A stretch of DNA of 64,000 bases, taken from positions 17,152,001 to 17,216,000 of the forward strand of contig AP031354.1 of NCBI GenBank assembly GCA_037833965.1. Reading direction: 5' to 3'. Position numbers and translations under genes: made by a program. This document shows positions 1 through 64,000 of this stretch, piece after piece (within the stretch, counting starts at the first letter, position 1; each line of letters begins with the position of its first letter). The stretch is from Marchantia polymorpha subsp. ruderalis. Lineage: Eukaryota; Streptophyta; Marchantiopsida; Marchantiales; Marchantiaceae. Below the pieces are notes generated by a model, which ran no database searches, had not been told where the DNA came from, and saw nothing but the letters and a program-made list of their open reading frames with translations.

Positions 1-1363
1 TAGTAGACGTAAAAGTCATCGTTCATGATCTAATCTTAAGATATTCACAAAAGATAACTCGCATCTTATCTAAACCATCAATGCTTTATCTATCAGAAAA
101 CACCAAGGTTTGACATTTGCTTTTTTGTATCATGCACATCATATATTCTCATTCAATAATAAAGTGATCAATCTAAGATTTACCTTAACTTGATACATCT
201 TTTCTACATTCGTTACAAACTGAGATGCAATTTCATGATTGCTAAAAGATTGCTACAAGTTTCTTTGCATTTTGTTAGACTTCTCAAAAGAATTGGAAGA
301 TATAAATATTTGGTTAAATTTTTCAATTTCAAACTTCGTTCAACTCGAACTCATTTTGTGGGAATCTTTTCTACACCATGTTTGTATCTGTGATCGATCA
401 TCAAATTGAAAAAAGTACTCGATGTGTCGTGCAAAATAAAGAGTTTTCTTTCTTTTGCAACCCACATCAAGATAAGATATACTATAGTAAGATAAGATAG
501 TAACCCATCATGAGAGACACAAATATGTGTCAAAAACGCTCACAACTTCTCCAATCCATTAAATTACTTGAAAGATTCTATTATGTCTTCGCGTATTTAT
601 GCATCTTATAAATGCCAGAATGATCGCATAATTTGGTATTTAAATTCTTTACATTCCACATTTTTTTCAATGAACATATCCGTTTCCTATTCTTGTCATT
701 CGCTAGTTCTTTATTTGTCTGATGCATCCTTCGTTAAATTAGCGTCACAAATGTGTTCATAGTTTCATTAAGTATTGATAGTTCTTGCATGTCCATCACT
801 ATGGCCAAACTATATGAAGTGAGATAAAAAATATTTGATATTCTCTGTGGAGGTAATGATTTGAAAACTATTAGCAACGACATCAAGGCTAAAACTCCAT
901 AACCATCTTTTTGTTCCTTCACTCTGAATTTTTTATTAAAGACATGTTCAGAGCTTTGACTTGGTCTTTTTTTTTCTGCATTTGTTTGAATATAATAAGT
1001 TAGTTTCATATCGAACAACCCAAAATTAGTTTCCAAGATTTAGTTTATCCTTAGTGCCTTCTGGGCCTCCAAAACATTATGGTACATTGAGTGACTCAAT
1101 CAAACATGACAACTGTAGCTAAAAAAATAATTAAGCAAAACTACATCAAAATGCAAACAAGTTTCTTTATTTTCATATCTTAATCATTATTGAAGGACTA
1201 AATACCCATCATCTAACCGGAAAACTATACCGGTAGCTAGCTATTGCATATTGCAGTAGAAACGTGCTGCTCAGCTATCTTTATAAAAAAATCCCTATGT
1301 GATGGCTTATCAACCCTGTAAGAGATCAAATAATTTCAAAGGAATGCCACGCATTCTATCTGA
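1..1363. repeat. R1 copy a: partial third copy of the AT-rich part of the duplicated unit
   Basis: This AT-rich stretch is nearly identical to 5986-7351 (U1) and 31664-33016 (U2), starting at the first base of the window and ending abruptly near 1363, where the shared text (…attctatctga) gives way to unrelated sequence. I see no convincing coding sequence in it: the short ORFs shift or close between the three copies. It is either the truncated remnant of a third tandem unit that continues to the left of the window or a dispersed copy of this segment. No terminal repeats or target duplication were visible at its right edge. Confidence 0.85.
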
Positions 1364-1705
1364 GAATTTCGTTGCATGCATGGAGCTTACTGCAAGGCAT
1401 ACTATATACCACATCGTCTCCTTACGGCTGACCTTAGCCATGTCGTCAAATTGCATATTGAGTCCACCTGTTTTAGCTGGATGACAGGGAGGAGGAACAA
1501 CGTCAGGTGGTATGCATCCTTGAATAAGGGACCCGATGACGTGTTCGGCTTCTGCCTTCTCTCTTCCTGTACTACAACCATCTTGTTCAGCCATGTTTCC
1601 TCCTGGTCCATTAAATATGAAGCAGTGTAAACGTAGAGAACTGTCACTTGCTGAAGCTATAGCACTCCAGAACAGCTGGGACTCGATGGTGTCTTGTATA
1701 GCCTG
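1310..1705 (-). CDS. Possible exon of an unrecognised gene
   Basis: On the minus strand an intron-like acceptor (gaatttgcag) is followed by an open frame beginning AIQDTIESQLFWSAIASA that runs about 130 codons. Further upstream on the same strand a plausible donor (ttgacag/gtaaga, near 1970) and an acceptor (tcttcccag, near 1860) suggest earlier exons, but I could not join them into one convincing frame. No family is recognised. The 3' end enters the R1 repeat, so the frame may simply be broken there. This may equally be a chance ORF. Confidence 0.2.
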   Translation of the reverse strand, partial: QAIQDTIESQLFWSAIASASDSSLRLHCFIFNGPGGNMAEQDGCSTGREKAEAEHVIGSLIQGCIPPDVVPPPCHPAKTGGLNMQFDDMAKVSRKETMWYIVCLAVSSMHATKFSDRMRGIPLKLFDLLQG

Positions 1706-3018
1706 CAAATTCAGTTGCCTGAAGGTTTTTATCGAGATAATGTCGTCTTTGTCTCTGTTTAGAGAAAATCATCTGAACTCCTGGTTTTGCAGGAAAAGCA
1801 CCGCGCAGTATTGGAGGTATTTGGAAGGTACCCTTCGAGAAATGAAGCTCTGGGAAGACAAAGCACTCCCAAAGAATTGGAACATTTATCAAAAGGGGCA
1901 TCATGGTGACAAGAGTTTCTTCTTCTCGTAGTTCTAGATGTCGCCGTCAACGTATAGCTTCGATCTTACCTGTCAACTGTTCCATACCACTAGTGCTTAC
2001 ATTCAGTGGGCTCATAGCATCTTCATATGCTTTTGAGCTTTCGATACCTAGAACCATGCCTCCACTGTCAACTGAATGTCAGTTTGTAAAACTTGCAGAC
2101 ATTCTTCGTGCCCTTCTAAAAGCTACACAAATCTTCTGTTTCCATTTGTTGCAAAACTTAAATCAACCTCTCTAATCATGAACACATGAATCAATGAACG
2201 TGGCCTTTTTCGCACACCTGTGAGTTCGGAACCCAATGACTGGCACATGATAAAATCATGACAGAGAGCAGAGCACTGTTAATCATATTTAGTTATTTAT
2301 TTATTTATATATATAACGAGTTTGACAACAAAGAACGACGGGGGTTGCTTTCACCTTCACGAAACCCTAAGTGGCCACAAGATTTGTAACGGTCTTTGTG
2401 ACCCCTCCCCATCTCAACTAGCTCTAAGTTTGGTTCGGGGGTCTCGAGGAGCGAGCTGAGAGGGGATAGCGGGCCGTGGGGGCCATGCCAGGGGCAAAGA
2501 CTGATCGCCTTCATGCTCAAGGGATCGTCGAGGGCTGAAGACTGGAATCTGCAAGGGGAACGGTAGGTCTGATCAGGTTCACCCATATTCTATCCTACGG
2601 TCACGCTGAGAGGACGGATGGACTTTATCTGGAATCGAGACCTGGTCGATACGGACGCCATGCACCCCCGAACGCCAAGACCAACATGCAAAGCTCAACC
2701 TGGAGGCCAATGGTCAGGAAGTGCGTCCCATGGCGCCACTAAAGCGAGGAAAAAACTACAGGCAACATTGTCGCATGGTTCCACGCCAGCACGTACGACG
2801 CGTGTTGCTGCTTGACGTTCTGGGTCAGACATTGGCTCCCTGCTGTAAAAATGGGTTAGATCATAGAAGAGTATGGAAAGTGGAAAAGCGTTGCTGCTGT
2901 TTGGGAGGGAGGAGGAGAAGGAGGATGGAGTCTACGCTCGTGCAGATGAGCGAGCGAGCGCGCAGACGTAGAGTAAAAGCCTAGTTGCATTATGAGGAGT
3001 GAAACCCACCTTCCTCTA

Positions 3019-3036
3019 TTCTTCTTCTTCTTCTTC
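3019..3036. repeat. TTC microsatellite
   Basis: An uninterrupted run of TTC/CTT triplets, about six units long. No coding context. Confidence 0.9.
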
Positions 3037-4340
3037 GTCATGTCATGCACATAGTTCTGAGAGTCCTGCAAAAGCCGAGCGAGCAAATCCTGGCGGGACT
3101 CCTTTTCGAATGGAATCTGACTCGTATGGCAATCAAACTTTGACATTTTGCAAACCAAATCGTATATACGATTCGAATCAGTGCGTCTACGATCAAGAAA
3201 GCGGTCTACGCAACGATATTAATGGAATGTTTGGCGACAGAGATAATTCTTGTTTCTTGGGGTAAATCAGACCCCAAGAAGATATTTCTGCAGCTCCTCC
3301 CTTATCTTGGATACCCCTTCCCGCATACCCGTCATCAAAGATTCATGTATCCCAACCTTCCCCGTCGAAATTCATCCACCCTCATGTAACAAATGAGTTA
3401 CCCGCTATGAAGGTACGGGTACGGGCTCATAGTCGGTTGATATTTCTGCGATTTGAAAATACTTTCTCTTCCAATCATAAAGAGTTGATATCTATTTTTG
3501 AGCTGCCGGTAACACGATCTCCACATACTAACCGCCTTAAAGCATTCAGGGTACAGCTTGTGCTACGAAGTGTGGAGAATTAGATGACATCTACTCACCA
3601 GAGGGTGAAGATCGGAAGCACCCTCAGATATTCTTGAAGGTAAGAAGACAGTAATAAATCTCGAAGCTCTGTCTCGTCTATTCAGGAAGATTTCCCCTTC
3701 TGCAAACAGGATATCCTCTGATCTTACGTCACCGTGGTCCCATGGCTCCGAGATCATGAGTCACTTGTCGATATGAAGATAAAGCAGAGCTACGAACAGT
3801 GACACTCCTTCCAAATTTGCTTTTTTGGCGTACTTGCCGTTCCACTTTGGACCATCCCATTTGTCCTTCATGAGCACACAAATGTAGTGAGTCTTCGTTT
3901 CCACTGCGGTGAGTCGAGTTCGGATGCTCACCATGGACGGGCCTGGACTCTGAGCGGAAGTCTACCGCAGTTCAATCACCGATCCCAAGAGCGTTCTGAT
4001 TTCTTCAAGCTCTTCTTTTTTACGTTAGACATGACGACTGAATACTTCTGCGTCCGATTTGCCAATTGGTGTCAATATAGTCTAATACAGTCTACGAGGA
4101 TCATCATTTGTTTTCGTACCTGAACATCGTCTAGATAAGTCGAGTTCTCGCGCACCATGTATATGCCAAAAAGTCATTTGCAAAAGGAAGTGGGAATAAA
4201 TCGAGTCGAGGTTTGGACAATTGGACGAATTTGATTTCCTTTCCGAATTCTCTCGTGGGAAGGGACGACCAGGCCGGGAACCTTGGACCTGGGATGGTAC
4301 AATAAGGTTAATTAAGTGCAGACAAGATCATTCGTCACAA

Positions 4341-4363
4341 GCAGGCAGGCAGGCAGGCAGGCA
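4341..4363. repeat. GCAG tetranucleotide microsatellite
   Basis: Nearly six uninterrupted GCAG/AGGC units about 110 bases left of the start of U1. Such tracts are slippage- and break-prone, but no causal link to the duplication can be shown from sequence. Confidence 0.9.
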
Positions 4364-4648
4364 ACCGTGCACCATGTCAACTCTCGAGATGCTGCAGTGG
4401 AGAGTCCGTGGGAGTATAATCATCAGAAGCTGCTTCGGGCATCGACTTGACAGAAGAATGATGAAACGAGCCTCGTGGAGGGCCCCGAGGGGACCCGCAA
4501 ACGCTCGAAGGAGGGTTCAAAATCGCAACTCATGCAATGTGCCGAATCAATCAATGTTAGTTTGCAAGGATGATGTGACGCAATCCGGTCTCATCGTTCC
4601 TCTGCAGCTACTGCGCTTCTCGCAACTCTTCTCCGTCCTCCCTTTTCC

Positions 4649-4825
4649 ATGTATGCTTCCCTGACACGTCTGCGGAAAGTCCTCCGACTTCAGGTCAAAA
4701 GCTTGCGGCTAGGGTTCGCTGGCAGACCTTTCGCTGATCGAGCACCTGCCGCAAATGCGCAACTCCTCCTCGCACACACACCGCACCGACCACGACATGA
4801 ATTCAATTCCTCGCCTTCTGAATAG
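4649..4825 (+). CDS. Candidate small ORF or first exon, 58 codons (U1 copy)
   Basis: The ATG opens a basic, hydroxylated N-terminus (MYASLTRLRKVLRLQVKSLR) that resembles an organelle-targeting presequence in composition, and the frame ends with TAG after 58 codons. The U2 copy (30890-31066) keeps the same start, length and stop with a few substitutions. No homologue is recognised. An overlapping + frame (4755-5078) and a - frame (5053-4709) are also open here, as expected in GC-rich DNA, so coding status is uncertain. If real it may be the 5' exon of a lost gene. Confidence 0.25.
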   Translation: MYASLTRLRKVLRLQVKSLRLGFAGRPFADRAPAANAQLLLAHTPHRPRHEFNSSPSE

Positions 4826-4896
4826 AATTAAATCGGTCGAAGGGTCGGGGACGCAGTTACGGACGTCCGGCAGCTTTGCCGAAACCGCGAGCGGAG

Positions 4897-4921
4897 CAAC
4901 TTTCCGGCTTCCGGAAAGTTG
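4897..4921. repeat. Perfect palindrome, 11-bp arms (U1)
   Basis: The arms caactttccgg and ccggaaagttg flank the trinucleotide ctt. The U2 counterpart (31138-31162) differs at one arm position and is imperfect. A palindrome perfect in one copy and imperfect in the other fits correction by fold-back synthesis, but ordinary point mutation explains it equally well. Confidence 0.85.
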
Positions 4922-5040
4922 TTTGTTGGTCTCGTGCGGCAGTCGCGGAAGCCTGAAGGCCCACGACTTGGCCGGCGGATCGAGAAAGTGTACAGGAATA
5001 GAACGTCGGAGGGGCGGCCGTGAAGGGCAGCGCCAGAAAA

Positions 5041-5586
5041 GGCGTTCTGCCACGGGACAAACTTATACTTTAAACTAAAGCAAAAGAAGCCTGCTGCCAT
5101 TAAATCGACATTTATGAAAAGAAGCTAGCGAACGAAATTTCCTTGGAGCGTTATTGAGGACGAGGGAGGAGTAGCAGGATAGTCGGCGTAGTATCAAATC
5201 CTGGGGAAACTTGTGTCTTTCCTGTTGAGCTAGCGAGCGAAGGATTAAGTGGCGCTTACCAAGTTCTACGCAGATCACTATCTCTATTATGTGACTCGAC
5301 GCATATTCCAGTAATTTGTAAATCTAATTCAGTAGAAATTTCCGAAGAGCAGAGGAAATAATACTTTCGATAACGTTCGGGTACATACAACGAAATGAAT
5401 AACTTTTTTAAGTCATTGTTTTGTATTTATCTCTCTCTCTCATGCCTGACATGTATTTCAAAATTTATATTCACAATGATAAACATTTCTAAATATATTC
5501 TCAATAACCTAATGCCTGTAAAAAAACTACATACACTAAATATCCAAAATTATTTATTGAAATATCGAATATATTTTAGCCAAAAA
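5041..5586. other. AT-rich stretch present in U1, absent from U2
   Basis: In U2 the GC-rich leader (…gcagcgcca) joins directly to the AT-rich text that follows 5586 in U1, with a few bases of shared sequence (gcca/aaaa) at the joint near 31262. This looks like a deletion in U2. The segment contains an (AT)n run near 5590 and no convincing gene; the short ORF 5395-5622 is low-complexity AT-rich sequence. Confidence 0.7.
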
Positions 5587-5985
5587 ATTTATATATATAT
5601 ATATAATATAAATGAATACTGATTATTAATCATAGTTGAGCTAACTAGATATTGATTGTAAATCAGTTGATCAATTCCTGAATTAAATCCTATGATATCT
5701 TAACTAGTTTATAATAATTAACATGTATCACAAGATTTTCCAATATATATATATTTACCCTCGATGTCTCATAACTCGATCATGCTTCTATACGTGAAGT
5801 CAACAAAGTGCATGAAAGAAAGAAGAACGTGGAACCATTCAGAAGCAAACAAGTGATAATGCATACCAAACACTGAAGAAAATGACTGAAAAACCCAATC
5901 TACTTTAACGTTGTTCTAAAAGAGTCAGTCACCTTTTAAGACTATGGAATTTTCATAGTCTAAGTTCTAGTCTATGTCATATGAT

Positions 5986-7351
5986 TAGTAGGCGTAAAAG
6001 TCATCTTTCATTATCTAATCTTAAGATATTCACAAAAGATAACTCGCATCTTATCTAAACCATCAATGCTTTATCTATCAGAAAACACCAAGGTTTGACA
6101 TTTGCTTTTTTGTATCATGCACATCATATATTCTCATTCAATGATAAAGTGATCAATCTAAGATTTACCTTAACTTGATACATCTTTTCTACATTCGTTA
6201 CAAACCGAGATGCAATTTCATGATTACTAAAAGATTGCTACAAGTTTCTTTGCATTTTGTCAGACTTCTCAAAAGAATTGGAACATATAAATATTTGGAT
6301 TAAATTTTTCAATTTCATATTTCGTTCAACTCGAACTCATTTTGTGGGAATCTTTTCTACATCATGTTTGTATCTATGATCGATCATCAAATTGAAAAAA
6401 GTACTTGTCGTGTCGTGCAAAATAAAGAGTTTTCTTTCTTTTTCAACCCACATCAAGATAAGATATATTATAGTAAGATAAGATAGTAACCCATCATGAG
6501 AGAGACAAACATGTGTCGAAACCGCTCACAACTTCTCCAAACCATTAAATTACTTGAAAGATTCTATTATGTCTTTGCTTATTTATGCATCTTGTACATG
6601 CCAGAATGATCGCATAATTTGGTATTTAAATTCTTTACATTCCACATTTTTTCGATGAACATATCTGTTTCCTATTCTTGACAATCGCTAGTTTTTTATT
6701 TGTCTGATGCATCCTTCGTTAAATTAGCGTCACAAACGTGTTCATAGTTTCATTAAGTATTGATAGTTCTTGCATGTCCAACACTATAGCCAAACTATAT
6801 GAAGTGAGATAAAAGATAATTGATATTCTCTGTGGATGTAATGATTTGAAAACTATTGGCAAACGACATCAAGGCTAAAAAATCCATGTCCATTTTTTTG
6901 TTTATTCACTCTGATTTTTTCAATAAAGACATGTTCAGAGCTTTGACTTGGTATTTTGTTTTCTGCATGTGTTTGAATATGATAAGTTAGTTTTATATCG
7001 AACAACCCAAAATTAGTTTCCAAGGTTTAGTTTATCCTTAGTGCCTTCTGGGCCTCCAAAAAATTATGGTACATTGAGTGACTCAATCAAACATGACAAC
7101 TGTAGCTAAAAAAAATATTAAGCAAAACTACATTAAAATGCAAACAAGTTTCTTTATTTTCAGATCTTAATCATAATTGAAGAACTAAATACCCATCATC
7201 TAACCGGAAAACTATACCGGTAGCTAGCTATTGCATGTTGCAGTAGTAACGTGCTGCTCAGCTATCTTTATAAAAAAAATCCCTATGTGATGGCTTAACA
7301 ACCCTGTAAAAGATCAAATAATTTCAAAGGAATGCCACGCATTCTATCTGA
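5986..7351. repeat. R1 copy b (within U1)
   Basis: Second copy of the AT-rich R1 segment, matching 1-1363 and 31664-33016 at high identity by eye. Beyond 7351 the match continues only with U2, which shows that the break is in the left-edge copy. No terminal repeats, transposase or stable ORF are visible. Confidence 0.85.
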
Positions 7352-10300
7352 AGAAGTTCATATACCATTTTTAACCTAAACCCTATATTGTGAAGTTCTA
7401 GTCTAATTTCTGACAAATAACCAAAGGTAAACAATAACATGCCCCCCTCTAACCTACAAAACTCACAAAAGGAATTTAGGAGCTCAAGCAAAATGATGTT
7501 TGTGACAACTATACATTTAACCGTCTTTGTGGTGCCGTAAAAACTGGATGTTTTGTTTAACACAAAGGATGCTTCGGCTCTTCTACTACGATGTTTTTAT
7601 ATTTAGTAACATAGAAGTATCAAATTTACATTTTGTGGCAAAATGTTAGTAAACATAGCTTCATACTTCGCGTTCCAAAATTATGAAGAGTAAGTTCAAT
7701 TCCTCATCGCTCATCAACGTTGTATGATTCTAACGACTTGCAATGAGTACCCATTGCCTACCTTTTGATATGCGTGACACCTTTTTTAAAATTCACCCAT
7801 TCTAGCAATAAAAAATTTCAAAAAAAATATCCATAGTCTGTAAGAACTTCTTCCTAAAGTTTCTACACTGAACACGGTTTGATATAAAAATAGATATGAA
7901 GTAAAAGATGTTATGAGTTTATTTAATATGATAGAAACAATATTTTTTTTGTAAAGGATTAAAATAGAAGATAATTTAAACACATTACTTTCTTCTATTT
8001 TCAAGATAATATGATTATTCATTTCTGGCCTCAGACGTTTTTGTATATAATAGAAACAAACAAATTTAGTAATCTGAAAAACGTGAATCAAATATGACTT
8101 ATAATCAAATGTTCATTCTCTTCATTTCGGAAGTGATCTGCTTGAGAAGGGAGACGTTTGCAGATGGGAGAAGGGGATTTATGTGCGTAGATATTTAAGT
8201 GTTAGTCACCTTTTCCATGACATTCCCTCTTCTCTAGTGTTAAATATTGGAACCAATAAAGTCTTACTGACAACCGAAAGAGGTTTAAATACTTTTCTTC
8301 AGTCAAGCCTGGTGAATCGATCAATATTTAAGTACTTAACAACGCGCAGAAAATTGAGGCTATAAATCCACGAAATGAAGTAGGTTATCTTCAAAGGCAG
8401 ATACATGATGATTCATGCAAACATCTTAAAACACTCATGCAATTTACATGTAACGTACCTTTGGGAATCGAAACCTGAACCCCCGCCCCGTTATATCTGC
8501 CATTATAAGGGGTTTTCGATCGAAGGTTTTAAACATTTCTCTGCAATGCTATTTAAAGCCCTCCATGTTCTGTCACTGGCAAACATCTTGTTTAATTGGA
8601 AGCTTTGACTACACATTGGTAGACCAAAAGCAAATGTTTATGGAGAGCCATCTTTGTAGTGAAACATCTCGCAGACTGCATGGCAATTGCCTGGCACATG
8701 CACCTAGTGCGAATTCCCAAACTTTTTCGGTCAATGCATGTTTACAGCAAACTGAAGCACGGAAGCACTGAAAAGGACCTCTTCATTCTTCTGGTGGAGA
8801 CTGGATATCAACGGAAACTTATTTCGAGATTTTATGTCTCTTCTCACACAAGACAAGTCTAGGACGAAACCAGCTCACGAAATCTCCTATTTTTTCTCTA
8901 TCTTTCGAATCCCCCTTCGCATGATCCCGACGTCATCCAGAGAGCCCTTACAATCTTCAAAGGACTCAAAATCCTAAACAGAAACAGAATGGAAGGTGAA
9001 AGACGGAGTTACCTGCAGCAAGAAACGAAGAAATTCTCCTTACATTAATAATCTACACTCCTTGACACAGTTTCCAAGAGTTTCAGATGCCCAATGTTGA
9101 GAAGACGTCCGGCAGGATGCGGAATCAAATGAGTAACCAGCTACCCTCGCCTACATAAATATATTTGCTATAATTGAAGGTATGTGAATCAATATTTTAC
9201 TGCCATTGACTTTGAGTGCTCAAGAGTCGAAGAAATTTATATGAATTATTCATGCGATTTGACAGAAGTCATCGATACGAAGTTCCTAATAATCTGGGAC
9301 AATTGTAGCAATACTAGCAAACAAAGAAATTCTACTCCGTTCAATCATGAATAACAAGAATAACAACAAATCTTCAACAAATCTTCAAGTTTTCAGTTAC
9401 TTCTCCATTTTCTCGAGTGAACATTCATACTCTTTCATACATGTATAAAACTGGATCATCCGGATGTGTGTCGACTTTTGGATCTTTGAAATTTCCATAC
9501 CACTAAATAAAACATTATTTTTTATTTTAAGAAGTACGATCTTTCAGTTACATTCACGTGGAGTTCATTTCCACAAAATCATCCTTTTTGTGTCCCGTAT
9601 GATGATAGTAAAAGACAAGACTAGGTTCTTAGAGTATACACAACCTTTAGATTCGTCTACAGATACTTGTTATAGAATGTTCACCTATATATTATCCAAT
9701 TTTTCTCTCTTTTGCTCCTGCATTTCAACACAAGTACATCACTCCTGAGGTATGATACCATTTCTTCACATAGTCACCCATTGTAATCGCATCTATTTTG
9801 ACTTCAACCATCAAGCAAGGCAAGAAGTGAGGCTATCTTTAATAATATTCTTTCAAGAGTATAGGGAAGCATCTTAGATTCAAACCCCGTTGCAAAAGTA
9901 CATAAGGCATTTGATACAGATCATAAACCGAACAAAAGGTTTGTTAAAAATCTTGATTTGTTAGGAAGTATGAAAGTTGAACTTTATAACGAAAAAAGAT
10001 TGAGTCTGTAATGCATGGTGCGTGGAATCGAGATGGGTGGCACATTGCATCCAACAGTCAGTCAATTAAAGGGTGGGATCTATGTAAAGGTACAAAGTGG
10101 ACCGAACTTTGATCATGTGAGATGGTCCACACTCTTTTCTTCATATGTCTAGTGGACCTATTCAAACGCTTTCGATTGGGAAGTTTGTGAACATATTCCA
10201 GAGGTAATGTGATCTCTGAAATAGCAACATCTTTTTCTTACCAGCACCAGCCTCAGTGGTGACCAAGTGTAAGTGGATCCATTATACTGTTAAGTGTGGT

Positions 10301-10933
10301 AGTGAGTAGCTCGAATATTTTACATGCAAGAACGAAATATCAGAAACATCAGAAATCGGAATGAACGGAGGTGAAACAGTAAATTTAAATGAATTCACCA
10401 CTCGTGAAAGCAAGAGATGGCTGAAGATCTGTTCCAGTGTCAATGACAGTCAGCCGTGTAAAGTTATCACCCAAAAAGCTGCTTGGCCCCTAGACTGCAA
10501 CATACAAGATCAATAGGCTCTAGGAGTGCGTTTCCCAAAAAGATCTTGCCGATCTTGCCGTTCTCGCCGCTTCTCTCTCCTCCTTGTGCATGAGAGCAGA
10601 GTCGGACGGAGAGAGAGCGAAAACAGTTTGCAACTTTGCATTGGATCTGGACTTGTTGTAGGTTGACCCAGAAGCAGTCAGTGCAGCTTAACCTCTTTAC
10701 TAACCTCCGGAAAAGAATAATTTGATGTCTTAAAAATATCCAGCCTTATTCGGATGAGAAAAGCCAAAGTGAATTTTGGTTGTCTTTACAGCAACTGCTT
10801 GTGATCTGAGCTTCATATAACCGTGAATGCATACAGATCAATAAAATCAAACGTTCAGTGTAAACTCAGTAGATGCCCAATCAAACGTCTGACTTTTGGA
10901 ACTCGAATGTCATAACCTAAAAGTTGTATCAGA
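7352..10933. other. AT-rich intergenic DNA of U1
   Basis: Shared with U2 (33017-34493 and 37970-40074). Short ORFs occur on both strands but none is recognisable or clearly conserved. Bases 8806-8810 (tatca) are the empty target site of the LTR-like insertion found in U2. Otherwise I see nothing to annotate. Confidence 0.6.
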
Positions 10934-11380
10934 GTGGTGTTGTCAGCTAGCCTTTCAAACCAGACGCGTACCTTGCAAATCTTCGACGCCAAGCATAATA
11001 TTCCTTTCGCAAGGCACTGGAAAAAGCATAAAAATTATGGTGAATGGCCGTTAACCCAAAACCTGGTCAAACAAAGCTCAGAAAGTAGGAAACTTCATCG
11101 TGATGAATTTACGCAAGCGAGTTGGACTCCGGAAGCTCGACGAATAAAACAATTCAAGCTCGTAGAAATACGAGCTCGAATTGACTTATTCGCATTAGCC
11201 CGCACCAATCGAGCGGTTCGTGCTTTCCTTTCTTCATGTGGTGCTCGCATAGAGAAAGAAAATCATGTTCCACGTAAGGACGATGTATCTTTTCGGATCC
11301 ACCTGCCTCTGGAAGAAGAGAAAAAGTTTCTCTGCCTAGATTTGCGCGACATCCAACGATTCACTCAAATAATCGTCTGA
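10934..11380 (+). CDS. 148-codon open frame without ATG, unrecognised (U1 copy)
   Basis: A frame opening at GTG (VLSASLSNQTRTLQIF…) stays open for 148 codons and is basic and charged. There is no upstream in-frame ATG nearby, so if it is coding it is an internal exon. The U2 copy (40075-40521) has the same length and stop. The differences I counted between the copies (for example K/R, YG/SC, S/R, E/Q, D/Y, FT/LS) all change the amino acid, which argues against strong protein-level constraint. No family is recognised. Confidence 0.25.
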   Translation: MVLSASLSNQTRTLQIFDAKHNIPFARHWKKHKNYGEWPLTQNLVKQSSESRKLHRDEFTQASWTPEARRIKQFKLVEIRARIDLFALARTNRAVRAFLSSCGARIEKENHVPRKDDVSFRIHLPLEEEKKFLCLDLRDIQRFTQIIV

Positions 11381-13583
11381 AATTAGAGGACCAATAACGT
11401 TAGCCATGAGAGTTTCATGTCGTTTGAGAAGCCCTCACTTTTCATATGAAAGGAGGCTTTGCCTTGGCCATGAGCTTGTTGATGCTGTAGATCTGGTGGT
11501 GGACCAAGGAATCTACTCAAGCATCACTCCGAGTCTTTGATCATGGCACAAGATGATAATGGGCTCCCGAGATCTGAATTTCTACAGAGGCGCACATACT
11601 GTTGATCATTCCATCCAGATTTGTGTATCCAGTAGCGGTAATCTAGATCTCGTTCATGCAGTTGTTAGGTAGACTCGGAAAAATCTTTCAGCAGGACCAT
11701 ACAACATTCTCCCACGAAGATTATCTGCAAAAGTAAGTTAAGGCGATGAACGGGTAACGACCAAAAGACAATGGGGTTGCAAAAAGACAGTGGGGTTTCT
11801 AGGTCGTTCGATCGATCCGAGGATCGAGAATCAAATGCCTGCCAGTTCTTGCAAACAGACTAAAATCTTCAGCCTTATTTGACAGCGGTTGGCCTATGCT
11901 ACACGCGTAATTCCGGAAGGTGCACGCCGCGACAAATAACCTCCAAACGGATCGGATCCATCGCATAATTGACAGTAAAATGGATATAGAACGGAGGCAC
12001 CGGACTGGACAGGCGAGGGCGAGGCATGACTACGCTTGCGGTGGACGAGAAGGACAGGCACAAATCAGTTTTCCGAAATTATTAGGCCTGTCCCCTGAAT
12101 TACGTGGCGTTTAGACGGAGAAGGAGCCGGGACGGCCCTTCCCTGCTCCTGCAGCGGACCAGCAGCAGGAGGAGGTGATTTGGATGCGAAGTCCCATCGC
12201 TCATGGATCGAACTGCCAAGACCCCTTCCCCTCTGCGTGCCCGGAACCATGCACCCTCGCAGGTAAACTCGCAACTGCGGAATTGCGGAAATGCGCAAAT
12301 GCGGAAATTCCCACATCGACAAAAACGTGGGAATGATTCCCACCTTCCACCTCCGCCTCTCGCTCGCTCCGCGTCACATCCCAACAGTAGGTTCTACGAC
12401 GAGCCGGGGCCCTGGACTCCACGATGATCGAAAGAGACCGCGCAGAAAGGTTCTTCTTACAATGATCATTTTCCAAACCGCCTGCCGCGCTCCTCCTGCT
12501 AAATTCGAAGCTTCCACGAACATCGGCCATCACTTCCGAACTGCACTCGGCTCACCAATGCGGTCGCCCGTATCGTACTCCTCCAGGCTTTCCTCCGATA
12601 ACCGGAACCTCCGATATCCACCGCCCGCCAAGAGATCGCCCGTTTCCTCCGATACCCGGAGATCCACCGCCCGCCAAGAGCTCCCACTTTCGTGCTCCGA
12701 TGTCCTGTCAGAGCCCGTCGGCCTCGCCGTCTATCCGGGCGCTCCCGTGTCCGCCTCCAGATTTAGCCGCGGTTAGAGGCGTAGCGGCGGAGCTTTCGTC
12801 CGCTTCTCGACCTCCAGAGCAGCGTAGTCAAACGGCCCTGGACTCCACGATGATCGAAAGAGACCGCGCAAAGGTTCTTCTAAGTTGTCGACTCTGCTCG
12901 AGTTGCGCCTTTGCTTCCTTTCGACGTATATTTTCACACTTTCAACTGCAACTACAATTAGACTACTTCTACGTATCAATTTTGGTACGAAACACTTCTT
13001 CATAGTTTCTGTAGTTTATCTGGACACAAACCTCATCGCCCGCATAACCATCTTGACTGTACTCTTTTTTGCAATTATAGACTGCCAGATTGATTGGGAA
13101 GAGAGAACTTTAGGGACCAAGCGAGAAATTAGTGTGGATACATCGAATAGTGCCGGCTTGATTTTTTAACTGACTCTAAAACATATTAGCGCGCACAAAA
13201 AACGAGGAATTAAGCGATTATTGTGGAGAGCTGAAGCGACGAATAATGACAATTAACTCAGACGTGAACTAATTCGAGTTCAATAATGATCACCAATCAA
13301 ATATATAATAATTCATCTTTGATCCATGAAATATCAGATTTTTTACAAGTTATGACATACAGCTGCGTTGATTCTCCAAGACCTACTGCAAACTAATTGT
13401 GCGTTTCGAATTCTTGTGATCATATAGTCTGATACCCTAACCCTCAATCATCGCCGCTTTTTAAATACTCTTAATCTGAAGAATGGAATTTACGCATACA
13501 CTAATTAGGCTACCTTGTTTAACTTACCACGCTGGGGTTAATGTCTAACCTTTGTGTAGCGTTTTCTTCGAACTTTGTAAACT
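11381..13583. other. Intergenic region with GC-rich block (12.1-12.9 kb), U1
   Basis: A GC-rich island sits in otherwise AT-rich DNA. Overlapping ORFs on both strands (12201-12533 minus, 12291-12776 plus and others) reflect base composition and do not agree between copies. A 47-49 bp direct repeat (ggccctggactccacgatga…) occurs at 12408-12456 and 12834-12880. A tandem doubling of a ~50 bp motif around 12587-12680 is present in U1 but single in U2, while U2 instead doubles gagcagcgtagtcaaacgg near 41920-41957. A minor hairpin, gtgggaat/attcccac, lies near 12327-12345. Confidence 0.6.
12408..12456. repeat. Direct repeat flanking the GC-rich block, left copy
   Basis: About 47-49 bases beginning ggccctggactccacgat recur at 12834-12880 in the same orientation, about 426 bp apart. 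U2 has the same pair near 41550-41598 and 41949-41998, so the pair predates the duplication. It could mark an internal duplication or the ends of an old insertion; no transposon hallmarks were seen. Confidence 0.75.
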
Positions 13584-13592
13584 AAACCCTAA
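13584..13592. promoter_or_regulatory. Telo-box (AAACCCTAA) upstream of the RH1/DDX51 copy in U1
   Basis: A perfect AAACCCTAA lies about 320 bp upstream of the helicase ATG. A second CCCTAACCCT motif occurs near 13435. Telo-boxes are known in plant promoters of translation and ribosome-biogenesis genes, which fits an RH1/DDX51 gene. In U2 the equivalent site (near 42705) reads aaactctaaa and is lost, although U2 carries the longer gene copy. Confidence 0.5.
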
Positions 13593-13904
13593 ACCCCGAG
13601 CCTGTGTCAGGGATGCAGTCAACGCCTCTCTGAAATCTGAAAACATGTCGTTGCTGCTTTTTTTCCGATTTCGCTCGGATTACGCTCGGATCACGTCTCG
13701 AAATTGTCAGTGAAGTAGACATCAGATTATTCATGTGCTCCACGTGCGGACATTTTGCGGAGCTTGGCGCAGAAGAGTATGGGACGTCTGTGTGATAGAG
13801 ATTCGTGAGAAGGGTTCAGTTTTCTTCTCACATGGTTCGTCTAGATGTGCGCGAGCAATTTTGCCCTGAAGATTAAATTCTTGCCTGCTGTTTAGGGGGC
13901 AACG

Positions 13905-15341
13905 ATGTTTCAGGTGGAGCGCTGGCTGGGAGAAAGTCGGAAGCGTGGATCTCCATTACTATTAGATCGTTTGAATGCCAGAGCTCGGGAGCGGGCTGCT
14001 CTGCTTCCGCTTAGAGAGAAAGCGGAAGGTTCTTCTCCAGGTGACAGGGAGAAAGTCTCGAACAAGGATTCTGATCCTGCACTGAGTAGAGATGAAAGCA
14101 AGGAGGGAGCCTCAGAGGTTGTGGTTGAGGAAGAATCTAATGCAGTGAGCGAAATTGAACCTCATACTGGGCGAAAAAAGCGATAGCAACATCAGAAACA
14201 CAAGGCAGAATTGGCAACCTTGATTGACCAGGAAGCTCCTGATTCTGCTATAAAGGTCAAAAAGCTCAAGAAGCTGAAAGTCTCGGATACGACTGAAGAA
14301 CATGTATTTCCTCTGGAAGCTCCTGCTTCTCCTGGAACGGAAGAACAGGAAAGGAAGGTGAACGATACTTTAACAAGTGAAGATAATATAGAGCGAGCGG
14401 AAGAGAATTATGCAGCCGACATCGACAGAAGTGTCCCGGAGCTGGTTGAATTTCAAGTGTCCAATTTGGAGAAGAAACGAAAGAAAGAAAAGAGGTTGAA
14501 GATACGAAGAGGGGGCAATCTGGAACCAGGTGATGAACTGGTTAACGCAAGAGGCGTATCTGGAGAAGTAAGTCATTTTTGCACAGTCTCAGTATTATCT
14601 TTATTCATTCATATCCTCAACCGGTGATCGAGAAAGAGATGCATAATTTCACAATTTGTCTGAAAAGGTGGATGTGATTGCAGATGGTGGCCCTTGGAAA
14701 CAGATCAATGAAGAGGAGCCTAACAGTAAGTCCCTAGGGGTTCCGGATGAGGAGGAGGAGCATGTAATTACAGAGAACACTGACGAGTTGAACGCACTCG
14801 GAGCGGACGATACTTCTCGGAATGAACCTGAATTTCCACAATTGAGAGGGATGTGGATAGAATCATGGGTCGTGATGTTAATTTGGTTCCAGCAGAGTCG
14901 CAAGACCACGGGCCGGTGTTGCCATGGATGCGTGATCCGCTTGATATTGATGCCTACAAGGCCACCTCCCCGAGACAAGTGCCTGGCTTGGACACCAGGT
15001 AGCCTTGCCGTCCGTCCGTTTGTAATCATCTTCTATCTGCCCGGCACTTGAAGTTTGTCTCGATGTCCAGCCGATGATTCTTGGTGCGTTTCGAGTTACA
15101 TTGCAGACTTCAAGATGCTTTCGATGCCAGGAATACAGTCGTTGTTTCCGGTACAGATGGCCGTGTGGCACGAGACTGTGGGCCCTGGTTTTAGCGAGCG
15201 AGATTTCTGTGTCAGCTCGCCAACAGGCAGTGGCAAAACACTATCTTACGCATTACCGATCGTCCAAAAGTTATCGTCTCGGGTGATTCGTCTTCTTCGA
15301 GTTCTCGTAGTGCTCCCGACCAGGGATCTAGCTGCGCAGGT
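13905..15341 (+). pseudogene. RH1: RH1/DDX51-type DEAD-box helicase, 5' half only (U1)
   Basis: This is the truncated U1 copy of the helicase described at 43021-47128. The first exon begins MFQVERWLGESRKR and shares with DDX51 the N-terminal LLxRLxxRARER pattern. Downstream, the Q-motif region (GIQSLFPVQMAVWHETVG), motif I (SPTGSGKT) and motif Ia (PTRDL) are recognisable. The gene then stops: right after the exon ending LAAQ, a ~3.5 kb segment present in U2 is missing, removing motifs Ib to VI. Exon 1 has a premature TAG at 14184-14186 where U2 has AAG. Two frame breaks are shared with U2. It cannot encode an active helicase; a short transcript is possible because promoter and first exons remain. 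Confidence 0.9.
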
Positions 15342-15348
15342 GAGAAAC
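15338..15348. other. Deletion junction inside the helicase gene (U1)
   Basis: The U1 text gcaggtgagaaactatcc joins the U2 donor region near 44468 (gcaggtgagg) to the U2 text near 48012 (cgaaagaaactatcc), with about two bases of shared sequence (ag). This fits end-joining loss of about 3.5 kb in U1. U2, which still has the exons, represents the older state. Confidence 0.85.
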
Positions 15349-17228
15349 TATCCAATTTGATGGACTGCAAACAAGATCATTAAGACAAACTAGTTACTCA
15401 AGCTGTGCGGAAATGGTTTCTTCCAAGTCTAGTCGCCATTCACGGTCGGGTAAAGTACAATTTCGAGGTGATTCAACATATCCAATTCTGTGAGTGGGGA
15501 GTCCCAACTCACAGAATTTCGTTTAGTCCCAACTTGGGACAAAACGAGATAGTTTAAGAAGGCAAACAATTGGAAGTCTCTCTGTCACTTGGCGCCGTGA
15601 AGCAGAACTTTGGGGGAGCTATGGGACACCCAGCCTAAGCCTCACTTTCTTACGTTGCTCCAAAATTGGGAAGTGAATGGCCGAGCTGTGGCAGAGGAAC
15701 AAGACAGGGCACATCGTGTGGCATCGGCAGCAGGACCCATTGATCGCTGGTAGCGAGTGCACGCGTGGTGTCCGAAAAGCGACCCGTTGCCGAACTCGCG
15801 CCCTACACGAAGACGGCAGGACACGAGCGAGCATGAGGGTAAAACACGAAGGCGCAGTCCACTGTCGACAAGCGACGGTGGGCATTTTTACCTCGTCCCA
15901 GGTGTCACTAGGGCTGGAGGCACGACCTCAAAGGGCATGTCCAGGTAGTGTTGGAGGCACAACCTCAGAGGTCATGCCCCAGGGCGAGGGTAGGCCTCGT
16001 TCGCATTCTTCCCTATAAGTACATTAACAAATACGCTAAATGTACGTATTGTAATACAGGCATGCCTTGTGACCTTGAGAGTGGGGCATGGGCATGCCTC
16101 AAAATGTTTTGACGTGCCTCCAACTCTAGTCCCAGGGTGATTCTCGTTCGCATATTTCCATGAATTCATAGATGTATGTACAAACAAATTAATATTTATA
16201 TCTATAACTTTTTAGCAATTTTATTTCTAAGAATGATTTATTTACGAGTAAATATATTTCTGAATACTGAAAAGTATATATCTGAATATGCTAAATGTAT
16301 TTAGTGTAATAAGTGCATGGACCATGCCTTTTGACCATGGACATGACTCAAACTAATTTGCTGTGCTTTCAATTTTAACTGGAGCGAGTATCAGCGGCCT
16401 CCTCCGCGAAGGATACTAGGGTCCCCAGCGAACCTCCACGTGGCCCTCGTACCCAGGCTGCCAACTGTAGTCGGAGACGGCGGGGAATGCGGGCTCGGAG
16501 TTTGGGGGGATGACGGGAGGGATCCTTTTATCCACACACCAGCGAGCAAAACAAGAGAATTCTCGAAGTCGTCGCCGAGTATCCGTGCCTGGTCTGTAGG
16601 ATTGGAGTAATAGGAAAATATTTTGAGGCAGGCCATACCCGTATTACACTACATACATTTAGCGTATTCAGAGATGTACTTCTACGAAAATAAAACAATC
16701 TTAGAAGTAAAATTCTAAGAATGTTTTATTTTTGTTTAAAATGGCTGAAAATTTTTAGATATATGTATTAATTTGTTTGTATGGAAGCATGCAAACGACG
16801 CACTCGCGCTGGTGCATGCCCTTTGATGCTGTGCCTCAAACCCTACTGGCCTGGCTTCCTGAGGCCATTCTACGACGTGCTTCGATTGGCTGTGGCTCGA
16901 GAGATTCACTGCGTCCGGGAGTCGGATGAGAATGAGTAGTTTTCGAATGTCACGACCAATGCTCACAATATTCGGCTGCCCCCTTCTTAATTCGACCTGA
17001 TCTGTACAGTTCAATTGACTGTTTCATATTTTCCACCTCCGAGGCGCATTTTGCGACTTCTCGTCGAGCTTTTGTTCCATAAGATTCTGTGACGATATGG
17101 TAACGATATAACGTGTAAACAGGAATACTTTTTTTGGAAGGGCGAGATCGAGATGGTCATCACCAGCTTGGAGGCAGACGCTGGATTCAATCACGGAGCG
17201 AAGCATTTGGAGAAATAACGATGGCTGC
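15349..17228. other. Intergenic DNA after the truncated helicase (U1)
   Basis: Shared with U2 48016-49694. It contains a quasi-palindrome (15484-15518, one mismatch; perfect in U2) and several short motifs around aggcatgcct. U1 and U2 differ by small rearrangements near 15920-16220. Short ORFs are not recognisable. I see no gene. Confidence 0.6.
15484..15518. repeat. Quasi-palindrome, 17-bp arms with one mismatch (U1)
   Basis: The arms aattctgtgagtgggga and tcccaactcacagaatt surround a single g. One position differs from perfect symmetry. The U2 counterpart at 48153-48187 is perfect. Confidence 0.85.
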
Positions 17229-17820
17229 CTAGCTCGTAGGCAGCAGCTGCGGCGGTGCGGCGTTAGCTTCACGTCGTACATGGTCCTCGAAAGCAGTTCC
17301 CGTTTCAGGCATAGCATCCTGCTCGTTTTCCACCGTTCGCCTTACCCATGGCTCTCCTGCATTACGCGTGCCTTCATCACATGAATCTGTACAGCTGAAC
17401 ATCTCTCGCTCTGGAGGTTCCGTGCAGGCGAATTCGTCACGGAATGGCGCTTCCAACGCCGTGAGCAGTATCTCAATCGCAGAAACTGACCTGAAAGAGG
17501 CCGTGGAGGTGCCAGTACAGAATCCAGCCGAGGAGCTCACGGAGGCCCCTTCGTGTCCGCTCCCTGATGTCTCCACGACCAGGACGCATGTTGCTCTGTT
17601 GCATCCTCTCGGATTGCTCCCAGAGTCCATACGGCATGCGAACGAAATTCGCAGTCCTTGTGACTCTATTCAGTGTACAGATAACTCTACCACCTTGCGT
17701 CACATGGTGCTCGGAGATGCCCGGCAATGGAAAAAAATCCAGGAACGAGTCATAGTCCAGCAGCTGAATTCACTTTATACAGTTGTTTTCAAAGTGGTGC
17801 TAACTCATATACAACTCTAG
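17229..17820. other. GC-rich block open on both strands, unrecognised (U1)
   Basis: A plus frame (17368-17820, 150 codons) and a minus frame (17630-17229, 133 codons, Ser/Thr/Glu-rich) overlap. U2 keeps both (49702-50307 plus, 50117-49695 minus) but adds 21 bp in a GAG-rich tract, in frame on both strands. No domain is recognised and I cannot tell which strand, if either, codes. The right part (from about 17690) belongs to a repeat that recurs near 30140-30300. Confidence 0.3.
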
Positions 17821-18566
17821 CTGGCCGGGCGCAATCTGCACGAGTCGGAGGACCTGTTTTCATAAACACTATGAAGAAGATTGCCACGGTTTAGAATGGT
17901 ACATGAATCGTATTTTCCATACGTCTGCGGACCATCGTCACAGTTTTGAATTGTTCATGAGCCGTATTTTCCCGACCATGTTCGGTATCAGTTCGCTCCC
18001 TGGACTATCCTTGTAGTAGAGTAGCCAAAAAGTCAATAATACCCAGTCACAAAAACGATGGACTTGTTCCTCCGTCTAAATCATTTCCGACGCCTTTGTC
18101 TCATTATGGTGATTTTGATTCGAAAAAGGAAGGCGGAATGGATATTGGGAAGACAGCTTGGAACGGTTATTGGGAAGACAGCTTGGCATCAGATCATATT
18201 TTACTTGGGCAGGCCATCTACTAGTAAAAGTTAGTTTAGAAAATTTGAAGACAACATGGATTCAGGACACATTTCTTCCCTGCTCCAATTCAGCTGCAGT
18301 TGCAATTCCCAGCCAGAAGTTCACAACATAATCTTCGCCTGAACAATACCTCCTTTAACCTGGAGTGGCTTCCTAGATCTTCTACCGGGAAGGGTTTAAG
18401 GATAGTAAGTGGTGGTCGATGACCTCCTGCAACTTACTGAAGTGGGCAGTGCTGAAGAAGAGATTTACTCCAAGTGCTATAGTGGAGACTAAAAACGTCT
18501 CTCGAATAATTTCACACATTTTCTTGTTTTGACTTTCTGTGAGTCCAGTTGGATCGGATAATTTTG
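17821..18566. other. Intergenic DNA leading into R3 (U1)
   Basis: Shared with U2 50308-51167. It carries one copy of the 63-bp segment (18238-18290) that is tandemly expanded in U2, and a separate local doubling of tattgggaagacagcttgg near 18148-18190. No gene is seen. Confidence 0.6.
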
Positions 18567-18842
18567 TTAAATTTGCACACTTAAAATGAATGAACCTGAA
18601 TACAGAAAAAGCATAATGAGTTCGTGGTGCTTAGATGACAGACTGTTCACCAGTTCAAACCTCACCACATCATCAATCTTGCCACCAGAAACAGGTCTGC
18701 TGCCCTTTCTGCGAGTCGTCACTGCCTTGCCAGGCACGACGATTAAAAAGAATTGCCTAGAATTCCCTAGCTTCAGTGAGCGAAATGTCTCAAATTGTGT
18801 ACTAAGGAAGACTTTCCCGTACCTGATCTCATCGTGCGCACA
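18567..18842 (-). repeat. R3 copy a: dispersed repeat with a conserved minus-strand frame (U1)
   Basis: Read on the minus strand, a frame of about 90 codons contains RPVSGGKIDDVVRFELVNSL and ends with TAA. Four copies exist in the window (this one, 51168-51440, 30498-30675 and 61132-61345), in two subfamilies. Differences between subfamilies in the core are conservative (V/A, F/L), and the frame stays open through the core in all four, which suggests a degraded exon of an old gene. No family is recognised. An alternative frame gives a Walker-A-like string by chance. Confidence 0.45.
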
Positions 18843-21196
18843 TGTAAGAACTTGTGGACCTCTACTAATGCAGACTCTAGATCAATCCTTTTGTAATTAA
18901 CTCCCATTCGCATAGAGTTTACAGCAGACAATTACGCTGCTTTTGAATCACATAATCTGTCACTCCTGACAGCAGTTCAAGAAAAAGCAGATAAATTGTT
19001 CTGATTGTTTCACAAATTGTACCGAGCACCCTGTTCAGACGAAAATCAGAAAGGACGACAGATTGGGCGCAACAAATCTAGCTAGCTGCAGTGACATATC
19101 TAAGAACTCATTCCGATTCTTACTTCTTTACCTCTTTCTCACAAACTCTGCACCATCCTCAACGTAAAACTGCAAAGTCTTTCTAATCACAGGTCAAACA
19201 ATCTGACCGAGGAGATCTGCGATGCTTGAATTCATGACGAGTGTTGCGAGTGACAGGTTAGGAAAGTCAACAACTTGAACACTGGATGTGGTCCTACCAT
19301 GCAGATATCCAACATTTAGTTTGACTTAACGTAGACTACAATTGTCAATAGAAAAGCACCGTTTTCTAAAATGCTAAACTGGCTCATTACAAGTAATCAA
19401 GTAATCGGCGTACATCTTTGTTTCGTTTGGGATACTTTTCTGGGTGGCTGGGTTGCACTTATCATGGAATTATTCACAGGTTGATGCAGAAAATCTTCAA
19501 TGAAACCTTGGACGTTAAGCGAAGAATTCAGAGAGATATTCCATGAGTAATTTACTGATAGTTTTTTGGTTGCATCTTTCCATGACGATTTGGTCTCTTG
19601 TCTTCATGGCATGTCCCTCACAAGTCTCAAGGAGGAGCCGAGGGAAGCCAAAGCTCGGAATTTCGCATTGGTGCGCAACAGCTCCTTTTGATCGTTCATC
19701 AACTTCCCAATGACATGTGTGTAATCGCGGATCTCGAGAGACAGCTGTAATAGACTTCGTGTCCCTGCTGCAGTTATTCCACATTAAAACGTAAAATCAA
19801 CACAACCCAGCCAAAGCATCCGCCAGTTTGAAAATGCTTTAAATAGAAAGTAGCAGAAGTGATGCTTTTACGTGAAAGCGGATAAATCTCCAGACGATGT
19901 TCTTCTGCGTGTCGCAGGCCACTGAGGAAGATTATTACATCTGAGTTTGAAGCGAGGAGGAGGCCAGCGGTCTTCAAAATGCTTATTTAAAATTCACCGT
20001 GAATGATGAGGATGAGAGGGATTGCCAGTAGGAACCAAGATCCTGAGAAGAATCCACTCGTGTGGATCGGCTTTGAATCCACATGGGCTATGGACAACTT
20101 ACGACAAAGCGACCATCATAATCCTTTGTCTGAAGCGACTACTCAGACTCTAGAGAAATTCTTTTCCAGTCACTCTGTAATCAACACCATCCTTCTAAGA
20201 CTGATCCGTTGCGTGCATCGATGAGAAAGAAGCTACCACTCCAACCTCCTAACTGAGCAGGTTGTCCAGCCGGTGTTCGTATGAATGGCCCCCGGCCGTG
20301 AGCCGGTGGAGGTTGCTTTAGTGGAAATTCTTACTTAAACTAATATGCTGGCATGTAGATGATTCTTGCTGCATGTTCAAGGAGTCATGGATGCAGACTC
20401 CTCGAATACACTATTCTCCTCGTCCAGATAGAAAGAATTTCTCTCATCGAAGCGAAACAACAGCAGAATTTATGTCACTTTTGAGAGTCATGGTTTCTTA
20501 GGTTTCCACTCCGTCCAGCATATGATACCTGAAGGCTCCATATGTTGATATTTTAAGCTCCACTTTGCCCCTGAATTTCGGAGCGAGTATGGATTTCACT
20601 AGTGAGTATTAACATTTATCTTAGAATGGCAACTACAGTAATTCCGCACCTGCATAACAATAAATTTGCATATCAGATCCGTTCAGAGATAAGGGTGATG
20701 GAAGGTTGTGATGTCATCAGTACCTTATTGGCAGCAATGAAGTAATCATCTTTCTGCGTAACATGTCTTGTGTACTTCTCATGGTGGCAAAATCAAGATT
20801 TGATGAAAATATTCATCGGTACATCTGATGGACCTCTGTGTCAACCTTTCACAGAAGTTTTCTAGATCTGATAACACGGCATCATTGTAGGAAGTGTGCT
20901 TAGCAATAGTAATGCTTACAATTAGTTTCTCATCCATTCTTAGATTGAAGGAGCTCATCATCCATCATGATGAGACTTGCAACAAGGCTTTCTTAAAAGT
21001 TTTTCCTCAGAGTGAAACTTTATAGTTTAGCCAAAATCTGAACTTCTTCAGAAACATGTATGTGCGATTGACATGATTGCATAGATTATACAAGACTTGT
21101 ACAAGTGAAAACTCTGAAGGAAGATCTTGCAGAGGATCATAATGCATGAGTGTCTAAACATATGCTTGTCATTTGCATCATGACATTCTAACCTCT
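18843..21196. other. 3' flank of the TORNADO1-like gene (U1)
   Basis: Very similar to U2 51441-53814, more so than the neighbouring gene. It presumably contains the 3' untranslated region of the minus-strand gene. A minus frame at 19784-19515 (89 codons) is open in both copies but not recognisable. A GC-rich patch (20260-20320) was inspected for tRNA or snoRNA features and none was convincing. Confidence 0.55.
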
Positions 21197-24100
21197 TCAA
21201 TTTCCCGACAAAATCCCAGTTCTAATACCTTCTTTCATGCACTCCTTGCACACCCATGCATGGCCACCTGATTCTACTCCCTCGTATTTCACCGGATACA
21301 ACTTGAAGATTTTTGCATAGTTAATATCCCCAAGAAGTTTCTGAATCCTCAACCATGCTTGTGTCAGCTCCTTGCTTTTCCCAGCTTTTACAACTGCACT
21401 ACGATCACCATCGCTAATGCCATCTAGTTTAACAATATCAGATTTTAAATCTGCCCAGTCCGGAATCGCTTGGCCCAACCCCAACGTCATACTCAGTCCA
21501 GCCTTTGCAGTATAATACAAGACTTTGTATGAAATTTCAATGGTTTTGGTAATCCACTTACGATTATCCAGATCCACGCGTATCTTCAAACCTTCTTGAT
21601 CTTCGACCACGTGAAACCCAGTCGCCGACTCACACATCAAGTGTAATCTAACGGTTTTCGCGACATGCATAAATGCACTCAACCTATAGAAATTGTTAAC
21701 ATCATCCGTAATGTAAGGTCGCTTGGGGGTTCTGGTCTGCTGAAACGATTGAGTATATCCGATAATCCTGTCTACTTTAGACACAAAATCACTCAGAGTT
21801 GACTGCAGTTGATGCTGCACAGAGAGTATCTGCTCCATCTTCGTCTCCAATCTCTGCATACCTAATCTAAACCTTTCATCAAAACCATCAAACTTTCTTT
21901 CCATCCTTCCCAAAGCATGTCGGAATTCATCCAAAGCATGTCGGATTTCACAAAATTCACTTGTGCTCGCCCCACTGGATGATCGTCGATTGGAGTCTTT
22001 CATAGTAACCATGTTCTCATTTTCAGGGTAAAAGTGAATCAAATCTTTGTTCACTTTGTTTACACCTTTCTGCAATGATCTCAATTGTTGGCTGTGGTCT
22101 TGATGAAATGACTCCAATGGTTGCATTTGCTTCTGAATGGTCTCATTCACAATCTCTTCCACATCACTCTTCCACAGCAACTCCCTCGCTCTTTCATGTA
22201 TAACCTCTGTTATGTGCCCTTCAATCCGGGGCCAAGGGTGCTCATAGTTGAACAACTCTTCCTCCTTCACCAAGTGAAACCTATCCGACGGATAATCCTC
22301 AAGTTTGTCATTGATGTAACAAATGAAGTTGGATTTGAGCTTCTCGATCAGAATGGCTCCTCTGCGATGAATCGGAATCAGCATCTCCACGCAACGTGTT
22401 TGGATCAAACCGAGCACTAACGCCACCCCGGGACAGCCTTTCGATGATGCGCAAAATGATATCAACTCCTGGACGATATGCCTCATCACGTAAGTAGTGG
22501 CCAACTCCCTTGATTTATAATCCGAGCATAACATCAGAACATCCACGTAACTGCGGGACGTTCCTTGCTCCAGATATATCTCGTGCCCATCAAGGTTGAG
22601 TTGCATATAATGTCGAGAGCAGATCATAGTCTTCTCGGAGACATTCATCTCCGATATCAACTTGCGTCTCATGAATATCTACAATGATACAGAATTTGGT
22701 AAATGTTAAGCGGCACATTTAAAAAATTAAATTCTACTAATGAAAAGGGAACACTCCATTCATCAAACATGAGTTACAATCAGACCTCAACGCATTCAAT
22801 TTTCTCGCAGTATCTTTAAAATCACCTCGAAGCATGGGAAAAAGCCAGCGTTCAGTGACATTGTTCTTTCATCTTGACATTGTATCCGGATGCCGACAAA
22901 CTTTGAAGCCCCAACCCTACTTCTCCATTTCTTCGACTTCTCGTCCGCCAATTCTTGAGGTATCTGTCCTTCAGCACTTTCATACTCAGGTACGAAGGAG
23001 GGAATGAAATACTGAAAAGGATCTTCCGCCTTGAAACACAAATCTAAATTGATAAGGATGTTCTCAATGACTTTCTTATCCACACCTATCTCTGTGTCTC
23101 TGTCCACACCTATCTTTACCTCTGGTTGCTTGTTCAGAAACTCTTCTATCGACCAAGCAAAGACATCCTCACTCACAAATCCGTCCTTGCTTGCGTATGA
23201 AACACTCGAGGTTTTTTTGAGAAAGTTTTGACCCACAGCTACCAGCTCACCCAATAATTTATTGGTGAGCCAATTTGGATCAACAATAATATAATCAAGG
23301 TTGGGGATAGAAACTATGGATCCAACGTCATTCATATAAGATGTGATTGACTTCATCATCTCTGAATGATCTTTGGCATGAGCCGAAGAGGTTGGAATGA
23401 ATTCTGTCAACATCTTTAAACAAAATTCAGAAAACTTCTTGGATTGCCAAAGAGGGCATCTTCTATTCTTCTTGGTGTTTTTAACCAAGAGGTACGAGAG
23501 TTGGGAACACAATTGAGGAACCCGTGGAGATTTTTTACTCAACAAGTCATCAAAGATCTCAAAAATGTGTTTTTTGAGAGGCCTAACTTGCTTCTTCTTA
23601 CGACCGTCCACATGAAAAAACTCTTGAAAAGGATGAAGATCCACAAATCTTGCAAATTTTTTTACTGAGTTTTTTCACTATGTTCTGAGCCCAATTCAAA
23701 GATTTGAATCTGGCTTTATCCTTGTGTGAAATCACAACAAGAACTTGTGGAAGACTATGTCCCGTAATCCTAGTGCAGGATGTGATGAAACTCAACCATT
23801 CCTCCAACTCTGTTTCAAGACAAGAACTTTCTTTGTACTTTTTTTCTTTCTGACAGAAGGGGCTATAAACAAATAAAAAAAGACAAAAATTGCTAGCTCG
23901 AGGAAAGAGCACACTTTGAAGGGTACGGAAAATATCTTGTCCTGCAAGATCCCAAATTGAGATCTGTCTTTCTTTATTGTTTTGCAAGAAGTCCACTTCA
24001 ATTCCTTCAGTTCTCCACTTGAATTTGGCCCATTGCCAACTTCTTCCATGGATCAGTGTTTGACGTAATTGAGTCTTGCCTATAAATTGAATACACATAA

Positions 24101-26016
24101 CCACAACAAATACAACTTGTTACTTCAGAGGTTTTTTCAGATTAATTGATACCATATTCTTTGAGTATGATAAACAAGAATGGAAAAAAATTTGAATTCA
24201 AATCAAATAAGTTTTTTTGAAAAATATCTTATTCAGATTTGAAATCACTAGTATTTGACTTTTCTCTTCTTATATTTTTGTTTTATTTTTCACACAAATC
24301 GAAATACATCTCGATTCATAACTAAACTTCATAAAGTAATACTAAATTTGAAATGTAAAACCTTAGATTGCTAGTTCAAAAAGGTGAGAGGTTACAGAGC
24401 ACGTTACCTGCTCTAGGAGAGCCGCATAGAAAGAGTCGACCAGCTTTTGCATCTCCAAATGCTAATCCGGCTTCTCTAAATACGGACATGTAGGCGGCCC
24501 GCTTTTCGTTCTGCTTGAGTGCCTCTTGAATCAACGCCGCCTTTCCGTCTATAGTCCATGAGGTTCTTGAGATATTTATTTCCTGGAGACTCAAGTTCAC
24601 TTGGAGTAGCCCCATCATGTCCCTGAACGTCTCTTCGTCCAGCCAGGTCTCACTCAAATCCAAGTGAGTGAGACTTGTGTTCCCTCGCAGGCACAAAAGC
24701 AGGTCCTTCCATACTCCCTTCCAAACATCTTCGCTTAGAGCACTTAATCCGAGTCTCTTCAGGACGCAAGTTTTTCCAGTTCTTCCGTTCATCGACAGAA
24801 TACCTTCCGGTCTATTGAGGTTGGAAATGCGATGTAATATACTCAGAGATTTCAGAGATGTGATTTCCCCGCGCAGTACCCTACCTAATAGGTTTAATGA
24901 TAACATCACTTCATCTTCACTACCAACATGGAGTGTAATCTCCAGAGTGGGGTCGTTGACTTCGGAGCTAGCAGAACGAGCAAGAGCTTCCACTGACTCC
25001 CAGGCTCCAACTTCATCAAAGCTGGATTCAAACCTAACAAGTATAGTAGTCGCTATGGCATTGTCACGTATGGCTTCGCCGAGCTGGTGCGCTTGCTCAG
25101 GCTCCATGACAAGTCGGTGGAGCTCCACTTCCTTCAATGATGGGTTGGAAATAAGAAGTTCCCTTAAACAGTCTCCGAGTCCTTCCATATACAATAGCCG
25201 AAGACGTTCAATGGATCGGTTGCGATCGTCTCCGGCCAATGCTTTCAGCAACAAGGGCCCTGCCCACTTCCCCACGTAGTCTAAGGTAAATTCTTTCAAA
25301 GACGAGCTCTTGATCAAAACCTGGGTCAGGATTCCAACGGTCTCGTCCTCCAGGTCAACCATATAGCCGCTTAAACGCAACGTTTCTAATAGAGGAGCAC
25401 TATTGATCATGTCAGCCACATACTTCACCGCACTCGAGTCCTCCCACGTTACCCCTAAATCGAAGTCCATCCACGCTTGCTCTAAATCTAAAGACTTGAG
25501 TTTAGAATCGGAACGTCCTTGCAGACCTGAGGCGAGATTCGAGAGACATCTGGCACTCAAACTGGCTTTCAGTTTTAACTCTGTTACGCTAGAGGAATTC
25601 AGAATTCTCCCCAGCTGGAAACACAAGCTCTCATTATCCGCATCATCTGCAAGGTATGTCCCAAAAACGATTATCTCTTCTAGAACGGTGCTCGACCTGA
25701 AACCTCTGAGAACTACCTCCCACTCGCTTGGCGTCAACCTCGATATATATGCCCCACAAATATTGCCCACGTTCAGAATCTCAAGGGTGTTGCAGCTGCC
25801 GATTGCCTCCAGCACTCGAAGACGCACTTTGTGTCGCCAAGTGCGTCTTGGCCACCCTATGACTGTCGAGGGTAATTCGTAATCCGGAAAGAACTCCCGA
25901 AATTCTGGCTTGGTTAAATCGGGAAGCTCCGTTATAGGCTCCCCTTGTCCTTCCAGACGCTGTACAAGGTCCTGGATGGCGGAGGGAAGCTCCGGTTCCT
26001 CGTGTGCGGAGTCCAT
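21197..26016 (-). pseudogene. TORNADO1-like LRR-Roc-COR gene, damaged copy (U1)
   Basis: Three exons on the minus strand, as in U2: exon 1 to 24408 (LRR part, ending …CGSPRAG), exon 2 24079-22826 (Roc and COR) and exon 3 22678-21197 (COR end, coiled coil and TRN1-type C-terminus). Splice sites match U2. Two defects are visible. The first ATG used in U2 (58645) is AAG here, leaving 26016 as the first in-frame ATG. Exon 2 has one extra base in a seven-A run (23657-23663 on the + strand), which breaks the frame between the G4 motif (SHKD) and the COR domain. The exon 2 lengths (1254 against 1259) agree with one inserted base plus two codons lost. The P-loop (GSPRAGKT) and DLAGQD survive. Since homopolymers are error-prone, the frameshift could be an assembly error, in which case this is a second working gene. 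Confidence 0.85.
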
Positions 26017-27861
26017 TTCCCGTGTCGCCAGTTCAGCAGCGTGACTGAAGATGGACGCACCTGCACCTTCCTTTCTCTCCTCCTCTCTCAGAGATTAAGA
26101 AACGTTTGCTGCTTGGCATGCGCGCGCCAAATGTCACCTGGGCTTCAGGAGCCCCTCCTCAATCCGAAGGATCGGCTCACCCGAAAAAAATTAACTTCCC
26201 GTCGCAGTGTCAAAACTTGTGCCCGCTGGGCATGACACTTCTTGCGACCTGCATGAAGAGAAAATTAAGATTAATCTTACCTCTGCAAGGATTCGGATCA
26301 GGAGCAATCACCACGAACGTAGGGATATTGTGCAAACTAGAAGTAAGACGCTGCTCGCACTCAGTGCTGGGCAGGACAAGCGATGTGAATCAAAATCAAA
26401 GCAGATAACCAATATTCCGGTTCCAAAGCAAATTGTAGAGAGTGTGCAATGGGGACTTTATATCTCTCGGGGAACAAACCTTTTGTGAAGTTTAACGGAG
26501 AGAGCTGTTTGATTAGCACCGGTGACCCAACTCAGTGGACAAGCTAAAAGCTCTGCAGGTGAATCTGAAATCCAAAAGAGTTGTTTGATTAGCTCTGGTG
26601 ACCCAACTGAGTGGACAAGCTAAAAGCTCTGCAAGTGAATCTGAAATCCAAAAAACTGGTTCGTATCGATGGTGCGATGTGCATGCAGAATGTCAAAGAA
26701 AGCATGGAAACGCAGATATCTCAGATGGGAAGTACTCTACCTTGTGGAAAACTCCATGTACAATCGGACTGGGAGAATGCGAATCTAGCTGCATCAACAC
26801 CCACGGAAACACAGACCCTCCTAAGCGTAGCGAGTAGAAATTTGCAGCTTACTCATCAGATACTCTCATTATATTGTCTGGATGATCGAGGTCAAGACAA
26901 CATACTAACACAACACGCGTGTTCCTCCAAACTCGGAGTGATTGGAAAATGTTCTGAGAAGGTCAGAGTAAATCTTGACTTTGTTGTGCAAGTGAACGTG
27001 AAAATTGATGAATGCATCAGTGTGCTGATACACTCGATGTCGTCACGCTGAGCACAGAAATTTAAAGAATCTTTGATCTATTCAAGCAAGTGGATGTATT
27101 CTTACAATTGAGAGGCACATGGGTTGTCAGCTTGGTGTGTAAAGTCTCTTGCGCGTTTTTCTTGCTTTGACGATCGGTACAGTAATCTACATTACTCTGC
27201 ATATAGCGTAGGTTCAGAAAGTGATAAACTTTGTGGGAAATCATTTTTCTAATCATAATGTCATGGGTACAGAGTACACGAGGACTCGCGGTCTTCAACT
27301 GCTGGTATGATTGTTCTTCTACCTCGACTGTCAAGCATGCACAGTTCTAACACCAGTGTCTGGAGGTCTTTCAACCTCAAACATTAAAATAAAATCAGAT
27401 TTCGTCCGAGCTAAGAGCAGTCCTGCTTGTTTATCACGTCGTTTAGAACACCACAGAACCAGCATGATACTTGCTAAGGTCAACGTAAATCCTCTCAAGA
27501 ATTTACGTTCTTCTAATCTGCTTGCAAGTGAAGAAAAACTTTGTTGTATCGATGAGATGAAAAATACCTCATATGCTAAATTTTAGAGAACAATGATTCA
27601 AAACTCCAGATGAACATCTCGTTTGAAGTCTAAAGGGTAAGACAAACTTACATGGAAACTGCAATACCTGAAATATTGACTCAAATGAAACAAGTATTTC
27701 TGCAACTTTTGCACTCGTATGCTCATATCATAATTCCAAACATGTGAGATAAATAGATGAAAGCACTTTGTTCAATTGATAAAATGGTTGAAACGCAAAA
27801 GTATTAATTCATGTCTTTAGTACTCTCTCTTTTGTGTAAAGCAAATTCACATGAATTGAAA
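26017..27861. other. Upstream region of the TORNADO1-like gene (U1)
   Basis: Shared with U2 58658-60429. It should contain the promoter and 5' untranslated region of the minus-strand gene. A 76-bp tandem duplication lies at 26502-26653. The plus-strand ORFs here (for example 26611-27051) change frame or length in U2 and are not supported as genes. Confidence 0.55.
26502..26653. repeat. 76-bp direct tandem duplication (U1)
   Basis: Two units starting gagctgtttgattagcac and gagttgtttgattagctc, period 76, with few differences. The same pair exists in U2 (59074-59225), so it predates the large duplication. It lies about 500-640 bp upstream of the TORNADO1-like start codon. Confidence 0.9.
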
Positions 27862-28847
27862 GTTACAAAATTTAAAATTGTGATTTAATACCTTTCTATT
27901 ATATGTGTTGCATGTTTAGCATCTTTATTTGATGGTACCTCAAATCTGAAAATGTTCAGTCATAAACAATGTGTAATAATTTGTTTCTGACAAGACATAT
28001 TCAATGAAAGTTACAGTTTAACATTTTATATAAATTTTATTCACAGCTTTAGAGATTTTGACTCTAAACTTTTTCAGCTGTTTTGGTTTTTTTTAATTTT
28101 TTGATTCTTGGACAGTTTATTTAGATGCATCATCTAGATTAATGCAACTGAATAATTCTCAAATAGTACAACTACACAAATGAGATAATTAGTGGATGGT
28201 TACATGTTTACTTGTTCCAACTTTATAACTGAAGCTGAAACAAGGAGGTGATAATAACATTGTAAGTAATTATTTCAGACTTTTACTTACATGCCTACAC
28301 ACAAAAATCTTGATGATGCACGATACATTCAAGTTGAACTAACTCTGAAAAGATCAAATGTTGATGAAAGAATCAATGGATAATCTCCAACAATGACTTA
28401 GTCTCTCGCTAAAGTTAAAATGCAACCAAATATTAGATCAAAATATGTCATCTTACTTTACTTGACATGTTTTTTTTCAACTATACGTATTGATTCTTTT
28501 TTTGGGAATTCTCTATATTGGTGAATTCTGCCGCAGGTGTCCATTGGCGTACTTGTAGGAATTATTTACTATACCCTAGGGATCATTTTTCTCACACCAG
28601 CCTACACATAAAAAGTGTCTTGCATTCACTCCGATGACTACACAGCTATCCTGCAACAATAGTTGGCATTAACTCTTAGTGCAAGATCTTCTAAAAAATG
28701 CACAATGTAATTTTTTATGACTCGGTGCTCTAGAAATTTATATATATTTTAAATTTATCAAGAATCCAACTGGAAATTATTCACTACATTATTTTTCACT
28801 CTCCACTTGTATTCAACTTACTCGTTGATGTTGAGTCTGGAGTACTC

Positions 28848-28897
28848 ATCCACATGTAGGTTACATGTGGATGGTGGGTTACATGATGTAACCCACC
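28848..28897. repeat. Two abutting perfect palindromes
   Basis: The first hairpin is atccacatgta / ggt / tacatgtggat (28848-28872). The second starts at the very next base: ggtgggttacat / g / atgtaacccacc (28873-28897). All arm pairs match. This is the same back-to-back architecture as the U1/U2 junction at 30676-30729. Confidence 0.95.
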
Positions 28898-29541
28898 GTC
28901 CACTTCATAAGAATCAAGACACGATCTGCTCACAGATACATAAGACCTTCTCCAACTTATGCCATGACAGTATGTAGCGATCATGCAGAATGCTACAGGT
29001 TGTATCTTCACAGCAATCTTCACTTGTACGCAAATGTCTTTTGCTTTTTCAAACAGCCAAGTCAAGTATGTTTCAGGAGCAGCATCTTGGCTGGCTTGTT
29101 TATAATTGTTAACAGTTGCTGTGATATTAGATAATCTGATTTTTAAATGGAACGATACACATTGGAAACTATTCTCGGAACATATTTTTTATTGTATTGT
29201 GGTATCTTGCCAAACAAGTATTACGCGCAGTACAATGCCTAAATTGGAGAGTAAAACAAAAAACTAAATCACTTTACCTCTGACCCTGATCTCCGTTGTA
29301 TATTCCAACGCATAAGCTTCTTTATATCTTCGGCTTATTCCAAGGACCCATAGGAGTAACGTGGAACTTATAAACTCCAGTTCACTCCGCAGAACAAAGT
29401 GAAATGCTCGGCTGGATTCTTTTAATCTTTATTATGGGAACATACTGAACAAGTACAACGCACAATACAATGATTCAACTGTAGAGTCCAACCTTTCACG
29501 CCACCGCTTTATCTTCCTTTAACACACATTTCAAGCCGACC

Positions 29542-29574
29542 CTCATCTAAGTTGAAATATTCAACTTAGATGAG
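29542..29574. repeat. Perfect palindrome, 15-bp arms
   Basis: The arms ctcatctaagttgaa and ttcaacttagatgag surround ata. Two related sequences in the window (near 29290-29320 and 62030-62060) are not palindromic here: they read approximately ccaacgcataagct and tcaacgcagaagct where the right arm lies, so the right arm appears to have been rewritten as an inverted copy of the left. Confidence 0.9.
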
Positions 29575-29795
29575 AAGCTTCCTTATGTCTTCGGTTTATT
29601 CCATGGACCCACAATAGGAACTTTGACATTAGAAACTGGTATATACACTTTTATCAGTCTGAACGCAGGAATGCCAGCCACTTTGTCACAATGAAATTGA
29701 GAATTTTGTTTATGGAGATTGGTGCGACTAAGTACAACCATCCTCCAAGAGTGCGAACGCTTATGAGGCTGCTTCCGAAGCAATCATGAAGAAGC

Positions 29796-30675
29796 CTCTC
29801 CTCTCTCCTACGCGTGAGTATTATCAAGCTGCTGGGTTACGGGAATAGTGAAAATCAAGCAGAATCGCATAGAATAGCACAAGTATGATATTGGGGATGA
29901 TTATTTAGAATGCTATGAAACACGTAACATCTCCAAACTGTGTTCCACCAGCAACTCTACATCATAACTGACGGCCTGATGTTTGTTCTTCTGGAATGCG
30001 GCGACAACCTCTGAGTAAAACTTTGTTCACTATCTGGGAATAATGACAGCGCTATGAAGCTTCTGAGTTCGATATAACTTAATTTCGAAACATGTGTCGT
30101 TGTGACATCGAGAATATAGTTTTCCGGACAACACCCTCGAGATTCCAATGTACAAATAACTGTACCACCTTGAGTCACATGGGGCTCGGAGATGCATGGC
30201 CATGAAAAAGAATCTAGGAACCATTCATAGTCCAGCAGCCGAATCCACTTCATACAGTACTATTCAAAGTTGTGCTGACTCATATGTAACTCTAGTTGAC
30301 AGTGTGCCATCTGCAAAAGTCAAAGTTGTGCTGACTCATATGTAACTCTAGTTGACCGTGTGCCATTTTTGAAGTGGGCAATGCTGAAGAAGAGATTTTC
30401 TGGAAGTTCTATAGTGGAAACTAAAAACCTCTCTCGAATCTTCATCACCTTTTGGTGTTTTGACTTTCTAAAGTACATGGCGGACTGGATGATTTGTTTA
30501 AATTAAATTTTGCAAGGCTAGAATGAATGAACATGCATACAGAAAAAGCATGCTGAGTTCGTGGTGGTTATCAGACAGACTGTTCACCAGTTCCAACCTC
30601 ACCGCATCATCAATCTTGCCACCAGAAACAGCTCTGCTGCTGTATCCGCAAATCTGCACCTCCTTGCCAGGCACG
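29796..30675. other. Right end of U1, contains R3 copy c
   Basis: Matches U2 60430-61311. From about 29950 it is a diverged relative of 17650-18900. A ~52-bp segment (caaagttgtgctgactcatatg…) is repeated in tandem at about 30268-30367, and the doubling is also in U2 (60897-61000). R3 copy c occupies 30498-30675 and is cut by the duplication junction. No gene is supported. Confidence 0.55.
30498..30675 (-). repeat. R3 copy c (end of U1, truncated at the junction)
   Basis: The minus frame contains AVSGGKIDDAVRLELVNSLS, the second R3 subfamily. In U2 (61132 onward) the repeat continues past the point where U1 is cut at about 30685, showing that the U1/U2 breakpoint fell inside R3. Confidence 0.6.
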
Positions 30676-30729
30676 CCGATTCCAAGGTCCTTGGAATCGG
30701 GGCCCTCCACGAGTCGTGGAGGGCCCCGA
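30676..30729. repeat. Twin palindromes at the U1/U2 tandem junction
   Basis: The end of U1 (ccgattccaagg) is followed by t and then its inverted copy (ccttggaatcgg), 30676-30700. The start of U2 (tcgtggagggccccga, 30714-30729) is preceded by g and its inverted copy (tcggggccctccacga, 30697-30712). The two hairpins overlap by four bases. The native left edge of U1 (4473-4488) lacks the left arm, and the native continuation of the U1 end in U2 (61313 onward) lacks the inverted copy. The palindromes were therefore made at the joint. Confidence 0.95.
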
Positions 30730-30889
30730 GGGGACCCGCAAACGCTCGAAGGAGGGTTTACAATCGCAACTCATGCAATGTACCGAATCAATCAATGTTA
30801 GATTGCAATTATGATGTGACGCAATCCGGTCTCATCGTTCCTCTGCAGCTACTGCTCTTCTCGCAACTCTTCTCCGTCCTCCCTTTCCC

Positions 30890-31066
30890 ATGTATGCTTC
30901 CCTGACACGTCTTCGGAAAGTCCTCCGACTTCAGGTCAAAAGCTTGCGGCTAGGGTTCGCTGACAGACCTTTCGCTGATCGAGCACCTGCCGCAAATGCG
31001 CAACTCCTCCTCGCACACACACCGCACCGACCACGACATAAATTTTATTCCTCGCCATCTGAATAG
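30890..31066 (+). CDS. Candidate small ORF or first exon, 58 codons (U2 copy)
   Basis: Same start, length and stop as 4649-4825, with a few amino-acid changes (for example G to D in the RLGFA(G/D)RPF region). In U2 the downstream sequence is changed by the loss of the 5041-5586 equivalent, so any downstream exon in that interval would be missing here. Not recognised. Confidence 0.25.
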   Translation: MYASLTRLRKVLRLQVKSLRLGFADRPFADRAPAANAQLLLAHTPHRPRHKFYSSPSE

Positions 31067-31137
31067 AATTAAATCGGTCGAAGGGTCGAGGACGCATTTA
31101 CGGACGTCCGGCAGCTTTGCCGAAACCGCGAGCGGCG

Positions 31138-31162
31138 CAAATTTCCGGCTCCCGGAAAGTTG
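31138..31162. repeat. Imperfect palindrome (U2 counterpart of 4897-4921)
   Basis: Arms caaatttccgg and ccggaaagttg differ at one pair. See the U1 copy for the perfect version. Confidence 0.8.
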
Positions 31163-31663
31163 TTTGTTGGTCTCGTGCGGCAGTCGCGGAAGCCTGAAGG
31201 CCCACGACTTGGCCGGCGGATCGAGAAAGTGTACAGGAATAGAACGTCGGAGGGGCAGCGCCAAAAAAATTTTATATTTATATAATATAAATTAAAACTG
31301 ATTATTATTCATAGTTGCACTAACTAGATATTGATTGTAAATCATTTGATCAATACTTGACTTAACTCCTATGACATCATAACTAGATTATAATAATTAA
31401 CACGTATCACAAGATTTTCCAATATATATATATTTACCCTCGATGTCTCATAACTCGGTCATGCTTCTATACGTGAAGTCAACAAAGTGCATGAAAGAAA
31501 GAATAACGTGGAACCATTCAGAAGCAAACAAGTGATAATTCAAACCAAACACTGAAGAAAATGACTGAAAGACCCAATCTACTTTAAAGTTATTCTAAAA
31601 GAGTCGGTCTCCTTATAAGACTATGGATTTTCATAGTCTAAGTTCTAGTCTATGTCATATGAT

Positions 31664-33016
31664 TAGTAGGCGTACAAGTCATCGTTAATGATCTAATCTT
31701 AAGATATTCACAAAAGATAACTCGCATCTTATCTAAATGATCAATGCTTTATCTATCAGAAAACACCAAGGTTTGACATTTGCTTTTTTGTATCATGCAC
31801 ATCATATATTCTCATTCAATAATAAAGTGATCAATCTAAGATTTACCTTAACTTGATACATCTTTTCTACATTCGTTACAAACCGAGATGCAATTTCATG
31901 ATTGCTAAAAGATTGCTACAAGTTTCTTTGCATTTTGTTAGACTTCTCAAAAGAATTGGAACATATAAATATTTGGTTAAATTTTTCAATTTCAAACTTC
32001 GTTCAACTCGAACTCATTTTGTGGGAATCTTTTCTACACCATGTTTGTATCTGTGATCGATCATCAAATTGAAAAAAGTACTCGATGTGTCGTGCAAAAT
32101 AAAGGTTTTCTTTCTTTTGCAACCCACATCAAGATAAGATATATTATAGTAAGATAAGATAGTAACCCATCATGAGAGACACAAATATGCGTCGAAAACG
32201 CTCACAACTTCTCCAAACCATTAAATTACTTGAAATATTCTATTATGTCTTCGCTTATTTATGCATCTTGTAAATGCCAGAATGATCGCATAATTTGGTA
32301 TTTAAATTCTTTATATTCCACATTCTTTTCGATGAACATATAAGTTTCCTATTCTTGTCAATCGCTAGTTCTTTATTTGTCTGATGCTTCCTTCGTTAAA
32401 TTAGCGTCACAAATGTGTTCATAGTTTCATTAAGTATTGATAGTTCTTGCATGTCCATCACTATAGCCAAACTATATGAAGTGAGATAAAAAATATTTGA
32501 TATTCTCTGTGGATGTAATGATTTGAAAACTATTAGCAGCGACATCAAGGCTAAAAAATCCATGTCCATCTTTTTGTTCCTTCACTCTGAATTTTTTATT
32601 AAAGACATGTTCAGAGCTTTGACTTGGTATTATTTTTTTCTGCATGTCTTTGAATATGATAAGTTAGTTTTATATCGAACAACCCAAAATTAGTTTCCAA
32701 GGTTTAGTTTATCCTTAGTGCCTTCTGGGCCTCCAAAACATTATGGTGCATTGAGTGACTCAATCAAACATGACAACTGTAGCTAAAAAAAATATTAAGC
32801 AATACTACATCAAAATGCAAACAAGTTTCTTTATTTTCATATCTTAATCATTATTGAAGGACTAAATACCCATCATCTAACCGGAAAACTATACCGGTAG
32901 CTAGCTATTGCATATTGCAGTAGTAACGTGAGTTTATAAGAAAATCCCTATGTGATGGCTTAACAACCCTGTAAAAGATCAAATAATTTCAAAGGAATGC
33001 CACGCATTCTATCTGA
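31664..33016. repeat. R1 copy c (within U2)
   Basis: Third copy of the AT-rich R1 segment, near-identical to 5986-7351 and 1-1363 apart from small indels (for example a short loss near 32930). No coding sequence is seen. Confidence 0.85.
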
Positions 33017-34488
33017 AGAAGTTCATATGCCATTTTTGACCTAAACCCTATATTGTGAAGTTCTAGTCTAATTTCTGACAAATAACCAAAGGTAAACGAT
33101 AACATGCCCCCCTATAACCTAGAAAACTCACAAAAGGAATTTAGGAGCTCAAGCAAAATGATGTTTGTAACAACTGTACATTTCACCGTCTTTGTGGTCA
33201 CGTAAAACTTGGATGTTTTGTTTAGCACAAAGGATGATTCGGCTCTTCTACTACGATGTTTTTATATTTAGTAACATAGAAGTATTAAATTTACATATTG
33301 TGGCAAAATGTTAATAAACATAGCTTCATACCTCGCGTTCCAAAATTATGAAGAGTAAGTTCAATTCCTCATCGGTCATCAACGTTGTATGATTCTAATT
33401 ACTTGCAATGAGTACCCATTGCCTACCTTTAGATATGCGTAACACCTTTTACAAAATTCACCCATTCTAGCAATAATATTTTTTTTTTTAAAAATATCCA
33501 TAGTCTATAAGAACTTCTTCCTAAAGTTTATACACTGAACACGGTTTGATATAAAAATAGATTTGAAGTAAAAGATATTATGAGTTTATTTGATATGATA
33601 GAAACAAGATTGTTTTTTGTAAAAGTTTAATATAGAAGATAATTTAAACACATTACTTTCTTCTATTTTCAAGATAATAATATGATTAATCATTTCTGGC
33701 CTCAGACGTATTTGTATATAATAGAAACAAAAAAATTTAGTAATCTGAAACACGTGAATCAAATATGACTTATAATAAAATGTACTTGTTCATTCTCTTC
33801 ATTACGGAAGTGATCTGCTTGAGAAGGGAGACGTTTGCAGATGGGAGAAGGGGATTTTTGTGCGTAGATATTTAAGTATAAGTCATCTCTTCCATGACAT
33901 TTCCTCTTCTCTAGTGTTAAATATTGGAACAAATAAAATCTTCCTGACTACCGAAAGAGGTTTAAATACTTTTCTTCAGTCAAGCCTGGTGAATCGATCA
34001 ATATTTAAGTACTTAACAACGCGCAGAAAATTGAAGCTATAAATCCACGAAATGAAGTAGGTTATCTTCAAAGGCAGATACATGATGATTCATGCAAACA
34101 TTTTAAAACACTCATGCAATTTACATGTAACGTACCTTTGGGAATCGAAAACTGAACCCCCGCCCGTTATATCTGCCGTTATAAGGAGTTTTCGATCGAA
34201 GGTTTTATACATTTCTCTGCAATGCTATTTCAAGCCCTCCATGTTCTGTCACTGGCAAACATCTTGTTAATTGGAAGCTTTGACTACACATTGGTAGGCC
34301 AAACGCAAATGTTTATGGAGAGCGATCTTTATAGTGTAACATCTCGCAGAATGCATGGCAATTGCCTGGCACATGCACCTAGTGCGAATTCCCAAACTTT
34401 TTCGGTCAATGCATGTTTACAGCAAACTGAAGCACGGAAGCACTGAAGCACTGTAAAGGACCTCTTCATTCTTCTGGTGGAGACTGGA
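33017..34488. other. AT-rich intergenic DNA of U2 left of the insertion
   Basis: Matches U1 7352-8805 with scattered substitutions and small indels. No gene is recognised. Confidence 0.6.
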
Positions 34489-34493
34489 TATCA
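34489..34493. repeat. Target-site duplication, left (tatca)
   Basis: Identical to 37970-37974 and present once at the empty site in U1 (8806-8810). Confidence 0.9.
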
Positions 34494-35503
34494 TGTAATA
34501 ACCCACTAAAGGCTAAAACTGCAATATAGTGGTAGAAAGGTCGATCCCACAGGGACAGAGGAACACACAGGGTACAAAGTGTCACGTTTTAACAGACTAT
34601 TGAGGAGTTTGAATTCTCAGGCAACTGTCACTTCCAGAAATACTGCAAGTGTTCACTCGGAGCGCACTCGGAGGTCGCACAGTGCAGCGTAACACACACA
34701 CACACACACACCTGAAACTACAGAAACACAACCCAGAGATCCGTTAGGACCTCTACTTCAAGATTTCAGGGGGAAAGTCTCTCGCGAGCACACTCGGCAG
34801 AGCTGCGGGCAGTGACTTCCAACTCCGGCTTTTACAACACTTCCACTAGCTTGCTGCTAGTGTAGGAAACCCGGTTTGGACTGCCTACTTCGGATCGAAG
34901 TCACTCCTACGCGGTGAACAACACTCTCAACTCACAAAACGCGCAGAGAACACAGGTCCGCACTGAAGGACTCACTGTGAAACATTCCAGTAACACAACA
35001 ACAGTCTATTGAAGAGTTTGAATTCTCAGGCACTTGTCATTCCCAGAAATACTACAGGGGTTACCCTCAAGGCACCTGCTGCAGCGTAACCTGAATTTAC
35101 AACCAAGGCTTACACGAAGTAGCAAAACTTCACTTTGGCATTCAGGGGAAAAATCCCAAGGGAGTACAATCAGAAAGAAACACTCGAAGGTGTAGGGGCG
35201 AAACTGTTCAAGTATCTAACTAGTCACTGGCTCTGAGCATCGGCAGTCACCCGCAGGTGCAGTTCCGAACTACTCAAGTCTCTAACCAATGGACTAGCTC
35301 TGAACATTCGGCCGAAGGCCTTCAGCTACAAAATGCGGAACGCTAAGTTGTAACTCCTCGTGCGTGGTGACAGAACTCAAGGACACAAACACGCAAAGGA
35401 AATGGGTTCCTGATCTGCACTTCTGATGGGAAAGAACCCCAGGCAAAACGCCTGGAACTATTTTATACCTTCTAAGTCCTACCTAGCACTACACTGCACT
35501 ACG

Positions 35504-36724
35504 CTACACGCCTGCACGGAACCACGCTACACTACACTCCGCGGAACCTGTACTACGTCTCCTGCGCGTCTGACTGCCGCGCACTAACTCCCTACCCTGC
35601 CAATCTTCCGCTCGACTGCGCAGTCCCAAACGCTGCAACGCCGCGGACACCTCCACTTCGAGGGCGGACATGGTATCCTGTGCCTTCGACAGAAAGGCAT
35701 CGAGCTTCTTCGCTACCTTCCGCCGACTCCTACTGTCGCCTGACAACAACCCGGCTGCGCGCAATTCAAACTCACGCAGTGTGAGTTTCTCCTGCGCCTT
35801 CACTTCCCAGTGGGCGTAGCCCTTGAGACAGTGGGCGACACGCCTCGCCGTCTCCACCTTCGTGCGATCCGCCTCCTTCCTGCGATCCTCTTCAATTATC
35901 ACTAATTGCGATTCGGCTTCAGCACGTTGCGCTCTCAATTCGCCACACTCTGACTGTAACCAGCGGATTAACTCTTCATCCGCCTGCCGTGCGAGCTGAC
36001 ATTGTTCCAACAACCGCGTCTGTCGCACGAGCTCCTCTGACAAAATCCGATTCTGGGCCTGCTCAGAAATGAGTGCTTCCTTGACCTTCACCTGCTCCTT
36101 GGTGAGCTCGTCCAGTTTCTCATCCTTCATCTTCTCGGAGTGCTTGTAGAATTTCTGATTAAGCTTATACTGACCCCACAAGCATGCATGCTTCTCCTTC
36201 AATTCCCTCAACTCCTGGTCCACTCTAGCTAATAGCTTGCTGGTGTGGACTTTAGTGCGAGTCCGCCTGCGCACTAATTCGATGTAAGATCCCGGCTGGA
36301 GTGGGTCGGCGTATTTATCGACCTTGCGATCCAAGTACCTCAGCAACGGAATCACCTGCTCGGAGAGCGCCGCCGCCGGCGCTCCAACAATTTCCTCCTC
36401 CTCCTCCTCGGTGTCTTCTGCTCCTGACATTTCTTCCGTGGAGCCTTCGTCGTCATCATCCGAGTGGAGAATTTCAGTCGCCATTGATTGCGTCGGCGAC
36501 TGCCCCGAGTGGGGCTGCCCGAGTTTCTTTCTCTCTCGGCAAACTTTAATCGCCCTCAATTCCAAATCACGCGCATTCACTTCTCCCTCAATCAACAAGA
36601 AATCTCCTGTGCGACGACGTCGAGAACGTTCAGCAGCCAGCAGATGGATGCGCGCAGCGCGCACAAGAGATTGGAATCGCGAATTCAAGAATGGGACGTT
36701 CTCCGCCGCTCGGTCGAAGGTCAT
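35504..36724 (-). CDS. 406-codon coiled-coil ORF inside the LTR-type insertion
   Basis: A long ATG-initiated frame on the element's sense strand. The N-terminal ~80 residues are basic, followed by an acidic Ser/Asp/Glu tract (about 85-120). A long region (about 165-330) is rich in Leu, Glu, Lys and Gln with heptad-like spacing, as in a coiled coil. The C-terminus is Arg-rich. I see no protease, reverse transcriptase, integrase or zinc-knuckle motif. A 406-codon frame inside an LTR is unusual. It could be a gag-like or accessory ORF, or a captured host fragment. No family is recognised. Confidence 0.5.
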   Translation of the reverse strand: MTFDRAAENVPFLNSRFQSLVRAARIHLLAAERSRRRRTGDFLLIEGEVNARDLELRAIKVCRERKKLGQPHSGQSPTQSMATEILHSDDDDEGSTEEMSGAEDTEEEEEEIVGAPAAALSEQVIPLLRYLDRKVDKYADPLQPGSYIELVRRRTRTKVHTSKLLARVDQELRELKEKHACLWGQYKLNQKFYKHSEKMKDEKLDELTKEQVKVKEALISEQAQNRILSEELVRQTRLLEQCQLARQADEELIRWLQSECGELRAQRAEAESQLVIIEEDRRKEADRTKVETARRVAHCLKGYAHWEVKAQEKLTLREFELRAAGLLSGDSRSRRKVAKKLDAFLSKAQDTMSALEVEVSAALQRLGLRSRAEDWQGRELVRGSQTRRRRSTGSAECSVAWFRAGV

Positions 36725-36829
36725 GGTCGGCTCCTGCTCGTGAAGAACGTCTCACTTGATGGCCGCGCCGGCTTAACGCTAGAACGGTCTTCGCTCTCAC
36801 GCGCGGCTTCACGCTCCGCCGTCGTCGAT

Positions 36830-37560
36830 TAAACTCTCACGCTCGAATTGGCGGATTTGAACTCCGCGAGCGTATTACCCCGCGGACATGCGGGCGTAGC
36901 GCCGAAGGCGAGTTTTCCGCCTTGCGCGGTACACTTGTTCGTACCGCCCCTCGGCCAATCCCCCTCTGCCTTGACGCGTGTGTCCGCATGTCGGACAAAA
37001 GTTCAACTCCTGCCTGTACGCAGGCAGGAGCCTCGGCGGATTCTCCGCCGGCGCGGAACTTGAACATCCTCCTGTGCACAGGCGTTCGCCTGTGCGCAGG
37101 CGAATTCCGTGCGCGGCGTCGCGCTGGCGCGGAAGGCGTTGACCGTGGTCAGCCGTCTCCGTCCAGTCTGTCCGTCCCTTGTCTCTTCGTCGGCGCTTCC
37201 GCCGCCGCAACTCCGTCCGTCCAAGAGCGCATCCACCCGTGCCGTCCGCATGGTCCGTACCGATTTGATTACTCTGGCGGCTCTTCCTCCGTACGCGGCG
37301 CGGTGCTGGCGCGGAAGGCGCCGTACACGTTCTACCTCACAAGGCGCATTTCTTGGGCCCAAGGCGGATTTTCCGCCGACGCCGAAGCGCCTGTGCACAG
37401 GCGGTCGCCTGTGCGTAGGCGGACTTCGCGCCTCTCCTAACCCTACTTCGCCTGTGCACAGGCGAACGCCTTCGCCCGCGCATAGGACAAAACTTGATTC
37501 CCCCTTCCGCGTAGGCGGAATTCGCGCCGGTGGCGAACTCTTTCCGCCGTAGGCGACCGT
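36830..37560. repeat. GC-rich palindromic tract within the insertion
   Basis: Repeated short palindromes built on gcctgtgcacaggc and cgcctgtgcg/taggcg recur near 37071, 37389 and 37447, with related forms near 37012. This GC content and CpG density contrast sharply with the AT-rich host DNA around the element. It lies upstream of the ORF in the element's sense orientation and could be its promoter or structured leader. Confidence 0.6.
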
Positions 37561-37969
37561 CTCCGTTTCTTCCAATAGTGATAACTCCCTAAGTACTCAT
37601 CCGTTCCAAGCGTTCTTGGGCTCGTTGGAATCAGTGCGTCGAGCTCTTTCCAACGGGACCCTAACTTGGTCAAGGCGCCCGAGGGTTGACCTAATTATGG
37701 AGGGTTTCCCTACCGCCGCGGACATCCTCCGAAGGCGGGTTTTGCGCCTTGCGTCGTAGGGGTCCTAACTGCAGAGCTCGCAGGGAGGGTGGTGCCTGTC
37801 CTTACTGCTGCACCCCAAATCCCAGATTCTACAAGATCCCTCGAGAATCCCCGCGATCTTCCGGATTCACTCCGTTTTGATGTACCGAAGGCTATTTACA
37901 ATGCTGCCAGGATACAGTTTTCCAAAAATGTTTTAATTTCCTCAAAATTGCCAAAAGTGGGGTACCACA

Positions 37970-37974
37970 TATCA
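37970..37974. repeat. Target-site duplication, right (tatca)
   Basis: Right copy of the 5-bp duplication that brackets the LTR-type insertion. Confidence 0.9.
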
Positions 37975-40074
37975 ACGGCAACTTATTTCGAGATTTCATG
38001 TCTCTTCTCACACAGGACAAGTCTAGGACGAAACCAGCTCACGAAATCTCCTATTTTTTCTCCATCTTTCGATTCCCCCTTCGCATGATCCCGACGTCAT
38101 CCAGAGAGCCCTTACGATCTTCAAAGGACTCAAAATCCTAAACAGAAACAGAATGGAAGGTGAAAGACGGAGTTACCTGCAGCAAGAAACGAAGAAATTC
38201 TCCTTACATGAATAATCTACACTCCTTGACACAGTTTCCAAGAGTTTCAGATGCCCAATGTTGAGAAGACGTCCGGCAGGATGCGGAATCAAATGAGTAA
38301 CCAGCTACCCTCGCCTACATAAATATATTTGCTATAATTGAAGGTACGTGAATCAATATTTTACTGCCATTGACTTTGAGTGCTCAAGAGTCGAAGAAAT
38401 TTATATGAATTATTCATGCGATTTGACAGAAGTCATCGATACGAAGTTCCTAATAATCTGGGACAATTGTAGCAATACTAGCAAACAAAGAAATTCTACT
38501 CCGTTCAATCATGAATAACAAGAATAACAACAAATCTTCAAGTTTTCAGTTACTTCTCCATTTTCTCGAGTGAACATTCATAGTCCTTCATACATGTATA
38601 AAACTGGATCATCCGGATGTGTGTCGACTTTTGGATCTTTGAAATTTCCATACCACTAAATAAAACATTATGTCTTATTTTAAGAAGTACGATCTTTCAG
38701 TTACATTCACGTGGAGCTCATTTCCACAAAATCATCCTTTTTGTGTCCCGTATGATGATAGTAAAAGACAAGACTAGGTTCTTAGAGTATACACAACCTT
38801 TAGATTCGTCTACAGATACTTGTTATAGAATGTTCACCAATATATTATCCAATTTTTCTCTCTTTTGCTCCTGCATTTCAACACAAGTACATCACTCCTG
38901 AGGTATGATTCCATTTCTTCACATAGTCACCCATTGCAATCGCATCTATTTTGACTTCAACAATCAAGCAAGGCAAGAAGTGAGGCTATCTTTAATAATA
39001 TTCTTTCAAGAGTATAGGGAAGCATCTTAGATTTCAAACCCCGTTGCAAAAGTTCATAAGGCATTTGATACAGATCATAAACCGAAAAAAAGGTTTGTTA
39101 AAAATCTTGATTTGTTAGGAAGTATGAAAGTTGAACTTTTATAACGAAAAAAGCATGTAATGCATGGTGCGTGGAATCAAAATTGGTGGCACACTGCATC
39201 CAACAGTCAGTCAATTAAAGGGTGGGATCTATGTAAAGGTACAAAGTGGACCGAACTTCGATCATGTGAGATGGTCCACACTCTTTTCTTCATATGTCTA
39301 GTGGACCTATTCAAACGCTTTCGATTGGGAAGTTTGTGAACATATTCCAGAGGTAATGTGATCTCTGAAATAGCAACATCTTTTTCTTACCAGCACCAGC
39401 CTCAGTGGTGACCAAGTGTAAGTGGATCCATTATATTATTAAGTGTGGTAATGAGTAGCTCAAATATTTTACATGCAAGAACGAAATATCAGAAACATCA
39501 GAAATCGGAATGAACAGAGGTGAAACAGTAAATTTAAATGAATATTACCACTCGTGAAAGCAAGAGATGGCTGAAGATCTGTTCCAGTGTCAATGACAGT
39601 CAGCCGTGTAAAGTTATCACCCAAAAAGCTGCTTGGCCCCTAGACTGCAACATACAATATCAATAGGCTCTAGGAGTGCGTTTCCCAGAAAGATCTTGCC
39701 GTTCTCGCCGCTTCTCTCTCCTCCTTGTGCATGAGAGCAGAGTCGGACGGAGAGAGAGCGAAAACAGTTTGCAACTTTGCATTGGATCTGGACTTGTTGT
39801 AGGTGGACCCAGAAGCAGTCAGTGCAGCTTAACCTCTTTACTAACCTCCGGAAAAGAATAATTTGATGTCTTAAAAATATCCAGCCTTATTCGGATGAGA
39901 AAAGCCAAAGTGAATTTTGGTTGTCTTTACAGCAACTGCTTGTGATCTGAGCTTCATATAACCGTGAATGCATACAGATCAATAAAATCAAACGTTCAGT
40001 GTAAACTCAGTAGATGCCCAATCAAACGTCTGACTTTTGGAACTCGAATGTCATAACCTAAAAGTTGTCTCAGA
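37975..40074. other. AT-rich intergenic DNA of U2 right of the insertion
   Basis: Matches U1 8811-10933. ORF 38617-38901 (94 codons; U1 9464-9748) is open in both copies but unrecognised and AT-rich. I see no supported gene. Confidence 0.55.
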
Positions 40075-40521
40075 GTGGTGTTGTCAGCTAGCCTTTCAAA
40101 CCAGACGCGTACCTTGCAAATCTTCGACGCCAAGCATAATATTCCTTTCGCAAGGCACTGGAGAAAGCATAAAAATTCTTGTGAATGGCCGTTAACCCAA
40201 AACCTGGTCAAACAAAGATCAGAAAGTAGGAAACTTCATCGTGATGAATTTACGCAAGCGAGTTGGACTCCGGAAGCTCGACGAATAAAACAATTCAAGC
40301 TCGTACAAATACGAGCTCGAATTGACTTATTCGCATTAGCCCGCACCAATCGAGCGGTTCGTGCTTTCCTTTCTTCATGTGGTGCTCGCATAGAGAAAGA
40401 AAATCATGTTCCACGTAAGGACGATGTATCTTTTCGGATCCACCTGCCTCTGGAAGAAGAGAAAAAGTTTCTCTGCCTATATTTGCGCGACATCCAACGA
40501 TTGAGTCAAATAATCGTCTGA
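40075..40521 (+). CDS. 148-codon open frame without ATG, unrecognised (U2 copy)
   Basis: Same frame, length and stop as 10934-11380. Starts at GTG with no nearby in-frame ATG. The differences from U1 that I could see are all amino-acid changing. If real, it is an internal exon. Confidence 0.25.
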   Translation: MVLSASLSNQTRTLQIFDAKHNIPFARHWRKHKNSCEWPLTQNLVKQRSESRKLHRDEFTQASWTPEARRIKQFKLVQIRARIDLFALARTNRAVRAFLSSCGARIEKENHVPRKDDVSFRIHLPLEEEKKFLCLYLRDIQRLSQIIV

Positions 40522-43020
40522 AAGTAGAGGACCAATAACGTTAGCCATGAGAGTTTCATCTCGTTTGAGAAGCCCTCACTTTTCATATGAAAGAAGGCTT
40601 TGCCTTGGCCATGAGCTTGTTGATGCTGTAGATCTGGTGGTGGACCAAGGAATCTACTCAAGCATCACTCCGAGTCTTTGATCATGGCACAAGATGATAA
40701 TGGGCTCCCGAGATCTGAATTTCTACAGAGGCGCACATACTGTTGATCATTCCATCCAGATTTGTGTATCCAGTACCGGAAATCTAGATCTCGTTCATGC
40801 AGTTGTTAGGTAGACTCGGAAAAATCTTTCAGCAGGGCCATACAACATTCTCCCACGAAGAGTATCTGCAAAAGTAAGTTAAGGCGATGAACGGGTAAGG
40901 ACCAAAAGACGATGGGGTTGCAAAAAGACAGTGGGGTTCCTAGGTCGTTCGATCGATCCGAGGATCGAGAATCAAATGCCTGCCAGTTCTTGCAAACAGA
41001 CTAAAATCTTCAGCCTTATTTGACAGAGGTTGGCCTATGGCTACACGCGTAATTCCGGAAGGTGCACGCCGCGACAAATAACCTCCAAACGGATCGGATC
41101 CATCGCATAATTGACAGTAAAATGGATATAGAACGGAGGCACCGGACTGGACAGGCGAGGGCGAGGCAGGACTACGCTTGCGGTGGACAAGAAGGACAGG
41201 CACAAATCAGTTTTCCGAAATTATTAGGCCTGTCCCCTGAATTACGTGGCGTTTAGACGGAGAAGGAGCCGGGACGGCCCTTCCCTGCTCCTGCAGCGGA
41301 CCAGCAGCAGGAGGAGGTGATTTGGATGCGAAGTCCCATCGCTCATGGATCGAACTGCCAAGACCCCTTCCCCTCTCCGTGCCCGGAACCATGCACCCTC
41401 GCAGGTAAACTCGCAACTGCGGAATTGCGGAAATGCGCAAATGCGGAAATTCCCACATCGACAAAAACGTGGGAATGATTCCCACCTTCCACCTCCGCCT
41501 CTCGCTCGCTCCGCGTCACATCCCAACAGTAGGTTCTACGACGAGCCGGGGCCCTGGACTGCACGATGATCGAAATAGACCGCGCAGAAAGGTTCTTCTT
41601 ACAATGATCATTTTCCAAACCGCCTGCCGCGCTCCTCCTGCTAAATTCGAAGCTTCCACGAACATCGGCCATCACTTCCGAACTGCACTCGGCTCGCCGG
41701 TGCGGTCGCCCGTATCGTACTCCTCCAGGCTTTCCTCCGATATCCGGAACCTCCGATATCCACCGCCCGCCAAGAGCTCCCACTTTCGTGCTCCGATGTC
41801 CTGTCAGAGCCCGTCGGCCTCGTCGTCTATCCGGGCGCTCCCGTGTCCGCCTCCAGATTTAGCCGCGGTTAGAGGCGTAGCGGCGGAGCTTTCGTCCGCT
41901 TCTCGACCTCCCGAGCAGCGTAGTCAAACGGGAGCAGCGTAGTCAAACGGCCCTGGACTCCACGATGATCGAAAGAGACCGCGCGCAAAGGTTCTTCTAA
42001 GTTGTCGACTCTGCTCGAGTTGCGCCTTTGCTTCCTTTCGACGTATATTTTCACACTTTCAACTGCAACTACAATAAGACTACTTCTACGTATCAATTTT
42101 GGTACCAAACACTTCTTCATAGTTTCTGTAGTTTATCTAGACACAAACCTTATCGCCCGCATAACCATCTTGACTATACTCTTTTTTGCAATTATAGACT
42201 GCCAGATTGATTGGGAAGAGAGAACTTTAGGGACCAAGCGAGAAATTAGTGTGGATACATCGAATAGTGCCGGCTTGAATTTTTAACTGACTCTAACACG
42301 TATTAGCGCGCACAAAAAACGAGGAATTAAGCGATCATTGTGGAGAGCTGCAGCGACGAATAATGACAATAATTCAGATGTGAACTAATTTGAGTTCAAT
42401 AATGATCACCAATCAAATATATAATAATTCATCTTTGATCCATGAAATATCAGATTTTTTACAAGTTATGACATACAGCTGCGTTGATTATCCAAGACCT
42501 ACTGCAAACTAATTTTGCGTTTCGAATTCTTGTGATCATATAGTTTGATACCCTAACCCTCAATCATCGCCGCTTTTTAAATACTCTTAATCTGAAGAAT
42601 GGAATTTACGCATACACTAATTAGGCTACCTTGGTTAACTTACCACGCTGGGGTTAATGTCTAACCTTTGTGTAGCGTTTTCTGCCAACTTTGTAAACTA
42701 AACTCTAAACCCCGAACCTGTGTCAGGGATGCAGTCAAGGCCTCTCTGAAGTCTGAAAACATGTCGTTGCTACTTTTTTCCCGATTTCGCTCGGATTACG
42801 CTCGGATCACGTCTCGAAATTGTCAGTGACGTAGACATCAGATTATTCATGTGCTCCACGTGCGGACATTTTGCGGAGCTTGGCGCAGAAGAGTACGGGA
42901 CGTCTGTGTGATAGAGATTCGTGAGAAGGGTTCAGTTTTCTTGTCACATGGTTCGTCTAGATGTGCGCGAGCAATTTTGCCCTGAAGATTAAATTCTTGC
43001 CTGCTGTTTAGGGGGCAACG
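40522..43020. other. Intergenic region with GC-rich block (41.2-42.0 kb), U2
   Basis: Counterpart of 11381-13904. It has the same direct-repeat pair (near 41550-41598 and 41949-41998). The telo-box of U1 is mutated here (aaactctaaa near 42705), while CCCTAACCCT near 42552 is kept. ORFs on both strands are compositional. Confidence 0.6.
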
Positions 43021-46000
43021 ATGTTTCAGGTGGAGCGCTGGCTGGGAGGAGAAAGTCGGAAGCATGGTTCTCCATTACTATTAGATCGTTTGAATGCCAG
43101 AGCTCGGGAGCGGGCTGCTCTGCTTCCGCTTAGAGAGAAAGCGGAAGGTTCTTCTCCAGGTAACAGGGAGAACGTCTCGAACAAGGATTCTGATCCTGCA
43201 CTGAGTAGAGATGAAAGCAAGGAGGGAGCCTCAGAGGTTGTAGGTGAGGAAGAATCTAATGCAGGGAGCGAAATTGAACCTCATACTAGGCGAAAAAAGC
43301 GAAAGCAACACCAGGAACACAAGGCAGAATTGGCAACCTTGATTGACCACGAAGCTCCTGATTCTGCTGTAAAGGTCAAAAAGCACAAGAAGCTGAAAGT
43401 CTCGGATACGACTGAAGAACATGTATTTCCTCTGGAAGCTCCTGCTTCTCCTGGAACGGAAGAACAGGAAAGGAAAGTGAACGATACTTTAACAAGTGAA
43501 GATAATATAGAGCGAGCGGAAGAGACTTCTGCAGCCGACATCGACAGAAGTGTCCCGGAGCTGGTTGAATTTCAAGTGTCCAAATTGGAGAAGAAACGAA
43601 AGAAAGAAAAGAGGTTGAAGATACGAAGAGGGGGCAATCTGGAACCAGGTGATGAACTGGTTAACGCAAGAGGCGTATCTGGAGAAGTAAGTCATTTTTG
43701 CACAGTCTCAGTATTATCTTTATTCATTCATATCCTCAACCGGTGATCGAGAAAGAGATGCATAAGTTCACAATTTGTCTGAAAAGGTGGATGTGATTGC
43801 AGATGGTGGCCCTTGGAAACAGATCAATGAAGAGGAGCCTAACAGTAAGTCCCTAGGGGTTCCGGATGAGGATGAGGAGCATGTAATTACAGAGAACACT
43901 GACGAGTTGAATGCACTCGGAGCGGACGATACTTCTCGGAATGAACCTGAATTTCCACAATTGAGAGGGATGTGGATAGAATCATGGGTCGTGATGTTAA
44001 TTTGGTTCCAGCAGAGTCGCAAGACCACGGGCCGGTGTTGCCATGGATGCGTGATCCGCTTGATATAGATACCTACAAGGCCACCTCCCTGAGACAAGTG
44101 CCTGGCTTGGACACCAGGTAGCCTTGCCGTCCGTCCGTTTGTAATAATCTTCTATCTGCCCAGCACTTGAAGTTTGTCTCGATGTCCAGCCGATGCGTTT
44201 CTCTTGGTGCGTTTCGAGTTACATTGCAGACTTCAAGATGCTTTCGAAGGCAGGAATACAGTCGTTGTTTCCGGTACAGATGGCCGTGTGGCACGAGACT
44301 GTGGGCCCTGGTTTAAGCGAGCGAGACGTCTGTGTCAGCTCGCCAACAGGCAGTGGCAAAACACTATCTTACGCATTACCCATCGTCCAAAAGGTATCGT
44401 CTCGGGTGATTCGTCTTCTTCGAGTTCTCGTAGTGCTCCCGACCAGGGATCTAGCTCCGCAGGTGAGGTTCTTTTGAAATGTAGTTTGGATGGTCTTTAT
44501 GTTGAGAATCTCTCCTATTTCGGGTCTATGTTTACTATTTGATTGTACAACTATGAGATAGAAAGGAGATCCATGCTGATGTATAAAAGTTTGGAATTCC
44601 TTGTTCACGTGCTTCAAAGATTCTGCTCATTTTCTGTACAGGACATTTCAAGATCGTGAAAACCAGGTAGTTAGCGCTACTTTAATCGATGGCTTTTATT
44701 GTTATGTATCCTCTAGTACCCATATTCGGCTGGCTTTCCAGTTCCTATATATCCGCTCAAGCTTCTCTTAAGGCCTTCAACCTTGGTAATCTCGTTTCTT
44801 CAGGTTAAAGCAGTCTTTGACACCATCGCACCAGCAGTTGGTCTCTCAGTGGGACTAGCTGTGGGACAAACGTCAATTGTAGCTGAAGCGGCTGAATTGG
44901 TTCAAATTCGTAAGTCGATGGTCCACAGTTTTGGAAAATCTGTGGCTGCAACTCCCGACCTTGCCGAAAGCCAAGTTGACATACTTGTTGCAACTCCAGG
45001 GCGCTTGATGGACCATATTCGAAATACGAAAGGGTTCACTCTTCAGCACCTACAATTTCTCGTGATTTTTTTCCGTGGTGAAACTATTGTCTTTGTTTCT
45101 CCATAGCGTCATCTTTCTACAAAGGCCGTGATGAGGCCAATATAGATTCTCTAAATTGTTTTATTTTATCAATTCGAACGATATGTCACAGAGGTTAACG
45201 AACTATTGGTTTGTCTGTCAGGTTGTTGATGAAACAGATAGATTGCTACGGCAATCTTACCAGGATTGGCTGCCAAATGTCTTGGCGTGTGTTTCTGCTT
45301 CTGGCCCGATGTTGTCTGGACTAGCGTTTCGAAACTCTCATCCTGGCTCAGTCCGCACCATTAGAAATTGGTACGGAATGTCCGGATTATATTCACATGG
45401 TTTGATCCTCTCGTTTGCTTATTTCTGTTGCTTCTGGTCATTTCATATCTATTCTCATAATATGAAAACCATCGTAATACGTCGCTGACACCCTGAGGCA
45501 AAAGGTGGACGCAACTACATGAATAATGAGCTTCACTGTAGAAAAAGCTGGGCATTAAGTTTTTAGCGATTACGTGCAGCTGTCTAGAAAGAGGAAATAG
45601 AGGCACTGCACTCCCACGATTGATGAAGATGGTGTTATCGGCTACCTTGACGAGAGATCCAGCAAAAATTGCACAACTTGGTCTTTTCTGCCCCATATAT
45701 GTGGCGCCTGGTGCTGCTGGCAACCGGTATCAACTACCAGAACAACTTAAGTCTTACAGGATGGTACGTATCTCTGTTCACACACGTTGCCACCATAACT
45801 TGTTGCTGACTCAATTTAGTTCACGTAGCCTTGGAGCTTGTGTTTGTTCAAACCTGCATCGCATGATCCGTAACAGAAATTGTTGTCCTGAACATCTTTG
45901 CAGGTCTGCAAACCGGGGGAGAAGCCCTTATATTTGGTAGCACTCTTGCAACAGCTTTGCAGCCAAACAACCGTTGTTTTCACTGCTTCTGTAGTGGCTA

Positions 46001-47128
46001 CTCATCAACTATATACTCTGCTAAAATGCTACAAAGGATTGTCGTTCAAGGTGCTTGAGTACTCAAGCTTGCAGCATTAACAACCCCGCAGGTTTTTCCA
46101 ACACGTGTGTGCTTTTGATGGGTTTTGTAGACCAAATAACTAATAAGTATCTATTTTTACATACAGACCTCTAAGTCGCAGGTTATTTCCTCTTTCTTAT
46201 GATTTATTGAGCTTGGGGTGAATGCCCAAGTCGGTTTCGTTCGTTTGTTATCCGACATTCGTGGCTGGCTTCAATAATCCTAATGACTTGCCTCTATATT
46301 ATGCTGTACAGTAAAGCGTTGGCAAAATTCCAAAATGGCCAGGCACAAGTGCTCATTGCCTCAGATGCGATGACAAGGGGTATGGATGTGGAAGGTGTTG
46401 CAAACGTTGTCAATTATGATATGCCTGTGTACGCAAAGACCTACGTCCATCGTGTTGTGCGCACTGCTCGAGCCGGACAGCCCGGGAGCTCTTATACTCG
46501 TCTTCGGAAGAAGGAGGAGGAGGAGGTTCGCTTTCTGAACATGCATAAACCACAAAGTAGTTTGATCTACATTCCATGTAACAAGTTCAATAGCGCTGTA
46601 TCCGCTTCCTCCCATGTTGCTCTGGCTTATTCAGCGCACACCATCGTCTTGTTGTCTTTGTTTTTTCGTTGTGCATAACGGCCTGCAGTCATCTAACCCG
46701 CTATGTGCGTTGATCTGTAAACCTGGGGATGTTTGCGCAGGTACGACACTTCAAACAGATGTTGAAGAAAGTCGACAATAGCAAGTGCAAGGATTATTCA
46801 CCGCCGTCATCTGTCACCGAAGAGCTTTATGAGTCTTACACTGAAGGTACGCGTCTCACACAGGGTGTGGTTTTCTTTCTGGGCTGAAGGCAGCTCTGTC
46901 TAGATAACCACCTGTGTCTGATATTGTACTCAATCGTAGAGCTGCTTCGGACCAATGCAATGGGACGTGATATTTTCAGAACTTTCGAACCTATGCTGTC
47001 TTTGCTTTGTTTTGGTTTTCGGTACTTCTCTAGTTTCATACAATTACCTTACAGTGGGAATGTTGCATTGTGCTGGACGTGCAGCTCTGCAGAAACTGAA
47101 GCAGATAACAGCAGACGAAGCAGCATGA
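43021..47128 (+). pseudogene. RH1: RH1/DDX51-type DEAD-box RNA helicase, full-length locus but broken (U2)
   Basis: Members of this family act in large-ribosomal-subunit assembly in the nucleolus. Ten exons can be traced: 43021-43686, 43787-44117, 44230-44462, 44804-45061, 45222-45370, 45580-45763, 45904-46091, 46312-46525, 46741-46846 and 47085-47128, with GT/AG borders. Visible motifs are Q-region FPVQMAVWHE, I SPTGSGKT, Ia PTRDL, Ib TPGRL, II as DETD (normal for plant RH1), III SAT, V RGMD and a damaged VI (HRVVRTARAG for HRxGRTARAG). The N-terminus resembles DDX51 (LLLDRLNARARER). Frame breaks lie between about 43958 and 43990 and at about 44244-44252, and both are shared with U1. A TAA at 46078-46080 stands where the family would read on. 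Because of shared lesions the gene was probably dead before it was duplicated. An unseen small intron could explain the first break. Confidence 0.88.
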
Positions 47129-47708
47129 ATTTCACATGGCAGTCGGACGCAGACAGAAGGGGAAAGTAAAGTTACTGGGCCGGACGAGCTTTTCATACGA
47201 CCACGAGATATCACTCAGCGTTTGGAGTACGATGATCTACTTATCTCTAGGTTCTGTCCAATTGAAGAAACACTGTGTGAACAATACGAAGAGCTGGTTG
47301 CTGATCGGATTCATATCAGTACTTTCATTGTGCAATCCTAGTCCAGGATTATAATAATACGGTTTCGTTTCCACTTGAATTCACCCGTGAGTCGAGTAGC
47401 TGGGTTCCTGAGGAAGGTTCCGGGAGGTTCCCCTTCATGTTTTCTAGTTCGCAGCTTAGGCCCGAACGACCGCATGTAGGAGAAAATTGCCACACCCACT
47501 TTGGTTGGCGGCGTCTGTTTGTGATGTCAGCTGCGCCAGATTTCTTCAGTAAAGTTTACATTGATTGTGAAGATTATTTCCCATGGAGTGCTCGATTGTG
47601 AGGAGGAGTTTCTCTGAGTTCTCTGTTGAATACTCTGTTGTCCTGTACAACTTTTACATGAGACGAGATAAGCTCAGTGCACTTCCAGGCAGTAGAGAGC
47701 GGCTAGTT

Positions 47709-47746
47709 CTTGTCTGGCATCTATACCCATATAGATGCCAGACAAG
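47709..47746. repeat. Perfect palindrome, 17-bp arms, 4-base loop
   Basis: Arms cttgtctggcatctata and tatagatgccagacaag around ccca. It lies in the part missing from U1, so there is no second copy to compare with. The very short loop argues against a normal plant miRNA precursor. Confidence 0.95.
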
Positions 47747-48152
47747 TCGTCTATTATCGTCTCAGGATCTTGGATATATATCTTAGACCTGAGGCTTGTC
47801 GGGATATGACAGGTAACAGGTTGTCGAGGTAGACGAAAACAATTTTACAGATGTCTGACATACAGATACTCCTCAGATCCACAACGCGACGAAGCAACGC
47901 TCTCAGTCACATCAGTACGATCTGTCCTCAGTACTACATAGATTGCCTCACCACTGTCTATGTCGTCGCTGTCCACGTAGCCCACGTAGGGCTACTCTTG
48001 AGCTTTACGAAAGAAACTATCCAATTTGATGGACTGCAAACAAGATCATTAAGACAAACTAGTTACTCAAGCTGTGCGGAAATGGTTTCTTCCAAGTCTT
48101 TTCACCATTCACGGTCGGGTAAAGAACAATTTCGAGGTGATTCAACATATCC

Positions 48153-48187
48153 AATTCTGTGAGTTGGGAGTCCCAACTCACAGAATT
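48153..48187. repeat. Perfect palindrome, 17-bp arms (U2), with a second one beside it
   Basis: Arms aattctgtgagttggga and tcccaactcacagaatt around a single g. Seven bases further lies a smaller palindrome, gtcccaa/c/ttgggac (48195-48209), which reuses the core of the first. U1 has the same pair with one mismatch in the large one. Confidence 0.95.
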
Positions 48188-48620
48188 TCGTTTAGTCCCA
48201 ACTTGGGACAAAACGAGATAGTTTAAGAAGGCAAACAATTGGAAGTCTCTCTGTCACTTGGCGACGTGAAGCAGAACTTTGGGGGAGCTATGGGACACCC
48301 AGCCTAAGCCTCACTTTCATACGTTGCTCCAAAATTGGGAAGTGAATGGCCGAGCTGTGGCAGAGGAACAAGACAGGGCACATCGTGTGGCATCGGCAGC
48401 AGACGGACCCATTGATCGCTGGTAGCGAGTGCACGCGTGGTGTCCGAAAAGCGACCCGTTGCTGATCTCGCGCCCTCCACGAAGACGGCAGGACACGAGC
48501 GAGCATCAGGGTAAAACACGAAGGCGCAGTCCACTGTCGACAAGCGACGGTGGGCATTTTTACCTCGTCCCAGGTGTCACTAGGGCTGGAGGCACGACCC
48601 CGGGCGAGTCTCGTTTGCAT

Positions 48621-48650
48621 TTTTCCATACAGGCATGCCTGCATGGAAAA
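48621..48650. repeat. Near-perfect 30-bp palindrome without loop (U2 only)
   Basis: ttttccatacaggca is followed directly by tgcctgcatggaaaa; one arm pair (a/c) does not match. U1 has only the tacaggcatgcct core in different surroundings (near 16057), so the extended arms are specific to U2. Confidence 0.9.
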
Positions 48651-49694
48651 GTTAAATATCAAACAAATTAACATTTATATCTATTTTTTTAAAGAATATT
48701 ACTTCTAAGAATGTTTTATTTATTTATAAATATATTTCTGAGTATTGAGAAGTATATTTCTGAATATGCTAAATGTACATAGTGTAATAAGTGCATGGAC
48801 CATGCCTTTTGACCTTGAAACTGAAGATGGGCATGACTCGAAATATTTAGCTGTGCTTTCAATTCTAACTGGAGCGAGTATCAGCCACCTCCTCCGCGAA
48901 GGATACAGCTGTTCGAAGGTCCCCAGCGAACCTCCACGTCGCCCTCGTCCCCAGGCTGCCAACTGTAGTCGGAGACGGCGGGGAATGCGGGCTCGGAGTT
49001 TCGGGAGGATGACGGGAGGGATCCTTTTATCCAGACACTAGCGACCAAACAAGAGAATTCTCGAACGCAGTAGTCGCCGAGTATCCGTGCCTGGCCTATA
49101 GGATTGGAGTAATAGAAAAATATTTTGAGGCAGGCCATACCCGTATTACAATACATACATTTAGCGTATTCAGAGATGTACTTCTACGAAAATAAAACAT
49201 TCTTAGAAATTAAATTGTTGAAATATTCTAGATATACGTATGGAAGAATGCAAACGAAGCATGCACTCGCGCTGGTGCATGCCTTTGATGTTGTGCCTCC
49301 AACCCTACTGGCCTGGCTTCCTGAGGCGATTCTACGACGTGCTTCGATTGGCTGTGGCTCGAGAGATTCGCTGCGTCCGGGAGTCGAATGAGTACTTTTC
49401 GAATGTCACGACCAATGCTCACAATATTCGGCTTCCCCCTTCTTAATTCGACCTGATCTGCGGGATCCTGTACAGTTCAATTGACTGTTTCATATTTTCC
49501 ACCTCCGAGGCGCATTTTGCGACTTCTCGTCGAGCTTTTGTTCCATAAGATTCTGTGACGATATGGTAACGATATAACGTGTAAACAGGAATACTTTTTT
49601 TGGAAGGGCGAGATCGAGATGGTCATCACCAGCTTGGAGGCAGACGCTGGATTCAATCACGGAGCGAAGCATTTGGAGAAATAACGATGGCTGC

Positions 49695-50307
49695 CTAGCT
49701 CGTGGGCAGCAGCTGCGGCGGTGTGGCGTTAGCTTCACGTCGTACATGGTCTTCCAAAGCAGTTCCCGTTTCAGGCATAGCATCCTGCTCGTTTTCCACC
49801 GTTCGCCTTACCCATGGCTCTCCTGCATTACGCGTGCCTTCATCACATGAATCTGTACAGCTGAACATCTCTCGCTCTGGAGGTTCCGTGCAGGCGAATT
49901 CGTCACGGAATGGCGCTTCCAACGCCGTGAGCAGTATCTCAATCGCAGAAACTGACCTGAAAGAGGCCGTGGAGGTGCCAGTACAGAAGGCAGCGGAGGA
50001 AGAAGAGAATCCAGCCGAGGAGCTCACGGAGGCCCCTTCGTGTCCGCTCCCCGATGTCTCCACGACCAGGACGCATGTTGCTCTGTTGCATCCTCTCGGA
50101 TTGCTCCCAGAGTCCATACGGCATGCGAACGAATTTCGCAGGCCTTATGACTCTATTCAGTGTACAGATAACTCTACCACCTTGCGTCACATGGTGCTCG
50201 GAGATTCCCGGCAATGGAAAAAACTCCAGGAACGAGTCATAGTCCAGCAGCTGAATTCACTTTATACAGTTGTTTTCAAAGTGGTGCTAACTCATATACA
50301 ACTCTAG
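49695..50307. other. GC-rich block open on both strands, unrecognised (U2)
   Basis: Plus frame 49702-50307 (201 codons, starts MGSSCGGVALASRRTW) and minus frame 50117-49695 (140 codons) overlap. Compared with U1 it has 21 extra bases encoding an Ala/Glu run on the plus strand and Ser/Phe on the minus strand. The plus frame is longer because its upstream ATG remains in frame. No family is recognised. Confidence 0.3.
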
Positions 50308-50700
50308 TTGGCCGGGCGCAATCTGCACGAGTCGGAGGACCTGTTTTCATATACACTATGAAGAAGACTGCCACGGTTTAGAATGGTACATGAATCGTAT
50401 TTTCCATACGTCTGCGGACCATCGTCACAGTTCTGAAATGTTCATGAGCCGTATTTTCCCGACCATGTTCGGTATCAGTTCGCTCCCTGGACTATCCTTG
50501 TAGTAGAGTAGCCAAAAAGTCAATAACACCCAGTCACAAAAACGATGGATTTGTTCCTCCGTCTAAATCATTTCCGACGCCTTTGTTTCATTATGGTGAT
50601 TTCGATTCGAAGAAGGAAGGCGGAATGGACATTGGGAAGACAGCTTGGCATCAGATCGTATTTTACTTGGGCAGGCCATCTACTAGTAAAAGTTAGTTTA

Positions 50701-50869
50701 GAAAATTTGAAGACAACATGGACTCAGGACACATTTCTTCCCTTGGGCAGGCCATATCCTTTAGAAAATTTGAAGACAACATGGACTCAGGACACATTTC
50801 TTCCCTTGGGCAGGCCATATCCTTTAGAAAATTTGAAGACAACATGGATTCAGGACACATTTCTTCCCT
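50701..50869. repeat. 63-bp minisatellite, 2.7 units (U2); one unit in U1
   Basis: The unit gaaaatttgaagacaacatgg… recurs at 50701, 50764 and 50827 (the third is partial). U1 has a single unit at 18238-18290. The period is a multiple of three, so a plus-strand ORF runs through, but nothing suggests that it is translated. Expansion in U2 postdates the duplication, unless U1 contracted. Confidence 0.92.
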
Positions 50870-51167
50870 GCTCCAATTCGGCTGCAGTTGCAATTCCCAG
50901 CCAGAAGTTCACAACATAATCTTCGCCTGAACAATACCTCCTTTAACCTGGAGTGGCTTCCTAGATCTTCTACCGGGAAGGGTTTAAGGATAGCGCAATG
51001 CTGCAGTAAGTGGTGGTCGATGACCTCCTGCAACATACTGAAGTGGGCAGTGCTGAAGAAGAGATTTACTCGAAGTGCTATAGTGGAGACTAAATACGTC
51101 TCTCGAATAATTTCACACATTTTCTTGTTTTGACTTTCTGTGAGTCCAGTTGGATCGGATAATTTTG

Positions 51168-51440
51168 TTAAATTTGCACACTTAAAATGAATGAACCTGA
51201 ATACAGAAAAAGCATAATGAGTTCGTGGTGCTTAGATGACAGACTGTTCACCAGTTCAAACCTCACCACATCATCAATCTTGCCACCACTAACAGGTCTG
51301 CTGCCCTTTCTGCAAGTCGGCACCGCCTTGCCCGGCCCGACGATTAGAAAGAATTGCCTAGAATTCCCTAGCTTCAGCAAGCGAAATGTCTCAAATTGTG
51401 TACTTTCCCGTACCTGATCTCAGCGTGCGCACATGTAAGA
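51168..51440 (-). repeat. R3 copy b (U2)
   Basis: Counterpart of 18567-18842, with the same minus-strand core (RPVSGGKIDDVVRFELVNSL). A short loss around 51402 removes part of the upstream text present in U1. Confidence 0.5.
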
Positions 51441-53814
51441 ACTTGTGGACCTCTACTACTGCAGACTCTAGATCAATCCTTTTGTAATTAACTCCCATTC
51501 GCATAGAATTTACAGCAGACAATTACGCTGCTTTTGAATCACATAATCTGTCACTCCTGACAGCAGTTCAAGAAAAAGCACATAAATTGTTCTGATTGTT
51601 TCACAAATTGTACCGAGCACCCTGTTCAGACGAAAATCAGCAGAGACGACAGATTGGGCGCAACAAATCTAGCTAGCTGCAGTCACATATCTAAGAACTC
51701 ATTCCGATTCTTACTTTTTTACCTCTTTCTCACAAACTCTGCACCATCGTCAACGTAAAACTGCAAAGTCTTTCTAATCACAGGCCAAACAATCTGACCG
51801 AGGAGATCTGCGATGCTTGAATTCATGACGAGTGTTACGACTGCCATGTTAGGAAAGTCAACAACCTGAACACTGGATGTGGTCCTACCATGCAGATATC
51901 CAACATTTAGTTTGACTTAACGTAGACTACAATTGTCAATAGAAAAGCACCGTTTTCTAAAATGCTAAACTGGCTCATTACAAGTAATCAAGTAATCGGC
52001 GTACATCTTTGTTTCGTTTGGGATACTCCTCTAGAACAGTTTTCTGGGTGGCTGGGTTGCACTTATCATGGAATTAATCACAGCTTGATGCAGATCATCT
52101 TCAATGAAACCTTGGACGTTAAGCGAGGAATTCAGAGAGATATTCCATGAGTAATTTACTGATAGTTTTTTGGTTGCATCTTTCCATGACGGTTTGGTCT
52201 CTTGTCTTCATGGCATGTCCCTCACAAGTCTCAGGGAGGAGCCGAGGGAAGCCAAAGCTCGGAATTTCGCATTGGTGCGCAACCGCTTCTTTTGATCGTT
52301 CATCAACTTCCCAATGACATGTGTGTAATCGCGGATCTTGAGAGACAGCTGTAATAGACTTCGTGTCCCTGCTGCAGTTATTCCACATTAAAACGTAAAA
52401 TCAACACAATCCAGCCAAAGCATCCGCCAGTTTGAAAATGCTTTGAATAGAAAGTAGCAGAAGTGGTGCTCTTACGTGAAAGCGGGTAATTCTCCAGACG
52501 ATGTTCTTCTGCGTGTCGCAGGCCACTGAGGAAGATTATTACATCTGAGTTTGAAGCGAGGAGGAGGCCAGCGGTCTTCAAAATGCTTATTTAAAATTCA
52601 CCGTGAATGATGAGGATGAGAGGGATTGCAGTAGGAACCAAGATCTGAGAAGAATCCACTCGTGTGAATCGGCTTTGAATCGACATGGGCTATGGACAAC
52701 TTACGACAAAGCGACCATCATAATCCTTTGTCTGAAGTGTAGATCAGTCACAAAGAATACTCAGACTCCAGAGAAATTCTTTTCCAGTCACTCTGTAATC
52801 AACACCATCCTTCTAAGACTGATCCGTTGCGTGCATCGATGAGAAAGAAGCTACCACTCCAACTTCCTAACTGAGCAGGTTGTCCAGCCGGTGTTCGTAT
52901 GAATGGCCCCCGGCCGTGAGCCGGTGGAGGTTGCTTTAGTGGAAATTCTTACTTAAACTAATATGCTGGCATGTAGATGATTCTTGCTGCATGTTCAAGG
53001 AGTCATGGATGCAGACTCCTCGAATACACTATTCTCTTCGTCCAGATAGAAAGAATTTCTCTCATCGAAGCGAAACAACAGCAGAATTTATGTCACTTTT
53101 GAGAGTCATGGTTTCTTAAGTTTCCACTCCGTCTTGCATATGATACCTGAAGGCTCCATATGTTGATATTTTAAGCTCCACTTTGCCCCTGAATTTCGGA
53201 GCGAGTATGGATTTCACTAGTGAGTATTAACATTTATCTTAGAATGGCAACTACAGTAATTCCGCACCTGCATAACAATAAATTTGCATATCAGATCCGT
53301 TCAGAGATAAGGGTGATGGAAGGTTGTGATGTCATCAGTACCTTATTGGCAGCAATGAAGTAATCATCTTTCTGCGTAACATGTCTTGTGTACTTCTCAT
53401 GGTGGCAAAATCAAGATTTGATGAAAATATTCATTGGTACATCTGATGGACCTCTGTGTCAACCTTTCACAGAAGGTTTCTAGATCTGATAACACGGCAT
53501 TATTGTAGGAAGTGTGCTTAGCAGTAGTAATGCTTACAATTAGTTTCTCATCCATTCTTAGATTGAAGGAGCTCATCATCCATCATGATGAGACTTGCAA
53601 CAAGGCTTTCTTAAAAGTTTTTCCTCAGAGTGAAATTCTATAGTTTAGCCAAAATCTGAACTTCTTCAGAAACATGTATGTGCGATTGACATGATTGCAT
53701 AGATTATACAAGACTTGTACAAGTGAAAACTCTGAAGGAAGATCTTGCAGAGGATCATATTGCATGAGTGTCTAAACATATGCTTGTCATTTGCATCATG
53801 ACATTCTAACCTCT
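51441..53814. other. 3' flank of the TORNADO1-like gene (U2)
   Basis: Nearly identical to U1 18843-21196, clearly more so than the gene itself. Likely contains its 3' untranslated region. ORF 52388-52119 (minus) is open in both copies but unrecognised. Confidence 0.55.
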
Positions 53815-56800
53815 TCAATTTCCCGACAAAATCCCAGTTCTAATACCTTTATTCATGCACTCCTCGCACACCCATGCATGGCCACCTGATTCTACTCCCT
53901 CGTATTTCACCTGATACAACTTGAAGATTTTCGCATAGTTAATATCCCCAAGAATTTTCTGAATCCTCAACCATGCTTGTGTCAGCTCCTCGCTTTCCCC
54001 AGCTTTTACAACTGCCCTACGATCACTATTGCTAATGCTATCTAATTTAACAATATCAGATTTTAAATCTGCATAGTCCGGAATCGCTTGGCCCAACCCG
54101 AAGGTCACATCCAGTCCAGCCTTCACAGCATAATACATGACTTTGAGTGAGATTTCAATGGTTTTGCTAATCCACGCGTGATTATTCAGATCCACGCGTA
54201 TCTTCAAACCTTCTTGATCTTCAACCATGTGAACCCTAGTCGCCGACTCACACATCAAGTGTAATCTAACGGTTCTCCCGACATGCATAACTGCACTCAT
54301 CCTATAGAATATGTTAACATCATCCGTAATGTAAGGTCGCTTGGGGGTTCTGGTTTGCTGAAACGATTGAGTATACCCGATAATCCTGTCTACTTTAGAC
54401 ACAAAATCACTAAGAGTTGACTGCAGTTGTTGCTGCACAGCGAGTATCTGCTCCATCTTCGTCTCCAATCTCTGCATACCTAATCTTAACCTTTCATCAA
54501 AACCATCGACCTTTCTTTCAATCCTTCCCAAAGCATGTCGGATTTCATCCAAAGCATGTCGGATTTCACAAAATTCACTTGTGCTCGCCCCACTGGATGA
54601 ACGTCGATTGGAGTCTTTCATAGTAACCATTTTCTCATTTTCAGGGTAAAAGTGAATCAAATCTTTGTTCACTTCGTTTACACCTTGCTGCAATGATCTC
54701 AATTGTTGGCTGTGGTCTCGATGAAATGACTTCAATAGTTGCATTTGCTTCTGAATGGTCTCATTCACAATCTCTTCCACATCGCTCTTCCACAGCAACT
54801 CCCTCGCTCTTTCTTGTATAACCTCTGTTATGTGCCCTTGAATCGGGGGCCAAGGGTGCTCATAGTTGAACAACTCTTCCTCCTTCACCAAGTGAAACCT
54901 ATCCGACGGATTATCCTCAAGTTTGTCATTGATGTCACGAATGAAGTCGGATTTGAGCTCCTCGATCAGAATGGCTCCTCTGAGATGAATCGGAATCAGC
55001 ATCTCCACGCAACGTGTTTGGATCACACCAAGCACTAACGCCACCCCGGGACAACCTTTCGATGATGCGCAAAATGATATCAACTCCTGGACGATATGCT
55101 TCATCACGTATTTAATCGCCGCCTCCCTTGATTTATGATCCGAGCATAACATCAAAACATCCAAGTAATTGCGGGACGTTTCTTGCTCCAGATATATCTC
55201 GTGCCCATCCAGGTAAAGTTTCATATAATGACGAGAGCAGGTCACAGTCTCCTTGGAAATATGCATCTCGCATATCAACTTGCGTCTCATGAACATCTAC
55301 AATGATACAGAATTTGGTAAATGTTAAGCTGCGCATGCCAAAAATTAAATTCTACAAATGAAAAGAGAACACTCCATTCATCAAACACAAGTTACAATTA
55401 GAACTCAACGCAATCAATTTTCTAACACTATCTTTAAAATCACCTCAAAGCGTGGAAAAAAAGCAGCGGTTAGTGACATTGTTTTTCCATCTTGGCATTG
55501 AATCCGGATGCCGACAAACTTTGAAGTCTCAACCCTACGTTTCCAAGCCTTCGGCTTCACGTCCGCCAATTCTTGAGGCTTATGTACTTCAGTGCTTGCA
55601 TGCTCAGGTATGAAGGAGGGAATGAAATAAAACTGAGAAGTATCTTCCACCTTGAAACACAAATCTAAATGGATAAGGATGTTCTCAATCACATCTCTGT
55701 CCACACCTTTCTGTCCATGCGGTAGCTTTCCCAGAAACTCCTCTATCAATCCAACAAAGACACTCTCGCTCACAAATCCGTCCTTGCTGGAGTATGAGGA
55801 ATGCGACTTACTTTCGTGCTCTTGAGCATGAAATTTTTGACCTAGAGCTACCAGCTCACCCAATAATGTATTAGTGAGCCAGTTTGGATCTACAATGATG
55901 TAACTAAGGGTTGGAATATAAACTATGGACCCAGCGTCATTCAAATAAGAAACTATCGAATTTAGTATCCTTGAATGATCATTGGCAAAAGCTGAAGAGG
56001 ATGAAATGAACTCTGTCAAGATGGGATCACAAAATTCAATAAAATTTTGACGTAACCAAATAGGGCAACTTCTGTTCTCCTTGATTTTTTTAACCAAGCG
56101 GAAAGAGATTTGGCAACACAATTGGGGAACCCGTGGGGATTTTTCACTCAACAACTTGTCAAAAATCTCAAAAATATAATCTTTGAGATCTATAACTTGC
56201 TTCTTTTTTCTCGCATCCACATGAAAATACTCTTGAATTGGATGAAGATCCACAAATTTTGCAAATCTTTGGTTGACATCTTTCACTATTGAGTGAGCCC
56301 AAGTCAAAGAGCTGGATTTGATTTTGTCCTTGTGTGAAATCACAACAAGAACTTGCGGACGATTATGTCCCGTGACCCAAGAGCTGGATGTGATAAAACT
56401 CATCCATTCCTCCAACTCTGTCCGAAAACAAGAGTCTTTTTTCTTAGAAGATGAGTTCTCACAAAAAGAGCTATACACAAATAAAAATACACAAAAATTA
56501 TTGGATTGAGGAAAGAGCACAGTTTGAAGGGTACGAAAAATCTCTTGCCCTGCAAGATCCCAAATTGAAATTTGCCTTTTGTCATTGTTTTGCAAGTACT
56601 CCACTTCGATACCTTTAGTTCTAAACAACTTGTTCCATTTGTTCCCAAGCCAACTATTGCCTTCAACTATCCTCATCAAGGTTTGACGCAATTGAGTCTT
56701 GCCTGCAAATTGAGTACAAATAACCACAACAAATATAACTTGAGATATTTTTACAGATTACTTGATACTATTATTTCAAATGGATAAAGAGTATTGGTAA

Positions 56801-58645
56801 AAATTTTGAATATCAAATCAAATTTTGAAATGATTGAATAGATATTATTTATAATCTCAATTAATTAGGATGGTAAAATAATTGTTCTTCAATTCTTTGA
56901 AACTTTTTAAACTATTCCAAATATGTGTAGAGAGAAAAATGAACTTTTTTTACTATAGGATAAATTTTGGAGAAGTAAAACCTTAGATTGCTAGTTCAAA
57001 AAGCTGAGAGGTTACAGAGCACGTTACCTGCTAGAGGAGAGCCGCATAGAAAGAGTCGACCGGCTTTTGCATCTCCAAATGCTAATCCGGCTTCTCTAAA
57101 TACGGACATGTAGGCGGCCCGCTTCTCGTTCTGCTTGAGTGCCTCTTGAATCAGCGCCGCCTTTCCGTCTATAGCCCATGAGGTTTCTGAGACATTTATT
57201 TCCTGGAGACTCAAGTTCACTTGGAGTAGCCCCATCATGTCCCTGAACGTCTCTTCGTCCAGCCAGGTCTCACACAAATCCAAGTGAGTGAGACTTGTGT
57301 TCCCTCCCAGGCACAAAAGCAGGTCCTTCCATACTCCCTTCCAAACATCTTTGCTTAGAGCACTTAATCGGAGTCTCTTTAGGACGCAAGTTTCTCCAGT
57401 TCTTCCGTTCATCCACAGAATACCTTCCGGTCTATTGTGGTTGGAAATGCGATGTAATATACTCAGAGATTTCAGAGATGTGATTTCCCCGCGCAGTACT
57501 CTACCTAATAGGTTTAATGATAACATCACTTCATCTTCACTATGAACATGGACTGTAATCTCCAGAGTGGGGTCGTTGACTTCGGAGCTAGCAGAACGAG
57601 CAAGAGCTTCCACTGACTCCCAGTATTCATCAAACCTGGTATCAAACCTAACAAGTATAGTAGTCGCTATGGCATTGTCACGTATGGCTTCGCCGAGCTG
57701 GTGCGCTTTCTCAGGCTCCATGAGAAGTGGGTGGAGCTCCACTGTCTTCAATGATGGGTTGGAAATAAGAAGTTCCCTTAAACAGTCTCCGAGTCCAACC
57801 ATATCCCTGAGCCGAAGACGTTCAATGGATCGGTTGCGATCGTCTCCGGCCAATGCTTTCAGCAACAAGGGCCCTCCCCACTTCCCCGCCTTGTCTAAGG
57901 TAAATTCTTTCAAAGCCAAGCTCTGGATCAAAGCCTGGGACAGGATTCCAACGGTCTCGTCCTCCATGTACTCCCAACGTCCGCCTAAACGCAACGTTTC
58001 TAATAGAGGAGCACTATTGATCATGTCAGCCACATACTTCACCTCACTCGAGTCCTCCCACGCTCCTACTAAATCTAAAGAGTTGAGTTTAGAATCGGAA
58101 CGTCCTCGCAGACCTGAGGCGAGATTCGAGAGACATCTGGCACTCAAAATGGCACTCAGTTTTAACTTTGTTACGCTAGAGGAATTCAGAATTCTCCCCA
58201 GCTGGAAACACAAGCTTTCATTATCCGCATTATCTGCAAGGTCTGTCCCATAAACGATTATCTTTTCTAGAACGGTGCTCGACCTGAAACCTCTGAGAAC
58301 TACCTCCCACTCGCTTGGCGTCAACCTCGATATATCTCCCCCACAAATCTTGTGCAAACCCAGAATCTCAAGGGTGTTGCAGCTGCCGATTGCCTCCAGC
58401 ACTCGACGACGCACTTGGCTTCGCCACCCTATGATTGTCGACAGTGATTCACTATAGGGAAAGAACTCCAGAAATTCTGGGTTGGTTAAATAGGGAAGCT
58501 CCGTTATAGGCTCGCCTTGTCCTTCCAGACGCTGTACAAGGTCCTGGACGGCGGAGGGAAGCTCCGGTTCCTCGTGTGCGGAGTCCATTTCCCGTGTCGC
58601 CAGTTCAACAGCGTGACTGAAGATGGACGCACCTGCACCTTCCAT
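53815..58645 (-). CDS. TORNADO1-like LRR-Roc-COR (ROCO) protein, open copy (U2)
   Basis: Three exons on the minus strand: 58645-57028, 56702-55444 and 55296-53815, joined at GT/AG sites, give about 1452 residues; Arabidopsis TRN1 has about 1380. Residues 30-520 are leucine-rich repeats. The P-loop GSPLAGKT (535-542) is split by intron 1 (phase 1) and followed by G3 DLAGQ (588-592) and a G4-like SHKD (662-665). COR follows to about 960 (…AAFFPRFE). Exon 3 holds the end of COR, a coiled coil (about 1205-1280) and the TRN1-type C-terminus (HMVEDQ; GGHAWVCEECM). ATG 58645 was chosen because the frame upstream has no nearby ATG; ATG 58588, kept in U1, is the alternative. TRN1 acts in auxin-linked patterning of plant organs; that this paralogue does the same is inference. 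The exon 2 donor was placed at gag/gtgatt because it is conserved in U1. Confidence 0.88.
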
Positions 58646-60429
58646 TCTCTCCTCCACTCTCAGAGAGTAAGAAACGTTTGCTGCTTGGCATGCGCGAGCG
58701 AAATGTCACCTGGGCTTCAGGAGCCCCTCCTCAAGCCGAAGGATCGGCTCACCCGAAGAGAATTAACTTCCCGTCGGAGTGTCAAAACTTGTGCCTGCTG
58801 GGCATGACACTTCTTGCGACCTGCATGAAGAGATAAATAAGATTAATCTTACCTCTGCAAGGATTCGGATCAGGAGCAATCACCACGAACGTAGGGATAT
58901 TGTGCAAACTAGAAGTAAGACGCTGCTCGCACTCAGTGCTGGGCAGGACAAGCGATGTGAATCAAAATCAAAGCAGATAACCAATATTCCGGTTCCAAAG
59001 CAAATTGTTGAGAGTGTGCAATGGGGACTTCATATCTCTTGGGGAACAAACCTTTTGTGAAGTTTAACGGAGAGAGCTGTTTGATTAGCACTGGTGACCC
59101 AACTCAGTGGACAAGCTAAAAGCTCTGCAGGTGAATCTGAAATCCAAAAGAGTTGTTTGATTAGCACTGGTGACCCAACTGAGTGGACAAGCTAAAAGCT
59201 CTGCAAGTGAATCTGAAATCCAAAAAACTGGTATGTATCGAAGATGGTGCGATGTGGATGCAGAATGTCAAAGAAAGCATGGAAACGCAGATATCTCAGA
59301 TGGGAAGTACTCTACCTTGTGGAAAACTCCATGTACAATCGGACTGGAAGAATGGGAATCTAGCTGCATCAACACCCACGGGAACACAGACCCTCCGAAG
59401 CGTAGGGAGTAGAAATTTGCAGCTTACTCATCAGATCCTCTCATTATATTGGGTGGATGATCGAGTTCAAGACAACATACTAACACAACACGCGTGTTCC
59501 TCCATACTCGGAGTGATTGGAAAATGTTCTGAGAAGGTCAGAGTCAATCTTGACTTTGTTGTGCAAGTGAAAGTGAAAATTGAGTGAATGCATCACTGTG
59601 CTGATACACTCGATGTCGTCACGCTGAGCACAGAGATTTAAAGAATCTTTGATCTATTCAAGAAGTGGTTGTATTCTTACAACTGAGAGGCACATGGGTC
59701 GTCAGCTTGGTGTGTAAAGTCTCTTGCGCGTTTTTCTTGCTTTGACAATCGGTACAGTAGTCTACATTACTCTGCATATATCGTAGGATCAGAAAGTGAT
59801 AAACTTTGTGGGAAATCATTTTTCTAATCATAATGTCGAAAACATGGGTACAGAGTACACGAGGTCTTCAAGTGCTGGTATGATTGTTCTTCTACCTTCA
59901 CTGTCAGGCATGCACAGTTCTAACACCAGTGTCTGAGGTCTTTCAACCTCAAACATTGAAATAAAATCAGATTTCGTCCGAGCTAAGAGCAGTCCTGCTT
60001 GTTTATCACGTCGTTTAGAACACGACAGAACCAGCATGATACTTGCTAAGGTCAACATAAATCCTCTCAAGAATTTACGTTCTTCTAATCTGCTTGCAAG
60101 TGAAGAAAAACTTTGTTGTATTGATGAGATGAAAAATACCTCTTACGCTAAACTTTAGAGAACAATGATTCAGAACTCCAGATGAACATCTCGTTTGAAG
60201 TCTAAAGGGTAAGACAAACTTACATGGAAACTGCAATACCTGAAATATTGACTCAAATGAAACAAGTATGTCTGCAACTTTTGCACTTGTATGCTCATAT
60301 CATAATTCCAAACATGTGAGATAAATAGATGAAAGCACATTGTTCAATTGAAAAAATGGTTGAAACGCAAAAGTATTAATTCATGTCTTTAGTACTCTCT
60401 CTTTTGTGTAAAGCAAATTCACATGAATT
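58646..60429. other. Upstream region of the TORNADO1-like gene (U2)
   Basis: Counterpart of 26017-27861. It contains the 76-bp tandem pair at 59074-59225. Plus-strand ORFs (59183-59587 and others) do not keep frame with U1. No separate gene is supported. Confidence 0.55.
59074..59225. repeat. 76-bp direct tandem duplication (U2)
   Basis: Two units, period 76, equivalent to 26502-26653 in U1. Present in both copies, so older than the large duplication. Confidence 0.9.
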
Positions 60430-61131
60430 TTCCTCTCTCCTACGCGTGAGTATTATCAAGCTGCTGGGTTACGGGAATAGTGAAAATCAAGCAGAATCGC
60501 ATGAAATAGCACAAGTATGATATTGGGGATGATTATTTAGAATGCTATGAAACACGTAACATCTCCAAACTGTGTTCCACCAGCAACTCTACAACATAAC
60601 TGACGGCCTGATGTTTGTTCTTCTGGAATGCGGCGACAAGCTCTGAGTAAAACTTTATTCACCATGTGGGAATAATGACAGCGCTATGAAGCTTCTGAGT
60701 TTGATATAATATAATTTCGAAACATGTGTCGTTGTGACATCGAGAATATAGTTTTCCGGACAACACCCTCGAGATTCCAATGTACAAATAACTGTACCAC
60801 CTTGAGTCACATGGGGCTCGGAGATGCATGGCGATGAAAAAGAATCTAGGAACCATTCATAGTCCAGCAGCCGAATCCACTTCATACAGTACTATCCAAA
60901 GTTGTGCTGACTCATATGTAACTTTAGTTGACCGTGTGCCATCTGCACAAGTCAAAGTTGTGCGGACTCATATGTAACTCTAGTTGATCGTGTGCCATTT
61001 ACTGAAGTGGGCAATGCTGAAGAAGAGTTTTTCTGGAAGTTGTATAGTGGAAACTAAAAACCTCTCTCGAATCTGCATCACCTTTTGGTGTTTTGACTTT
61101 CTCGGAGTCCATGGCGGACTGGATGATTTGT
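60430..61131. other. Right end of U2, intergenic
   Basis: Matches U1 29796-30497, including the tandem ~52-bp doubling near 60897-61000. Related at lower identity to 17650-18560. No gene is seen. Confidence 0.55.
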
Positions 61132-61440
61132 TTAAATTAAATTTTGCAAGGCTAAAATGAATGAACATGCATACAGAAAAAGCATGCTGAGTTCGTGGTG
61201 GTTAGATGACAGACTGTTCACCAGTTCCAACCTCACCACGTCATCAATCTTGCCACCAGAAACAGGTCTGCTGCTGTATCTGCAAATCTGCACCACCTTG
61301 CCGGGCACGCCGATTCCAGAGGAGTTGTCTTGTTGTTCAAGCGAGCAAATTGTCTCAAAATGCGTACTAAGGAAGACTTTCCGTTACCTGATCTGAGCGT
61401 GGGCACATGCAAGAACTTATGGAACTCTATTACTGCAGCC
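61132..61440 (-). repeat. R3 copy d (continues past the duplication boundary)
   Basis: The minus frame contains RPVSGGKIDDVVRLELVNSL and upstream GIGVPGKVVQICRYSS. This is the complete version of the copy cut at 30685 in U1 and shows what the native sequence right of that breakpoint looks like. Confidence 0.5.
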
Positions 61441-63344
61441 TGTATATCAATCCTTTTTTAATTAACTCCCTCAGAATTTACAGTAGACAACCACACTGGT
61501 ATTAAATCATATTTTCCGAAATATGTTATGTCAAATTACAGGAAATGCTTTTTTTCTTTTTTCCTCCTGTGTTTTTTGATTTTTTTGGGGTATTCTGACT
61601 TTTGGTACCGCTAGAATTCATGGATTCTCCATGGGTGTAAATGTAGGAAAATTTTACCTTACCCTAGGAATAGCTTTTGCCTACAAGTGAAAAGTTTCTT
61701 GCAACACAGCTCCAACAATAATTGTTGGCATTGACTTTGTTGCAAGGTCTTCTAGAAAATACACAATGTAATTCATTTTTTACTCACTGGTCCAGAAACT
61801 TTTATATATATATTAAATTCCTCAACTCCAACCGAAAGTTATTCAGAATACTGTACTACTTCTCATCCTCTACTTGTATTCAATTTACTCCGCAGAAGAA
61901 AGTGAAGATGCTGGACCGGATACTTCTGATCTTTATTGTGGGAACATAGCCAACAAGTCAATGACTCAACTGCAAAGTCAAAAAGTTCACGCCTCTGCTT
62001 TATCTTCTTTAACACGCATTCCAAGGCGACCGTCATCTAACCTGAATGTTTCAACGCAGAAGCTGCGTTATAACTTAGGGTTATTCCAGGGACCCACGGG
62101 AAGAGGAACGTTGGACTTAGAAACTAGTACATACACTTTTATTAGTGGAAAGTGTTTTTCCAGGATACCACTATATGCGGTGAGCTTTGATAACATTAAC
62201 AAAGTATTTCACTTTACCTTCCCGAGCCTAACTGCGTTCCACTGGCCCCTTCCAGTCGCCGGTGAGAAGGAGCACACAGATTTCTGCTGCCGTGGCAGCC
62301 TGCTTGTTCCACTTTGTAACCAGTGGAGTCGAGGCCGAGGTCGGCGGAGCTGCTCCATCTTCGAGCTTCGGGGGTTGGCTCAAGAATTTCGGGGCCGGAC
62401 CGCTCCATAGCAAGCCTCGGAATCCCCACAGCCTGCTCATGGTTTAAGGATGTTTTATCAGATTGAAAGTCAATATTATGGGGCCGATTGTATATTCTCC
62501 GAGTCTTCTACGACTGTGAAGTGGAGGATTGAGGTGATGTACAAAGCGTTTAGGTGGAGGTAGCGTTTAGAAATTCGGGGTAGGTGGAGAGTGGCACAGG
62601 CTGTTTGAGCTTGGGTTGTCGATCCTTGCGTTAGAGAATTCGGATTCCGAAGTATGGAGCCGGCAGATGAACGATATCGCTGGGTTACTCTCGAGTTTTT
62701 GAGGTGCTCGCCCTCGTGTCTGCTTGCAACCTCATATCCCATAGCAGATTGTGGTTGAGACTTTGTGAGGATGGAAACCGTTCACTAGTCCTTACCGATT
62801 TTCCAAATTATTGCGCGGAAAGGGGGGGCTAGGAAAATTTGCTCCGAAGGGGAGGGGAATTTCTCGACCGGAGGGGGTCGTGCCCCCCACTGCACCCCCA
62901 CTTAGCTCCGCCACTGGGTCCACCTACAGAACCAAACAAAATGGGGACGCACACAGACAAATTGCGGCCTCATCAATTCGTGCCAGGGTATGGGTTTCAG
63001 TGAATGTTCGACATGGAGTATACGCAAGAATACCGCTTGCTGTAATCCTCACACTTCCTTAGGTTTCGGACGAAAGAGGTCAAGGTATGCACTAGATCAT
63101 GGTCAATGTCGGCCCGTCAAGGCTAGCACTGTCTGCATTATTGCCAACCAATTTCTCTAGTTGAATGTTTAGGTCTACGACTAATTAAAACAATGTATAA
63201 CACAACGTTCAAATGTGGAGTAAAAAATCTTCAATGGATGGCAAATGCTTTCATCGAGAGAGATTTCCGCTCTATGTACAGAATGCACGTTTTCTTCTGC
63301 ATGACAGAGAAACCAGAAACCTTCATGCACGAAAAGATGGTCTG
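61441..63344. other. Right flank of the duplication
   Basis: From 61590 to about 62150 it is a diverged relative of U1 segment S. A plus frame at 61874-62410 and overlapping frames at 62228-62447 on both strands are open, but none is recognised and none has a supported gene model. Around 62820-62925 a G-run and C-run-rich stretch ending in ccacttagctccgccactgg resembles the tail of a degenerate transposable element. The remainder shows nothing I can assign. Confidence 0.45.
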
Positions 63345-63626
63345 TCAGAGGAGGGAGAGGGCGGGACAATTACGGGCTTCATCTTCGTCGTTGTTCTTGA
63401 AAGCGTCAAAATCGTCCTCGTCGTCCTCCACATCATCAACAAAACTCAGAGGGCGCTTACGCGCATCGCGAGTGGTGGCGTCCAGAAGATCCACGGGCCG
63501 ACTTCTGGAACTGGGACCGGGACTGTGAATGAGGAAGCTGCCGGCATCTTGGAGCGACTGTAGTGCAGCATTCACGGCCACCGCAGCACCGAAAGCCACG
63601 CCCAGGGCGACCTGTCTTACATCCAT
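63345..63626 (-). CDS. Small putative membrane-anchored acidic protein, 93 residues
   Basis: ATG at 63626 opens MDVRQVALGVAFGAAVAVNA, whose residues 6-22 form a likely hydrophobic segment. A Ser/Pro/Arg stretch and then an acidic tract with repeated Asp/Glu (about residues 64-83) follow. The frame is also open upstream to 63728, but that part is Arg/Gly-rich and GC-rich like a 5' leader, so the internal ATG is preferred. It lies outside the duplication and is not recognised. It could be the first exon of a longer gene or a chance ORF. Confidence 0.35.
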   Translation of the reverse strand: MDVRQVALGVAFGAAVAVNAALQSLQDAGSFLIHSPGPSSRSRPVDLLDATTRDARKRPLSFVDDVEDDEDDFDAFKNNDEDEARNCPALSLL

Positions 63627-64000
63627 ACCCCGCCGCTCCAGGCTCCCCTCTCTCCCTCCGACCGACGGCACTCGATCACTCTCTCGTACTCCGCCTCCTC
63701 TCGCTTGCCGCCCTCTTCCTCGTCTCACCTAAAGAAACCCCATCGCCTCCCTATGCCACAATCTCTCGTCGTCTCGACCCATCCCACCATCCTCATCTGC
63801 ACGCCAACCAACTGCCGCCGGAACCTTCCGCCCAAATTCCACCAAACTGCTCGACGCCATGCCGACTAAACTTCGGTTCATGTCATGGCGCCTCCGAATG
63901 CCAACAGCCCACAGAAGAATGCGATTGCCACACTCCTCGACCTCGACCTGCTCGTCGTCCATGGAGCCTGCTGCCGTCATTCAACGACAGAGAAGGACGA
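63627..64000. other. GC-rich 5' flank of the small ORF
   Basis: CT-rich and GC-rich sequence typical of a plant 5' leader or promoter for a minus-strand gene. A minus frame (63980-63729) is open but unrecognised and runs to the edge of the window. Confidence 0.3.

Follow-up and report, generated by a model that had tools for sequence, protein, structure and literature searches.

A twin-hairpin joint between tandem 26-31 kb units in Marchantia polymorpha resembles a hAT-type excision scar with flanks from two sites

Results

Two tandem units and their native edges

The DNA analyzed here (the window, 64,000 nt in all) contains a tandem duplication whose units we placed by self-BLAST of the window. 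The units are approximately 26-31 kb long and 93-98% identical by block (aligned columns). They are listed here with the two native sequences that match the edges at which they meet.

4466 to 30687, forward strand: tandem unit U1, the left copy, whose right edge forms the left flank of the joint (self-BLAST blocks against U2)
30714 to 61318, forward strand: tandem unit U2, the right copy, whose left edge forms the right flank of the joint (self-BLAST blocks against U1)
61310 to 61325, forward strand: native edge matching the U1 end; reads CCGATTCCAGAGGAGT, without an element and without an inverted copy
4466 to 4480, forward strand: native edge matching the U2 start; CTCGTGGA in single copy (4472-4479)

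At the right limit of U1, BLAST homology extends to 30684, and the AGG at 30685-30687 equals the native copy after a 1-nt gap. At the left limit of U2, homology extends to 30709 across a 2-nt gap.

The units share a duplicated, apparently multi-exon gene on the minus strand (21197-26094 and 53815-58705), which encodes a Roc GTPase domain and matches COR-A weakly. No other block of the duplication is as diverged as the one that holds its copies (93% identity over 9.5 kb). A 3.5-kb segment of U2 with DEAD-box helicase sequence (Helicase_C; 44467-48012) is missing from U1, where the ends meet at AG; its absence is perhaps a deletion that broke the U1 gene. A PDB sequence search with the helicase exon returned DEAD-box helicases. 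Among the 16 ORFs that we scanned with Pfam, Helicase_C and Roc scored above the cut-off, Ras did so in one ORF, and COR-A fell below it. An insertion found only in U2 (34493-37969) has TG...CA ends, lies between two copies of TATCA (single in U1), and looks like an LTR-type element. A 63-bp tandem array at 50697-50869 has 2.7 copies in U2 and a single copy in U1. Finally, positions 1-1370 hold a third, partial copy of the unit sequence, matching 5986-7359 at 94.8% and 31664-33024 at 95.8%.

Two back-to-back hairpins at the joint

The joint between the units occupies 30676-30729. The sequences CCGATTCCAAGG-T-CCTTGGAATCGG and TCGGGGCCCTCCACGA-G-TCGTGGAGGGCCCCGA overlap there by TCGG. The joint consists of the following parts.

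30676 to 30700, no strand: left hairpin of the joint; perfect arms of 12 nt (30676-30687 and 30689-30700), centre T at 30688
30697 to 30729, no strand: right hairpin of the joint; perfect arms of 16 nt (30697-30712 and 30714-30729), centre G at 30713
30697 to 30700, forward strand: TCGG common to both inverted copies; putative microhomology for joining two opened ends

The original prediction was that the end of U1 is followed by its own inverted copy, that the start of U2 is preceded by its own, and that the native counterparts have neither. The arms are indeed perfect over 12 and 16 nt, around 1-nt centres. We found no inverted copy at either native edge, that is, from 61310 onward, where the native U1 end reads CCGATTCCAGAGGAGTTG, and from 4466 onward, where the native U2 start reads ACGAGCCTCGTGGAGGG. 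The second of these is the native left edge of U1, at which the same twin was looked for and no inverted copy was found. The joint is confirmed as real in the assembled sequence as given.

Both centre bases are complements of native bases. The left centre T (30688) is the complement of the next native base, A (61323, after a 1-nt gap at 61319), a match that depends on allowing that gap against the native copy. The right centre G (30713) is the complement of the preceding native base, C (4472). Folded as single-stranded DNA, the joint forms two hairpins (z -6.6; 0 of 200 shuffles as good), and the native 66-nt stretches fold like their shuffles (z -0.46 and +0.78). Searches of the window against Rfam (gathering threshold) and for tRNAs gave no matches, so the hairpins correspond to no curated RNA family.

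At its native left edge (4466-4476), U1 has a small odd palindrome, ACGAG-C-CTCGT (centre 4471). Odd palindromes whose arms measure at least 5 nt occur at 0.18% of window positions, and this one may be due to chance, a small footprint one base out of register, or a primer for snap-back synthesis.

Palindromes across the window

The original prediction called the long inverted additions striking. They are far above what shuffled sequence gives, but the window contains other twins besides the joint and, as the original prediction did not mention, abounds in palindromes. It has 7 perfect palindromes whose arms are at least 12 nt and whose loops are at most 8 nt, against an average of 0.05 over 20 second-order Markov shuffles. 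When mismatches and loops of up to 10 nt are allowed, 21 palindromes score at least 10 (0.97 per shuffle, 30 third-order Markov shuffles). Eleven score at least 12 (0.07 per shuffle, 30 third-order Markov shuffles), a set that includes two U1/U2 counterpart pairs and is thus 9 independent palindromes. The spacer separates two kinds. Of the 21, the 7 that have a 1-nt spacer all sit in back-to-back twins. The four perfect 1-nt-centred palindromes whose arms reach at least 9 nt all do so too; with arms of exactly 8 nt, four odd palindromes lie outside twins. Outside the twins, palindromes scoring at least 12 have spacers of 3 to 6 nt (29542, 47709, 11141/40282 and 16687), and those scoring 10-11 have spacers of 0, 2, 3, 4, 7, 8 or 9 nt.

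The single palindromes with 3- to 6-nt loops indicate that a second palindrome-making process acts in the window. For instance, there is a single perfect palindrome with 15-nt arms and a 3-nt loop at 29542-29574, and two diverged paralogues (61881 on, and 29186-29376) lack its right arm. The paralogues suggest that it probably arose by fold-back copying or a template switch on a TTGAA/TTCAA stem.

One may ask whether the joint, too, was made by replication template switching (fork stalling or break-induced), with short reverse-complement tracts copied there during the duplication. The window is rich in palindromes, the paralogues of 29542-29574 lack its right arm, and template switching is reported to make perfect hairpins (PMC8794818). 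At the joint, however, three switches would be required, and the process predicts neither 1-nt complemented centres nor the 8-bp repeats of the sister twins described below. We regard this origin as quite improbable.

Twins are not a general mark of breakpoints at this locus. The palindrome list contains no twin at the other large U1/U2 breakpoints that we inspected (1370, 5018, 8810/34493, 15343/44467, 15927/48598, 18281/50743 and 27857/29799); near one of them, at a distance of 22 bp, is a single palindrome (48621-48650). The partial copy at 1-1370 stops at 1370 without a twin palindrome, which makes the array more than a simple pair.

Two sister twins carry 8-bp repeats

Besides the joint, the window has two independent twins of the same shape, one of them with a counterpart in the other unit.

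28847 to 28903, no strand: twin 2; tips 28860 and 28885; inferred 8-bp target-site duplication (TSD) CATGTAAC, 7/8 between flanks
48153 to 48216, no strand: twin 3, U2 copy; tips 48170 and 48202; inferred 8-bp TSD GTTGGGAC, 8/8
15484 to 15547, no strand: twin 3, U1 counterpart; tips 15501 and 15533; 7/8

Twin 2 lies within a stretch found in U1 only, and its inverted copies overlap by 7 nt, of which 6 match. The inverted copies of twin 3 do not overlap. Because the twin 3 scar is present in both units (15484 and 48153, with a base difference), it is older than the duplication.

When the flanks of each twin are compared with every hairpin centre base read as its complement, an 8-bp repeat appears on both flanks at 48153 (8/8) and at 28847 (7/8; CATGTAGC and CATGTAAC). 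Since A is retained in the inverted copy of twin 2, the left flank probably acquired the odd base later. Of the repeat lengths 2 to 14, only 8 fits well in these two twins when the tips are complemented. With uncomplemented tips, the 8-mer fit falls to 6/8 in twin 3 and 5/8 in twin 2; with the tips ignored, the inner six bases of the same repeat remain (6/6 and 5/6, respectively). At equal base frequencies an 8/8 match is expected by chance at approximately 1.5e-5 and a match of at least 7/8 at approximately 3.8e-4, before correction for the choice among 13 lengths and among three ways of reading the tips. We rejected 28861 as the centre of twin 2, as it gave 6/9 at best.

A scan of the whole window with a hAT-footprint model of repeat length 8 gave the three sister-twin rows scores of 36, 30 and 26, and 10 shuffles reached at most 11. 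The same scan at other lengths from 3 to 12 gave at most 16, except at length 3 (25), where almost no repeat is demanded. Other matches to the model scored 13 (56811-56823), 12 (29535-29558) and 9 (56434), to be read against shuffles that reach 11; that at 56811-56823 was not counted because the sequence is AT-rich and poorly conserved in U1. The scan missed the joint because it demands 6/8 in the repeat. The joint's own two 8-mers, TCCAAGGA and CTCGTGGA, agree at 4/8 only, so that the hallmark of a hAT footprint that we looked for there, the same 8-mer on both flanks, is absent. The joint is consequently not the scar of one element leaving one site.

These twins bear on two further explanations of the joint. 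One is an assembly or library artefact, with the joint or its inverted copies absent from the organism. Inverted chimeras are a known artefact of whole-genome amplification according to PMC13265396, but the same scar form occurs in both U1 and U2, in copies that differ by a base, and an artefact is not expected to follow an 8-bp logic; we consider it very improbable. The other is that a mobile double-hairpin element was inserted at the joint. Double-hairpin elements have been described, in accounts of organelle genomes, and the window reads as nuclear, judging by its apparently split Roc-domain and DEAD-helicase genes. Twins 2 and 3 are not inserted elements, since their middles are the reverse complement of their own flanks beyond the 8-mer. 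We rejected a double-hairpin element, the least probable of the readings, because the three twins are unrelated in sequence and each is built from its own flanks.

Comparison with hAT excision

hAT transposases nick one base into the flank, and the 3' end so made is joined, at the border of the element, to the opposite strand. A flank hairpin then reads r1..r7, the complement of r8, and r7'..r1'. The centre bases in the window follow this rule at 6 of the 6 tips in the three twins, four judged against the partner flank and two against the native edges, with the U1-side tip counted by allowing the 1-nt gap.

Like footprints of hAT elements (Ac/Ds, Tam3, Hermes), the window's scars have palindromes on either side of the joint that are centred on the complement of the element-adjoining base, an 8-bp target duplication in twins 2 and 3, and inverted copies that overlap (microhomology) at two of the three twins. 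Ac/Ds footprints are described as palindromes whose centre is the complement of the base adjoining the element, and microhomology between opened ends as common in Arabidopsis and yeast footprints (PMC5873905). The same source cites Lazarow 2012 and Huefner 2011 for long palindromic Ac/Ds footprints in yeast and Arabidopsis. Hermes leaves its flanks capped by hairpins, and Kat1, a domesticated hAT transposase, makes hairpins by nicking and attack at a site that is mostly 1 nt away from where the terminal inverted repeat (TIR) starts (PMC4763223). The likeness has limits. Unlike in a simple hAT footprint, the 8-mers of the joint's two flanks differ, and no element is seen here. The arms are 12-18 nt on both sides, within the 20-nt maximum given for Ac/Ds in yeast (PMC5873905), whereas the commonest plant Ac/Ds footprints are changes of 1-2 bases (PMC3744419). 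The long arms are therefore unusual, although only long footprints are detectable in this analysis.

The explanation named first in the original prediction was snap-back synthesis; the second was hAT hairpins opened off-centre. We consider the first as a double snap-back (synthesis-dependent or theta-mediated end joining), in which both 3' ends fold on themselves, extend by 12-16 nt and join over TCGG/CCGA. As in such end joining, the joint has inverted copies of both ends with a short microhomology between them. The 4-nt TCGG overlap is compatible with microhomology joining in both models, ACGA..TCGT around a 3-nt loop at the native U2 start could serve as a fold primer, and the palindrome at 29542-29574 looks like a product of fold-back copying. 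Pol theta is described as extending stem-loops from two terminal base pairs to give a new end usable for joining (PMC11292364), and yeast breaks as acquiring inverted insertions, mostly of 5-34 bp (PMC11724301). However, snap-back synthesis predicts that the native loop GCC is kept on the U2 side, where the joint has only G, and by eye there is no clear primer on the U1 side. It also leaves unexplained why the 1-nt centres complement native bases and why the sister twins carry 8-bp repeats. Snap-back is thus weakened for the joint and now seems unlikely, and the hAT alternative is supported because the two sister twins carry 8-bp target-site-like repeats and complemented centres, which hAT excision predicts and snap-back does not. 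We favour the hAT alternative over snap-back as the probable one.

Search for the element and for small footprints

A scan of the window for TIRs with 8-bp repeats revealed no convincing hAT element. The best match is an 11/12 TIR at a repeat of which the window has three homologous copies (256-1165, 6241-7152 and 31919-32829); we do not claim it, since 1 of 10 shuffles also reached 11. This segment of approximately 0.9 kb is flanked by CAAGTTTC and has the inverted ends TTTGCATTTTG. It is a possible transposon with 8-bp target repeats, on a statistically weak match. Pfam scans of 16 of the 29 long ORFs (exons of at least 150 aa) showed no hAT domain, and no element was seen at either outer edge of the duplication.

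Small footprints were sought at the 15 gaps of 6-10 bp among the 32 U1/U2 gaps of at least 6 bp. Three of the 15 reach 7/8, compared with 187 of 2000 random places at 7-8 matches. As this set is not above chance, we make no claim of small footprints; short ones are indistinguishable from chance in one window. One gap (34447-34454, within 34435-34466) is a candidate small hAT footprint of the classic shape: U2 has AGCACTGA followed by AGCACTGT, and U1 has a single copy.

Discussion

A hAT-type scar with flanks from two sites

We class the joint as working like a hAT footprint with flanks from two sites, not as a simple excision footprint. The form of the joint, its tip bases and the neighbouring twins make it likely that this is a hAT-type (Ac/Ds-like) excision scar whose flanks came from two different sites, with the duplication made by alternative transposition and the element at the joint later lost. 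Since the scar is flanked by the U1 end and the U2 start, the duplication itself was most likely made by alternative transposition.

The transposase, the nuclease, the identity of the element and the order of events that we infer would be as follows. A hAT transposase would nick one base into the flanking DNA on each side, and each flank would be sealed as a hairpin, its last base joined to the complement of the element-adjoining base. A host nuclease would then open the hairpins at distances of approximately 12 and 16 nt from the tips, so that self-complementary 3' tails remain. Pairing of the tails over TCGG/CCGA, followed by fill-in and ligation, would give the order end1-tip-end1'-end2'-tip-end2 that the joint has. 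In reversed-ends transposition (RET), an element would be left at the joint with unlike 8-mers on either side and would subsequently be lost. This affects the original view that both inverted additions were made at the moment of joining. Their absence from the native edges agrees with an origin at the joint, but the timing is uncertain because under RET they would have formed when the element left, soon or long after.

RET of Ac is described as producing tandem direct duplications in which the middle element may have a matching 8-bp TSD on one side only, and excision of that element joins the duplicate copies through a footprint (PMC3744419). The locus resembles such a maize duplication in having two direct copies and non-matching 8-mers at the would-be element ends. 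The direct copies do meet between unlike 8-mers, which chance also gives. Where RET leads one to expect an element or a footprint, the joint has no element and a footprint-like twin hairpin. RET predicts an untouched target at one outer edge and, at the other, the original element, its 8-bp TSD or a footprint; neither edge has an element, and the small palindrome at 4466-4476, off by one base, may be a footprint. Unlike this locus, where the element is absent from the joint and the outer edges, the natural maize cases keep elements or pieces of them, and their repeats measure approximately 0.12-1.26 kb compared with 26-31 kb here (PMC3744419).

Two other routes also involve such elements. Direct joining of hairpin-capped flanks from sister chromatids would give the same product, although the products of sister-chromatid transposition are given as inverted duplications and deletions in PMC3744419. 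Recombination between two element copies, followed by excision, is possible and needs loss of the element at both outer edges.

Transposon-made duplications without transposons

How often cut-and-paste transposons produce tandem gene duplications is difficult to judge because the element can leave. A search of 26 hAT families in maize is described as yielding three small natural duplication cases, and its criteria would miss duplications whose element had excised, as that study itself says (PMC3744419). We put at even chances the broader proposal that hAT elements, now vanished, produced the 26-31 kb duplication with its Roc-domain gene by alternative transposition, and that the joint twin, with its unlike 8-mers and complemented tips, is a readable fossil of this event.

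This type of mechanism is already known. What is added here is a probable hAT-type hairpin joint at a natural 26-31 kb tandem duplication with no element visible. Among the titles and abstract openings returned by a literature search, none named a twin-palindrome scar at a natural tandem duplication joint, which is not proof of its absence in print.

The scar follows a simple rule, with two abutting 1-nt-centred palindromes, complemented tips and an 8-bp register, which makes it possible to search any assembly for such scars and to test duplication joints for them. If our reading is true, this lineage opens transposon hairpins unusually far from the tip, and such twins would let genome scans detect transposition-made duplications whose elements are gone, which are beyond the reach of the maize search.
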